This document shows positions 1-64,000 of a stretch of 64,000 nucleotides of DNA, piece by piece; the first letter of the stretch is position 1, and every line of letters starts with the position of its first letter. This DNA is from Chondrosia reniformis (Eukaryota > Porifera > Demospongiae > Chondrillida > Chondrillidae). A program made the translations under genes and the position numbers. The stretch is from NCBI GenBank assembly GCA_947172415.1, contig OX359192.1:1056501-1120500 (forward strand), given 5' to 3'. Below the pieces are notes generated by a model. The model saw only the letters and a program-made list of their open reading frames with translations, made no database searches and was not told where the DNA came from.

Positions 1-225
1 GTTTGACATGTTTATATATATGCACACTGTTCAACTCTATTTATTATATTTTATACATTCTTCAGGTTCTGCACATGCAAGTTTTCCATTTGATATGACA
101 ATTTTGGACTTTTTCTTCTACTTTGACTTAATTGTGCTGGATGTCCGCAACTTTGAACTGGCTGCCCCAATTTCATTTTTGACTTGCCACTGAGCTGGCA
201 ATCCCTGGTCTGTTTTTTAAGTTAA

Positions 226-400
226 CATTTTGAGCTGGCTGTCGTTCTGTTCTTTTGAATTGCCGCTTTGAGCTGGCTGTCTGTTCTGTTATTTTAAATT
301 GCCGCTTTGAGCTGGCTGTCTGTTCTGTTTTTTGAATTGCCGCTTTGGGCTGGCTGTCGTTCTGTTTTTTTGAATTGCCGCTTTGGGCTGGCTGTCGATT
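226..400. repeat. Tandem repeat, about 38-42 bp, 4-5 copies
   Basis: A unit containing GAGCTGGCTGTC followed by a T-rich stretch and GAATTGCCGC recurs four to five times. Single degenerate copies of the GAGCTGG core continue at about 1208, 1245, 1521, 1653 and 1750, so the array looks like the best-preserved part of an older, wider repeat field. Confidence 0.85.
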
Positions 401-795
401 GTTCACTTAAGACATGCAAGATTGGACTTTTGCGCACGCATTGCAACAGTTTGCTGGATTTACCTTTTACATTGCAACAGTTTGTTCAAGACATTGAAGA
501 GATTGGCATTTGGCATCATACACTAGCAAGATTGGTATTTGGCAGTTTTGCGTTAATGTCTTTTAAGACATTTGGTATATATATATATTCAGCAAGATTG
601 GCAATTTGCTTTATAGGAAGAATACATGGAGGACTTTGAATAGTCACTTAATTTCATCTTTGGAGTTTAAAATAACATCCTTTAACTTAGTGCCAGTAGC
701 AAGAAATACAAATCACGAAACTTACAAGTAAACTGTATAAAGATATATAGTTTGCCACTGTTAAAATGGAGTAATGTAATTTCTGAACCAAAAAA

Positions 796-1069
796 TCAAA
801 TTTAACTTCAGAACAGAAAGATGACATCAGAACGGAAAGATACATCAATTCAATTTAACTTCAGAACATCAGAACACAACAGTCAATTTAACTTCAGAAC
901 AGAAAAGATTCATCAGTCAATTTAACTTCAGAACAGAAAGATGACATCAGAACGTTAACGGAAAGATACATCAATTCAATTTAACTTCAGAACATCAGAA
1001 CACAACAGTCAATTTAACTTCAGAACAGAAAAGATTCATCAGTCAATTTAACTTCAGAACAGAAAAGAT
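796..1069. repeat. Tandem duplication built on AATTTAACTTCAGAACA
   Basis: Two copies of roughly 125-130 bp lie in tandem. Each is itself built from short motifs (TTTAACTTCAGAACA, GATGACATCAGAACG, AAGATTCATCAGTC). The second copy has a small insertion after CAGAACG. No coding potential was seen. Confidence 0.85.
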
Positions 1070-1563
1070 CTTTGTCATGAAGGTTTGACATATATATTTA
1101 TGTACATTATTCAGTTTCATGCATTATAGTATTTTTACATTCTACATGTACAGGTTCTGCAAGGTTTATAGATGACTTGGCAAATTTTCTACTATTTTCT
1201 TCTACTTTGAGCTGGATAGCCTATTTATCATAGATTTTGCAAATTTCAGCTGGCAGTTCCAAATTTCATCTTTGAATGTAAAATTACATTCTTCGTACAT
1301 TGATTTAATGCCAGGAGCAAGAGTAAAAATAACAAAATTACAAAACAATTCAACTGAAGAAATAGATATGCCAGCACTTGATCTTGTCTTTCAAAGGTTT
1401 GCCATATTTACATGTACAATATTCAGTTGTATTTATTTTATTTCCTACATTCTACAGGTTCTACTACTTTAATTCCTGACTATACTTCATCTACTTTCAT
1501 CAATTTGAACTTGTCATTTTGAGCTGGTGGTTCCTATTCCTGGTCTGTTTTTGGATTTTACAC

Positions 1564-1772
1564 CTATGAGCTTGCTTGTGGCAGTCCCTAATCACTTTGT
1601 GCGAGTTGTCTCTGGTCTATTTGGTCATGTTTATAGTCATTTGAGCTGGTTGTCATGTCCTAAAAATCCAACTATGAGCTTGCTTGTGGCAGTCCCTAAT
1701 CACTTTGTGCGAGTTGTCTCTGGTCTATTTGGTCATGTTTATAGTCAATTGAGCTGGTTGTCATGTCCTATT
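1564..1772. repeat. Direct repeat, two 108-bp copies
   Basis: Two nearly identical copies begin at 1564 and 1672, each starting CTATGAGCTTGCTTGTGG and ending in the GAGCTGGTTGTCATG motif. The near identity indicates a recent duplication within the older GAGCTGG repeat field. Confidence 0.9.
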
Positions 1773-1914
1773 AATTTTCTCCTACCATGCATAATGTGTT
1801 AGACTGTGTACATTCTACCTGACAATGTGTTTAGCCATATTTTACTCGTAGGTAATGTACATGCTTAAGTTTACCATGTTTAGTATGATATCCTTTCCAT
1901 TCCTTTAGTCCAAC

Positions 1915-2235
1915 CCTTTCCATTCCTTTTAGTGGTCCCTATCTCATACGAAGGCAGGTCTGATTTGAGGTAAAGTGACGCACTGTTCTCTGGTGCTACG
2001 CCGGTGTGTCATGATTCTCAATGAAGAAGGTTTGAGGTCCGCCAGGGTCGGGTCATTGTACACGTAGCATTTGTACCTTGATCTAGTAACTGGTCACAGG
2101 GCGGCTAGGTACGCCGAGCCGTTCCCGCGCATCTTCCTCCCCTCCTAGCTGAGAACGTGGAGCACTACTGGGCGGAGTGGGGGGCACGATGTACTCCCAC
2201 CTCCGCGTGGTGTGCCCCGGATTCAACTTTTTCAT
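1915..2235. other. GC-rich patch, possible SINE or structured RNA
   Basis: This stretch is much richer in G and C and in CpG than its surroundings, including GGGCGGAGTGGGGGGCACG and complementary GGGGCAC and GTGCCCC that could pair. No long ORF, tRNA A/B box or known RNA was recognised. It could be a SINE, a transposon end or a structured RNA gene; I cannot tell which. Confidence 0.3.
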
Positions 2236-3531
2236 GGTTGGAAGTTGATACAAAGAGGAGTACAAAACCAAACTGAAGATGAATTATCCTCAAGTGAGTT
2301 AAGATCCAGATTTATCATTTATGTATATAAAACTCTAAATATTCTTTTATATTTTCTCTCTCATACTGCTTGCAGTTCATCAAGGAGTCCCTATATACTT
2401 TAAAGGCTGCACTGTTTGGAACATATCTAAACTTATATAATATACCAGCTGAATAGCATATTGCACTCACTATATATACTGAGTGGAGAGATGCATGCAG
2501 GCTCTTTTTAAAGTAAGTTGCATAACCCTTACGAATTTACTGGAATTAGAATTCATCCAGAAAACAGGAAGGCCTTGGCCTAATTTGACACACGTTTTTT
2601 GCCTGATTTGATTTGTCATTTTTAAGCTAGCTATAGCTTTATTCTTTAATTGTGTCCTGCTGTATATACAAATGACTCTTGAGTCATTTGAGCTTCCACT
2701 GTCCCTCATAATATTATGTTTAGATGCAGCAATTTTAGAAGCTAGTTGTTCCAGGGCCTACAGTTATCATTGTGACTTGGAATATATGTACATTTTGTAC
2801 ATTGGTGTTTAGCTTGCTTATGTATGTATGTTTGATCAGATTTCATTTGTTCTTATATATTACATGTGCAGATTGAATCCATTTTGATGAATAGTGGCTA
2901 GAAACGGACTCAGTAAACTACGTAGAAGATCTCATTGGATTGTGATTTAAAGTTTCCAACAGTGACTATATTTTAACTGTCTGCTGACAAACTTTATTAT
3001 TTGAATGTAAACCTTCTCTTATTTTAAGTCAATCAACAAATATAGTAGTTTCCTTGTTTCAATAATCCACAATTTTGTGACTATAAAATAAAGCATTCTT
3101 ATTAAAGTTATATATACTGTAATATGGACCAAGTAATGATTATATGGATCAAGTAACATTACTCTATCAGTCTCCAATCTACACAAATAGGTTTGATTGT
3201 GTAATGCCATACGTATCTGTATGGATACTATATATAAAGATCTCCACAGTAAAAAATGCTATATACGTATTTATATATGCATGCAATTCATCGTGTATGT
3301 ACGTATATAAGTGAATAACCTGCAATATAAGTTCAAAAGGAATGATAATATAATAATATAATATGTAGTTTAACTTTAAGACATTAACTATCATAACAAA
3401 AGTGTTACATTCTTAACTTAACGATTTTGAAATTAAAGAGGTATATATTATCATGTATGTGTATACAATTTATAATTATCTTTGGAATGTTTAGCAAACC
3501 ACAAAGCACAGTAGTCAGGTTGTGAGGTGTT

Positions 3532-6500
3532 TTACAAGCCACTTAAGGCTGAGACTTTTGGATCATCAAAGTCCCAATTTGAATCAGATGCTTTCCTGCC
3601 AGTCATTTCCACATATCTCTCCAAGTCATACTGTGATTGAAATGAGTCAGAAACATGCGAGTTACACTTTTCAATGCACATCTTTGGCAATTGGTCTTCA
3701 AAATCCAAAACATCATATGGATTTTCATAGTTACTGGCTGCTTTTGTTTGCTTTTCATCTTGGACAGTTTCTAGAGAAACACAACAATTACTTGGATCAA
3801 AACAAAGTATAGCTAAGTTCTGTATATTTAACATTCATATAATAGGTATGTCCTGATTATGATATATACATTCCCACAATGTGTATGGTTTTATTACAGT
3901 CTCATCAAATGTTATGCTTCTCTACCAACCATGCAATTGAGATTGCAGCACTTGCATTTGTGATAATACATTTTCTACTTGCTGGTTAAGAACCTCCTTC
4001 TGCAACTCAAATTGCTCCATTTCCCTAATATGCCTGCACTTTAGTTTCTTGGATTTTTTCTTATAGTGACACAATAAATACACTACGATGAGTACTATAA
4101 CCACCACTATGACAGTCAGTGTGATGGAGGCTAGACTTGACATCAGGATAGTAATAAAGTTTGATTTGTACCTGATTGTACCAATTTCCTCCACTAAAAT
4201 GCCTTCACCTGAGCCAATATGAACCTACGTACGTACAGTAAGGAATTACAGTATTTGTTGACTACATAAGACACTAGAATACATAGGCAAAGGTCAAAGG
4301 CCAGTCTGTACAGAACATACAGTAAGATGTATAATATACTGTATAAAGGGGGAGCTAATTGAACAAACGCTGTTCAAAGACCATGATGAAATGTGAATGT
4401 AAAACTGTACATTTAAATATGGTATTGTTTTTATAAAGCAGTCTTTTTGTACCAGTAAACACTATAGAAAAACACTGAACCAGCTAGTGAAGCTGCCTAC
4501 ACATATATTGATTCAGAATGTGATTCACTGTGTATACATACGTACACAGATCTGGTTACATAGGTATACGTATACATACTTACTAGAATGGGAGCTGTTG
4601 ACTGTCCATTTGGACTAAATTGAGGTGGCTTGCAAACTACCATAGTGTCAGTGACACTCATACTTGAACAATATTGTGATGCAATAGTTATGCTTATATC
4701 GGTCTTTAGAACATTGTTCAGGTTTCTACCCTATACATACATATGTACAAAGCAGCCAGTTAAATATATACGTATGTTAATATATATATAGTCATAAAAT
4801 AAACAACAAACAACATTGATGACTGTATATATTCACTTGTAACTGAATAAATTCCCCACTATTTTCATTGTATTCAATTGTGATATTCTTGTCAAATACA
4901 GGATTCACCACGGCAACCAATGTCTGAACATTCTGTAAATCAGTTAATTCCTCATTATCAAATATCAAGGAATATTTAAAGGCAGTACCAGCTACAACTC
5001 CTTTAAAGACTGGTGCCACACACAAGAGTCTCATATGAGTGACCACGCTGCAGTTCTACATACGTATATACATTAAACACATTTTAAATATATAATAATG
5101 GGTACATAGGAATACGTATATAGAAATTATTGTTACTATGGATAAGATGCTAACTGTAATATATGTCATGTTGTCAACTTTAAGGGATAATTGTGGTTGG
5201 ATTGCTGCATTCATATTATCTCCATTAATAAAGATAGTGACCCCACCTCTATTAAATACAAAAACATATAAGTAAGAGAACAATATTTAATGCAGTTCTC
5301 TCTCTGTATACGTACAAAATCTCAGCTATATTTAGTACAAATTTACCTTGAAATGATACTTCCATCATTGAAATTTGATTTATCAAAGAGAGACTTGAAA
5401 ATAGGCTTCACATATGTATATAATACACTTGATGGACCAAGAAAGTTATTCCCATCAATTGTAAGCTGAATCCCTGCTGTGACGTAGGATTTATCAGTTG
5501 AAGTAGTGGTACATAAAATACTAGAAGATTGTATTTCAATTCTGTAATTATATAAGAAGAAAAATGATGAATTTCAGAATTGGTCCTATACATAGTACCT
5601 TGTACATGTAGTATACAGAGCAGTGAAACATTTTGACAGCTCAGAAAGTGTATATATGTAAATGACTGCATACGTATTTGGATATAACCAAACCTTTTGA
5701 GGTAATAATTGATAATACATACGTAGAATAGGGCAGCCATGTTTTTTGGCCATCCTGCATGGCTTAGAGAGTAACATACTCTCTGATATAATTAGTAAAA
5801 TAGAAGACACTTTACCTTATGCAAACATGCCCATCAATCGATACAGTTGTGTTTTCAATATTTCCAATGTCTAAATTTGATCCAAATATCAATATATTAG
5901 TTCCTCCAGCAGATGGGCCACGATTTGGAAATATTTTACTAATTACTGGCTCTTTGTACATGTAGTTGCCGACACTTAGCTGAAACGATATCTCCAGCGT
6001 TATGGCCACACTAGTCGGTTCTCTGTCCATTGATGGTGGTATTACACACACTAACTGTACCCCAGGAATTATCTTGTCACTGACTATGGGACACAATTGC
6101 CCGCCAATTAATATAGATACATTTTCTTTTGGAAAGAAACCCAAATTTTGTCCTGTGATAGTCAAAGCTGTCCCACCTTTTACTGGACCAGACAATGGGG
6201 AAATCTGTCAACATAAGAATTGGAGCTAATCAAAGCTTAACATATAATTTAACATGTTACTAAATGTGTAATGCAATACTTATACATTAAACGAGGTATA
6301 TAAAGCATTCACTCGTTGTGCATTACAGTGTAACAGTAAGCCAATCCAAAACTTAAGGACATATAACTGGACATAATGGAACACTTCTGGTCAAAATCAA
6401 AACAGCTTACACTTGTTACATTTGGTAGGCCACAGTAACTAAGGCTGTTGCTATGGCGACACATTGATGATGCAACAATTCCATAGACACAAGTGTTAGT

Positions 6501-9500
6501 AGTTGTACAATAGCTACACTGAAGTATGTCTTCTTGAGCGAAACAGGCCGAGCAACCTTGCAAACCAATCTTTAAGCAATCATAAATGACAACTGGAAGT
6601 GGGGAAAGATAAATAATAGAAAGAATACAAGAAATCTCTGTAAGATCCTATATACATATGGGTTATTATATAATAATACATAATATATATAAAATTAATT
6701 GTGATTGCCAACATATGTGATTGAAAAACATACCTATCCATTATATGTTATGTGAATGCAGTGAATAATTAAAGGGTGAAAATGAATCTCGTATGACTTT
6801 CAACATACGTATTGTAAACAGAGTTACGTAAGTATATTAAAAACCTAATATTTGAGCTTCAAGACAGTATCCTTACACGTATGTACATAAAAAATATAAT
6901 ATACAGAGATGTGTCATATATATTACTAAATAAGTGTATATAGTACTGCCCGCTAAAGGGAGTAAATTTGAAACTTCTCAAAATAGAAAAGAAGTCACAG
7001 TTACATATATATATATATGGGCACTACATACAATTGCGATGTGATCCTAACTTTAGACAGTAGCTTATAGTCATACCAGGCAGTGAAGGTGTAGAACAGA
7101 GAGCTAGCTGGTAATTGTAATTTCATGTTTATTCCTAGTTTAACGACACTAAGTTTCTCTCTATAAACATACTTGGAACAGATCCTTCTGGTTGATCGAT
7201 GGGAAACTCATCAATTCCATTTGTCCAGAGAACTCTAACAGTCCCAATCACTTTGGTTCTGTTTGGTGTGAGCAGCTCAAATGGAGAGGTTATCAAACAC
7301 ATTAGAGAAGTGGCATCAAGTACAACTGCCCTCAGTTTTACGGTATTGCTTTCAACAGACAGTTGGCACTCATATGTGATATTGCTTAACTATATAAATT
7401 GATATTCATAATATTTGTTTTATATACAAATACAGTATACAGTCCTACAGGTACATACTGAACACTACATGAATAATCTTACATGCCATTTGCCTTATAT
7501 GCTTACATCTATTTTAGAGTAAAGGCCTATAGAGAACTAAAGCTAGTGAGAGCTTTGGATGAGGATACAAGAGTTTTCAGTGGTACTGTATTCACTTATA
7601 CGTATGTACCTCTTGAAAAGTATACATATTTAAGGATAAATTCTTGTTTGTCTGAAGCAGTTATTATAAGTAAGAAGTGTAATTACGTATATCCATGCTG
7701 TAATTGACTGGTTACTGGTTCATATTAAGTAAAAGACCATTCACATTTAAGTTTTTAAAAACCTTACTGAAATAATATGTATGTACGTACTTTTAAATTT
7801 ATTATAGGAAAACTCACATTATAATTCACAAGATTTCGGACAGTGAGATTCAGGGTTCTACTTGAAGAGACCATTCCACTGTGAACTGGATAACCAAGAG
7901 TGGAGAGTGGATTGGGAAATAGCTGGGGACAGTCCTTTGGAACCTTCTGTACAATATACAGACATCATTAAATCAATACAGTGGTACTGTATTAAACGTA
8001 TTTACTCTCTTAGTACATATACACAAATAGTGTGTGTATGTGTGTGGGGTGTGCCTCTACGCTGGTGCTACCTTGTCAGCCTGGACCTAAGGGGGTATGA
8101 CCAAATGGATATAAGCAGTAGTGGCCAGATTAGAGTGGAGGGTAACACTCTAGTACATCTGACTCTGCAGTGGTATTTGCAAAACAGCTACTTTCTGCCC
8201 AATGTCCCTAATTGACATGGTGAACAGAGGAGGAGGAGGAGGAGGAGGAGGAGGAGGTGTGTGAGAGAGAACAATCCTGTGTGGCTAGCTATATAGCTTT
8301 AAAATTGTTTTCCTGGACAATTTCACAAGCTAAAACCCACACAATACACATTAAAATGTTTCAATAACTATACATGTCATATAACATGGAGTAAACCAAC
8401 ATCTTATCTGGTGTTATTATATAATTTAATATTAGTTATTATTCAATTTACTTTTTACTTTTTGGTTCTATTCATTGAATTTTGTTATTTCATTGAATTT
8501 TGAATTTCTGGTTTTCTGTTCTAAGAAATCTGTTATCCATTTTATATGCCTTATATGGTGCACTGAAGGTAATAATTAAATAATAGTAACTCCTATAATT
8601 TACTTTAACTATTCTGTATTCTGTGAATTTGTATCTTAAGACTCATGGTCCCTGGCCTATCTAGTTCGCTTATGGCATGTATCACTTTAATAAAATAATA
8701 TGTAACAATAATATATAAAGATACATGGGTTGACTCACAATTAGAAATCTTTTTGAGCATTTTGATTTTGTGTACGTACATTGATGGTCAGTTGAGCACC
8801 AGACACAGGAAGAGTGTTGAACACACAACGAACAACTGAGTAAGGTGAAAATGCAAACTTCGGTTACATTACATATAACAGTAAGTAGAATTTGTAAAAA
8901 TTATTTACCTCTGCAAAGAAATACAATCAAAAAGAGTAAGTTTTGTTTCAATGAGCCCAAAGTTCTCACTTAAATTTACATATAGCAATTGAAACCCAAT
9001 ACTGTAACTTTGCTGAACTATAAAGGGAGAGACCAATTCATTTAAAAACAGCACTATAGTCCACAAAGTAAACATATGCAGTTTCTATTCAATATGTTGA
9101 AAACATTGAGCATTATATATATGTATATAGCATCTTTAGTTATTGACTATTAATCATTCATAATTCATTTCTAAAAAAGAGCCAAAATTTTAACTTTCTC
9201 TCAATAACCACTATTGCTGATGCTTAACCAATTCAGTTACGATTACAAACTATCAACAAATTGTTTAGAAGTACTCCATATCACTACATGAATGAGTATG
9301 GCTATAATGGTAGAGCTGGGCATACTAAGTTATACTAAGTTCATAACAGATTATGTGTGGACATTCAACCTGTGCCTTGCAGTGTCATGTTGGGAAGGTC
9401 ACAAGCATAACTGTTGTTGCTGATCTGTGTGAGGTTGAACGATCCATAGCTACCAAAACGGCATTCATATATTTCTTGGTGAAACAATGGAGGCAAATTC

Positions 9501-12236
9501 TCAATGTTGAAGATCTACAGATGATCATTAAGAATTAACAGTTCATTACTTTTCTAGTCCTAAAACTATCACCTATGTATAACATTATAAAATGTACTAT
9601 ACACATAATATTTGCTTAAGGGTTAACCATTACCTAGTACAATACAATACACTTATAATTCAACTTGTATATACTCACAACAGAAGTGATACATACGTAT
9701 ATAGTAAGCTACTTATATGTCATTACCTTACAAACTACGTATACTAAATGAAGGCTAGAAATAACGTACATGCACACATGTTACGTTTTTTGATTATTCT
9801 TACAATCTGTTTTGCATCTGCTGGGAATATATAGGCGTCTGAGCCACTTGCACTGTCCAAAACTAATTCTACACTTATACATTGAAGCTGTAACTGAACC
9901 CAACGAAGCAAATAGTTATTATTAGCACACTTAGATCTTCTGGAACATTTGCTTTCAAGTGAACACCAGCCACAAAGTTTACCTCCTTTTGTAATACAAG
10001 ATGCACAGTCTGTAAAATTTGAGCATTCCTCAATGGGAAAGTGGTATATATGCTATAAATAAATAAATAGAAGTGTAAGGTATATATACATACTATATAA
10101 ATTAACAACTGTAATGTACATATAAAAAACATGATAGATAAGTTGTTTGGAGCTATCATAATGAACGAAACTAAAATTACTCCCTATCGCTTCATATAAA
10201 TTACATGTCCGTACATACATACTTTAACCCAATCAGTACCTGCATGTATATACGTAAACTTATACGTATACGTATATACGTATATGCACAAATGTATATA
10301 TTAACTTAGTTAATAAACTTATACTGAATTCTCTGTTATTGCATAGACTGAGTTATTCCAAATAGAATGGCTGAATATCTTTACTGGCTCTCCCAGTGTC
10401 CAGATGTTTTCTGGAATAGTACTGTTCAAAGGGGTGCTAAAATTGCACACTGTATACTGTATAATGATATTAAAAGTGTATATATGTAAAATACATATAT
10501 AACCACTGTCAATGACTTTATATTGATACATACACCAACGTATGTAAATATAGATGGACATTGTGGAGGCTTGCATTTATCATCTAAACATAAATATAAC
10601 AGTTACTTCAAGTTGTCTCTGTGTACATGTGTTACTGCAAAATCTTATGAACATACGTATATACTGTATACACTTTGTAGATTCATCAATATGTATATAC
10701 GTATATTACACATTACACGCTGTCATCACACAAGTAGCATATATACATATATATGTAGTTACCTTTCTAACTTCTTGTTGTGTGCCCACAAGGACAACTA
10801 CTGCACTGTCTATCCTCACAGCTATGGATGCTGTAACAGATATCATTGATAGGGTAAGCAGTGGAGTCTCCTGATGAAGAGGCATTGCTAGGCAAGGCTC
10901 TGGTGGATCACTATAGGAGGTTGCCAACCTTTTTGGTCCAACTTCATAACGATTAAATGGAGATATGCCACTCAGTTTACAAGGAGATAAATGGTACTGT
11001 GTAAATGTCTAAATACAGTAGAATATATAATAATTATGCTTGCATATGAATAGTGAGGAATTCAACACACATGCACACATGTACATGCATACAAACACAC
11101 ACACTTAGGGCTCTTAGAAGTGAAAACTATCAATAAACCAGCCACTTAATTATAGCTGTTTGACCATGTCAATGGGTCATAATATCTAGTACATAATATG
11201 GGAATAAAACAAAAATATCAACTCTATATATACATATATTTTTGCTTAATTCATCCTATACATAAAACACTTTCCCCATATACAACATACCCATGTATAT
11301 ACGTATATTCAGAACTTCCATGTAGTAGCTTACCGAATTTTCGCAGCGACGACGATTCGGAAACCCGCGATTGTCCCAAACGGGAACGGCCAAAGATTTG
11401 CTACTACAACTACGACAAGCCCCAAATGATGCAGTCGCAGCTCCATCGATATCTGATAAAGGAAAACTGCAAACGTTAATGTTCATCTGTCTTGAATTAG
11501 ACGTCATTAAAATTACGCGAGGTTCTTTCTCATTCTCTGGATTTAATAGCGTTGCAGCTATGAAGTCGTTGTCAAAATCGTCCAAGTTTTCTGAATTACT
11601 TAGAGGTCCGCAGTACAATACAATCTCATACCAACTATTCCAGGTAGATCCTTCATTACAGACCCTAACAATTACAATCTTGTGATCTGTTCCTTTTTTA
11701 TCGCTAGCCAAAAAGTAGGTAAAATTTCCGAAGGTAAAACTAGTCCGATATCTTCTTTCAAACCGACCAGTGTGCTCAACTTGTGCTTGCTCCTGCCGCC
11801 TTTTAGATCCAGTCGAGATGTAAAATTCTCCGTGATACATTACTCCTGAATTGGTTGCCATGACAAAGAGGCTTTCTCTATCCCCACTATATTCTGTACT
11901 TATAAAGAAATTAGAGGTAGGAGCCCGACGTATATCTACTCTACCAGCAATTTTATTCAAATTGAAAGTATCGTACATTGTACAAAAGTTAGAAGAATCC
12001 GTAGAGTTGTGGCTCCAACAGACGATCAGTACACGTTCGTTAGATGACAAAGCAAATACTTCGGGACGTGCAAATTTCTCTTGTTCTAGCATTTGACCAT
12101 AGGAAAGCTCACGAACGCTTGTACCATCGAGAACGAAAGATTTGCCCGATGAAGTAATCAAGAAGCCAATTGGCCCACCAATCGACGCACAATCTGAAAT
12201 AACAGTTACCAAAATGGACAAGATTAAGAAAAGCAT
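3532..12236 (-). CDS. Plexin-like Sema/PSI/IPT receptor without GAP domain
   Basis: This is a single-pass receptor of about 1,300 residues. Exons on the minus strand: 12236-11334, 11008-10763, 10436-10325, 10052-9804, 9514-9370, about 8980-8910, about 8836-8781, about 7953-7818, 7389-7173, 6592-6411, 6204-5816, 5541-5347, 5248-5155, 5055-4836, 4730-4584, 4224-3930 and 3770-3532. The first exon starts with a signal peptide (MLFLILSILVTVISDC) and most of a Sema beta-propeller. Exon 4 carries a PSI domain, the exon at 6592 a second Cys-rich PSI-like domain, and the exon at 6204 two IPT/TIG folds (SPLSGPVKGGTALTITG, IFPNRGPSAGGTNILIFG). Further IPT-like exons follow, then one membrane helix, a basic stop-transfer segment, a coiled-coil-like stretch and a short tyrosine-rich tail. 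The split GTPase-binding/RasGAP region of true plexins is absent. It could bind a semaphorin; this is family knowledge plus inference. The exons around 8.8-9.0 kb are the least certain. Confidence 0.85.
7505..7592 (-). repeat. Dispersed repeat R2, partial copy 1
   Basis: On the minus strand this reads CTCTTGTATCCTCATCCAAAGCTCTCAC and then TTTAGTTCTCTATAGGCC (with a short gap), matching the right half of the other R2 copies. It sits in an intron of the plexin-like gene. Confidence 0.65.
8227..8259. repeat. (GGA)n microsatellite
   Basis: About eleven GGA/GAG triplets in a row lie inside an intron of the plexin-like gene. The rest of this intron (about 7954-8780) shows no exon that fits the gene. 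Confidence 0.9.
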
Positions 12237-12529
12237 CTTTTCATGAGGATGACAAGTAACTGTATATACTTGGTTTTGTTTTAGTTTTTAATACATATCA
12301 AACCGAAATTAATTTTGAAAATAAAATGAATTTCCAAAGCCAGCAATGCTCTTTTTGGTTTTCGAATGCATACACCGGCACTGTGACTGGCGAAATCATG
12401 TATAGTTAAATTAAGATATAAAATAATAACAGACCAAAAATGCTAATGTTCTGTAAAACGAAGCTTGTAAATTTTTATTGAGAACATACTTAATTAAAAA
12501 TAGTAACTTGCAAGTCATTGGAAAATTTT

Positions 12530-15500
12530 TCATATTTCTTTCTTCTTTGGAAAAGGAATAATGTCACAGAAGACGTATCCTTTACTCTGAAATTCTTCTT
12601 TCATAGTAATCTAAATAAAAATGATATAATTAACTGAGATCTCTACTACAATAAGTCTATATGTTCACTAAATATGAATAAATAAATAATCTAAAATATT
12701 ATTTTCTTATAGACATGTTTAGCTAATGGATAGAACAGAAGGTAGGAAGTATCTATTGAAAAATATGCCTGTTTTCCTTTCAAAGTTAAATATAGATGAA
12801 GTATAATATGCATTTAAAGAAGCCTTGTACACTTAATGAGTCTCCCTTAGCCACTCAAAAAGATGGTCGAATCATTGAAAGCTGTTTTGTCAGTATGGGT
12901 CCTTATTAGGACTGATCAGAGTTGCATACAATTAAATATAGATGAGGTATACAATGGAAGGCTGAGTGGCTACTCTGCTAAGAATCCACCAACGAGACTG
13001 ATGAGATCGATGAGATCAATGAGATCAAAGAGACCAATGAGATCAATGAGATCAATGAATTTAAAATTTTAGATAAATTAACATGTTAGGTTTAAGTGGT
13101 TGGGAATACTGTGCACGAATAAACTAAAACATAGTCTTCCTGTAGCCATGTTTGACATCAGTATGGGTCAATACAAGGCATGCATGGTGTATATCAGATC
13201 ATGAAATGTACGTACGTATATGTTTAGTTAAAATGATCCATTAATCCATTCATCAGAAATTGGCAGTCAATTTCAGTCTTGGAAAATAAAATTAATGGAA
13301 ATTCCCATTAACTAAAAGCTGGTTAATTTAGTAAGGAAGTATCTATTGAAATAAGTTTCAAATTAAAATATATCTGTTTTCCTTTCACTTGGTAAAAAGA
13401 TAATATATATGGATGAGGTATAATATGCATTTAAAGAGGCATTTCAAGAGGCATTTCAAGAAAAATAAACTATAATACTACTTACTCAGCAACGGACACA
13501 GTAAGGAAACAGACAGAAAACCAATGACTAACCATATTAAAGGATCCCATGTGTACATAATTGGTAGTCCCCTAAAAAATATAAAATTCAATATTATGTT
13601 TACCTTCGCATTTTCATCATTACAGCAACCAATAACAGCACCACCACTTCCAGGAAACTTGGCAGCTGAACCATGCTACGTGATTCAGAATGAAGAATAC
13701 ATCGAGATATAGCTATATTAACTGTATATTAATGTCTTTATATGAGAAACCACAGATCTAATTCTTTATGTGACAAATAAGCTCGATAGTAGAAGTTAAA
13801 TTACCTTTCGTGCAATTTCTATCAAGTCCAGATTGGTTGCACCTAATGCATCATCTCCATAAATCTGCCTAACCACAAATATTAAATGCACCTTTCAATC
13901 ACTGAGTTTCACACAAATGACATTAAATTCACACAAATGACATTAAATCACAGCATCATCAGTTACAACATGTACGTATGTACATTACACTTATAAATAT
14001 ACCTACCTTCTAAGATTAAAGTTTTCATCCATTAATTTACCAAATCTGCAACAAGGATACAGTTTTTAAGACACTCAATAATTAAATTAAAACTTCAAGA
14101 TTGAAATAGGGATAAACACACATACTAATATAACCCATAGTTCTTACTCCTGAAAGTCTCCACTTAAAATGGCCTTTTTGCCTTTATTAGTCAATTTAGC
14201 AAACTCTTCCATTGCTTTGTGCACATCTTCTTCACCTACATTCACAGTCACATAAGATAAAGGTAATAGGATATGGTACCATATACTGTATAGTATACTA
14301 TTGATGAAGGGCACCGGAAAAAACTGAAGGCTGGAATTTGAGATGCTATTCAGCTCTGAGATTAAATGGCTGGCTAATACATATGTACATAGTTATGGCT
14401 ACAGCAGATCCTTACCTCTGTCCCATCTTTCCCTCACATTACTGTGTATCTTACCTACATACGTATATAGACATAATACATTAGTGTAAGGTGATATATT
14501 ACACATTACTTATTGAATTGAAGTTTGGTTTTTGCTATCCTTCTTTGTTTGTATAATACGTGTACATCAGGGTATATACGTATGTATTGGACAATCCACC
14601 ACTCTTTTAATCCACCATAAAATTATCAGTACCAATAGTGGTGGTTTTATATACGTACGTAAAACATTTCATGGTGGATTTACCAGAATCACTGGGGTCT
14701 CCTACATAGGCTAACCACAGAGGTGGTACATTGGCTGTGTCAAGCTGCTCATATTCCCCATAGCCTCTAGACTTCATAAGCTCCTTGTTAAAATCCATGA
14801 ATATTAAACCTCCATACACCTATGTATATATGCAATACATACATGTAAAATATTCAACTACATATACGTACATAATATTATAATAATCATTTATCATACT
14901 ATCTTGTATAGTAGATTGTACAAGAATATACGTACGTACGTATGTTACTTCTTGTAGTATTTACTATTACAGTACAACACTATGAGTAGACTGAGATTCA
15001 ATTACTGCATATGGTTGCTAATCATTTAGCACACACTTGAACTACTCTGTCCTGGAGACCAGCTTGGATAAAGAGCTCTGATTTTTCAACATTTAGAACA
15101 AACGTAGGTTGTTCTTCCTTTGGTAAATCCTACAGAATGAAATATCAAAAATGAGTCTGAAACAGACTGAGATAAGAAAGAATGGATTATAATACTAAGA
15201 ATATGTATAAAATCTACCAACAAACTTAAGGAATCTACCTAATCATGAGTGACCATTCAAAACAGAATAAACATAAGTATAATCTAAATCACCATTTGTC
15301 CAATTATCAAGCATAATTAAGAGGAGCAAAGGAGCATAAAAGTTCCTATACTAGAACAATGTATAAAATAAGTGCACTCTATTACATTATTTGCTTGTAA
15401 TAGTGTGCAAATATAGAATGTAAACATACATACATACATATTTACCAGTTCAGAGATTTGATAAAACTTCATTAAGCACTTTAATGCAGAAGTAACAATG

Positions 15501-18500
15501 GCACTGCTTCCAGCTAAGCCCTAAATCACACACAAGACTAATATAATTTCCACCAAACTAGCAATAAAGATATACGTATATTAACACATTACTTATATGC
15601 ATATACATATATACGTATGTATTGGAATGGATGGTAAGATGACCCAACTTACGTACCACTTGTCTAGGAATGTTTGTATCATATTTGAGCGTAAAGTTTT
15701 TCTTTGCCAGAGCAATCCTAAAGTAGTGAAGAAGTGGCAAGCATCACACAACAAGAAAGAAGCTCCAAAAGTACGGACATACATACCAGATATATATATT
15801 ACATATATTAAAAAGGTCAGTTGTATGTATGCCTGCAATCCTTATAGCATTCACATGTGTTGTCATTTTATGAGTAATGACACACCCTTTCTCTGCACAG
15901 CACTGATAGAATCTCTTGCAAGTTGCTTGGAGTAGGCGAAGGCCTCCTAAATATCTAAACATGTATAAAACAATACAAGTGGTTAGTTAGTGCAGAGATC
16001 TGTCATAAATTGATAGCTGTAAATATGGCCCTGAAGATGAATGTCCCATATAAATACTATTGTTCAGAACCAATTTATGTTATACATACTACTACATATA
16101 GTTAATGGCACTCCTAAATGTTTAAATACTTGAGACAATAACTTTACAAATTGAGGAATACATATACTGACCCCTCCTTCCTGCTGATTGCATGGAGATC
16201 AGCCAGGCCACCAAACTCGGTGGGGTCGTTTAGAGGATGAGGGAGCAGCTTCTACATGGAGTATACATACATTGCTAAATATTCATTATAAAAGTGATTT
16301 TCATAGCAATATGTGCCTATTATATTACAAACTACACTAGCTACTTATTTAGTGGTAATACAATACAAGATGTCAGATGTAAGGTAATGTGTTGTATGTA
16401 AGGTAATGTGGTGTATGTAAGGTAATGTGTTGTATGTAAGGTAATGTGCTGTATGTAAGGTAATGTGTTGTATGTAAGGTAATGTGTTGTATGTAAGGTA
16501 ATGTGTTGTATGTAAGGTAATGTGCTGTATGTAAGGTAATGTGTTGTATGTAAGGTAATGTGTTGTATGTAAGGTAATGTGCTGTATGTAAGGTAATGTG
16601 TTGTATGTAAGGTAATGTGGTGTATGTAAGGTAATGTGTTGTATGTAAGGTAATGTGTTGTATGTAAGGTAATGTGGTGTATGTAAGGTAATGTGTTGTA
16701 TGTAAGGTAATGTGTTGTATGTAAGGTAATGTGGTGTATGTAAGGTAATGTGTTGTATGTAAGGTAATGTATTGTATGTAAAGTAATGTGTTGTATGTAA
16801 GGTAATGTGTTGTATGTAAGGTAATGTGTTGTATGTAAGGTAATGTGTTATATGTAAGGTAATGTGGTGTATGTAAGGTAATGTGTTGTATGTAAGGTAA
16901 TGTATTGTATGTAAGGTAATGTGTTGTATGTAAGGTAATGTGTTGTATGTAAGGTAATGTGTTGTATGTAAGGTAATGTATTGTATGTAAGGTAATGTGT
17001 TGTATGTAAGGTAATGTATTGTATGTAAGGTAATGTATTGTATGTAAGGTAATGTAGTGCATGTAAGGTAATGTAGTGTATGTAAGGTAATGTAGTGTAT
17101 GTAAGGTGGTAAAGGTGTGGTGGTAGTACTCACCAGTCGAGTACTTTCAGTAAGAGTAACCTCAGCCCAAAAATTAGCAATGGACATTGCTATAGTCTTT
17201 CCATAGAAACCATCCGATGGATTTCCCATCAATCCAACCCTAGATAAATGTTTTGAGACACACACTGTTATTACAATTATATACATACACATGTAGGTAT
17301 ATGTATATGTGCTACTGTCAGCATTTGGACAATTAGCTACTGTAATTAGGTACCTTGCATAAGTACGGAAGACTATAGGTTCACCCTGAAGTAGCATAAC
17401 CTTCTTTCTTCTCTCAGCAAATTCATTAACCCATTTCTTGTATTCCGACAAGCCCTACGTAAATAATCTTTAGTTGCATACAGAACAAGGAAAAAAATCT
17501 ACATCTTAACATTCATGAAAACTAAAGGGATCACCTCAGTCAGTCTACGCCTTTCTGCTTGCTCTATTATACCGTTTTACAGCTCATAGTTACGGAGAAA
17601 TGAAAGATTGGCAGGTTACGTGCGTGAAAGAAGTTCTTTGTTTTTCATACTGTAAAAATGTTTCACAATCAGACGTTCAGTTGATGGGTTACGTATCTCG
17701 GAGAACTCTTCTGTCAGATCGTTTTAAATCAAAACGTAAACGTTCGCCTGATCCTTGAACACTTAACAAAGTCTAACCATAGATCTTCTATACTTACGCA
17801 AGTATAGTACGTATAGTACAGCTAAGAATACCATACTATGCTGATCGCAGTAAAAATAAGTCAAACGGTAGAGAAGATAGGCTTCACAACGTTCCTAAAA
17901 AAGTCAATTCAAGTAGCATTCAAGCCGAATAGCTCAGACGAAGAGAGAAAAAGGCCAGATTGCATCAGTGGATAGATATGGTTTTGACAAACTTCTGAAA
18001 GAAATTACGCAATTGTAACGAAGTATCCACTCGACTTAGCCAGCCCGGAAATGTATGTAAAAACACGCCTTATATACTGAGCGTTCGAACAGTACTACAT
18101 GGAGGAATTATTTGATTTGGGACCACTAGAATGTATGACTGTTTAATGTTTAACTGTACTAGACTACTGAATAGATCGGCTGATAACTAGCAGTATTTAA
18201 AGAGTCGTTCCTCAACTATTCTTTGCACAGTAACTGATATACAAACCCTGTGTAGATGTCCATAGGCATAACAGTGTTTAGTTTGTTCACTCTTTGAATT
18301 CTACACACCTGTGTATGCTCTTTCTATATACTTGTATGTAATTCAAACAAGCTTACAAATACTTCATATTTAATGAAGGAGTACTTGAAGATAAAGAGAC
18401 AAAAACATATACATTTATATAACACAACTATAAGCTAAATCTACTGGTTACAATGAATTGTTCAATCCCAATTGTTAGCTTTCTAGAAAGATTTTAATCT

Positions 18501-21070
18501 TTCATATAAAGTTATCATTTTAATACTGAAACTCACTATCTGACCAATCAGTTGAAATCCACTTGGTAATTTCATTCCGAAAACAGTGTCTTTATTGACT
18601 AACCAGTGCTAAGGGGAATAGTAAGATTATGATTTAACCATAGAATGATCAACTTGTTCCGGATTAATTGAATCACCACTGCATGATTATTGTTAGTTGA
18701 AACTAAAAAGTTTGCCGTATATCAGCATAGGAAGAGGCATATAAATGAGGCATTGCCTGTGAAGAAAACATAATAGCAAGTAGTTTGTGCTCAATTTTCC
18801 AGCAATTGCTACTTTTCTCTTTTCATGATATTACAAATATGTAGGTATGTAGGTGCAATTGTCATAGTGATGAATACCATTAGCATGTATTCACCATAAA
18901 GTGTCCAAATGAGTATTTTCCATTGCTATCATCAGAGTGTAGAAACTCCCCAACCTTGGGCAATGTTGAGCGCTTAAAGAAATAAAACACCTGAAATGAA
19001 GAAACTGGAAAGTTACAAAGCAGTAAGATAAGAATACGCTAGAACTGTCTAAACAGGTACACTAAACATTACAATGAAACAAAAAATCCATATAATGTAC
19101 AATTTGAGTGAGAAATATTGAATGCCACATGCCTAAAAATTGAAAAAAAAAAAACTCAAAAAGTGAAATGATTGGATGCATATCAATGAATATATATTAT
19201 TAACATTATATTTCTAATAAGTATCTCACTGTTTGATAAGAGCAGTGATTGCAATAATTACCATGAAATGTATTGTAAAACCAATAATATTGAAATCTTT
19301 AAAAACCTAAAGTGATTCTCAATGTCATGTCTATGTACGTACGTTACTGCCACTCAAGGAAACTTGCCATAATTACAAGTGTGCACTTACAACAGAAGCA
19401 TATCGAGAGGAGGTGACACCTGGGGTCGGCTTCTCATAAAAGGCTGTTATTCTACAAGAAATGTGACATGCATATGTATATAAACTACACAGCCACATTT
19501 AAAAACACTTAAAACTTTATAGCTGCATTACTGCAATTATACAGACTTGTCAAGTATTGGAAAAAGGGGGAACTTTAAGATCTAAAAGCATCAATATCAT
19601 CATCATTGAACTCTTACTACTCCTTCCCATCAAGTGAACCTCAGTTTTGCCCATTAACTCATTGTGCTCCTCAGGAGACATGAGTGGGCGGGGATAATAT
19701 CCAGAGTTTAATGATGATATCGTCAAGTATTACTTTACGTGTATGCTCAGCTCAACATTTAAAGAGATTAACACACTCTCAATAGTAGTTCCAATGTTAC
19801 TTATGTTTACTTTCTAACAGGTGTACCTGTTTGATGATGGCTCCACTTCAAGTATGCCTCTTCTTTGGGGGTTTTCCCCTTCCTCCATTTCATAGTAAAT
19901 AGCTAAGTTTCCACTCTTAATGTAAAAGTATTTCACAACTTGACTCAGATCAAAGTCATGATCAAACAACATATCACCAGCCACCTACAGCAGTAACACA
20001 ATCATGCTAATGCAAATAATGTTCAGTAAACCTCTGTATATGTGCGAGCAGATTTGTAGAGATATTTGACACTGTACATATTTGGTTACTATTAACACCT
20101 ACATACGTATACTATTAACACCAATGGACCACAACCTGACAATAATGAAATATAAGAGCAATAAATTGAATACTTCAGTGTTTAAAGAAACAATGTTGAA
20201 ATGTTGAAATTATGAAAAAATAGTTCAGTTATGAAGAAAGCAGCAAAAGTATTGTAAGAGTTGTGCAGGTTCAATAAATTTAAAATTCTAATAGGACTCC
20301 AGTAATAGAGAAGATTATTACCTAAGAACATACCACCATAATATCATCCTCTATCTTCTTGCATCGAATGGTTAGTTCTAGGTCAGCTATGACATATGGG
20401 CATGTAAACAAATCCATTTCTCTAATATACATATACATAAGGGACTATAGGGACAGCACAATATAGGCTACTTGTCTGCATTAGTCACAAGGTAGACGTC
20501 AGTGAACTGCTGGCGGCTCTTCAGTATGCCCCACCACTTGTCCAATATGGCCTCACGGGTGTCCCACTGCTGTGGCTGGGCTGGCAGTAGAGCCTTGGGT
20601 ACGCCCACCAAATCTGAGAACTCTCCAGTTAGATCTTCCTACGCAATGGACATACAGAAGTAGGTGTGGTAGGCATATATACAGTCACACCCTCCACTGT
20701 ACAGTCACACCCTCCACTGTATAGTCACACCCTCCACTCTATAGTCACACCCTCCACTGTACAGTCACACCCTCCACTCTATAGTCACACCCTCCACTGT
20801 ACAGTCACACCCTCCATAATAACTATATAGATCTCAATCAGGACAAACTATAATAAATCAATATACAATTGAAGAACGACTATCCATTATAATGCAATGG
20901 TTGCTAGCTTCAAATAGTGCCAAGTATTCATCGTTGTGCGGACGTTGACATGGTACCTGTATTTCCTTCTCCAAGAGAAATCCATGCCCCGCTACGAGGA
21001 TTATGCAAATCATTGCTACCTGGGGATTTCCCTTATAGGTTATGTAACTATTTAATTCACTTATAAACAT
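12530..21070 (-). CDS. Fused nucleotidyltransferase/glucuronokinase-like GHMP kinase
   Basis: About 605 residues. Exons: 21070(or 21013)-20956, 20638-20472, 20421-20334, 19984-19827, 19451-19391, 18990-18895, 18608-18537, 17454-17354, 17239-17134, 16251-16172, 15954-15886, 15717-15657, 15520-15446, 15128-15037, 14819-14684, 14237-14148, 14045-14007, 13868-13805, 13674-13604, 12610-12530. The N-terminal half is a sugar-phosphate nucleotidyltransferase: LVAGHG with a downstream Lys, YLVTNADK, VAGDMLFDHDFD, FYEKPTP and a C-terminal LPSGFQLIG. The C-terminal half matches the plant glucuronokinase type of GHMP kinase: YARVGLMGNPSDG, GLAGSSAIVTSALK (ATP loop), LQDRVVQV, YGGLIFMDF, PPLWLAYVGDPSDSGK and KFPGSGGAVIG. 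Every junction read keeps phase, including the bridge 18537|17454 (LIGQI-GLSEYKKW). The predicted roles are glucuronate to its 1-phosphate, then to UDP-glucuronate. The sugar specificity is inferred, and two separate genes remain possible because the bridging intron is about 1.1 kb. Confidence 0.8.
12988..13062. repeat. 9-bp GAGATCAAT repeat, about 8 copies
   Basis: Short imperfect array of GAGATC(A/G)A(T/A) in the last intron of the fusion gene. It creates an apparent MRSMRS-type reading frame that is not a gene. Confidence 0.85.
16374..17107. repeat. 19-bp satellite, about 38 copies
   Basis: The unit AAGGTAATGTGTTGTATGT repeats head to tail for about 730 bp with few substitutions (mostly at one G/T/A position). 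It lies wholly in the intron between the GNPSDG exon (17239-17134) and the next kinase exon (16251-16172). The array has no stops in several frames, so long HYLTYNTLPYIQ-type reading frames appear, but they are repeat artefacts. Confidence 0.97.
17455..18536. other. Long intron with CpG-richer stretch
   Basis: This separates the nucleotidyltransferase and kinase halves of the fusion gene. The part from about 17550 to 18060 has more CpG than typical introns here. It contains a 52-codon plus-strand ORF at 17600-17758, ending in a basic KSKRKRSPDP tail, and a minus-strand exon-like piece near 17534-17551 with donor GTGATC. These might be an alternative first exon or promoter for the kinase half. 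No recognisable protein family was found. Confidence 0.35.
20688..20815. repeat. 20-bp repeat ACAGTCACACCCTCCACTGT, about 6-7 copies
   Basis: Tandem copies lie in the first intron of the fusion gene, with ACTGTA and ACTCTA variants. CCCTCC runs recur in each unit. Confidence 0.9.
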
Positions 21071-21201
21071 GTAGGAATACGTATTAAAACTGTAATGGTG
21101 TATTATTTATTTTAATAACTATACGTGGTTTATCATTATAATTATTATATAAGAAGTTTTAAAAACCAAAGCGGATGGTTTAATATTTGTAAATTTTGGA
21201 A
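21071..21201. promoter_or_regulatory. Divergent promoter interval, fusion gene and SCAP
   Basis: Only 131 bp separate the possible upstream start of the fusion gene (-, 21070; alternative ATG at 21013) from the SCAP ATG (+, 21202). The two genes are head to head, so a shared bidirectional promoter is likely. The interval is AT-rich; I see no convincing SRE or TATA box. Confidence 0.5.
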
Positions 21202-24200
21202 ATGGATCTCAGAGGAAGGGTTGAACTCTTTTTTTATCTTCTTGGACTATTCCTGGTTAAGTATCCTCGGATCGTTATCGTAGCTGTAACAGTTGTGGTT
21301 ATTGGATGCAGGTAGCCTTATAATCTAGCTAGTCTAGAGCTATAGCAGTTGCTCCAGTTAGAATAACAATATATTGTATATTTTAATAGTTGAGGTATAT
21401 AAAGCGTCTTATTTGAGGAGTATATATCCCATCTCGTGTGGTTTCCTATGAGATGCCTCCGTAACTATGCGCAAGCTGTTGAGATTGACGCTCTTACGGT
21501 ATGTATACAGTATAAGAGACTGGGCTAGCTGAAGGATCGTACTACAGTTTAGCTACCGCTTAACTTATTTTATTTTTTATTTTTGTGTTAGTCTTTGAGA
21601 TTTGTAAATGCGTTCGGCATACTGTACTTAATTTTTTTGATTGGTTCTTCCATCTGGCTTATCTTTTAAAATTCATTCTTAAAATTAAAAGGCTCAGAGT
21701 TAACATAAATTACGGTCTAAAAACATTTCTACATTTCGATGGGATTGATTGTATATAATGTTGTGGTTTAATAGCTATATAGCTGTCTAGCATAGGTAGT
21801 ATATAACAGTCTCTTTTCTTGAAATTCTGTACATTACATTAATTTTGTGTTGAAAGTTTTATTATTTATTGCGCAAAGATTGCGAGCCTATTCTTATAGA
21901 ACAAATTATGTGCCTATATCTAGTGCTGCATTCTGGAGTACGCTTCCTTTAATTATATTTTTCATGTGCTTTTCCTAATTACATGTCCTAATTACATGTC
22001 CTAATTACATGTCCTAATTACATGTCCTAATTACATGTCCTAATTACATGTACATATGCATATATTGGTTAGGTGATAGGAACTGTCAAACTTGTCGTTA
22101 GATGCTCTAATATTGAAAGATGAACCATCTCCAAAGATGACATGTACATATGCATATATTGGTTAGGTGATAGGAACTGTCAAACTTGTCGTTAGATGCT
22201 CTAATATTGAAAGATGAACCATCTCCAAAGATGTATTAAATATATCTTTGGAGATGGTTAATCTTCATCTAAATTTAGAATGTTATGAAAAATCTCATTT
22301 GATTGTAGTTTGAACATACATTATCAACTAAATGTTCTGTAGTCTTCCTTTGTTATCCTCTTTTCCAACGGGTGATCAGCACTCTCCTTTGATTTGGAAG
22401 ACCAGCTCAATCAACTACCTCACAAAGGACGCTGTTACTGGCAAGCTGCAGTGGATCGACAAGTCACAGGCACCCAGTGTGAGAATGCCTATATTCCTGT
22501 ATGCTCCGAGATGGGTAAGTAAGGTCCTATATGTGTGCATACATACAACATGCATTATTTAATACTGTTAGTCTGTGAGATCTATAAATTTCTGTATCCA
22601 CTTATTTACAGTTTCTAGGAGATCCTCTGGTTGCCGTGCAACAGGTAATTGCTAAAGTGCGGCTAAACTGTACCACTCACCCAAAGTATTGTGCAACTCG
22701 TAAGATATCTGAGGCTGTCAGTGCTGCTACGACTCAGCTCTTAAGCAACATCAGGACAGTTGACAAGTGAGTACCTGAGTAGGATTACTGAGTGAGCCTG
22801 GTGGAGTGGGTGGGGTCAAGTGAGCCTGGTGGAGTGGGTGAGGTCAAGTGAGCCTGGTGGAGTGGGTGGGGTCAAGTGAGCCTGGTGGAGTGGGTGGGGT
22901 CAAGTGAGCCTGGTGGAGTGGGTGGGGTCTAGTGAGCCTGGTGGAGTGAGTGGGGTCAAGTGAGCCTGGTGGAGTGAGTGGGGTCAAGTGAGCCTGGTGG
23001 AGTGGGTGGGGTCAAGTGAGCCTGGTGGAGTGGGTGGGGTCAAGTGAGCCTGGTGGAGTGGGTGGGGTCAAGTGAGCCTGGTGGAGTGGGTGGGGTCAAG
23101 TGAGCCTGGTGGAGTGAGTGGGGTCAAGTGAGCCTGGTGGAGTGGGTGGGGTCTAGTGAGCCTGGTGGAGTGGGTGGGGTCAAGTGAGCCTGGTGGAGTG
23201 GGTGGGGTCAAGTGAGCCTGGTGGAGTGGGTGGGGTCAAGTGAGCCTGGTGGAGTGGGTGGGGTCAAGTGAGCCTGGTGGAGTGGGTGGGGTCAAGTGAG
23301 CCTGGTGGAGTGGGTGGGGTCAAGTGAGCCTGGTGGAGTGGGTGAGGTCAAGTGAGCCTGGTGGAGTGGGTGGGGTCAAGCGAGCCTGGTGGAGTGGGTG
23401 AGGTCAAGTGAGCCTGGTGGAGTGGGTGGGGTCAAGCGAGCCTGGTGGAGTGGGTGGGGTCAAGTGAGCCTGGTGGAGTGGGTGGGGTCAAGTGAGCCTG
23501 GTGGAGTGGGTGAGGTCAAGCGAGCCTGGTGGAGTGGGTGGGGTCAAGTGAGCCTGGTGGAGTGGGTGGGGTCAAGTGAGCCTGGTGGAGTGGGTGGAGT
23601 CAAGTGAGCCTGGTGGAGTGAGTGGGGTCAAGTGAGCCTGGTGGAGTGAGTGGGGTCAAGTGAGCCTGGTGGAGTTAGATATGTATGTAACAATATGGGT
23701 TATTTGTTGCGATTGTGATAACAACTAGAGATATTATTATGAGTATCAGCAACACAATGTTTCTAATTGAACGTTTCAAACCGAAGGTCTTCATCAGCAA
23801 TAAACTCCACTGTGATGAGAAGTGTTCAGTTATTGAATGCTTTCATGTGCAGCTTCTGCTCATAAAAGTGGATGTTTTACATAATATTTTATATAACATC
23901 TAGCACCATGCAAACATACGTACATTTATACATTAATTAATCAGGGCCTGTTCAGAGTTTATACATCCAATCACCTTCAAGTTCTTGGAAAGTATTGGAT
24001 TACAGAACCACTCCAAAGGAAGACAGTTTATTTCCAGTGTTCTCTCGCCTTCTACTAAATACAAGTAAGTCTGTTTCTTTTTAAGGCATTTTTATCAGAC
24101 AGAGCTGCTAGTCCTAATATGATTACTCTGCTGTACTTACATTTAGATTGCTCCTAATCCAAGTGTATGTATGTATTGATCCCTGAAGTGATGTTTGTGT

Positions 24201-27200
24201 AATATCATATATTATCGTGACAATACTTGTGACAAGAAGACAGGGTCACCGATAGAGAATGGGATTCCCAGAAACAGCTGTCTGGTCCAGTGTAGAAAAT
24301 TAAGAAGAGTTTATATGATGTGTATCCTCATCCGAAGCTCTATAATTACAGGGTTTTCCCCAAGTCTAGGAATACAGTATATTCAATTTTTACCTTGGCT
24401 CATATTGATGTCAACCGCATAAGTATATAGATTCCTGTCTGGTAATTGCATGTGTGATTATGTGCCCAAGAATGTTCTAATAGGGTGTCTGTGTACTTCT
24501 ATTTAACTGGGTTTTCCCCTACAGGCAGCTGGGGGCCATCAAACAGGAGGCAATCAATGGTGAGAATTGTAGTTACAGTATGTAGTTAGGGGAAATCCCC
24601 AAGTGTGATGTGTGGGCTTCTACTATTGTGGTGTGATTGGCATATGACTGTGGGGCACTGTAGGCATGTCAACAATGAGACCACCTGTTGCACAACACAC
24701 TGTATAATACAGCTTCTTTCAGTATACAGTATCAGGAGCGGCAGCATGGGGAGGCTCAGCCCCTCCACTGAGGCTCAAATAATATTGGGAAAGGTGTCAG
24801 TGGTACTCAGATGTCATAGGATGCTGTTAAAAATGAAGCAGAACTGTCTGCTTACGCACATCACATTTTGTGCTCAGCTAGTATATTGATCTTGTCATTT
24901 GAAGTGCTTTCCCAGAAGCCATGTTTAACCAAAGTCATGTGACATCTATTGTATAGCTGCATGTGCATGACTGAGTACAGAACTATTGCGTGAAAAGTTT
25001 GCCACAATTGAGCCCCCCACTCTATTGGAGCTGCTGCCGCCCCTGAGTATTATAGTATTAAGTAATATACGTACCTATATACAGTACTGTTTTTAAAACA
25101 TTCTTCATTGGGAGAGGAACAAGCATGGAGGCTAACTGTTGTACCATATTTAGGGACCTATTTAGCTCCAAGTTGAAATTTTCTGGTCACTAGACGGCAC
25201 AGTAACATAGTATGTCACTACACAATTCAGAATGAGAGTGAGATTTAAGTGAATGTCTCCCTTCTAAATGTTAGTGACTTGTAAGAAGGAACTGTTTAAT
25301 GCCATTGGTATACCTAGGTATATTCAGTTGTACTACTAATGGCTTAATTGTTGTACTATGCATTCGTGTGCCTCCCACTGATCTGATGGGAGGTCAGGGT
25401 CTGCTGGTAACACATTGTGATGTGTCATGTCTGCTGCTTCCCTTTCACATAGAGCTGCTGTATGGAGGGTACTGGAGAGAGGGCGGACTATCTCTCTCTG
25501 GCTTCACTGGGTCCTTTCACATCGCACTTACACTCATCCTGGACATCAATATGAAAAAGTAAATCTTACTCTGCCTATCTAGACCAGTTACCATTGAGAA
25601 TGTCGGATGGATAGAATCCTTAATTTAACTATCTCCAATGTACGTATGCCAATCCTAGACCAATTACAGTTATTAGAAGGGATATACTATATTGGTTTCA
25701 TTACTGCTCCTACACATCATACAATATATAGAGCAGTAACCTGTGTAGTGGATACTATTGTAGTGGTTAAGAGTGAAGACATTGATTGTCACATGGCAGT
25801 CTTTTGACCATTCTGATATAGGAATGTGAACATATGAGCACATTCCAACACTGCTAGCATAGCTACCAGCTAGTCATGCCACCTACGTATGACCTGACCT
25901 GAATAGGGGGTTACTTGTATAGTCTCTTGGAAAACCCCATCTCTCCTAATTGAAATTATTAGCATGTTTGTTTTGAGAATACACAGGTAATCATCCAATG
26001 AGAACCTTTAAATACGGTTAGTATTAGTATGGTCAGGATTTAATACTACAGTGGTTATATATGTATACATACAGAATAAGTTGTGTCTACTTTTCAAGTC
26101 AAGCTAAATATATAATTACTATCTAAACCTATTAGCTCATGCAGTTTCACTTATTACTTTTGCAATACAACTTGTTTCACGTTTAGTTTTCAGAGCGCTC
26201 AAGTGTGCATAAACAATTTGAATAGCTTGTGGTCTGAAAGCCCTTCACATGACAACACTGATATATATCACGTCTTCTATGAAGTGAGTAATTTGTTTGT
26301 CATAATTACTATAGACAGTACCAAATTATTGTTGCAGTGACAGAAAAAACACATTCATAGCAAATTCAATTTATTACTTCTCAGAAAGATGGCATCCTCA
26401 TAGATTCTCTTCCACACTATATCAAAGTGATTGTAGGAAGTCTAGGGCGACATGCCTCAATGTATGAATAGTACCGGAGTTCTGAAGTAAACTTCTGTGG
26501 GAATCAAACTTGTAGCCTTCACCTGTAAATCCTTCTAATCCATGATTATACCTGTATTGTCACAGTGTTATATACGTATGTAGAATGATTATTATTGTAT
26601 GAATGGTACTAACGGTTAGGCCTGCACTCAATAAAATTTACTCTAAAAGGTTATTTATATCTATACTTTGTGAACTACACTTTGATGGCTATTTCATGTC
26701 CGTATGTCTTGTTGTTATGTAGGACACATGGGAATATGGGGATCTCTTCCCACTGTCCTTCATATACTTCATTGTGTTTATTTACATTTCGTCTTCAGTT
26801 GGTGAGTCATGGAGCCTATTGGTCTTATATACACAATTTGTACATATACATATATGTACGTATATGTATATGTTTATATATACACGGTACATTTATGTAC
26901 GTATGTGTAGGTCGTATTAAGCGTGTCAAATCAAAGTGGGGAGTGGGAGCAGCGGCAGTGTTGACTGTACTAGCCTCACTGACCATGTCGGTTGGGTTTT
27001 GTACATACTTTGGTCTCAACATTTCCGTCAGAGGAAGGTATTCACTGTATAGTACATATAGTAAATTCGTATTGCACATACAGCATACATATAGTACATA
27101 TAGTATACATAGGACATACATATACCAGGGTTGCATAGAGGGGGGCAGGGGGGAGGCATTCACACCCCCTAGACTTTTGGGAACCTCCTAAACTGCTTTT

Positions 27201-30200
27201 AACACCCTCATACCATCCCCCCCCTAAATTTAGATTACGTAGTACATATAATATATAGCATATACACGTATAGCTCATATAGTACACATACATACATCAT
27301 TTGATTTGGCTGTGGTTGGTTTGTAACTGTATAAATAAGGAGTTGATTAGGTTTAGTGCTTGTGCTAATGTTGATGCCATAAGTTTGCAAATGTTTAGAT
27401 TAATCTGTGACATGCAACATGAATGAATACTGTATATCTTCTTCTAGTACCTTACTTACTTACTATGTTTACACCCAATCCATTCTAATGAGGCATAAGA
27501 TGTATGATTGCCCATTATTCCTGTAGTGAGATCTTTCCATATATGATTATAATCTTTGGACTGGAAAACGTGTTAATCATTGTGAAGGCTGTAATTTCTA
27601 CGACAGAGAACGATGCTAAAAAGAGGGTGATAGCGGGTATGTGAATGTCAACATGTTGTAGAGGTATTTTAAGAATGTGTGTGTTCTGTTTACCACAGCT
27701 CTTAAGAAAGAAGGTGTAACCATAGCAACCAATTTCATCACAATATTGATCCTACTTCTAGTTGGATGTTTCATTTTTAGTTCAACGATGCAGGTACCTT
27801 GAAACAACCCATGTCTACATGTGTACAAGGAGAGAGATATTATTTTGCTTTATTAATCTCTACTAGGAGTTCTGCATAGTGTGTATGGTTGGAGTGCTGT
27901 GCAGCCTTTTCCTTCAAGTTGTCTTCTTTCCAGCAGTTTTGAGCATAGACCTTGTGAGACGAGAAGTAAGTATCTTTAGCTTTGTGAGTATTATATATAT
28001 TATATGGTTCTATTGAGCTTTAGCAACGATTATTAAGGTCTATGGGGGATTCCCCTTGCCTTGAAACCATTTAGCCTCGCCCCGTTGACAAAAATATATT
28101 TCTAATTTTTAATAGCAACAAACCCCTGAACTAGTTTCCATATTGTTATGAAACCTACTGATGAAGCCCTCCTACTTGAAATATCCAAATTTGTTAGGGT
28201 AGCCAGTTGAGGCTCCAAAGATCGCTTATACCATGTGTATATGTATACATACCTCACTCTTCACAAATATGCATACTGACACATTGTATCACCTGTTTTT
28301 GTATGGCTTGACTGTAGGGCCACTTCTCCAAAGTTGAAGGAATGTTGCCAGAGTTCCTTGATTTAGCTCGTATGTTATGCATGTTCATACATGCAATCTG
28401 TAACCATGTGTATACGTACATGAAAATAAATAATCAATTGAGTGAAAATATTACTGTAATATATATATACGTATATATATAGGTATATACACTTATTGAA
28501 TGTGAGAATAAAGTCTTATTGAGCATCAGCAACATGAATTTACTAATTCTGGACATTCCAACCCAGATGTCTTCATCAGCAATATATGAGGAATGGGAAC
28601 GGGTTGAAATGTCCAGAATTAATAAATTCATGTTGCTGATGCTCAATAAGACTTTATTCTCATAATGATCGCAACAAGGACTCCTTATTCCTTCACTTAT
28701 TGTATACTGTATATTGTATTGTATATTGTATTGTATATTGTGTATACTTATTGTATAAACAATATTAAATTCTATATATATTTTATGTATATAGTATTAT
28801 GTATTAGTAATATTGTTAATTTGTTAAAGGTTTCTTTGAAAGTCGGAGTGACCAAACAAAGTCAAGTAAAATATCAAAAAGAGAGAAGTTTGTTAACTTT
28901 GTTGCCAGTACAAAGCCTATCCAGAGAGCAACAGTTGTAAGTACATGTCACAGCTCATATCTTTAAGCCTGCAGCTGCTAACACAAGACTGATTAGTGTG
29001 TATATAAGTATACTTACATTAGACTGTGTTTATATAAGTATACTTACATTAGACTGATCAGTGTGTATATAAGTATACTTACATTAGACTGATCAGTGTG
29101 TATATAAGTATACTTACATTAGACTGATCAGTGTGTATATAAGTATACTTACATTAGACTGATCAGTGTGTATAAAAGTATACTTATATTAGACTGTGTT
29201 TATATAAGTATACTTACATTAGACTTATCAGTGTGTATATAAGTATACTTACATTAGACTGATCAGTGTGTATATAAGTATACTTACATTAGACTGATCA
29301 GTATTTATATAAGTAAACTTACATAAGACTAGTCAGTATTTATATAAGTAAACTTACATAAGACTGGTCAGTGTTTATATAAGTATACTTACATTAGACT
29401 GATCCGTGTAACTTATTGTATTTGCTTCATATAGACACTTTCATATTAAATTATTCACTCCCTGTATGTAGATTCTACTAATAGCCTTTATATTGTACTA
29501 TGCCTTTCTTGGCAAGACCAACGTAGTCAACATTCATGACAGTGTCAGTGAGCCATCTTCACATCGAGCAAACAACCATGTGTCTCAAGACGAGTCTTCC
29601 CTCTCATCTGATGGTGGAGAGAGGTTTTTTGTATATCCAGTTGGAAGACATAATGTAAAACAACGATGTGGATTACGCAAGTGCTGGTACAAAATGGCGG
29701 ATTCTCACTGGCCAGACCTGTTGGAGCAATTTGGTTTTCCTGTAACCAATGGTTTCATTTCCATTCTAAATCCAATCACACTTAGAATGGATCTCGGAGA
29801 GGTGGATAAGGAGATAGTCTCACTCAAGCATGTAGTTACATCGTACTTGTCATCACTTTTTAAAGAACCAAACTTTTATGGTATTTTGGGAGCTCTAACT
29901 ACCTTCTTTTTGTTTGTTTGCGTGTCCTGGATTCACGGTTGGAAGGTACTGAAGTACCCCATGCCACTGAGAGGCAAGGATAAGGATAAGAAAAGGCCAA
30001 AATCTGCAGCAACTATAACTTTGAAAGAGAATACGGTAAAGGCAGCTATAAAGCAAAGTTTACTCTTGATCTTGATCATACTGCATCTTAATAGGAAGCT
30101 GCTAGATCTCTACGTGTATCTTTACCAACTATTGCATCATAGTGGTATTTGTGCCTGTTGTCTGTATACTTTATATATGTAGGATATTCAGTGCATAGCT

Positions 30201-33200
30201 GTTGATAATGGCTGTGTTGTTTCTGTGAGTGTTGATGGCTTTATGAGGAAATGGAATCCAATGGTAGACAACTCCGTCATCAGCATCAACAGAAAGTTAG
30301 TAATTACCTATCTATATTATATAATAGCTACAGACAGACAGCTTATGCAAGTTCAGCATTGCATGGCTGGTAATTTGTATATATTCTGACTCATTGAACA
30401 TGGTGGTACTCACCAAGTGAGGTGTTATTGCATATATAGTAAAATGGCTGCCCTATTTCAGTGTATTATAGGATAACATTAGAACTCAAATGTAAATTAA
30501 ATTTATTGGTGAGTGAAGCTGCTTAATGAATATTTAATGTCTGCCATGTAGTATTCCAGCTAGAAACCTGAGTGCTCCCCGTCCACAAGTCCCTGGCAGT
30601 GAACATGGTAAGGAAGATACTGTATCTGTCACTATTGACAAGGCTGAAACTCCCTCTATACCCAGCAACCCAATCACAAGGAGGTATGTACGTACGTATG
30701 TATATTCATACATAAAAAGAACAATATTATAGGATATAGCACTATTAACATTAACTCACTTCTATAAACTGTACTACTTTTTTAATGTTGTAACTGATTT
30801 TCTGTCAAGATTAATGCCAATACTACATTATGTTACAATGTCCTACAGATAAGTAGGCATAGGATTCTGTGTATATACGTATTATACTGAAGAATGAAAT
30901 CAATATCTTATATCCACCCTTTTTAAATAAATCCATTTTATTATACTTGCATGCAATTTCTCCTGGAATACTTTCTCTCCTTACAGTCCATCATGTGCAA
31001 GCCTCAAGTCAACCTTTTCCTTTCAGAGTCCTCCAGTACAAGACCCGCCCCAGAGCACTGATGGGTATGACTTTCGACAGTTCTTTGATCCATATTCCCA
31101 GTACACGTACAAACTGGCACTTGAGCACCTACCAAGTCGCCGCACTTCAGTGAAGGTGCCTCTAGCTCCTTCAGTTTGGAGTATGGATGTTCATAATGGA
31201 ACTGCCGTTCTTGGCTGTGGAAATGGGCACATTGAAGTGAGCATGGCATAATACTTTCCAGTGAATATTTGCTTATCGTCACATGCAGCCTTTGCACAGG
31301 TTCTATGCAATTAACTCCTTTACTTTGTATCCCTTTAAGTTGGCTGAGTCTTTTTTGTGCTTGCATTCTTCTTCAATCCTTTGTGTCTGTATTTCTCTAG
31401 ACCTGGGATATAAGCAGTCAAGTGCTTCTCTGGCGAGCGGTAACCTCATCTTCAGGTGTCACCACTATAGTGCTTTCAAAGGAAGGGTGAGTAACAGTAT
31501 GAAGGCATGGCTTTATGAATCACACAATCTAATAGTAATCTGCTTACATACCTGTACTAATTAGTGACATTGTACTGTAGTTTGACTTGATGTACGTATG
31601 TACTATGCACGTCATGTATTGATTATATTATTATGCTGTATCGTATTTCCTTTGCAGTATTTTTGCTGGTAGAATTTCTGGGAATATTGACATGTTTAAT
31701 TTTTCTGGAGAAAGGGTGAAAACTTTGAATTCCTTTCAGAAATCTGTTTCTGTAATGAAGTGTATTCTTGGTAATCTTGTGGTTGGGAGCCATGATGGCG
31801 TTGTCAAGGTAACGGACCAGCACTGCTACATACCATAGCAAGCCTATTGGACCAAGTCCTCTACTATTTATCTTCAACGTGTACAATTAGAAAGGCTCTA
31901 CGGTTTATATAGATCCTTACATAAATAGAAGTTTATAATTTTTAAGTTTATGTTTATTTTAAGGGAACATTTTCTGCATGTGCTTAAGAATACATGTATG
32001 AAATGTATACATAAATATTGTCCACAATATATGTACTGTATATATGTACGTACGTACAATCTTGCTTATGTACATACATATATTTACTGATGCAGTTTCT
32101 TTTTGTAGGTTTATAGCGTTCCTCAGTGTTGGCATATGCACAGTCTCAGAGAGCATACCGGTGATGTCATTGCAATGGATGTCACTTGCAGCACGGTAAC
32201 CTCTCACTTTATTCAATCTATAAGCTAAATAAAATCTCACTATACATGTTCACCTACTTGCATATAAACAGGCAATAAATGTTGAGAGTGTACGTATACT
32301 TGTTATGTTGCTATGACTGTTTATTGTGAAAAGATACACAGTTAATATTTTTTTATCTTGTTTAGTATATTAAAGTGTTGCATACATACATACATATGTA
32401 GTGTTATGTTACTGTATATACGTATTGCTCGACAGGGTCTGTTGGTTGATTGTGTAACAGGATGTTCAGATGGACTGGTCTGTGTTTGGGATATAATTGA
32501 GGGAAAGGCTGTTCATGTGATGGAAGATAATCCAGAGGGTGTTCTAAAGGTCTGCTCCTCTGCAGCAGTGGTTGTCACACTTGCCGCAGATGGTACTATA
32601 CGAATATGGGACAAGGTCTACGGGGACATGCTGTCACTGATGGATATTGTGAGTTTAAAAGGTCATCACGCTATCTTTACGTATGTGTCCCCTTTAATAT
32701 AGCTTACATGTAAGTAATTATTTAACACAATAGATAAAGGCATTGTGATTATAAGTGATACCTTTCTACGTATATTTATAGACAGACCTATAGTATGTAC
32801 GTTCATATATCAATACTTATGTATACATACCTTCATTATGAGTAGTTCATGAGTCTAGTGTATGCTAGTTAAAATAAGAACAATATGTACGTACTTTAAG
32901 TGCTCTATTATTGGTCTACTTCTGTGATTTTTTTACAGGAGGAACACTGTTGGGATATTTGTTTGTTTAATTCTGAAGTATTGGCTGTTGGTATAGAGGT
33001 ACGTCTGATCATACCTTTTTCAGGTAGTTTATTTTTATCAAGTGCTTTATTAACTTTATATTGGCGAATTTCATATCCTTTAAACTACTTAAATTACTAC
33101 ACGTCAATGATACCAACTTTACTACAAATAAACAGTACAAGTGTGTGCACTACAGTTTTACATACTGTACATGTATATACGTAACTATTAAGGTTCCAGT

Positions 33201-36200
33201 TTCATACAATGTGGAGTCTCTCTTCATTTCACCTTGCATTCCTTATCAGTGAAATTATGCAATCACAAAATTGGCTGACAGCATTTGGATGAATTTTAAG
33301 AAACAGAGTATGCTTATTATGGTAATTGCAACTGTTACAGTTATCCCAAATATTATAGTCAACACAATGATCCAGCCAATTCCAATTCCAAAGGACTGGA
33401 CGTTCACACAGTTGAAGAGAATGACGGCACAAAACACAATAACTCCAAACTCTGTAGCAGCACTGGTAACACTAGAACTGTCAAAGATGGAAATAGATGA
33501 ATTACCCGAGCAGACATTCTCCCCAGTTGAGGAGTCAACTCGACAGCCAAGGAACACGAGATTGATGATGAATAACAATACATAGACCACACAGTAAAGT
33601 ATTGTTGGACCGTAAAGGACAGCTGTCCAAGCCTTTTTACATAAGTTCTGTTCTTCGTATGCTTTGAAATCAGGCAAGAATTTATTTAGATATTCTATAA
33701 TTACTTTCTTTTTGCTCTCATTATTTTCTTTCTCTTCTTTAAGAAATTCTTTAAGAATTTCATCTTCCTTTTCCTTCCTTTTTTGTTTTTTATCTTTTTT
33801 TCTTCTCTTCTTGAGAAACTTAACTAAAGTTTTAAAACCCTTCTTGCCTTTTTTGAAGGTTCTCACTGCTGTGTCCTTTGCAAATTCTGTTGCAATTTCC
33901 TTGGATTTTAATAAGGAATTGATGTAAAGTTTGATGCTAAATTCCCTTGTCCAGGATATATTAGCAATCAAAAATCCAAAGAATGATAGCCAAGGTGCTG
34001 CTATGCCGTACAATATATTGTAAAATGTGAAAAAAGAGAAGAAAGCGGGTCTGCTGCAGGACAGGTCAAGATAGCCAGTTGCTCCAGGAGGATAGTCACA
34101 GTTCTCATATGCGATCTTCCATCCAATTGTCAAGAGGAGGAATGCATGGAAGAAAATCATTCCAAATATATGAATGATTAGCCAAACTTGAAAATTTAAA
34201 ACTTTTTTAAACTTTTCTGGAATGAGGCAACTGAAAGTTTTGATTTGAGCTCTTTCTTTTTGCTGCTGCCTATGAAGTACAAGTATTTGATAACCCAAGA
34301 CTAATGGACGGAATAAATAGACTGTAATGACAAAGGTTAGCAATCCAAATGTAAAGGAGAAACTACCGTGCCCATCCACATTTATTCCTCGGAAGGATTT
34401 GAATGTCTCATCACAAATGAAAGTGAAAAGATTAAGGATTATTTCAGCATAAAGGAAAACCTCAGCAACGAAGACTACTGTGATTTCAGAATACTTGCAA
34501 AAATACAGCCAAGAGGTGCAACAGCATCCCTTTGCTTTATCTGTTTCAACTTCTACTTCTTCCTTGTTTTCCATGCTGTCATTGTTATCTTTAGAAACTC
34601 CTTTCTCTGCCTCACTTAGTGCATCCTTTGATTTCTTTTTTGTACAGCATTTTGTCTTGATTTTCATTCTGTCCTCCCAAAATGACACTGATAAGTCTAA
34701 AGTCTCAATTATAGCCCCTAATAAGCTAACTATGAAAATTGCAACATCGAATCCTACAGATTTACTGTTTTGAACATCTTCTGCAATGTCTATGCAGCTA
34801 ATTATGGTCTCTGCCAATAGATATACAAAGAGAGTAAGTTTAAAGATGTACTTTAGTAAAAGTTTCTTTGCAAAAATACTCTCTAAAAGTTCCTTTGCAA
34901 AAATTCTCTTTAAATATTTTACAAATAATTTAGCACCCTTCTTAGCTGCTATCTGCAGTAGTGGTGTGTAGTTTGGATCAGTATTTTGACAACTCATGCA
35001 CAGGCTGGCCTTTGCTACAATGGAGTTTGGTTGGTCAACATCCCCAAGACAAGTACAGCAACACAAACGAGAATAAGTTTTAATAAGGCTGTTGCAGCAG
35101 CTTTTCTTGTTAACACTTTCTCCTAATTCTCCTATTTCCTCATGTAGGTTAAGATTGTAATAATCTTCAAAGTCTTCTTCTGTCATATTCTCAATATTGT
35201 TTGCATCAGATTCTGGAAGATTCTCAAATATTTGTAACTCAAGACTCAGTCTGGCAAGGGGATCATCTTCAACAAGACCATTTGACAGTTCTGCTGGTAT
35301 TTCTTCAACTTCTGGAAGAGCAATTGGATTTGTCATAGCTAAATTACTGTAATTTTTTGTTTCTATGTTAGTTTGAGGTGCTGTTGACAATTCTTTCCCT
35401 TTGAATCCACTTGTTTCAATGCCTGTTTGATGGCTTCTTGGATCAGGAATTGATTTACTTGTCTCCTTTGACCTTTGAAACTGTTTAGTTGGGTCAAGAT
35501 CTGCATCTGACACATTTTTGATTGGCTTCAATTCTCTCTTTGGGTCGCCAGAACCTTTTCCTGCCCTCTCAATGCTGGCATCCTTTTGTAGACCCATTTT
35601 AGCTGTCTCTTGGCCAACCTGGTCTTTCACGTCAAGCTTATTTGTTTCTGGAAGGGTACTCATTGACACTCCATTTGTAGCAGGAAAAGGGAGGGTTTCA
35701 GTATTAGAGACTTTGGAAAGATCTGAGTTACTGCTCAAAGCAGATTCTGGAGGTCTTCCCAAAACTGGAATAGAGGGAAACGTGCTCATTAGACAGTATG
35801 AATATAATTACTAATGATGAATATCATGAATATTTAATCTGTTGCTGGGGCAACCGCCTGTGTTTACATTTCAATGGTGATTTAAGATGCATCCCTGCCT
35901 AAATATGGAAAGTGGTAATTGATTTCATGAAACACAATACCAAGCTTGTAATAACAATAAAGCAAAGGTTAAATAAAATAAAAGCAGTTAGGAACTCAAT
36001 CGTGGGTCATTCTCCTTGTCAATGCCGTGCTGCTTTCCCTTCTTGAGACTAAGACGTTTCTTCTTGGGGGGTGGCCAATTCTCCTTACATTTATGGCAGT
36101 TGGAGTAGTCAGGGCAAGAGCATTCTATGAAGCCATCAGCATTTAAGCAAAAACAACCAGACGCTAGCTGAGCCATTCTGAAAGTCTCGCCAAAATAACA

Positions 36201-37207
36201 ATTAGAAGCGACGGAGTATATATCACTCATACCACGTCACTTCAGTGTATATGAATTTTTTACATATACACCTCAGCACCGTGGTATAACTAATACGTAT
36301 ATATCATTCCAGACAAGGGAGGGATGTATAAAATTGTGCAAATTTCTCTCTATTACCCGGCATGTGCTATTTTAGTGTGTAAACCTGTACTGATCAAGCA
36401 ATTTATAGGTTACCAGGAAGTGCATACATATAGGTTACCAGGAAGTACATACATATAGGTTACCAGGAAGTACTTACATATAGGTTACCAGGAATTAGAT
36501 ACGTACATATAGGTTACCAGGAAGTACTTACATATATAGGTTACCAGGAAGTAGATACATATAGGTTACCAGGAAGTAGATACATATAGGTTACCAGGAA
36601 GTACTTACATATAGGTTACCAGGAAGTAGATACATATAGGTTACCAGGAAGTAGATACATATAGGTTACCAGGAAGTACTTACATATATAGGTTACCAGG
36701 AAGTAGATACATATAGGTTACCAGGAAGTAGATATACATTAATATAGTTACTTGAGAATGGAAAGAGGCTAAAAATGATAATCAAATGGATAGTTAAGTT
36801 TATAGAGTAGATGTTACATTATATACTGTACTACAAATGATTAAATATACCATGCATACAATATAATACGTATTTAACACTATATAAATATATGGATATA
36901 GGGCACATACATATTGTACAAACCTTATAAGCTAGGAATGGGCTCATAGTAGAGGGTATTTACCTTTAATTAACTGTACAAATATACATGTACTACTGTA
37001 TGTTGTGTGTAGAATGCCTTGGTGTTGCTGAATTTGAAGTCTGGAAAGGAGCTACTGCATTCAAAGGCCAACAGAGGGAACAGCAATCCTAAGATGATCA
37101 CACTGGTGAAGAACCTTGTCCCATTAGACTCATCACATATTGCATATATGTACAATTCCTTTATAAAAGTGTTAGCCGTACCAGCTCAGTACAGGAAGAC
37201 TGACTGA
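21202..37207 (+). CDS. SCAP: SCAP, SREBP cleavage-activating protein
   Basis: This is the ER/Golgi sterol sensor that escorts SREBP. About 1,140 residues are read from exons near 21202-21311, 21415-21499, 22332-22512, 22612-22766, 23945-24064, 24525-24559, 25453-25558, 26188-26283, 26723-26801, 26911-27036, 27527-27635, 27700-27791, 27868-27966, 28318-28368, 28830-28936, 29471-30036, 30183-30297, 30552-30683, 30987-31236, 31401-31489, 31658-31808, 32109-32196, 32438-32649, 32939-32999 and 37013-37207. Helix 1 is at the start. The sterol-sensing domain spans FIYISSVGRIKRVKSKWG, MSVGFCTYFG, EIFPYMIIIFGLENVL and FFPAVLSIDLVRRE, keeping the family Asp in SID. A second membrane region and HWPDLL follow, then WD40 repeats (VCVWDI, IRIWDK). 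The last exon joins in phase (GIE-NALVLL) and resembles the SCAP C-terminus. The junction between exons 2 and 3 does not keep phase, so an exon is probably missing in 21.5-22.3 kb. No exact MELADL box is present. Confidence 0.92.
21976..22051. repeat. 13-bp repeat CCTAATTACATGT, 6 copies
   Basis: Perfect tandem copies lie in an early SCAP intron, directly followed by the 94-bp direct repeat. Confidence 0.93.
22046..22270. repeat. 94-bp direct repeat plus hairpin
   Basis: Two identical-looking 94-bp copies (22046-22139 and 22140-22233) are followed by an inverted partial copy ending near 22270. AGATGAACCATCTCCAAAGAT faces TATCTTTGGAGATGGTTAAT across a short AT loop, which would form a hairpin of about 20 bp in SCAP pre-mRNA. 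Confidence 0.9.
22795..23676. repeat. 28-bp G-rich minisatellite, about 31 copies
   Basis: The unit GAGCCTGGTGGAGTGGGTGG plus GGTCAAGT repeats for about 880 bp with very few variants (AGTGAG or TGAGGTC). It fills most of the SCAP intron between 22766 and 23945. Each unit carries GG, GG, GGG and GGGG runs on the transcribed RNA sense. Confidence 0.97.
23705..23815 (+). repeat. Dispersed repeat R1, copy 1
   Basis: The stretch shares the order GTTGCGAT, TATCAGCAACACAAT, GAACGTTTCAAACCG and CTTCATCAGCAATAA with stretches near 28.5, 38.0 and 49.2 kb. It lies in a SCAP intron. It is probably half of a hairpin-type MITE. Confidence 0.75.
24230..24358 (+). repeat. Dispersed repeat R2, copy 2
   Basis: The stretch contains GGGATTCCCAGAAACAGCTG, CTGGTCCAGTG and TCCTCATCCGAAGCTCT, also seen near 50.31-50.47 kb in the same order and partly near 7.5 kb on the other strand. 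It lies in a SCAP intron. Confidence 0.7.
24733..25045. mobile_element. hAT-like MITE, about 313 bp
   Basis: The left end CAGGAGCGGCAGCA and the reverse complement of the right end, CAGGGGCGGCAGCA, form imperfect terminal inverted repeats of the CAGGGGCGG type common in hAT elements. The interior is non-coding. The 8-bp flanks (TACAGTAT and AGTATTAT) are not an exact target duplication, so the class assignment is tentative. Confidence 0.6.
28493..28680. mobile_element. R1 hairpin element (MITE-like)
   Basis: Two arms of about 68 bp are inverted and nearly identical (AATAAAGTCTTATTGAGCAT on one side, ATGCTCAATAAGACTTTATT on the other), with a loop of about 35 bp. The right edge is ATGATCGCAACAAG. 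This is the only complete hairpin of the R1 family in the window and sits in a SCAP intron. Confidence 0.85.
28986..29404. repeat. 35-bp minisatellite, about 12 copies
   Basis: The unit AGACTGATCAGTGTGTATAT plus AAGTATACTTACATT is tandemly repeated in the SCAP intron between exons 28830-28936 and 29471-30036. Each unit contains the palindromes TGATCA and AAGTATACTT. Confidence 0.95.
33255..35789 (-). CDS. Multipass membrane protein, copy A (nested in SCAP intron)
   Basis: A single uninterrupted ORF of 844 residues on the strand opposite to SCAP, entirely inside its last intron (33000-37012). Residues 1-220 are acidic and Ser/Thr-rich. A Cys cluster follows near 240-280 (SRLCCCTCLGD, CMSCQN), then about nine to ten predicted membrane helices from about residue 305 to the end (for example YIFKLTLFVYLLAETIISC and FQVWLIIHIFGMIFFHAFLL). 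A Lys-rich linker (KKRRKKDKKQKRKE) sits before the last helices. I do not recognise the family. It is a close paralogue of copy B (39610-47862); the membrane half is nearly identical at DNA level. Lack of introns in an intron-rich region suggests retroposition. The start Met sits at a rearrangement junction relative to copy B. Function unknown: channel, transporter or receptor are all possible. Confidence 0.85.
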   Translation of the reverse strand: MSTFPSIPVLGRPPESALSSNSDLSKVSNTETLPFPATNGVSMSTLPETNKLDVKDQVGQETAKMGLQKDASIERAGKGSGDPKRELKPIKNVSDADLDPTKQFQRSKETSKSIPDPRSHQTGIETSGFKGKELSTAPQTNIETKNYSNLAMTNPIALPEVEEIPAELSNGLVEDDPLARLSLELQIFENLPESDANNIENMTEEDFEDYYNLNLHEEIGELGESVNKKSCCNSLIKTYSRLCCCTCLGDVDQPNSIVAKASLCMSCQNTDPNYTPLLQIAAKKGAKLFVKYLKRIFAKELLESIFAKKLLLKYIFKLTLFVYLLAETIISCIDIAEDVQNSKSVGFDVAIFIVSLLGAIIETLDLSVSFWEDRMKIKTKCCTKKKSKDALSEAEKGVSKDNNDSMENKEEVEVETDKAKGCCCTSWLYFCKYSEITVVFVAEVFLYAEIILNLFTFICDETFKSFRGINVDGHGSFSFTFGLLTFVITVYLFRPLVLGYQILVLHRQQQKERAQIKTFSCLIPEKFKKVLNFQVWLIIHIFGMIFFHAFLLLTIGWKIAYENCDYPPGATGYLDLSCSRPAFFSFFTFYNILYGIAAPWLSFFGFLIANISWTREFSIKLYINSLLKSKEIATEFAKDTAVRTFKKGKKGFKTLVKFLKKRRKKDKKQKRKEKEDEILKEFLKEEKENNESKKKVIIEYLNKFLPDFKAYEEQNLCKKAWTAVLYGPTILYCVVYVLLFIINLVFLGCRVDSSTGENVCSGNSSISIFDSSSVTSAATEFGVIVFCAVILFNCVNVQSFGIGIGWIIVLTIIFGITVTVAITIISILCFLKFIQMLSANFVIA
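35843..36302. other. Insertion specific to copy A
   Basis: Comparison with the duplicated region at 48.37-48.43 kb shows the two flanks (ATGATGAATATCATGAAT and ATCATTCCAGACAA) adjoining there, but separated by about 455 bp here. The insert holds the 80-aa Cys-rich ORF. It may be an inserted element or, alternatively, a deletion from copy B. Confidence 0.6.
35988..36230 (-). CDS. Small Cys-rich basic ORF, 80 aa
   Basis: The ORF has Met at 36230 and a stop at 35988. It contains a compact cysteine set (CFC, CSC, CHKC) followed by a proline and lysine patch (WPPPKKKRLSLKK) that looks like a nuclear localisation signal, so a small zinc-binding nuclear protein or the first part of a longer one is plausible. 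It lies in the last SCAP intron, antisense, within the 455-bp insert lacking from the duplicated locus. I do not recognise the family; a transposase or recombinase N-terminus is one option. Whether it is expressed is unknown. Confidence 0.4.
   Translation of the reverse strand: MSDIYSVASNCYFGETFRMAQLASGCFCLNADGFIECSCPDYSNCHKCKENWPPPKKKRLSLKKGKQHGIDKENDPRLSS
36405..36732. repeat. About 24-bp repeat ATAGGTTACCAGGAAGTA, about 14 copies
   Basis: Tandem units with TACATACAT, TACTTACAT or GATACAT spacers lie in the last SCAP intron. A short four-copy version occupies the matching place in the duplicate (48593-48692), so the array pre-dates the duplication and then expanded or contracted. Confidence 0.95.
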
Positions 37208-37586
37208 AGAACATCAACACATGTACCACACGCATGGTGTCATGTGTTTAACTTTGTTATACATATAACCTAAACAGACAAATTGCTGCATATGTATATG
37301 TACATTTGCAATTTTTACTTTTTAACATGTATATTCATATTTAATTATAATTTGTATCATGATCAATTGTAATATTCATTGCTCATACCACAGTTGACAA
37401 TGTGTACACAGGTCTCATTTGTTCATTCCCAAAGGAAAAGTGATTGATGTGTATAGGTATATAGTGTTGTCACTCTAGAGGTGATAATTGTTAATTTACT
37501 CATGATTAATCTGGCCATTTTTTCCCTATTATACTGTTGAAACTGTGCCCGTCAAAAGCTGTTAAGCATGCATAATAATTAAGTTT

Positions 37587-37735
37587 GGGATATAATTGAA
37601 GGAAAGGCTGTTCATGTGATGGAAGATAATCCGTAGGGTGTTCTGAAAGTCTGATCCTCTGTAGCAGTGGTTGTCACACTTGCTGCAGATGGTACTATAC
37701 GAATATGGGACATGCTGTCACTGGTGGATATTGTG
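37587..37735 (+). pseudogene. Dead copy of SCAP WD40 exon
   Basis: About 150 bp closely match SCAP exon 32438-32649 from GTTTGGGATATAATTG onward. Relative to the source there are two in-frame stops (CCAGAG changed to CCGTAG; CTGCTCC to CTGATCC) and a 15-bp deletion in the GACAAGGTCTACGGGGACATG stretch. It cannot be translated as a WD40 repeat. Confidence 0.92.
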
Positions 37736-37956
37736 AGTTTAAAGGGTCATCATATGATCTGCATATCACTTAATAAGCTTATATACATGTAAGTAAGTAT
37801 TGAACACAATAGCTAAAGTCATATATATGGTATATAGTTATAGTTTTAGGTATGTCCATTCAGTGCCAGTCGTATGGAAACTGCTTCGTGTTATGAGTAA
37901 TGACTTTTCCTATTCTGGTCAGCTGATGTTGTTTAATTGATCTATATATTATAATT

Positions 37957-38025
37957 AGCAACAGGAATTTCGAAATTCAATGTTTAAACCCATATAGATC
38001 TTCATCAGTAATAATGAGAAAAGAT
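37957..38025 (+). repeat. Dispersed repeat R1, partial copy
   Basis: The stretch contains AGCAACAGGAATTTC, TTTAAACCCATATAGATCTTC and ATCAGTAATAATGAG, in the R1 order but more diverged than the other copies. The rest of 37736-38950 is AT-rich with nothing recognised. Confidence 0.55.
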
Positions 38026-38950
38026 TGAGAACTTGCTAGCTATATATATATATATAGAAGAGTATATAGGGTATTATAGCACCATATTTACATTTTATTA
38101 TATATGTACGTATATATATAATCAACTACTACATGGTACAAGTTACAAATTTAAGAGATCCAAGTGACCCCTAGGATAATCAGTATTTTAAATAGTATGT
38201 ATAGTTGCAGACTTTGAAATCCTCAACTACTGCATAGAGAATAGTAGTTGATACAGATCATCCGAAGTAGAACACATGGCCGACCAATTACCTTTTCACA
38301 CCTTAGTATAGATTGAAGATGATGCATCTGCATGCCATATATCAACAAAGGTTCCAGTCTTAAAAGGGGTCTCAGCTAATAACCACAGCAGATTTGATTT
38401 GCCTTGTGAGGGAGCTAAGAATACTGACGGTTGGTTGCATGCATTCGCATAATCAACAGGGTTAGAGACCATTTAACTTGCACACAGGGGATATCATATG
38501 GCATACGTATATAAAGGCCTTGGCCTTTTATGTCCTTGGGAAACATCACAATACATCACCAGATTGCACAATCGTAAGCTTGCATTCTTCTCTTGATTAT
38601 TGCAACTTTAATTAATATTTCGCCAGATGTTTGTCATACACATGTACCATGATATATGCCGGTTTCACAGTGATCTGACTAATTGATAATTTTTATCGAT
38701 ATAACACATGGTTTCAATATAAATTTCCCATAGGTTTTCTATAGTCCTATGGCCCTTTATGTGCAGACTTTGTCCTCTGTTTTCTACCAAATGAAGACCT
38801 AAATCAAAAATCCCTTAATTTAGAATGAGTTTTATACCCTAAACATTATGATACTATGCCCATTCTGTTGCTAGGTCCTTACCTGGAACCATATGAATTA
38901 TTTATATATTATATTATAATTACCGTATATTGTAACTTGTACTGTATCTA

Positions 38951-39020
38951 GGAGGAACACTGTTGGGAATTTGTTTGTTTAAACTCTGAAGTGTACGTTC
39001 TATAGCTGTTGGTATAGCGG
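38951..39020 (+). pseudogene. Dead copy of SCAP penultimate exon
   Basis: GGAGGAACACTGTTGGGA and TTTGTTTGTTTAAACTCTGA match the exon at 32939-32999, but an insertion (GTGTACGTTCTATAG) breaks the frame before CTGTTGGTATAG. It lies downstream of the other dead exon, as in the source gene. Confidence 0.88.
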
Positions 39021-39118
39021 TACATAAGTATGTTTGATCACGTGCACATGATCCAAACTGCATATATTGACGCGTATGGTTACTATAGTAGTGTTTGTCT
39101 CTACAGTGTCTCTACGTA

Positions 39119-39279
39119 CAGTAGAATCTCATTATAATAAAATCGCTTATAGTGAATGTCTCAGTATAGTGAAGTACTTTGCTAGCCCAGCAAAAGTTGT
39201 ATACATTCAATATAGTAAATATTTGATATAAGGAACTAATTTTGGTCCCCTTAAGTTTCACTATAATGAGATTCCAATG
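39119..39279. mobile_element. Pogo/mariner-like MITE, 161 bp
   Basis: Terminal inverted repeats run from CAGTAGAATCTCATTATAAT to the complement of CACTATAATGAGATTCCAATG, and a TA dinucleotide flanks each side. This end type and TA target are typical of the pogo/Tigger branch of Tc1/mariner. The interior is non-coding. It is inserted between the dead SCAP exon and copy B. Confidence 0.8.
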
Positions 39280-39609
39280 TAAGTATGTACAATATACTGC
39301 CTGCATAGAGGAAAACTAGCAGAAAAGAACTTTCTAAAATGTTACAATTACTTGAATCAATGATGTTTTTTGATTGGCTACAAATAATTGTAACAAATAC
39401 AAAACTTTAACAAAATTCAATATAGTGTTTATATATGTTAAATGTTACAAATTGAAGGTGTTTGTAATCCTAATTATTACACTTGGTAATTATAGCAAGT
39501 TTCATTTAATATATGTATATTCTAGACCAAGTTATGTTTATTTCTGTTGCAATTTAAGTGAAGGCTTCCTCCATATTAATCTACTTCCTATACAATGCCT
39601 GTTGCACAG

Positions 39610-42600
39610 TTACCGTCTGTTATGATTGCTACTATTACCACCAAAACAAGAAAGAAATAAACAGAAGACTATCAGCATGATAATTGTTGCTACTGTCCCC
39701 AGCACTAGAGCTACTACAATGATCCAGCCAATGCCAATTCCAAAGGATTGGATGTTCACGCAGTTGAAGAGAATGACGGCACAGAACACAATAACTGTAA
39801 ACTCTGTAGCAGCACTGGTAACACTAGAACGGTCAAAGATGGAAATAGATGAAATACCCGAGCAGACATTCTCTCCAGTTGAGGAGTCAACTCGACAGCC
39901 AAGAAACACGAGATTGATGATGAATAACAATACATAGACCATAGAGTAAAGTATTGTTGGACCATAAAGGACAGCTGTCCAAGCCTTTTCACATAAGTTC
40001 TGTTCTTCGTATGCTTTGAAATCAGGCAAGAATTTATTTAGATATTCTATAATTACTTTCTTTTTGCTCTCATTATTTGCTTTCTCTTTTTTAAGAAATT
40101 CTTCTGTAAGAGTTTCATCTTCCTTTTCCTCCTGTTGATCCTCTTTTTCTTCATTTGTTATTTCGCTTTGTTTTTCATCTTTTTTTCTTCTCTTTTTGAG
40201 AAACTTAACTAAGGTTTTAAAACCCTTCTTACCTTTTTTGAAGGTTCTCACTGCTGTGTCCTTTGCAAATTCTGTTGCAATTTCCTTGGATTTTAATAAG
40301 GAATTGATGTAAAGTTTGATGCTAAATTCCCTTGACCAGGATATATTAGCAATCAAAAATGCAAAGAATGATAGCCAAGGTGCTGCTATGCCATACAATA
40401 TATTGTAAAATGTGAAAAAAGAGAAGAAAGCGGGTCTGCTGCAAGACAGGTCAAGATAGCCAGTTGCTCCAGGAGGATAGTGACAGTTCTCATATGCAAT
40501 CTTCCATCCAATTGTCAAGAGGAGGAATGCATGGAAGAAAAGCATTCCAAATATATGAATGATTAGCCAAACTTGAAAATTTAAAACTTTTTTAAACTTT
40601 TCTGGAATAAGGCAATTGAAGCGAGTAGGTTGTGCAGGCGTAGTCAAGTCAATCTGCTTCTTGATTTGGGCTTTCACTTGTAGCTGCTGCTTATGAAGTT
40701 CACATACATTATAACCCAGGACTAGTGGACGAAGTACATAGACTGTGATGACAAACATTAGCAATCCAAATGTAAAAGAAAAATTAGCACGCACATCAAC
40801 ATTTATTCCTTGGAAAGATTTGAATGTCTCATCACAAATGAAAGTGAAAAGATTAAGGATTATATTAGTATAAAGTAAAACCTCAGCAATGATGACTACT
40901 ATGATTTCAGAATACTTGCGGAAATTCAACCAGAAGACTGCACAGCATCCCTTTGCTTCTTGACTACCTGTTGTAACATTATTTTCTTTGCTGTCGTTGT
41001 TATCTTTAACAATTCCCTTCTCTACATCAATTTGTTGTTCCTCTGATTTCTGACAACATTTTAACAAAAAGGACTTCATTCCTAATTTGATTTTCATTCT
41101 GTCCTCCCACAATGACACTGCTAAATCTAAAGTATCAAGTATAGCCCCTATTAAGCTAACTATGAAAATTGCAACATCGAATCCTACAGATTTGCTCTTT
41201 TCAACATTTTCTGCAATGTCTATGCAGCTAATTATGGTCTCTACCAATAGGTATGTAAAAAGAGCAAATTTAAAGATGTACTTCAGTAGAAGTTGCTTTT
41301 CAAATAGACCTTTGAGACATTTCACAAGTAACTTATAGCCGTCATTGGCTGCATTCTTCAGTGATTCTTTGTACTTTGGATCATTATTTTGGCAACTCAA
41401 GCACAGGCTGGCTTTGGCTGCCAAAGAATTTGGTTGGGTAACATCCCCAAGACAAGTACAGCAAGAACCACAAGATTTAAAGAGAGAATCACAACAGTTT
41501 GGTTTTTGACTTGATCCAAATCTTTCATTGTCATTGTCGATTTGTAGTGCTGCAATACCTTTTAGTGGGTCAAGATTGTCATAATCTTCAAAGTCTTCTT
41601 CTGTCATATTCTCAATATTGTACGGTGATGACATGTCTTCATTGTATTCCTCTGTTTCCTCGTATCTTATTAAAATGCCTGTGTCAGCTGACTCCAGACA
41701 TGGTTCAGTGGTAGCTAGTTCAGGCCCATCCGTGTAGCTAGGTGGGTCTTCAGATGTCATGTGTGGATCAGGTGCCTTTTCTTCATCAGTCTGGTCTTTG
41801 TATGAAGCCAGAGAGGTATTGCTTGGCTCATTAGAGGAACCTTCAGGGAAGTCCCCTTCTGAGTTGTTGCCAGGGTTACCTGCTCTTAACAATGCAGTCT
41901 TTCTTATTGTTGAATCTTCTTGTGTAGCTGCTTGAAGCTGAGGAGCAATTGGCTCATCTTTGGCATCTTTCCCAGTTAGTTCATCCAAGCATTTCTTAAA
42001 CTTGGTAAAACGATCTCCCTGAGTTTGTATTTCACCATTTTCAAGTGTAACTCCTTCTCTTACGGGTTTTCCATTTGATAACTGATCATCCTGTACTATA
42101 AGCATAGAATGTCTAACCTCCTGGCCCATTGCCAGCACATTTATGTCTTCCGTAGGGGGTTTATCTGAACTTAATGTTGTGTCACTAGCTTTAGCTGGCT
42201 GTCCTGTGCCACTAGCTTTAGCTGGCTGTTCTGTGCCACTAGCTTTAGCTGTCTGTCCTGTGCCACTAGCTTTAGCTGTCTGTCCTGTGCCACTAGCTTT
42301 AGCTGTCTGTCCTGTGCCACTAGCTTTAGCTGGCTGTCCTGTGCCACTAGCTTTAGCTGGCTGTCCTGTGCCACTAGCTTTAGCTGTCTGTCCTGTGCCA
42401 CTAGCTTTAGCTGGCTGTCCTGTGCCACTAGCTTTAGCTGGCTGTCCTGTGCCACTAGCTTTAGCTGTCTGTCCTGTGCCACTAGCTTTAGCTGTCTGTC
42501 CTGTGCCACTAGCTTTAGCTGTCTGTCCTGTGCCACTAGCTTTAGCTGTCTGTCCTGTGCCACTAGCTTTAGCTGTCTGTCCTGTGCCACTAGCTTTAGC

Positions 42601-45600
42601 TGTCTGTCCTGTGCCACTAGCTTTAGCTGGCTGTCCTGTGCCACTAGCTTTAGCTGGCTGTCCTGTGCCACTAGCTTTAGCTGGCTGTCCTGTGCCACTA
42701 GCTTTAGCTGTCTGTCCTGTGCCACTAGCTTTAGCTGTCTGTCCTGTGCCACTAGCTTTAGCTGTCTGTCCTGTGCCACTAGCTTTTGCTGTCTGTCCTG
42801 TGCCACTAGCTTTAGCTGTCTGTCCTGTGCCACTAGCTTTAGCTGTCTGTCCTGTGCCACTAGCTTTAGCTGTCTGTCCTGTGCCACTAGCTTTAGCTGT
42901 CTGTCCTGTGCCACTAGCTTTAGCTGTCTGTCCTGTGCCACTAGCTTTAGCTGTCTGTCCTGTGTCACTAGCTTTAGCTGGCTGTCCTGTGCCACTAGCT
43001 TTAGCTGTCTGTCCTGTGTCACTAGCTTTAGCTGTCTGTCCTGTGCCACTAGCTTTAGCTGGCTGTCCTGTGCCACTAGCTTTAGTCTCTGGCTCTGTTT
43101 TTGTAATTGTAGATCTCTTTTCACCCTTGTCAGCTGTTGTGTCTTGACCCTTTTCTTTGGCTTTTGCTGAATGTTTTATGGTCTTTTTGACTGGCAATTG
43201 GCTCTCCTTCTCTCCACCAACCAGAATGGCTGTTTGTATAATTTCTGTTTGTCTCACAGGCTGTAAGTCCATAGGGTATTGTCCTGGATAGCCAGTCCCC
43301 ACTGGTGCCAGTAGCACAGTGTGTGAGCCCTCTTCTACAGATTTGATTGCATCAGATTCTGGAAGATTCTCAAACATTTGTAACTCAATATTGGCAAGGG
43401 GATCATCTTCAACAAGACCATTTGACAGTTCTGCTTGCATTTCTTCAACTTCTGGAAAAGCAAATGGATTTGTCACAGCTAAATTACTGTCATGCTTTGT
43501 TTTTATATTAGTTTGAGGTGCATCACTATCCTTTGTGCAACTGACAAATGGAAACACTGCTGTAAGAACCCTACGAAATCCATTAGCAAAGGAAGAGAAA
43601 GCAGTTGGTGGTGGAGAAGGTTCTGGCTCAATATCTTCCTTATCTATCAATAACAATTGATCAGTATCATCCTCTTCTACACCAATTGTGTCTCCTTCTT
43701 TATTAGTTTCACTTTTATAACTATCAGTGTCTGGCGATGCAGTCACACTTTGCTGAAATGGGACATCAGTGTCACCTGCTGCCTTCTCTCCCTTGGTAGT
43801 AGTGCCTTGTTCATGAGAAGTGCCTTCTTCTGTGTTTGGCATTTGGAAGTTAGAATCATCTGATGTACTCAAAAGTTCTACTGTAGCAGGACCAAGTGAA
43901 GTGCCTTTGGAGGCAGGAGGGTCCTTGGAGGTAGGAGGGTCCTTTGAGGCAGGAGGGTCCTTTGAGGTAGGAGGGTCCTTGGAGGTAAGTGGTTGCTTTG
44001 TAGAGGAAGCTCTCTTGGATGTAGTACCTTTAGCTGGTTTACTTTTCTTTGTATCTTTAGCTGCTATAGATGTATCTTGAGTTATAGCATCGGTTGCTTT
44101 CATTAGAAGATCCTCTTTTTCCTGGAGGAGTTCCATGAGGTAGAGTAGTTTGAGGTACAAGTCTTTATTGGCTTCAGAAAGGCCTGGGAGTTCCAGCTTT
44201 GATTCTTTCAACTTTGAAGAAGATGGCACAGAGGCAACTGAAGGATGACTTTCGGTGTTTGAATTGGTTTTACCTAGAGTTTTGGATTGGTCTGTGCTTG
44301 ATTTTGATTCTTTCTCTTCTTCAACATCAGTTTGCAATGATTTTGATTCTTTCCTTTTTTCAACATCAATTTGTAATGATTTTGATTCTTTCTCTTCTTT
44401 AACATCAGTTTGTAATGATTTTGATTCTTTCTCTTCTTTAACATCAGTTTGTAATGATTTTGATTCTTTCTCTTCTTTAACATCAGTTTGCAATGATTTT
44501 GTTTGAAGTAATTGGGTTTGATAAGATTTATCTAACTTCAGAGCTTCCTTCTCTGGTAGAGTTCCACTTTCTACTGTGGGTCGGGGGGCCTGAACAGGTG
44601 TATTTCTTTGATCTGAACTTTGGTACTGTTCTGGATTTGTTTTTTGTGAATTTCTATCAGTGGTCTGTTGATAGAAATCAGTTTGTAAAGACTGATTTTG
44701 CACAGACATACCTGCAGGAAGGATACTTTCTTCCTCTACTGTCTGAACTGCTACTTCCTTAAATGAAGGCAAGACTCTTTCATCAGTATATGTACTTACA
44801 GAATTTTGTACGTTGTATTGATCTGGTCCCAAGGGAGAGTCCCAACTTCCAAGCTGTTCCTTCTTGTCTGTTTGGGTAGAGTGTGATGCTTCGACTGAGA
44901 GGTGACTTTCTTCAGTTGATAGTTGGGTTTGGTCTTCATTCTTATTTGAAGAATGACTGTCTAGAAGCTGACTTTGTTGAGATTTGTCTAAACTTGTCTT
45001 CTGTTCATTTTTTGCAGTTATCTTGGGGTTTGATAAAACCTTTTTCTTTGCTGTACCAGAGGGTTTGGGTACTCTACCAGGGCCCGTTTTCTTTTGTTCT
45101 TTCTTCATCAGTGTACCCTTTCCCTTTTTAGGTTTGCGTTGTCTGTAAGTGCTTTTCCATTGCTCAAATTGAGCTTCAGTCAACTCACGTGTATATGGTC
45201 TCAATGCCTTCTCAATTTCAGTTCTGATCAGAAGGTCGTGTCTCAAGTCAGCATATTTCAAATCTACTAGTTCCTTGTAGTCTTCAGCAATGGAGTCTAG
45301 AACATTGTTTATTTCTCTTTGTAGTGTTCCTTCTTTACCAGTATCTTTAGCTAGCACTGGCTTTGGTCTGACATCCACATTGAAATCCACAACGTCGAAT
45401 CCTCTTCTTTTAAGCAGCTGTGCAGTAGTGTACATACTTTCTTTCATTTCTTGTAGCATGTCATGTGTAAGATCGGAATCCTTTGTGCTATCCAACTGCT
45501 CTGTAAGCTGGTCTAGGTGTCTGATTGAGATAAGCTTGATATTTTCGCTACTTTCCTCAGTTGTGTCGTCTGTAGATAATTCACTGCTCTCCTTGAGAGC

Positions 45601-47862
45601 TCCATCTGAGGTTCCTTCTGCTGGTCTATTAGTTTTTATCTCTATTGGGTGCGAAGGTTCCATATCTTCCTCTTTTTCCCCTGAAATGTCTTCCATCTGG
45701 GTACTCTTTGATTTAACTGTTTGAGTGTCGACCTGTGTAGTTGGTTTAGCTTCGCTTTTGTTTTCATCTGCTTTTTGAGGTGATTTTCCAAGCTTTTCCT
45801 TGTCCTCTTTAGACAGCATGTCAAAGCCTTTTTCAAGAACTGGAAGGGATTCTTCAATGGCTGGCCTATGTGATGTTAGGGCAGTTGCATCATCAGCAGT
45901 TCTCATTGTGTCTGTTGTTAGCTCAGGTACATCTGGCAGGTCTCCCTCTTTCTTTCTCTGTCTTTCAGCAGAAGGCTTTTTCCACGTTTTTTCCTTAGTA
46001 ATTGACAAAGTAACTCTCCTCTTGTGCAGCATTTTAATTAGACAGAGAAGCTTCAGAAGTACCTCTTTATCCATTTTTGTGTACTCTGAATTTTCTACAA
46101 TTCGTTGTCTTAGAGATTCAGTATATTGTAAGGAGGCAGACCTTTCTGGTGTAGGAACCTGAGGCATACGGTGGTGCTCTTCAGAGAAAGGATCAGAAGT
46201 GGCATCTTCGGTAGTGGCCCTTTTCCATAAACCAGATTTAGCTGTTCCGCTTGATACCTTGCCCAAAGTGCTGCTTTGTCCCATGGTCAGCAAAACAATA
46301 CCGTCTGGGGTGTGTGGTAGTGCTGCATCTGTTGGCATGGCAATCTGCAGTATATCTGTCAGTACATTTGGAAATCTGACTATACCATACACACTGCTCT
46401 GTAGGGCTTGAGCCGCAGAGTTGATGGTGTCACTAAGGGTGTACAGCAGGTCTTGGGTGACGTCAGTGTCAGCAGTGGTTCTTAACTCCTCTGTAAGTGT
46501 TTCGAGACTGTCTAAAGCTTCTGATTTAACATTATCAGGACCCCTAGCTGTTGGCAATTCTTTCCCTTGGAATCCATTCGTTCCAATAGCTGATTGATGG
46601 CTTCTTGGATCAGTAATTGGTTTACTTGTCTCCTTTGACCTTTGCAACTGTTTAGTTGTGTAAATTTGGTCAAGATCTGCATCAGACGCTTTTTTTATTG
46701 GCTTCAATTTTTCAATTTTTCCAGGATTTTGTCCACCAACGTGATATTTTACTGTCGAGTAATCTTGTGTACTCTTATCATGTGAGGATCCTGCATCGTC
46801 ACCATAGAGTTGATGGCCAGTTTGTACCTTAAGGCTTTCTTCTTGATCTTTAAATATTTTTAATAGTGTTTCAAAATTTGGGTTTCCTGAACCTTTTCCT
46901 GCCCTCTCAATGCTGGCGTCCTTTTGTAGACCCATTTTAGCTGTCTCTTGGCCAACCTGGTCTTTCCTGTCAAGCTTATTTGTTTCTGGAAGGGTTTTCA
47001 TTGACAGTCCATTAGTAGCAGGAAAAGGGGGGGTTTCAGTATTATAGACTTTGGAAAGATCTGAGTTACTGCTCAAAGCAGGTTCTGGAGGTCTTCCCAT
47101 AACTGGAATAGAGGGATACGTGCTCCTAGTAGCAAGCTGAGTAGCAATTGGCTCAACATTGGCATTTTTCCCTTTTAGCTCTTCCGTGCATTTCTTAATA
47201 TTGATAAACCAATCTCCTTGAATTTTCATTTCACTATTTTCAAGTGTAACTCCTTCTCTTACGAGTTTTCCATTTGATAACTGATCATTCCGTGCTATAA
47301 CCACAGAATTTCTAACCTCCTGACCCATTGCCTGCATGTTTATTACTTCTGTAGGGAGTTTACCTGAACTTGGTGTTGTGATCACTTTAGATTTAGCTGT
47401 CTGTCCTATGCCACTAGCTTTAGTTGGCTGTCCTATGCCACTAGCTTTAGTTGGCTGTCCTGTGCCATTAGCTTTAGCTGTCTGTCCTGTGCCACTAGCT
47501 TTAGCTGTCTGTCCTGTGCCACTAGCTTTAGTTGGCTGTCCTGTGTCACTAGCTTTAGCTGTCTGTCCTGTGCCACTAGCTTTAGCTGTCTGTCCTGTGC
47601 CACTAGCTTTAGCTGTCTGTCCTGTGTCACTAGCTTTAGTTGGCTGTCCTGTGTCACTAGCTTTAGTTAGCTGTCCTGTGCCACTAGCTTTAGCAGGTTC
47701 TTCATTGCCTGCAGTAGAGCTTAAGAATGGGCTCTTACTGACAGAGGTAGAGTTGTTTAAGTTTGTGTTCATTTTAAGGAGTGATGAGTTGTTCATTTCT
47801 TCTTGGAAAAGCTCAATGTCCACCATCATTTGCTGGAACTGTGCTTCAACGTCTTCATCCAT
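39610..47862 (-). CDS. Giant intronless multipass membrane protein, copy B (2,750 aa)
   Basis: A single 8.25-kb ORF. The last 600 or so residues hold a Cys cluster and about nine to ten membrane helices almost identical to copy A. The preceding roughly 2,100 residues are hydrophilic, Ser/Thr/Lys/Glu-rich and probably disordered. They include two blocks of a nine-residue repeat (AKASGTGQT) at residues about 55-155 and 1590-1900, a 13-residue repeat (KSLQTDVKEEKES) near 1125-1190, and a TSKDPPASKDPP block near 1290-1320. Segments matching the short N-terminus of copy A are scattered through it (near residues 248-330, 400-450, 1440-1500 and 2070), so copy A looks like an internally deleted relative. 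Family and function are unknown. An acceptor-like site (CCATAG) just upstream of the ATG suggests a spliced 5' UTR. Confidence 0.85.
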   Translation of the reverse strand: MDEDVEAQFQQMMVDIELFQEEMNNSSLLKMNTNLNNSTSVSKSPFLSSTAGNEEPAKASGTGQLTKASDTGQPTKASDTGQTAKASGTGQTAKASGTGQTAKASDTGQPTKASGTGQTAKASGTGQTAKANGTGQPTKASGIGQPTKASGIGQTAKSKVITTPSSGKLPTEVINMQAMGQEVRNSVVIARNDQLSNGKLVREGVTLENSEMKIQGDWFINIKKCTEELKGKNANVEPIATQLATRSTYPSIPVMGRPPEPALSSNSDLSKVYNTETPPFPATNGLSMKTLPETNKLDRKDQVGQETAKMGLQKDASIERAGKGSGNPNFETLLKIFKDQEESLKVQTGHQLYGDDAGSSHDKSTQDYSTVKYHVGGQNPGKIEKLKPIKKASDADLDQIYTTKQLQRSKETSKPITDPRSHQSAIGTNGFQGKELPTARGPDNVKSEALDSLETLTEELRTTADTDVTQDLLYTLSDTINSAAQALQSSVYGIVRFPNVLTDILQIAMPTDAALPHTPDGIVLLTMGQSSTLGKVSSGTAKSGLWKRATTEDATSDPFSEEHHRMPQVPTPERSASLQYTESLRQRIVENSEYTKMDKEVLLKLLCLIKMLHKRRVTLSITKEKTWKKPSAERQRKKEGDLPDVPELTTDTMRTADDATALTSHRPAIEESLPVLEKGFDMLSKEDKEKLGKSPQKADENKSEAKPTTQVDTQTVKSKSTQMEDISGEKEEDMEPSHPIEIKTNRPAEGTSDGALKESSELSTDDTTEESSENIKLISIRHLDQLTEQLDSTKDSDLTHDMLQEMKESMYTTAQLLKRRGFDVVDFNVDVRPKPVLAKDTGKEGTLQREINNVLDSIAEDYKELVDLKYADLRHDLLIRTEIEKALRPYTRELTEAQFEQWKSTYRQRKPKKGKGTLMKKEQKKTGPGRVPKPSGTAKKKVLSNPKITAKNEQKTSLDKSQQSQLLDSHSSNKNEDQTQLSTEESHLSVEASHSTQTDKKEQLGSWDSPLGPDQYNVQNSVSTYTDERVLPSFKEVAVQTVEEESILPAGMSVQNQSLQTDFYQQTTDRNSQKTNPEQYQSSDQRNTPVQAPRPTVESGTLPEKEALKLDKSYQTQLLQTKSLQTDVKEEKESKSLQTDVKEEKESKSLQTDVKEEKESKSLQIDVEKRKESKSLQTDVEEEKESKSSTDQSKTLGKTNSNTESHPSVASVPSSSKLKESKLELPGLSEANKDLYLKLLYLMELLQEKEDLLMKATDAITQDTSIAAKDTKKSKPAKGTTSKRASSTKQPLTSKDPPTSKDPPASKDPPTSKDPPASKGTSLGPATVELLSTSDDSNFQMPNTEEGTSHEQGTTTKGEKAAGDTDVPFQQSVTASPDTDSYKSETNKEGDTIGVEEDDTDQLLLIDKEDIEPEPSPPPTAFSSFANGFRRVLTAVFPFVSCTKDSDAPQTNIKTKHDSNLAVTNPFAFPEVEEMQAELSNGLVEDDPLANIELQMFENLPESDAIKSVEEGSHTVLLAPVGTGYPGQYPMDLQPVRQTEIIQTAILVGGEKESQLPVKKTIKHSAKAKEKGQDTTADKGEKRSTITKTEPETKASGTGQPAKASGTGQTAKASDTGQTAKASGTGQPAKASDTGQTAKASGTGQTAKASGTGQTAKASGTGQTAKASGTGQTAKASGTGQTAKASGTGQTAKASGTGQTAKASGTGQTAKASGTGQTAKASGTGQPAKASGTGQPAKASGTGQPAKASGTGQTAKASGTGQTAKASGTGQTAKASGTGQTAKASGTGQTAKASGTGQTAKASGTGQPAKASGTGQPAKASGTGQTAKASGTGQPAKASGTGQPAKASGTGQTAKASGTGQTAKASGTGQTAKASGTEQPAKASGTGQPAKASDTTLSSDKPPTEDINVLAMGQEVRHSMLIVQDDQLSNGKPVREGVTLENGEIQTQGDRFTKFKKCLDELTGKDAKDEPIAPQLQAATQEDSTIRKTALLRAGNPGNNSEGDFPEGSSNEPSNTSLASYKDQTDEEKAPDPHMTSEDPPSYTDGPELATTEPCLESADTGILIRYEETEEYNEDMSSPYNIENMTEEDFEDYDNLDPLKGIAALQIDNDNERFGSSQKPNCCDSLFKSCGSCCTCLGDVTQPNSLAAKASLCLSCQNNDPKYKESLKNAANDGYKLLVKCLKGLFEKQLLLKYIFKFALFTYLLVETIISCIDIAENVEKSKSVGFDVAIFIVSLIGAILDTLDLAVSLWEDRMKIKLGMKSFLLKCCQKSEEQQIDVEKGIVKDNNDSKENNVTTGSQEAKGCCAVFWLNFRKYSEIIVVIIAEVLLYTNIILNLFTFICDETFKSFQGINVDVRANFSFTFGLLMFVITVYVLRPLVLGYNVCELHKQQLQVKAQIKKQIDLTTPAQPTRFNCLIPEKFKKVLNFQVWLIIHIFGMLFFHAFLLLTIGWKIAYENCHYPPGATGYLDLSCSRPAFFSFFTFYNILYGIAAPWLSFFAFLIANISWSREFSIKLYINSLLKSKEIATEFAKDTAVRTFKKGKKGFKTLVKFLKKRRKKDEKQSEITNEEKEDQQEEKEDETLTEEFLKKEKANNESKKKVIIEYLNKFLPDFKAYEEQNLCEKAWTAVLYGPTILYSMVYVLLFIINLVFLGCRVDSSTGENVCSGISSISIFDRSSVTSAATEFTVIVFCAVILFNCVNIQSFGIGIGWIIVVALVLGTVATIIMLIVFCLFLSCFGGNSSNHNRR
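42177..43090 (-). repeat. 27-bp in-frame minisatellite, about 34 copies
   Basis: The unit, on the plus strand GCCACTAGCTTTAGCTGTCT plus GTCCTGT, encodes AKASGTGQ(T/P) in copy B. Length is a multiple of three and no frame contains a stop, so apparent long ORFs exist on both strands; only the one continuous with the 2,750-aa frame is credible. Confidence 0.97.
43905..43988 (-). repeat. 18-bp in-frame repeat (SKDPPx), about 5 copies
   Basis: GAGG(T/C)AGGAGGGTCCTT(T/G) repeats encode alternating TSKDPP and ASKDPP in copy B. Confidence 0.9.
44300..44500 (-). repeat. 39-bp in-frame repeat (KSLQTDVKEEKES), 5 copies
   Basis: Five 39-bp units encode a charged 13-residue repeat with a central SLQTD. 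One unit carries SLQID and one has VEEEKE. Confidence 0.93.
47390..47695 (-). repeat. 27-bp in-frame minisatellite, second block, about 11 copies
   Basis: The same 27-bp unit as at 42.2-43.1 kb, more diverged, lies near the N-terminus of copy B about 4.3 kb from the main array. Confidence 0.95.
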
Positions 47863-48119
47863 GGTTACTGGTCACTGGCTATGTAATCTCTATGGATACA
47901 AACAGGTTTACATTTGTATGATAGGTCCTTAAAGGCGTACGTATGTAGCTATATTAGATGAAAAACCAACACAAATTTAAATACTTCTTGAGTTATGAGT
48001 ACTGTAGATTCTTATTTGCAGAAAGCTGAAATTTATTAATTTATTACTGTATATATAAGATTAAAATTATCCCTTAAATGTGTACATATGTATACGTATG
48101 TAGTTAGTACCTACATAAA

Positions 48120-48300
48120 TCACCTGGAGTGGATAGCAATTCACTTTTTGTTCATAAAGAATTGGTTTTCTTGGTAATGATTCTTTAGCAGTCAATCTAA
48201 GACTTGTCTCTTTTAGGTACTGACCAGGCTCTTTTGTGGAATCATGGCTTTTGCTGGAATTTAAGTTGCTGGCTAAATCTATTCTTAGAAAGCCTTTGGT
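48120..48300 (-). other. Exon-like stretch upstream of copy B
   Basis: A minus-strand reading of about 57 residues (GFLRIDLASNLNSSKSHDST onward) ends at a good donor CTCCAG|GTGATT. If joined to the acceptor near 47890 it would meet a stop (CAGTGA) before the copy B ATG, so it could be a 5' UTR exon with an upstream ORF. The part from 48300 to 48320 is a (GT)n microsatellite. Confidence 0.35.
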
Positions 48301-48592
48301 TATGTGTGTGTGTGTGTGTGTATATGTATAGGTAGGGAGATTCATTGGAAATGAGGTTTTCTCAGAAGCTATGAATATAATTACCTAATGATGAATATCA
48401 TGAATGTATCATTCCAGACAAAGGAGGGAGTCTCTATGCATATGACCTTCCTTATTAACTGATTTCCCCAGAGGCACAAAATATACTATTTTATGTTTGT
48501 GGTAGGTACACGTATGTATAAAATTGGGCAAATGTCTCTCTATTACCTAGCATGTACTATGAGTCTGTAAACCTGTACTGATCAAGCAATTT

Positions 48593-48692
48593 ATAGGTTA
48601 CCAGGAAGTACATACATATATAGGGTACCAGGAAGTACTTACATATATAGGTTACCAGGAAGTACATACGTATTATAGGTTACCAGGAAGTA
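48593..48692. repeat. GGTTACCAGGAAGTA repeat, 4 copies (duplicate)
   Basis: This short array is the counterpart of the array at 36405-36732, with matching flanks (CTGTACTGATCAAGCAATTT). Stretch 48700-49145 is AT-rich with nothing recognised. Confidence 0.93.
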
Positions 48693-49147
48693 TATGCATA
48701 CATTAATTGAACGGAAAGAGGCTAAGAATGTCATAATTAATCAAATAGGTAGTTAAGTTTATAGAGTACATGTTACGTATGTTGTATACTACAAATCATT
48801 AAATATACAATACATACAACACTAAATATGGATATAGGGCATATACTATACTTTTAACAATCTTTGATGTAAGTTATTTAATGAATGCATTTACTATCAC
48901 CCCCATTTCAACACCTTTACAAAAGTGCCTTTTTACTCTATCATATATCCTAGTAAACAAATCACTAATCTTATTTATGATATGTATTTAAAGCACAAAT
49001 CCCTTAGCTAATTATTTATCATGGATTTTAATAGAGCATGCACGTCCCCACCTCTCATCCACCCACATGCACCCTATAGATATATCTAGCTGAACTTCCA
49101 AGTACTATTGATCATGACTTTCCTTTGTCCTGGTTTGTATAGTCATC

Positions 49148-49253
49148 TCCTCATTGCTGATGAAGACCTTCGGGTTGAAACGTTCAAATTTGATAAAATT
49201 GTGTTGCTGAGACTCATCTGAATCCTTTTACTAATATGATCGCAACAAATAAT
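49148..49253 (-). repeat. Dispersed repeat R1, copy 4
   Basis: On the minus strand this reads TTATTTGTTGCGATCAT, CTCAGCAACACAATTTTATC, TTGAACGTTTCAACCCGAAG and GTCTTCATCAGCAATGAGG, the best match to the copy at 23.7 kb. Confidence 0.8.
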
Positions 49254-49334
49254 CCATACAATTTCAGCATATTGATGGTGCATGTATAGCAGGTTTGAAA
49301 CATTGTGCATGTCAAAAGCTGTTAAACATGCATA

Positions 49335-51976
49335 TTAAGTTAGTTCTGATTGCTTTGTATTATGTTCTGGATTTGTGTTCATTGGGATTGACTCTACATC
49401 TGTGTCTTCAACAGCGAGTTGTATGCCAAGTCTGGAACGAAAGTCAGCAATAGGCTCTTCAAGATACTTCTCAAAGTACACATTCATAAGTAAATTGCTG
49501 GAGAGTGCCATCTCCACTGTCTTAGGAATGATATTACTCCAAAACCTACTCTGTTCACTATATACACAAACACAGTACATACGCATGAGTATACGTATAA
49601 GAGGTTCAATTATTATATATCTATTATATAAAACTTTGAATTTAAAAAATGAAGTAGAAGTAGGGATGGCAGGTTTGGAAAAAATAGTGAACAAGATAGT
49701 GATCATGTGGTAAGGAAGGCTAATCATACAGAGGTGGCATACTGAAATTTAAGTAATCATACACATCATTTCTATGTTTGGGTGCATCATGATAGCTGAA
49801 GTAGGAATGATGTCATATTTGATCTCAATGGACTCCTCACACCACTTGCCTCAAAGGGAGCCTAAGAGTTGCTCCAAGAGCTCCCAGTGAACACATTGGT
49901 AATCCAGTTTGGACGGCTTCAAACCACTTAACTGTTATTTCACCATTTAATCTATAAAGATATAGTCTACAGGTCACCCATTGTCACTGTAAGTAGTAGA
50001 CATAAAACAACCAAGTGACTAAAATCTAGGTTGGGGGACCTGAATCCTATTGAAATGACAGGTCTGCAGCTAAAGCTCAATTTCTGACTTCATTTGGAGG
50101 TCTGATTGGAGTGCTGGTCGGCCTAATAAATCATCATTGCACAACCATGACTACGTATATTGCAATACTGCAGTCAAAGTGTAGGATATGGGTGATTAGT
50201 GTTTATCATCAAATGGTCAGTGGATCAATTACAAATGTTCACCAATCAGAGAAATGCATACATAAGTTTAGCATAGAGAGCCAAGGATTCACAGAAGATC
50301 AAGATAAAGACTCCCAGGATCACTGATGAAGGGTGGAATTCCCAGAAACGGCTGTCTGACCCAGTGGAGAAGAAGATGAAAGAAGGGAAAAGAAGGAAGA
50401 AAAGACTCCTGTATCTTCATCCAAAGCTCTCTTCAGGTTTAGTTCCCCTATAGGCTCTTTTACAGAATAGGCATACCATGTAGGAAAATGGCATCTTAGA
50501 TTTTTCAAATAGTTACATATGTCTAGGAACTTCTCTTTTGATAGCTACATACATTGATATCAGTGGCTTGAAAATATGTATGACTATATGATTTATGTAT
50601 AATGGATATACAAAACCACTACTTGCAGTATGTATATATAATATGAGAGGATCTTCAGTTATTCATGTCTCACTTTATTTCCTGATTTAATATGACGTGA
50701 GTAAAATCGTGGATCTCCCTGTACCTCTGCATCACATAAGCAGCTTGTGCGTCATCCACATACTTCACCTGGGTGGAAGAGAAAGTGAAACATAACAGAC
50801 CAATTTCAGTTTTAAATTTTATTTTATTTTCGATTTGCTCACCGGTAACCTTGCATCAGGTGTGATCTTCTACAATAGAGATTACAGAAGTAAAACATTT
50901 TAATATAAACTAAATTGTGACAAAGGAGTTAATTTTACTAAGTCAGTATGTCATGAACTAAATTATAGCTTAAAGTCATAAGTGAATCATTAGATATTAA
51001 GAGGTAGATACATATTAAGAATGTTCACCAAAAATGGAGACCAATGTTCAGTATTTACATACATAAATCAATACTCTATGTACATACGTATATGATGTTT
51101 GTACATGACCACTTACATTGCTAATCATAAAGTCCACATACGTTTTCCCAAGACTTCCTTCAGGGTAGGACTTTAGCCTCTCAAATCCAATAGATTGACT
51201 GGTTATACGAGGTCTGTCTCTATAAAAACAACATGTCAGCAGTTACCATGGTAATGGGTTAACCTTGAGAATTAATTATTCGCTGGACAATCTTTCTCCA
51301 CATTCAAATTAAAATCAAATGTGCATTCATTATTATTATGTAACATCTAATGTGCAAGGTACTTAGCTAGAATGTCATAATACACTACAAATATACCTCA
51401 AAATCAACCTCCCCTCAGTACTGGCCATCATTTTATGTTTTAACCTTCTAAGAGCCACCAGACCAGTCGTTTCACCAAACACAGCTACCATATCTACACA
51501 AGTTAGGTACTGGACACATTATAGGTACTGGACACATTAGGTACTGGACACATTAGGTATTGGACACATTAGGTACTGGACACATTAGGTACTGGACACA
51601 TTAGGTATTGGACACATTAGGTACTGGCAGCAGTAGGCAACACAGTATATAATCTAAAAATTCCCCATTAAATGTGTATGTATATAAGCCTACATATATA
51701 CAAATAGCATATACAGTATATGTATGAGTGGTTAATTATATAACCTCCTCGTCTCTGATCTAGTAGGGCCACAACACCAGATCCTACAGTCAACACAGTT
51801 CTCTCCAAAAGAGTTGTAGACTGGTGACCGGGATAGAGAGAATACCTCTTGTCCGCATCGTCCGTAAGGGTACTTCTGTGCTGCTCGCGTAAGACAATAT
51901 TCGATCTACCCAGCATGAACACCTGGGACGGCTTGATCACTCTTCTGACGACGTTCGCAAAACGAGCGTCGGCCAT
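49335..51976 (-). CDS. COQ4: COQ4, coenzyme Q biosynthesis protein
   Basis: This is a mitochondrial component of the ubiquinone-synthesis complex. Exons: 51976-51745, 51493-51397, 51219-51117, 50869-50843 (27-bp micro-exon, KITPDARLP), 50767-50697, an unclear short exon near 50490-50460, 49951-49841 and 49557-49335. Matching family features are [51 protein letters not shown], the zinc-site motif HDFTH and [12 protein letters not shown]. The start [13 protein letters not shown] gives an N-terminus with Arg and Lys suited to mitochondrial import; a second in-frame Met lies 19 codons upstream. The exon between HDFTH and LNGEITVKW, which should supply the residues before the metal-binding Glu, is probably LHGMPI at about 50470, but its acceptor is not canonical in the needed phase. 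The gene lies 217 bp downstream-to-start from its right neighbour. Confidence 0.92.
50310..50470 (+). repeat. Dispersed repeat R2, copy 3
   Basis: The stretch shares GGAATTCCCAGAAACGGCTG, TCTGACCCAGTGGAGAA and TCTTCATCCAAAGCTCT with the copy at 24.23 kb. It lies in a COQ4 intron and abuts the unclear short exon. Confidence 0.7.
51503..51630. repeat. 16-bp repeat AGGTACTGGACACATT, about 8 copies
   Basis: Tandem units with occasional ATTGGACAC variants lie in the first COQ4 intron, immediately beside the exon ending at 51493. Confidence 0.93.
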
Positions 51977-52192
51977 TTTTGTCACAATGTAAACAAAATC
52001 AATTACACAATAAACAAGTACACACCAAGGCACTGTACATGTTTTCCAGTTTGATATGGATTATCATGGACCCTCCTGATACGCATGTGTTCGCCTTTCT
52101 CTCTAAACTCGGTCTTGCCACAATTAGGTGTTAATCATATACTATAAGTAAAGAAATATAGTATAATATAATACAGTACATATAAATACATA

Positions 52193-55100
52193 TTAGTTAA
52201 TGAAATCATACTTTTCTTTGCTCAGAAAGCCATTTATCTTTGCTGCCATGTCCTTATGAGTACCTCTACTCGTGTCATTACTAAGAGCATCTGCTAAAGC
52301 CTTTAGTTTATTAGCTGACTTGTCATGTCGAAGTATCTGATATAAACAATCTGCTGCCTCTCTTAAACCTTTGGTATATCCAATCTGCTCTGCCTCTCCT
52401 TCGTCTATGACATCTTCACTCAATAAATCTGCAGCTACTCTTCTAATGTCACATTCTCTTAGTAAACTTAAAAACTCCTTTCCCAGGAATTGCTTTATTT
52501 TCTCAGCTGGTTCTGAAAATAAACATAATACAAATTTCCAGTATTTCTTGTATATATATATATATATATATAATTAGCTGCTATGAAACATCAACATATA
52601 TAATAAGATTTGCACTGACCACTTATAGTATTGCCAGTGTGCTGAATTCCTGCAACATGGTTACTGCTGTCAATTGAAGCATGAGAAGCAGAAGATATTC
52701 CTATTAAACAAGATTCCTGTAGAAAAGACACAATAAATGTCATTTGCAATACACAAGTGTCATTGCCGATAAAGACATACCTCTTGCCTATGTATAGTAT
52801 ATCCTTCAGTCATGATTGGAGCAGGATTGGAAGCAATGTGTTCTGCCACTAGAGAGTGCTCGATTTCTGATATGGTACATGCTGTTTCATAACGACCCAA
52901 CGCTTTTAACAACACAGACCACCTTGTATCTTGGTCCTTCCGCAACCATAAATCAATCAATTTAGTAAAGCTGTCAGGTGGGCTAAGATCTGTCAGAGAG
53001 TCCACCTCTGATTCACACAAGCCCAACGACAGTCCAATAGTCATCAAGGACAAAAGAGTTTTATCACAAAGCCTGTGTATAACACATTTAGCAACTTGCC
53101 TGATAATTGGTTTGCTATTAAGTACCTGTTTTCTTAACTGGTACTCTTCTAATTCCTTTTTATTCTCATCAGGCACCTCCAGGTGACCCTGGAATACCAA
53201 TCTAGTAAGTAAATCAAGTGCTAAACTTCCAGCAGACCCACTGTCTTTTAGTGTAGTCAAATTTTGGTGAGCTTCAAACAATATAGGCATGACTGGCTGA
53301 ATACTTTGCAACTGATGTTTGGGTATGTGGGGCCAAATACCTGGCCTACCTCCTTTGCCTTCAATAATTGAGGCAAGGTCACAAAGTTTAAGTTGTCTGG
53401 CAAGGTCAAGTGCGGTCATACCATTTTGAAGGGGTTCATTGAGTAAGTACTCCAGGTTAGCGCAAGAGAGTAGTTTGGTTAACATCTGGCTCTTATTGCT
53501 ATTTATCATAATCCTATCAAAATAGTGAATAACAATTAATGCATGCAAAACATTTAGTTTAGAATCTTCTGGTAACCACGATGATTCTAAATCACTGAAT
53601 TTTGCTTTGAATGAACTAAAAAAATTAAAGATGCTTGAAATTAGCAGAAATGGTACCTTTGGCAAAGGTAAGTTTAGATTTCCCAACTTATCTACATCCA
53701 CTGCTTCTGAATCATTTTGCATAATGCTACTGTACACAATACGTTCACCCTCACTAGCAACATCTTTTGATGGCTGAGTAATACCATGAGTACTTAATGA
53801 AGTGCAAAATCTTTGTAAATCAAACCTAGAATTCATCAGTCCATAGTGATAAACTGTTACATGAGCTTTATCCCTCATATGAACATCAGCACCATGGTCA
53901 ACCAACCACTCTGCAGCTTCATTGCTACCACAGAGAATTGCTAACATAAGAGGAGTTTGACCAAATTTGTTGCGACTGTTAATAATGTCTTTTAAACATG
54001 GTAGCGAGGCAAACACGCCTTCCAAATCATTTGAAATTTCCAACACGTTATAAAGTTGCTCAAGACTAACCTTTGCCTTGTACATTGATGAATGATATGC
54101 AACAGTTATTACTGCTAAATGCAAAATTGTATTGCCCAAATCATCAGATGTACACAATCTGCAACCCTCATTCAATAGCACTGTAATAAGGCTTTTTGAA
54201 TCTGCTAAGTTGGATCCCATAAATCCTTCAGCCAGAAGTGCCAGATTTAGTGGGAGGCCAAAAGAACTGCTTAATGTTTTGTTGGCTCCATATTTAAGCA
54301 ATTCAACAGCCGCATCCCTATTTCCAGACCTTGCTGCCCAGTGAAGGGGTGTCATACCACTATTATCCACAGCATTCACATTTAAGCCACTTTCATATAG
54401 CAGCCGAATAATGCTTACATTTCCTCCTTGTGCAGCAAAATGGAGAACACTAGCTCTATAACTTGAGAAACTATCACTAGAACATCCCCTATGTATTAGC
54501 TCCAGCACTAAATCATAATTACCCTTTGTAGCTGCTTGATGAAGTGGAGTACCATAGCTACCTGCCACTATGTCTTTATCAGCACCTTGTTCTAAAAGCT
54601 CAATAGCAGCAGGTACCATTCCTGTTGCTGCTGCCTTGTGCAGAGGAACCAGTCCATTTTTATCTATTGCATTTATTAAATTTAAGCTTTGTGAACATAA
54701 GCATTGTATAATGACAACATTGCCTCCTAATGCTGCAAAGTGAAGAACATTGCAATCATTGCTGGTCAACACATCTAGTGGACACTCCTTCTCTAATAAC
54801 TTTAATGTAGTGTTAATGTGGCACTTGACAGCTGCTTGGTGAAGTGGAGTACCATAAATACTTGCAGATACAGCTTTATCAGCACCTAAATTAATGAGCT
54901 CTAAAGCAGTACTGGTCTTCCCTTCAGAAGCAGCTAAATGTAGAGGTGTTAACCCTAATTCATCTCTAATGTTTAAACCTAGTCCTTTTCTAGCTAGTAG
55001 CACTACAATTTCAGGTTTTGAGTTTTGTGCTGCAAAATGAAGAGCAGTTCGGCCGTTACTTGATAACGCTTTTAATGGGCAACCATTCTCCAACAACACA

Positions 55101-55452
55101 TTTACTGTATCAACATGACCATTAAGGGCTGCTTGATGAAGTGGAGTGCCATGTTTACCAGCTAAAGGAGCTTTTTCAGCACCAGCCTTAAGGAGTATGG
55201 CAGCAACACTTGAATGTCCTTCTCGTGAGGCTATATGGAGTGGAGTCATACCATCTTGAATTGTAGCATTTAAACTGACACCCTTAGAAATTAAGAAGCA
55301 CGTGATTAGACCATTACCACCAAAGGCTGCGTAGTGTAATATGTCTGGTGCAAACGCATTCAAAAAAGAAATGGGAATGTGTCGTAAAAGAGTTAACTTC
55401 CACAGTGAAAATGGGCCTTTGAATGCAAGATAGTATAGAATATCGGTCAACC
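52193..55452 (-). CDS. Ankyrin-repeat protein with Death domain and CARD
   Basis: Exons: upstream start not found, then 55452-52781, 52715-52620 and 52512-52193 (stop TAA at 52193). The large exon encodes about 14 ankyrin repeats (GMTPLHIA, GTPLHQAA and LHFAA types), a less regular helical middle, then a Death-like domain (around TIGLSLGLCESEVDSL and LIDLWLRKD). A short Ser-rich linker exon leads to a final exon that reads as a CARD (IKQFLGKEFLSLLRECDIRR, ADLLSEDVIDEGEAEQI, ADCLYQIL). Ankyrin-Death and Death-CARD proteins act as cytoplasmic scaffolds in cell-death and innate-immune signalling; this role is inferred from domains. The frame is open up to an acceptor TAG|GG at 55453, so at least one 5' exon lies between 55.45 and 56.1 kb. 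Gene identity beyond the architecture is not assigned. Confidence 0.85.
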
Positions 55453-56286
55453 CTACATATATGCAATGGAAATGTATGTGATACAGCTGCCAGGAGAATA
55501 TATATGCTAAACATTTGCATCCTTACATGGCTCGGTGCATTTGATGGAAACATCAGAGCTTATATGAAGTAGAGCAGTTATACACTAAACTAAGGAATGC
55601 TACGTATCAAGATAATTAACAAAACTACTGTACTGTACTAAAATCAACACATGAAATTTCGCAGTACATATGATATTGAAAAATGCTTCACAAAGGGATA
55701 ATAGACGACATCTTGTGCCTAAAGTAGGATTGATTCTTTTATAACCAATTTCCTGCTCAAATCCGTCCAACGGACAATACTGAACGTCCCAAACTACACA
55801 ACTCTAAAAGCGGAAACAGCTCGAAAATCTCAGCAAACAAAAAGTCGCTAATTTCACTGCATACGTGAGCATTGGACTATTCTACAGTATACCATACTAA
55901 CTATTATTTTCTTGGAATGAACTCATTTGCAATTGCCAGCAATTTTTCCTCCCTGTATCACTGACTAATCCCTAAAATGAGTTGCAAGATGAAGCAGATA
56001 AAAATTGTAGCAGGAAGATTTATTTATACTAGAAAAGACTTACTAGCCGAGTTGATTTCGACCATCGGGTGTTACTAAAACCTGGAATGGAATGGGACGC
56101 GCTGGAACGGAAGTCACGTGTTCTGGAACGGTTTTCACGTGGAGTCACATGTTCGTACCGAACGTTTCCTGGAATGGCAACGGAAAACGTCTATTATTAA
56201 TTTAGTAAAATAGTTAATTAAATAGTTTCCACGATTACTATTTAGCAGAAGAACGCGCGTATTTAGCACGAGGTAGCAGCTTGGAC
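55453..56286. promoter_or_regulatory. Divergent 5' region with E-boxes
   Basis: The missing first exon of the ankyrin-Death-CARD gene should lie here. Around 56080-56160 the DNA is GC-richer, with GGAACGG repeats and E-boxes: GTCACGTG at 56113-56120 and CACGTG at 56136-56141, followed by TCACATG. This is a plausible promoter for the ankyrin gene and/or the plus-strand ORF at 56287. Confidence 0.45.
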
Positions 56287-56523
56287 ATGTCTCTCCTTCA
56301 CAATGGCAAGAAAACGTTGAATATAGTGGAATGGCTTCTCAATCTCATAAAATTAAACCACAGGGCGGTGGTGACTTCTGGTAACCGCTTTACTAAATAT
56401 GGATTTATAGACAAACTGGCTGGATGTATCAGAAAGTATGGTCGAGTATTCATGAAATATCAAAGCATTCAAAAAATTACTATTAAAAATGAAACAATTA
56501 CATTGCTATTAGTAGGTGCATAA
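56287..56523 (+). CDS. Small ORF, 78 aa, unknown
   Basis: Start ATG at 56287 (MSLLHNGKK), stop at 56521-56523. The product is basic, about 78 residues, with an amphipathic stretch (IVEWLLNLIKLN) and no recognised domain. It sits just downstream of the GC-rich E-box region, in the opposite direction to the ankyrin gene and converging on the TPR/HNH gene, whose stop is only 17 bp beyond. It may be a small gene, a first exon or chance. Confidence 0.3.
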   Translation: MSLLHNGKKTLNIVEWLLNLIKLNHRAVVTSGNRFTKYGFIDKLAGCIRKYGRVFMKYQSIQKITIKNETITLLLVGA

Positions 56524-56540
56524 TATGTCTACCAGATAAA

Positions 56541-59500
56541 TTAGACTAGCTCAAAACAAAGAGTTTTGAATAGCAAATGAAAGATTCCCATTAACTGAAA
56601 ATGGGCTTCATCATTGAGAAATTTGTCAGTTGCTAGAATCTTGAGGCCTTGAGGAAGGTTGGCTAGATGAATATTAGAAACATCTTGGCCGTTGTATTCA
56701 AAAGCTAAGGCTGTCATATAGTGAGACCCATTGTTTGATTTGTTCTTTACCACCACAATGGCAACATCAGGCTGTACCAGCCATCCATGCACAGTAGCCT
56801 CTGCTGTTTCACGTGAAAGAGGACCAGCACAGTAAACAGATGGACTTAGCATTTCTTCTCCGGTCTTCATGTCTTCAGAAATATGCACATAGCACGTTGC
56901 GGGTAAATATGGTTCTACACCAAGCTTTTGAAAAGGCTCAGATAAGACAATATGAACGCAAGCTCCAAGAATATGAAATTCAGGATCTTTCTGGCAAAAT
57001 GTTTCTCCATTCAAAAATTCATCTCTTACAAATGCCCTCTCCTCGCTGGTAAGATGCATGAATGGAGCAAAGTGAAAATATTCATCCTTTGTTCTGGAAA
57101 GTGATGAAAAATCCAATGATACTGCAACATAAGAGCAAACATTTTCAATGCCAGAGGATTTTACAATGACAAAGTCATGGAAAAATGTATCTGTACAAAG
57201 CCATACCGTGTAATGTGATGTTTTAAGAGGCCCTGCTGAAATAAAGTAGCTATCGGGTAGCTTAAGTGAATAATCACTATTTTCAAGTGTGAGGGTGCAT
57301 TCAGGTGGAAGGCAAGATAACCCAGGCAGAGTGTTACTGCACTCCATGCTCTCTACCTCTGTAACAGTAGCACCTTCCAGTAGAGGGTCAACGCCATGGT
57401 TTAGAATGCTACATAGTCTGGAATTGAGATTCAATACTGATCTTAGACTTAAAATTATGCTTTTATTAACATTATCCAGGACTCCTGGTTGTTCTGCAAT
57501 GATTTCTGAAAACAATCTGGTAAATGGAGCATTATCCATTGGGTAGAGTGGTTTGACTTCCTTGCTGTCAGCTGTTGGTTGAACTGCAAATGCTATGACA
57601 ACCGGCTGCTCAAATATCTTCCACTTCTGGAGCACTACTAGCCTAGTACCGCTAGAAACACTTTGTGTACACAGCCAAGAAAAAAATTTAATGTTGTCAT
57701 ATTCTAGAGAACCTAAAGCATTTACTAGCCTTAGCATGCTTGAGTCTGCTATGCCAGGTTTATCCAGGGGTAGGCATTCAATGTTCAGCTCTGGTGGAAG
57801 GCAATAAAGAAATCCTTGATGTTTATAGCAAGGATGAAGGATAGCTTCAACCACAAGTTTACACATATCATGGAGAGAGAATGTGGTTGAAGTACTAGTA
57901 GCACTTGATTTGAGAAGTTCCAAAATTGACATTGGCAATTCAGCAACATTGCCAGAATGGGTCAATGGAGCCTACCTCTTGGTCTTGTATTTGGACCCTT
58001 AATGCAGCCAAATAATCATAAGCAGGCTCATCATTAAAGTAAACGTGACAAAATTGTCTCACGAAGAGGATAAGGCCTTGTTGTGGATCAGAACAGAGCC
58101 ACATTACCATTTTTTTCAGAACAAAAGGCTTTGCAAGTATCTTGAATCCTGCGGGCAGTTGAAGGCTGTCCTCCTGAAATTGGATCCCCAAGGCCTTTAA
58201 TTCGGGAGGAATGAAAAACTCTTGAATAACTGGAAATTCTGTAGCGAACCACATAAGACAAACCATGTTTTTGAGGAAGTCTAAAATGCTTGGATCTCTT
58301 TGGAGCAGTATTTGACAGTACTGCTCACTAATGATGCCACCAGCAACTGAAATATAGTCAACTCCGCAACTTTGAGTATTTATAACACTCTCAAAAGTGT
58401 ACAGGTGGTCCTTGGAATTGTCATAGATTCGGTAAAGGACCATAATTATGTCATTTGAATAATTACAAATGTAAACTGCCTGTTTGGTCTCCTTGGAACC
58501 TTCAACATTGCAAACCATTGGAGGTCGCAGCAAGCGCATACCTTCAGGGAGTTTAATTCCAGACTTGAAGGAAGAATTGAAAGAGACCGATGCAGATATA
58601 TCTTTTGGTAAGCAACGTATCAATTGGGGTATACGAAGAGTTGAGGAATCACCAGATTTATCAGTAAGCTTTAAAAGCTGGGTCCATGTTTTTGATGGAA
58701 TCTTAGAAAGCACTTTATCATATTCCTTTGCAACCATACAAATGAATCGCTCAAGAAAAACTGGCATGTGTCTTTCAGAGTCAGGCCCAATGCTGAAGAG
58801 GCCTTCTCCAAAACTAATACAGTTGACAAACCCTTGAATTAGAAATACATCTTTCAATGGTCCTACTGGTAGGATAACAAAAAAGTTAAGAAAGTGACAA
58901 ATGCAAAGATTTTCATCAAAAGGCTCAAAGATGTATGAAATACCCTTCCTTGCTAAATTTTTGTATGGAGATTGACTGCACAGTAACTCTTTGTGCTCTT
59001 CACTGTCCACAAAAACATAGAGAAGGCAATCACTGGTGAGGCAATTTGTGTCATTTGACAGGAGGAAGGTGCGCAAAGTGAAAAAAGGAATAATGTTGAG
59101 TACTTCCTTAAAATTCTTGTAATTTCCAACAAACAAAAGACGCCAAATCACGCTTGCTAGAAAGTAGTAAAGCCACCTTTTAAAAGGAATGGAATGTCTT
59201 TGTTTGGGATTATCTAGGATTTTATGAAAAATTTCATGAATGAAATCATTTTCACCATTTTCGTCCAGTCTCTTTTCACAATCCCCACAAAGCATAGGAT
59301 AGGTGACTTGGGCTGCACCCTTTAATTCCTCTTTCATTAGTAGTTTACTTTTTTCAGTTAAAGCTCTGAGTATACCTTTGGGAATTATGTGACTGTTCTT
59401 CAAAGGTCTCTGCCTCCAACACAGACAACACGTTTTAAGCTGGCAATCAGACCTTTTAGCCACAAGAACCTGCTGCAAGCACATTGTCATTTCAATATTA

Positions 59501-60747
59501 CATTCATGCATTTCTGAATTAAATTCACTCAAATCAGCTTTCTCTAGGGCAATAGCATAGTTCATTGCTGCATTTTTAAAATTGTCAAGATATTCCTTTT
59601 CGGATTTAAACCTTTCTCCAATGCTCATTTGATTCTTGGCATCTGTCATTTTTTTCTGCTTGCCAATTTGGTACAATGACCTAGCTTTCAGCAAGTATAT
59701 CCGAGAAAGAATTTTAGGTGAAACTTTAGATGCTAAACCAGGTATCTTTGAGATTGTAATACAATCATTAATGCATTTTTGAGGTTCCTGTAGCTGAAAG
59801 GAACAGTATGCTCTTTGCATCAAAGCTAAAGTATACAGGTTGACAACATCTAAGGAGGTTGTCTGTGATTCTTCTAACATAGCAGGTACTGGACTTTCAT
59901 CCAGCCAATTACTTTTGGAACTAGGCATTAGATATTTTTCTTTAAGAGGAATATCACTATGAAAATGAATTGGTACAACTTTGGGAAGGCAGGAGAGAGA
60001 AAGTGAAGAAAAGGACAGCATTTGTGCCTTCAAACCCAATTCTAATATGAAAACTCGGGCTGCATTGCTTAACATAGTAGTAGTTGGGTAAATTGCATCA
60101 TCCTCAAAGCGCATTACATTCTGATCATGGACAGGGCTAAAGAGAACTGGATCCGGACTAAGAGAACCATATTTAGTTGCCAAAGATGGTGAGGCTAAGA
60201 GTCGTTTGCAAAATTTCTCAAAGAGTGCAATTAGTGCCCAGCGGGCATGTGATTGAAGACTAGAAACTGATGTGCCTTTAACAATTGTGAATATATCTCT
60301 GGCACATTTTCCCCCATATATTGCATACAGCTTTCCAAATGTACTTTCTTCGCAAATGCGACCAGGAGGACTGGTTATAAATTCAGTCAACTCACCAATA
60401 CTTAGCTCCTTCTCCGGTTTCCATTCTTCTTTAGATTTGGTGAATGTTTTTAAATCGATTTCCCCTGGAGGGGGATTTCCAACAGGCGTGTTAAATGAAG
60501 ATGCTACACGTTTTGTATTTGCACTTTGTACGTGAATCGTGTTAGTGCTCGACGAGGCTTTGTCTACTTGGCTTCGAATTCGTTTGTGTTTTTCTACTTT
60601 GGTAGCAGGAAGACTGCTCACTTTCGGTTCTAACGTAAGTGCAACGGCTGAATATTGGGCCGCTGCTAATTCCCAATTTTTTGAATCCAAAAACTCTTCC
60701 CCTTGTAGTAGACGTAGTTCAGGGCTTTCTTCCTTTACTCTATCCAT
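56541..60747 (-). CDS. TPR protein with HNH-like zinc site and repeat modules (frame break)
   Basis: The chosen start is ATG at 60747 (MDRVKEES); a strong acceptor at about 60801 implies a 5' UTR exon ending near 60952. Residues near the start (LLQGEEFLDSKNWELAAAQY) and around 280-400 look like TPR helices. A CLCWRQRPLKNSHIIPK motif with a later CGDC forms an HNH-nuclease-like CxxC/SHxIPK/CxxC site. The C-terminal half holds several degenerate modules that start with LP(P/A/E)(E/G) and contain a (W)LC core, for example LPAGFKILAKPF then MWLCSD, and LPPECTLTL then VWLCTD. The reading frame shifts once at about 57965-57940; both sides continue the module series, so this is one gene with an indel, an odd intron or recent decay. 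Family and function are not recognised. Confidence 0.7.
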
Positions 60748-60899
60748 TGATAATACTTTCTCTTTGGGAGCCAAAGGTTCAGCCAAAATATTTATATCTA
60801 TAAAACGTTGAAATAAGAACAATACATTATTAGAGGGCTTGGAAAAGTCTAATCTATAAATTGTATTATCATAAATTAGTACTATTCTATATCTCAATG

Positions 60900-61522
60900 G
60901 TCCTAAAGACTTTATGGACTATTTTACATCCAGAGTTGGTCATGGCTCACCTTTCTGTTTCAACAGGATTTTCTATAAAGGTCAGTAATATACTGACACG
61001 CATCAAACGCAGAACACCGTTTGGCTGCCTTTAAACGTATCTACGTTCTTTAAATACGACAGGACTGATCTTAGTTTCCTTATTTTCGTAATTTTTTCCA
61101 CAGGCCTAGGGCAACAATATTTTTAATTCTGCAACCGATAAAAATTACACAGATCACGTGCACGTGGCAGCTATATAGATCGAGTGACAGCATAGAGTAA
61201 TACATTTTTATCCAGCCACTGATCATTGTTGCTATGTTCTGTTAATTGCAATTGGTATACCTATATGTCTATATCTAGCCGTATATGGTGGCAAAATATT
61301 ATAATTAATATATAATAAATATTATATAGACAAAACGTGTAATATTTTTTGCAATTGTCTACACATGCAAATCTCATTGTGCACAATACATGATCAAATT
61401 AAATAATATGATTCATGGTATGTATGTAGATCATTAACCACATTTTAAAATATTTATAAGTTAGAAATATAAAACCTAAAACAATTCGACCAAGTTATCC
61501 ACTTCATGCAGTAAATCCTAAA
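60900..61522. promoter_or_regulatory. Intergenic region with double E-box
   Basis: This region contains the likely 5' UTR exon of the TPR/HNH gene (donor CAGAAAG|GTGAGC at 60952) and, at 61155-61166, the overlapping motif CACGTGCACGTG. Such tandem E-boxes are candidate sites for bHLH-zip factors. The remainder is AT-rich. Confidence 0.4.
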
Positions 61523-63978
61523 TTATAAAGTTCTCTTCTTTGTAAGTGTTTCAACTTGAGCTTGCAACTTCTCTACAGTGCTCCTCAGGTCATCATTATC
61601 CACCTTTAGCAGAATGAAGTGATCCAAAAGATTTTCCTGAACAAATAAAGAAGCTTACAATATACTACATATTCATAGATGTTTGAGAATGATTACTTGT
61701 GGTTTGATTAACACATTGAGTATTCTTATAAATTGAGTATGCTTATATATGCTAGATATATCTTAATAGCAATTTAAGAGATATACATACATTGGCAATA
61801 TACTATATACTTTGGATAATGATATTAAAACTATGGTATTTGGTGGATGTGAAATAAATAAGAATAAAACTTCAGTCTTCCCAATGGATTCCTCTTTAAA
61901 CAAAAAGGGCTTTCAGGTAGTGCATAGTAAAACGTTAAAGAGAACCACTCACTTCAATGTGTTTAGCCATTTCCTTCCTTTTCATGTTCTTGGTGCAGCC
62001 TTGCTTTTGAAACATACAAGTAACTCTAGCTTCAGGACAGGAGTCTGCAAGATGAGTGTGAAGCTCAGACCTCTTTAGCTTCAACCAGTCATCACATTTA
62101 TTTGGACAGAGAACGGGCCATTTATTGCAATACTGGCCATGTGAAGTAGTTATGGCCTTGCGATTTAGTGCAGAGAGACCTAGTCCCCCCTCATTGTGAG
62201 CGTTACACAAGCGGCAATAAGCTGGATACTTTGGGCAACTGGCATCATGGGCTGATCTCTGATGTTTAAATATCTCTCTGCCACATCCATGGGGACATAC
62301 TATGCTTTGATAACTACAGCTTTCTTGAATATGCTTCTCCACATCACGAAGCTCTCCTGTCCAGTCACACCCAAACTTATAGTTGGGGCAGAAAAGGATT
62401 AGACCTTTAATCTGGCGATCCAGGCGGACGTCTTTAGAAGTATTTACTCCTGATACAGTGCAGAGGGGGCAGATATTCTTCTTTTTCTTCCATTTTAGGA
62501 TGCACCCTGAGCAAAATGCCTGTCCACAGCAAGTGGTCTGGTGAGGGGAGTCAGCAAGACCATGGCAAATTAAGCAGGTGAACCAGTCCTCGGGTTTCTT
62601 TGTGAAACAATAGTCCTTGTTTCTGTAGCCTGCCTCAAATGAATTGGGACTCTCACGATATCCAGCTGTTGGTTCATGTTTATTTTCTTCAGGAAAAGTA
62701 CAAAACTCCTTTGGGAATAAGCCAACCTTTTCTCCTTTCTTCCCAAGTCCCCAGTTCTCCTCATTATTCCAATCCTTAACAGTGATGGAGTCACCAGGCT
62801 GGAGGTTTAGAATATCAATACTAGTTGAGGCATATCTGCATAAAAACCTCACTTCTATAACAAAGAAAAAATGGAAAACTATTTGATAGCTAACAATGTG
62901 AATTATGTAGTTTGTTAATCAAAGAAGAGTTACAGAGATATAATGAAAATAATATGTGTTTACCTGTTCCTTCGTCTACGTTTTGTGTTATTCTTTTAGG
63001 AAAACAATACTTCTCATAGGTTGAGCCGTCAGCCAAGGTAAATTTGGTACTAGGGACCTGGAAGGCTTGCTGGGGGCTAAGAGGACTGCGGAGCCCAAGA
63101 GAGAACCCTCCAGTACAAGGCTGTCCAACTATGCAAGACGCAGCAGGAAGCAGACCACTCTGTACGGTAGAGACAGCTTTGCTATCTGCACCACTAGTTA
63201 ACGAAGCAAATCCTAAGCTACAGTTTCCGAATATATTTGTAGCAGCTGTGTTAGAAGGTACTGTTTGTGTGACAAGCTTAGGAATATCCGGTTGAGCAGT
63301 ACTGACACTAATAGGGCTCGAGAATCCCAAGATAGAGCTTCCAGCGGTAGGAATGTTGTATGACACTGTTGAGGTTTCATTAGCACTGTGCAAGGGGGTG
63401 CTCCTTTTACTCAGGTCCGGTGCAGTAGGCTGTACTCCTAGCGTGGCGTTACTGGGTACACTAACGCTTACATTCTGGTGCCAGGTGCTTAAAAGCGCTG
63501 TTGTAGAATGGATGGTTGTAGCAGGTGCTGGAACTCTAATCAGACTGTTAACGGAAACAGCTGGAAAGAGGCATCGATTCGTTTGCAGCCCGGTGGCACT
63601 TGGCCCTATCACGTCGGCGATTGGCACGGGCGCTGGTGCTACGTTTCCCTGACCTCCTGAAGCAACACCATTCACTGGAGCCCTAGTTGCTACCTCATTC
63701 ATACGAGCAGGGCTGGTTTGAAAGAGAGTTATTCCTTCCGGTATGAATGTAAATGCTGATGTATTCGGAACAATCGGCTCAGTGTATCTTTGGAAACTAT
63801 CTCTCTCCCAGTTCTCGACTAGACGTCTAATTAGATCTGCTTTCACCCCACTGACTGGCAATCCATACTCGCGTAAGAAAACTCTCAACTCGTACACTCT
63901 TAGGGCACTTAGGAGTTGCTCAAGTTCTGACCGAGTGGAGGACTTTTGTCGACCTAAAATCTGTCTTGCTACCTCCAT
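61523..63978 (-). CDS. SAP-SH3-RING-TRAF-type zinc finger protein
   Basis: Exons: 63978-62964, 62854-61953 and 61636-61523, all in phase (GTE-VRFLCRY; HIE-ENLLDHF), about 675 residues. Residues 1-55 form a SAP-type helix-turn-helix (ELRVFLREYGLPVSG, KADLIRRLVENW). A Ser/Thr/Pro-rich linker of about 280 residues follows. Next come an SH3-like domain (LCRYASTSIDILNLQPGD, WGLGKKGEKVGLFP), a RING finger (CLICHGL, CCGQAFCSGCI, CPLC), and two to three TRAF-type zinc fingers (CPNYKFGCDWTGEL, CPHGCGREI, CMFQKQGCTKN). A short coiled coil ends the protein (LRSTVEKLQAQVETL). It should act as an E3 ubiquitin ligase; the SAP domain could bind nucleic acid. There is no MATH/TRAF-C domain. Confidence 0.88.
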
Positions 63979-64000
63979 GTTTTATCAACTGAAAGGTCAG

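Follow-up and report, generated by a model that had tools for sequence, protein, structure and literature searches.

A GKUP-type fusion gene in the sponge Chondrosia reniformis with lost catalytic positions in its transferase half, and an intact unfused paralogue in the same genome

UDP-glucuronate feeds glycosaminoglycan synthesis. A second animal route to it was proposed in 2014, with a last enzymatic step that could hardly be measured (Gangl et al., 2014, PMC3938481; here and below we draw on parts of that paper). The locus described here, found in a stretch of 64,000 nucleotides of the C. reniformis genome (the window), raises the question of whether a single protein makes UDP-glucuronate from free glucuronate, as a first-pass annotation had envisaged. 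The novelty that this annotation implied for such a fusion in an animal does not hold, since the same architecture (GKUP) was cloned from zebrafish and its glucuronokinase activity measured in the 2014 work. Fusions are reported there, e.g., in fungi, tunicates, polychaetes, amphibians and fish, the eukaryotic sequences are said to be fusions “in general”, and the tree entries include Nematostella, two choanoflagellates and the sponge Amphimedon. What this locus adds to the known GKUP is the visible loss of catalytic positions in the transferase half and the presence of an intact unfused copy in the same genome.

The gene, modelled manually on the genomic sequence, runs on the minus strand from 21013 to 12530 and consists of 21 exons that make up one open frame of 600 codons, with no stop and no frameshift, and all of its introns (20/20) are GT-AG. 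The first-pass annotation had described about twenty in-phase exons on one strand, which agrees with this model, and the motifs that it quoted were all found on the minus strand and in the order given. The features are listed below, with their basis in brackets.

20957..21013, minus, exon 1: start codon, MICIILVAGHGFLLEKEIQ; nucleotide-binding loop that lacks the Arg of GxGTR (model and alignment)
20472..20638, minus, exon 2: VPKALLP (Lys34 kept) through VTNAD (model and alignment)
20422..20471, minus, intron 2, 50 bp: where a conserved block (NDGT..NE.RLGA in relatives) is missing (model, alignment and splice listing)
20334..20421, minus, exon 3: EMDLFTCPYVIADLELTIRCKKIEDDIMV (model and splice listing)
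19827..19984, minus, exon 4: VAGDML, which retains D108, the first metal Asp (model and alignment)
19391..19451, minus, exon 5: FYEKP, Lys164 kept (model and alignment)
18895..18990, minus, exon 6: transferase domain (model)
18537..18608, minus, exon 7: GFQLIGQI, Leu229 in place of the second metal Asp (model and alignment)
17354..17454, minus, exon 8: closing helix of the transferase, then a linker and the first strand of the kinase (model and alignment)
17134..17239, minus, exon 9: GNPSDGFYGKTI kinase motif (model and alignment)
16172..16251, minus, exon 10: kinase (model)
15886..15954, minus, exon 11: kinase (model)
15657..15717, minus, exon 12: kinase (model)
15446..15520, minus, exon 13: GLAGSSAIV, GHMP ATP-binding motif (model and alignment)
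15037..15129, minus, exon 14: AGLQDRV including the invariant Asp (model and alignment)
14684..14819, minus, exon 15: kinase (model)
14416..14454, minus, exon 16: kinase (model)
14148..14235, minus, exon 17: kinase (model)
14007..14045, minus, exon 18: kinase (model)
13805..13868, minus, exon 19: kinase (model)
13604..13675, minus, exon 20: KFPGSGGAVIG, GHMP motif 3 (model and alignment)
12530..12610, minus, exon 21: C-terminus and stop codon (model)

Three Pfam matches were obtained in the fused protein, all above the curated cut-offs: NTP_transferase at aa 100-190 (1.8e-07), GHMP_kinases_N at aa 352-432 (9e-09) and GHMP_kinases_C at aa 507-586 (5.4e-08). Together with the single frame and with exon 8, which covers parts of both domains in the alignments, they confirm that a nucleotidyltransferase-type N-half and a GHMP kinase C-half are joined in one frame, as in GKUP and as proposed at first pass. 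The junction LIGQI/GLSEYKKW (18537 / 17454) is indeed phase 0 on both sides, but it had been taken for the normal end of the transferase domain, and this is wrong. The relatives run beyond the D-[IV]-G motif and therefore the stretch GLSEYKKWVNEFAER of exon 8 is read as the last transferase helix, which places the fusion point inside this exon (17454-17354). Two separate adjoining genes might have been suspected from intron 7, the longest of all (1082 bp), which holds four ATTAAA hexamers, from a Met in exon 8 that is a possible kinase start, and from the seemingly independent transcripts described in Latimeria and a sea urchin (Gangl et al., 2014, PMC3938481). We consider this explanation ruled out, or at best extremely improbable, because a single exon, exon 8, holds the closing helix of the transferase as well as the opening strand of the kinase, the phases agree and an in-frame stop codon lies immediately upstream of that exon. 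The idea of the layout is also that of the fucokinase/GDP-fucose pyrophosphorylase (FKP/FKGP), with the pyrophosphorylase first and the GHMP kinase last, although NF009948 was matched in the kinase part only, and weakly (E 0.01), and there is no homologous pyrophosphorylase half. PF01704, which we take to be the plant UDP-sugar pyrophosphorylase family, gave no match in the fused protein up to E 1 in the Pfam search. Zebrafish GKUP is the closer parallel in that the domain order is the same, with a nucleotidyltransferase N-half and a C-terminal GHMP kinase, over 619 aa vs. 600 in the sponge; the sponge transferase half, as cut for the analysis, has ca. 248 aa vs. the 260 reported for GKUP (PMC3938481).

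The kinase half is 41–53% identical to nine bacterial kinases, and the alignment runs across the splice junctions, which argues that this part of the gene model is not due to chance. GNPSDG, GKT, G-x-x-GSS, QDRV and GSGG are invariant across the 10 aligned kinases. The seven closest bacterial kinases, armatimonadete and poribacterial, are 49–56% identical to the sponge kinase half, and in the tree the sponge sequence falls inside a clade of armatimonadete/poribacterial glucuronokinase-like GHMP kinases (SH-aLRT 99). Unlike the sponge enzyme, the bacterial glucuronokinase-like GHMP kinases are unfused, and many of those in other bacterial clades adjoin a galU-type gene. The GHMP motifs are present. 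The earlier assignment as a glucuronokinase is likely, with a substrate specificity predicted from the sequence, and the C-half is likely active. It would convert free glucuronate (e.g., from MIOX, whose exons are present, or from polymer turnover) into glucuronate-1-phosphate at the expense of ATP.

The situation of the transferase half is different. The set used for its comparison was made up of 15 relatives from prokaryotes plus RmlA of E. coli (the alignment of relatives omits L112 and L113, takes 3 of 14 plasmid hits and leaves locus L028 unused, and the residue table omits the fragment L120). Relative to this set, ca. 23 aligned residues that include the nucleotide loop are missing. The GxGTR arginine, found in 15/15 relatives, is absent, RmlA R16 being aligned to Leu13, and no Arg precedes R47 in the fused protein. 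Also absent is the second metal Asp of the [YF]-D-[IV]-G motif, where RmlA D226 aligns to Leu229 and the 15 relatives have 14 D and 1 N. RmlA K26, D111 and K163 are retained (PK Lys34, GD Asp108 and EKP Lys164 are present). Among the RmlA residues named by Gangl et al. (G11, D91, D118, K163 and R220; PMC3938481), K163 corresponds to K164 and D118 to D116 in the sponge; G11 aligns to Ala8, next to Gly9, R220 falls in a gap in the sponge and in the prokaryotic relatives alike, and residue 91 of the printed RmlA chain is Gln. The PF00483 profile is covered only from 101 to 188 in the fused domain, vs. 1-239 in two prokaryotic transferases, and the sole match in a PDB search up to E 1 was weak (0.035) and confined to aa 99-193. 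The homologous single-domain NDP-sugar synthases of prokaryotes (L109-L111, haloarchaeal L025-L027) and RmlA/GalU (PF00483) have in common with the sponge domain the Lys, the first Asp and the EKP motif, but they keep the GxxTR Arg, the loop and the second Asp. These losses had been overlooked at first pass. Without the Arg of GxGTR, the nucleotide-loop block and one metal Asp of the pair, the fused transferase is most likely impaired, non-catalytic or poorly so, and its uridylyl transfer would be absent or very poor.

Neither a motif search nor tblastn located the missing block in the window, and none of the 15 in-frame joins of exon 2 to exon 3 listed with donors at 20560-20400, acceptors down to 20340 and introns of at least 35 bp restored it. 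Among the relatives, a strict regular expression written for the loop motif matched 5/16, its spacing being set too narrow. A deletion private to the assembly or haplotype, with the usual protein of the species having the block and only the Arg and Asp changes remaining, is a real possibility, which we lean slightly against. The site of the block is the shortest intron, the sole one of the 20 below 100 bp, exon 2 joined to a possible older acceptor (CATAG/CTGACC) runs into an immediate stop, and the primary assembly alone is 69.43% k-mer complete, from which the haplotypes probably differ much; on the other hand, this is a HiFi assembly with a QV of 69.8 (PMC12181767), and the 72–84 bp introns of the paralogue described below indicate that short introns are normal in this genome. 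Such a private loss is compatible with an impaired transferase, and the two do not exclude each other. The lost block and catalytic positions, and a long branch in the tree, could also be expected of a decaying pseudogene. This is very unlikely considering that 21 exons have neither stop nor frameshift, that the splice sites are all GT-AG and that the kinase half retains its motifs and its similarity to the bacterial enzymes.

The search of the sponge genome with the fused protein returned just this gene and no second fused copy, a negative result that is weak because the same search missed an unfused paralogue on another chromosome (C8:3910886-3914357, 7 exons, 269 aa), which came to light only when a bacterial relative was used as query. 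The GHMP_kinases_N search of the genome gave 4 places, none of them in the window; it thus overlooks exon-split genes and says little on C8. The C8 protein has no kinase and is 28% identical to the fused domain over 236 columns, with which it shares an insert of ca. 10 aa after the GTR position. In contrast to the fused gene, the catalytic positions checked are intact (R13, K34, D123, K183 and D250 are all present), as is the nucleotide-loop block, and PF00483 is covered from 3 to 240. In the tree it is sister to the fused domain with support of 94/93, slightly below the mark of 95 of the tree tool, and its branch is 1.06 vs. 3.14 for the fused domain, a three times longer one that the tool flags as a long row of unsure place. 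The C8 protein is our candidate for the UDP-transfer enzyme. Two UDPGP-family loci are also found in the genome, alternative candidates that could perform the second step as well and that in this respect speak against the reading that follows.

We think it probable that this gene represents the animal GKUP family in the sponge, with an active kinase, an impaired fused transferase and a second step that would be carried out in trans, most likely by the C8 paralogue. The fused transferase might serve as a scaffold or sense a ligand, by analogy with GMPPA and GMPPB, where a non-catalytic transferase paralogue regulates the catalytic one (according to the parts of PMC11228364 used here), although this pair has no kinase fusion and belongs to a different branch of PF00483. 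Of the single protein making UDP-glucuronate, the fusion stands and the full function is doubtful, given the missing Arg, second Asp and loop, and the “extremely low” pyrophosphorylase activity of zebrafish GKUP, nearly absent in the zebrafish and Xenopus proteins (PMC3938481). A fully bifunctional enzyme, in which the transferase would work with non-canonical residues on the kinase product, is unlikely in our opinion. Lys34, Asp108 and Lys164 are kept, the frame of exons 1–7 is open, and a small amount of UDP-GlcA was obtained with the zebrafish protein after 70 h (PMC3938481), a trace that counts against our preferred reading. However, the sole PDB match is weak and an intact paralogue exists. 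Similarity between zebrafish and Xenopus is higher in the transferase half (87%) than in the kinase half (63%), which points to some function of the former, and no further homologue turned up in zebrafish in that work, so that a partner in trans may not be general (PMC3938481, in the parts cited).

By analogy, it is conceivable, though we hold it tentatively, that in GKUP animals generally the fused “pyrophosphorylase” is a pseudo-nucleotidyltransferase tethering or feeding back on the glucuronokinase, and that a separate intact paralogue makes UDP-glucuronate. If true, this would explain the barely detectable activity of the zebrafish and Xenopus proteins, and it predicts that a C8-type protein restores it. 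Losses like those of the sponge, the only GKUP sequence compared here, could be the reason. With a degenerate fused domain and an intact stand-alone copy elsewhere in the genome, the low-activity puzzle is reduced to two proteins open to expression and assay.

Relatives were also looked for in viral and genome contigs and beside bacterial kinases. Scans of viral contigs and a first scan of genome contigs with the single fused protein gave no relative, and none of the 21 viral-contig stretches from a VAGDMLF DNA pattern scan was similar to it by tblastn. The fused transferase had 0 matches beside bacterial kinases (frames of at least 60 codons, 81 kinase loci), and the N-terminal extensions in three frames of bacterial kinases (L060, L090 and L075) appeared by eye to be chance open frame, with no fused domain. 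The C8 protein gave nine weak matches at these loci, eight of them to GalU-type frames. The ninth is at L033, a locus of the sponge-like kinase clade. An RmlA-like transferase lies there ca. 0.5 kb upstream, with an RmlD-like gene, in opposite orientation; the count of galU-type neighbors considers the same strand only and thus leaves this locus out. In favor of our preferred reading, over 201 genomes of the phylum of an armatimonadete, transferases of the family of the fused domain accompany the sponge-type kinase (9/34 vs. 3/167).

Direct reading of the minus strand of the window bore out the coordinates, motifs and strand that the first-pass annotation had given for a nucleotidyltransferase fused to a glucuronokinase-like kinase. 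Manual joining at GT-AG borders gave 21 exons running from 21013 to 12530 on the minus strand (1803 nt including the stop, 600 amino acids), and the joined genomic model has no internal stop in this frame. Pfam matches above cut-off were found to NTP_transferase in the N-terminal half and to both GHMP kinase domains in the C-terminal half, and as a genomic model the fusion is real. We found no second copy when the sponge genome was searched with the whole protein, although the same search overlooked the paralogue on contig C8. The domain border, which the annotation had placed at the junction of exons 7 and 8, had to be moved: by alignment to the prokaryotic relatives the transferase domain extends into exon 8, where GLSEYKKWVNEFAER matches the last helix of the prokaryotic transferases. 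The kinase start (FRTYAR) follows this helix in the same exon, and therefore the fusion point lies within a single 101-base exon. An in-frame stop codon is located directly upstream of exon 8. Two further features were seen in and next to the gene:

16377-17107: tandem array of a 19-bp unit, 38.5 copies, inside intron 9
11256-12287, minus strand: open frame of 343 codons, just downstream of the fused gene, in which Pfam recognised nothing up to E 0.01

Exons 8 and 9 share a frame that is uninterrupted across intron 8 and the 19-bp array (369 codons), so that retained-intron forms would not hit a stop at once.

The architecture itself is already known and, by the literature, is ordinary for many animals. 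The zebrafish fusion has been cloned and its glucuronokinase activity measured (Gangl et al., 2014; PMC3938481), and the available text of that paper states fusions for fungi, tunicates, polychaetes, amphibians and fish, with a tree that includes Amphimedon, Nematostella and two choanoflagellates. Normal pyrophosphorylase activity was obtained with neither the zebrafish nor the Xenopus protein, the cause being left open in the same text; literature searches, judged by titles and abstract openings, turned up no later work on this cause. By analogy with the zebrafish protein, we infer that glucuronate would be the substrate of the sponge kinase.

We aligned the transferase half with 16 prokaryotic relatives (13 from genome searches and three of 14 plasmid hits; loci L112 and L113 were omitted) and tabulated residues for 15 of them, omitting the fragment L120, with positions mapped to E. 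coli RmlA. The roles assigned to individual RmlA residues are general knowledge of the transferase family. In this alignment the arginine of GxGTR is present in all 15 relatives, and also in another transferase of the sponge genome that we take to be GMPPB, whereas the fused domain has Leu13 at this position; no Arg occurs in the fused protein before residue 47. The second metal Asp (Asp in 14 relatives, Asn in one) aligns with Leu229. Lys34, Asp108 and Lys164 are retained. Approximately 23 aligned residues are absent between VTNAD and ADLEL, a stretch that holds a DGT..NE.RLGA-like motif in the bacterial relatives and a looser form of it in the haloarchaeal ones. A strict regular expression for this loop, too narrow in its spacing, matched only 5 of the 16 relatives for that reason; the evidence for the loop is therefore the alignment and not this count. 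The Pfam transferase model covered only positions 101-188 in the fused domain, versus 1-239 in Rufibacter GalU and in one haloarchaeal enzyme. A search of the rest of the 64,000-nt window did not find the missing block, and of the 15 in-frame splices listed none restored it; at its site lies the shortest intron of the gene (50 bp). The fused transferase half is thus degenerate in sequence and looks catalytically impaired.

When a bacterial relative replaced the sponge protein as query, the search of the sponge genome produced a match that spans the missing block:

C8:3910886-3914357: C8 paralogue (loci L156-L157), unfused, 7 exons, all GT-AG, 269 aa

This protein keeps R13, K34, the loop, D123, K183 and D250, and its gene terminates at its own stop codon. 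No kinase was found near it by tblastn of the whole fused protein over the surrounding 19 kb, the only matches being to transferase residues 1-38 and, at chance level, 206-228 of the query. Both the C8 protein and the fused domain carry an insertion of some 10 residues behind the GTR position, and a tree joined the two at 94/93, just below the tool's mark and with the place of the long fused row unsure (branch lengths 1.06 for C8 and 3.14 for the fused domain). What makes the case worth pursuing is that the fused "pyrophosphorylase" of the sponge seems to be impaired in catalysis, whereas its sister is intact and unfused.

The sponge genome contains MIOX-family exons, one match to the UDP-glucose-dehydrogenase family and two UDPGP-family loci, so that glucuronate supply and further UDP-sugar enzymes probably exist. 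We hypothesize that the second step of the pathway falls to the C8 protein; it could also proceed via one of the two UDPGP-family loci. In the available text of Gangl et al. (PMC3938481), Latimeria and a sea urchin appear to transcribe the two domains independently and Haplochromis burtoni appears twice in the list, copies that may be candidates for the C8 type. For zebrafish the same text reports no further homologue, a finding that speaks against two proteins as the general scheme.

With the sponge-Rufibacter kinase alignment as query, 306 relatives were found in bacterial contigs, and the best 80 of the 306 were used. In a quick tree, where the sponge was the sole eukaryote, its kinase joined a group of seven sequences from armatimonadetes and poribacteria (SH-aLRT 99). 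Together with the Rufibacter plasmid, whose GalU served as query, this made 81 kinase loci (L024, L029-L108), 42 of them with a GalU-type frame on the kinase strand and no more than 1 kb away, scored as downstream of the kinase in 24 and upstream in 18 (at locus L060 two frames overlap, which makes the side uncertain). Such a same-strand neighbor was absent from all seven loci of the sponge-like clade, three of which (L030, L034 and L054) end within about 1.1 kb of the kinase on one side; another, L033, carries RmlA-like and RmlD-like genes on the strand opposite to the kinase. Glucuronokinase-like kinases were also seen in two IMG/VR contigs, L124 (6001-6999) and L125 (3749-4729), with 51 and 39% identity to the kinase of the sponge, respectively.

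A full-length C8-family transferase (E < 1e-20) was present in four of the seven sponge-like-clade genomes versus none of 14 hand-picked genomes with other kinases (Fisher 0.006, ignoring shared ancestry as do all these comparisons), and weaker matches in one and two genomes, respectively. We then drew 201 genomes from the phylum of L033 and searched the same draw, by handles, for the kinase and for the transferase (E <= 1e-8, fused domain as query). The transferase occurred in 9/34 genomes with a kinase at E <= 1e-95 versus 3/167 others, and in 9/46 versus 3/155 at E <= 1e-70, cut-offs that were set after the table had been seen; incomplete genomes lead to missed genes in all such counts. The two genes were on separate contigs in all 10 genomes compared.

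Long tandem arrays with units of 28 bp and 27 bp are also found in the window:

22791-23675: long tandem array
42178-43085: long tandem array
47388-47694: long tandem array

Both 27-bp arrays appear to have one common unit, rotated.
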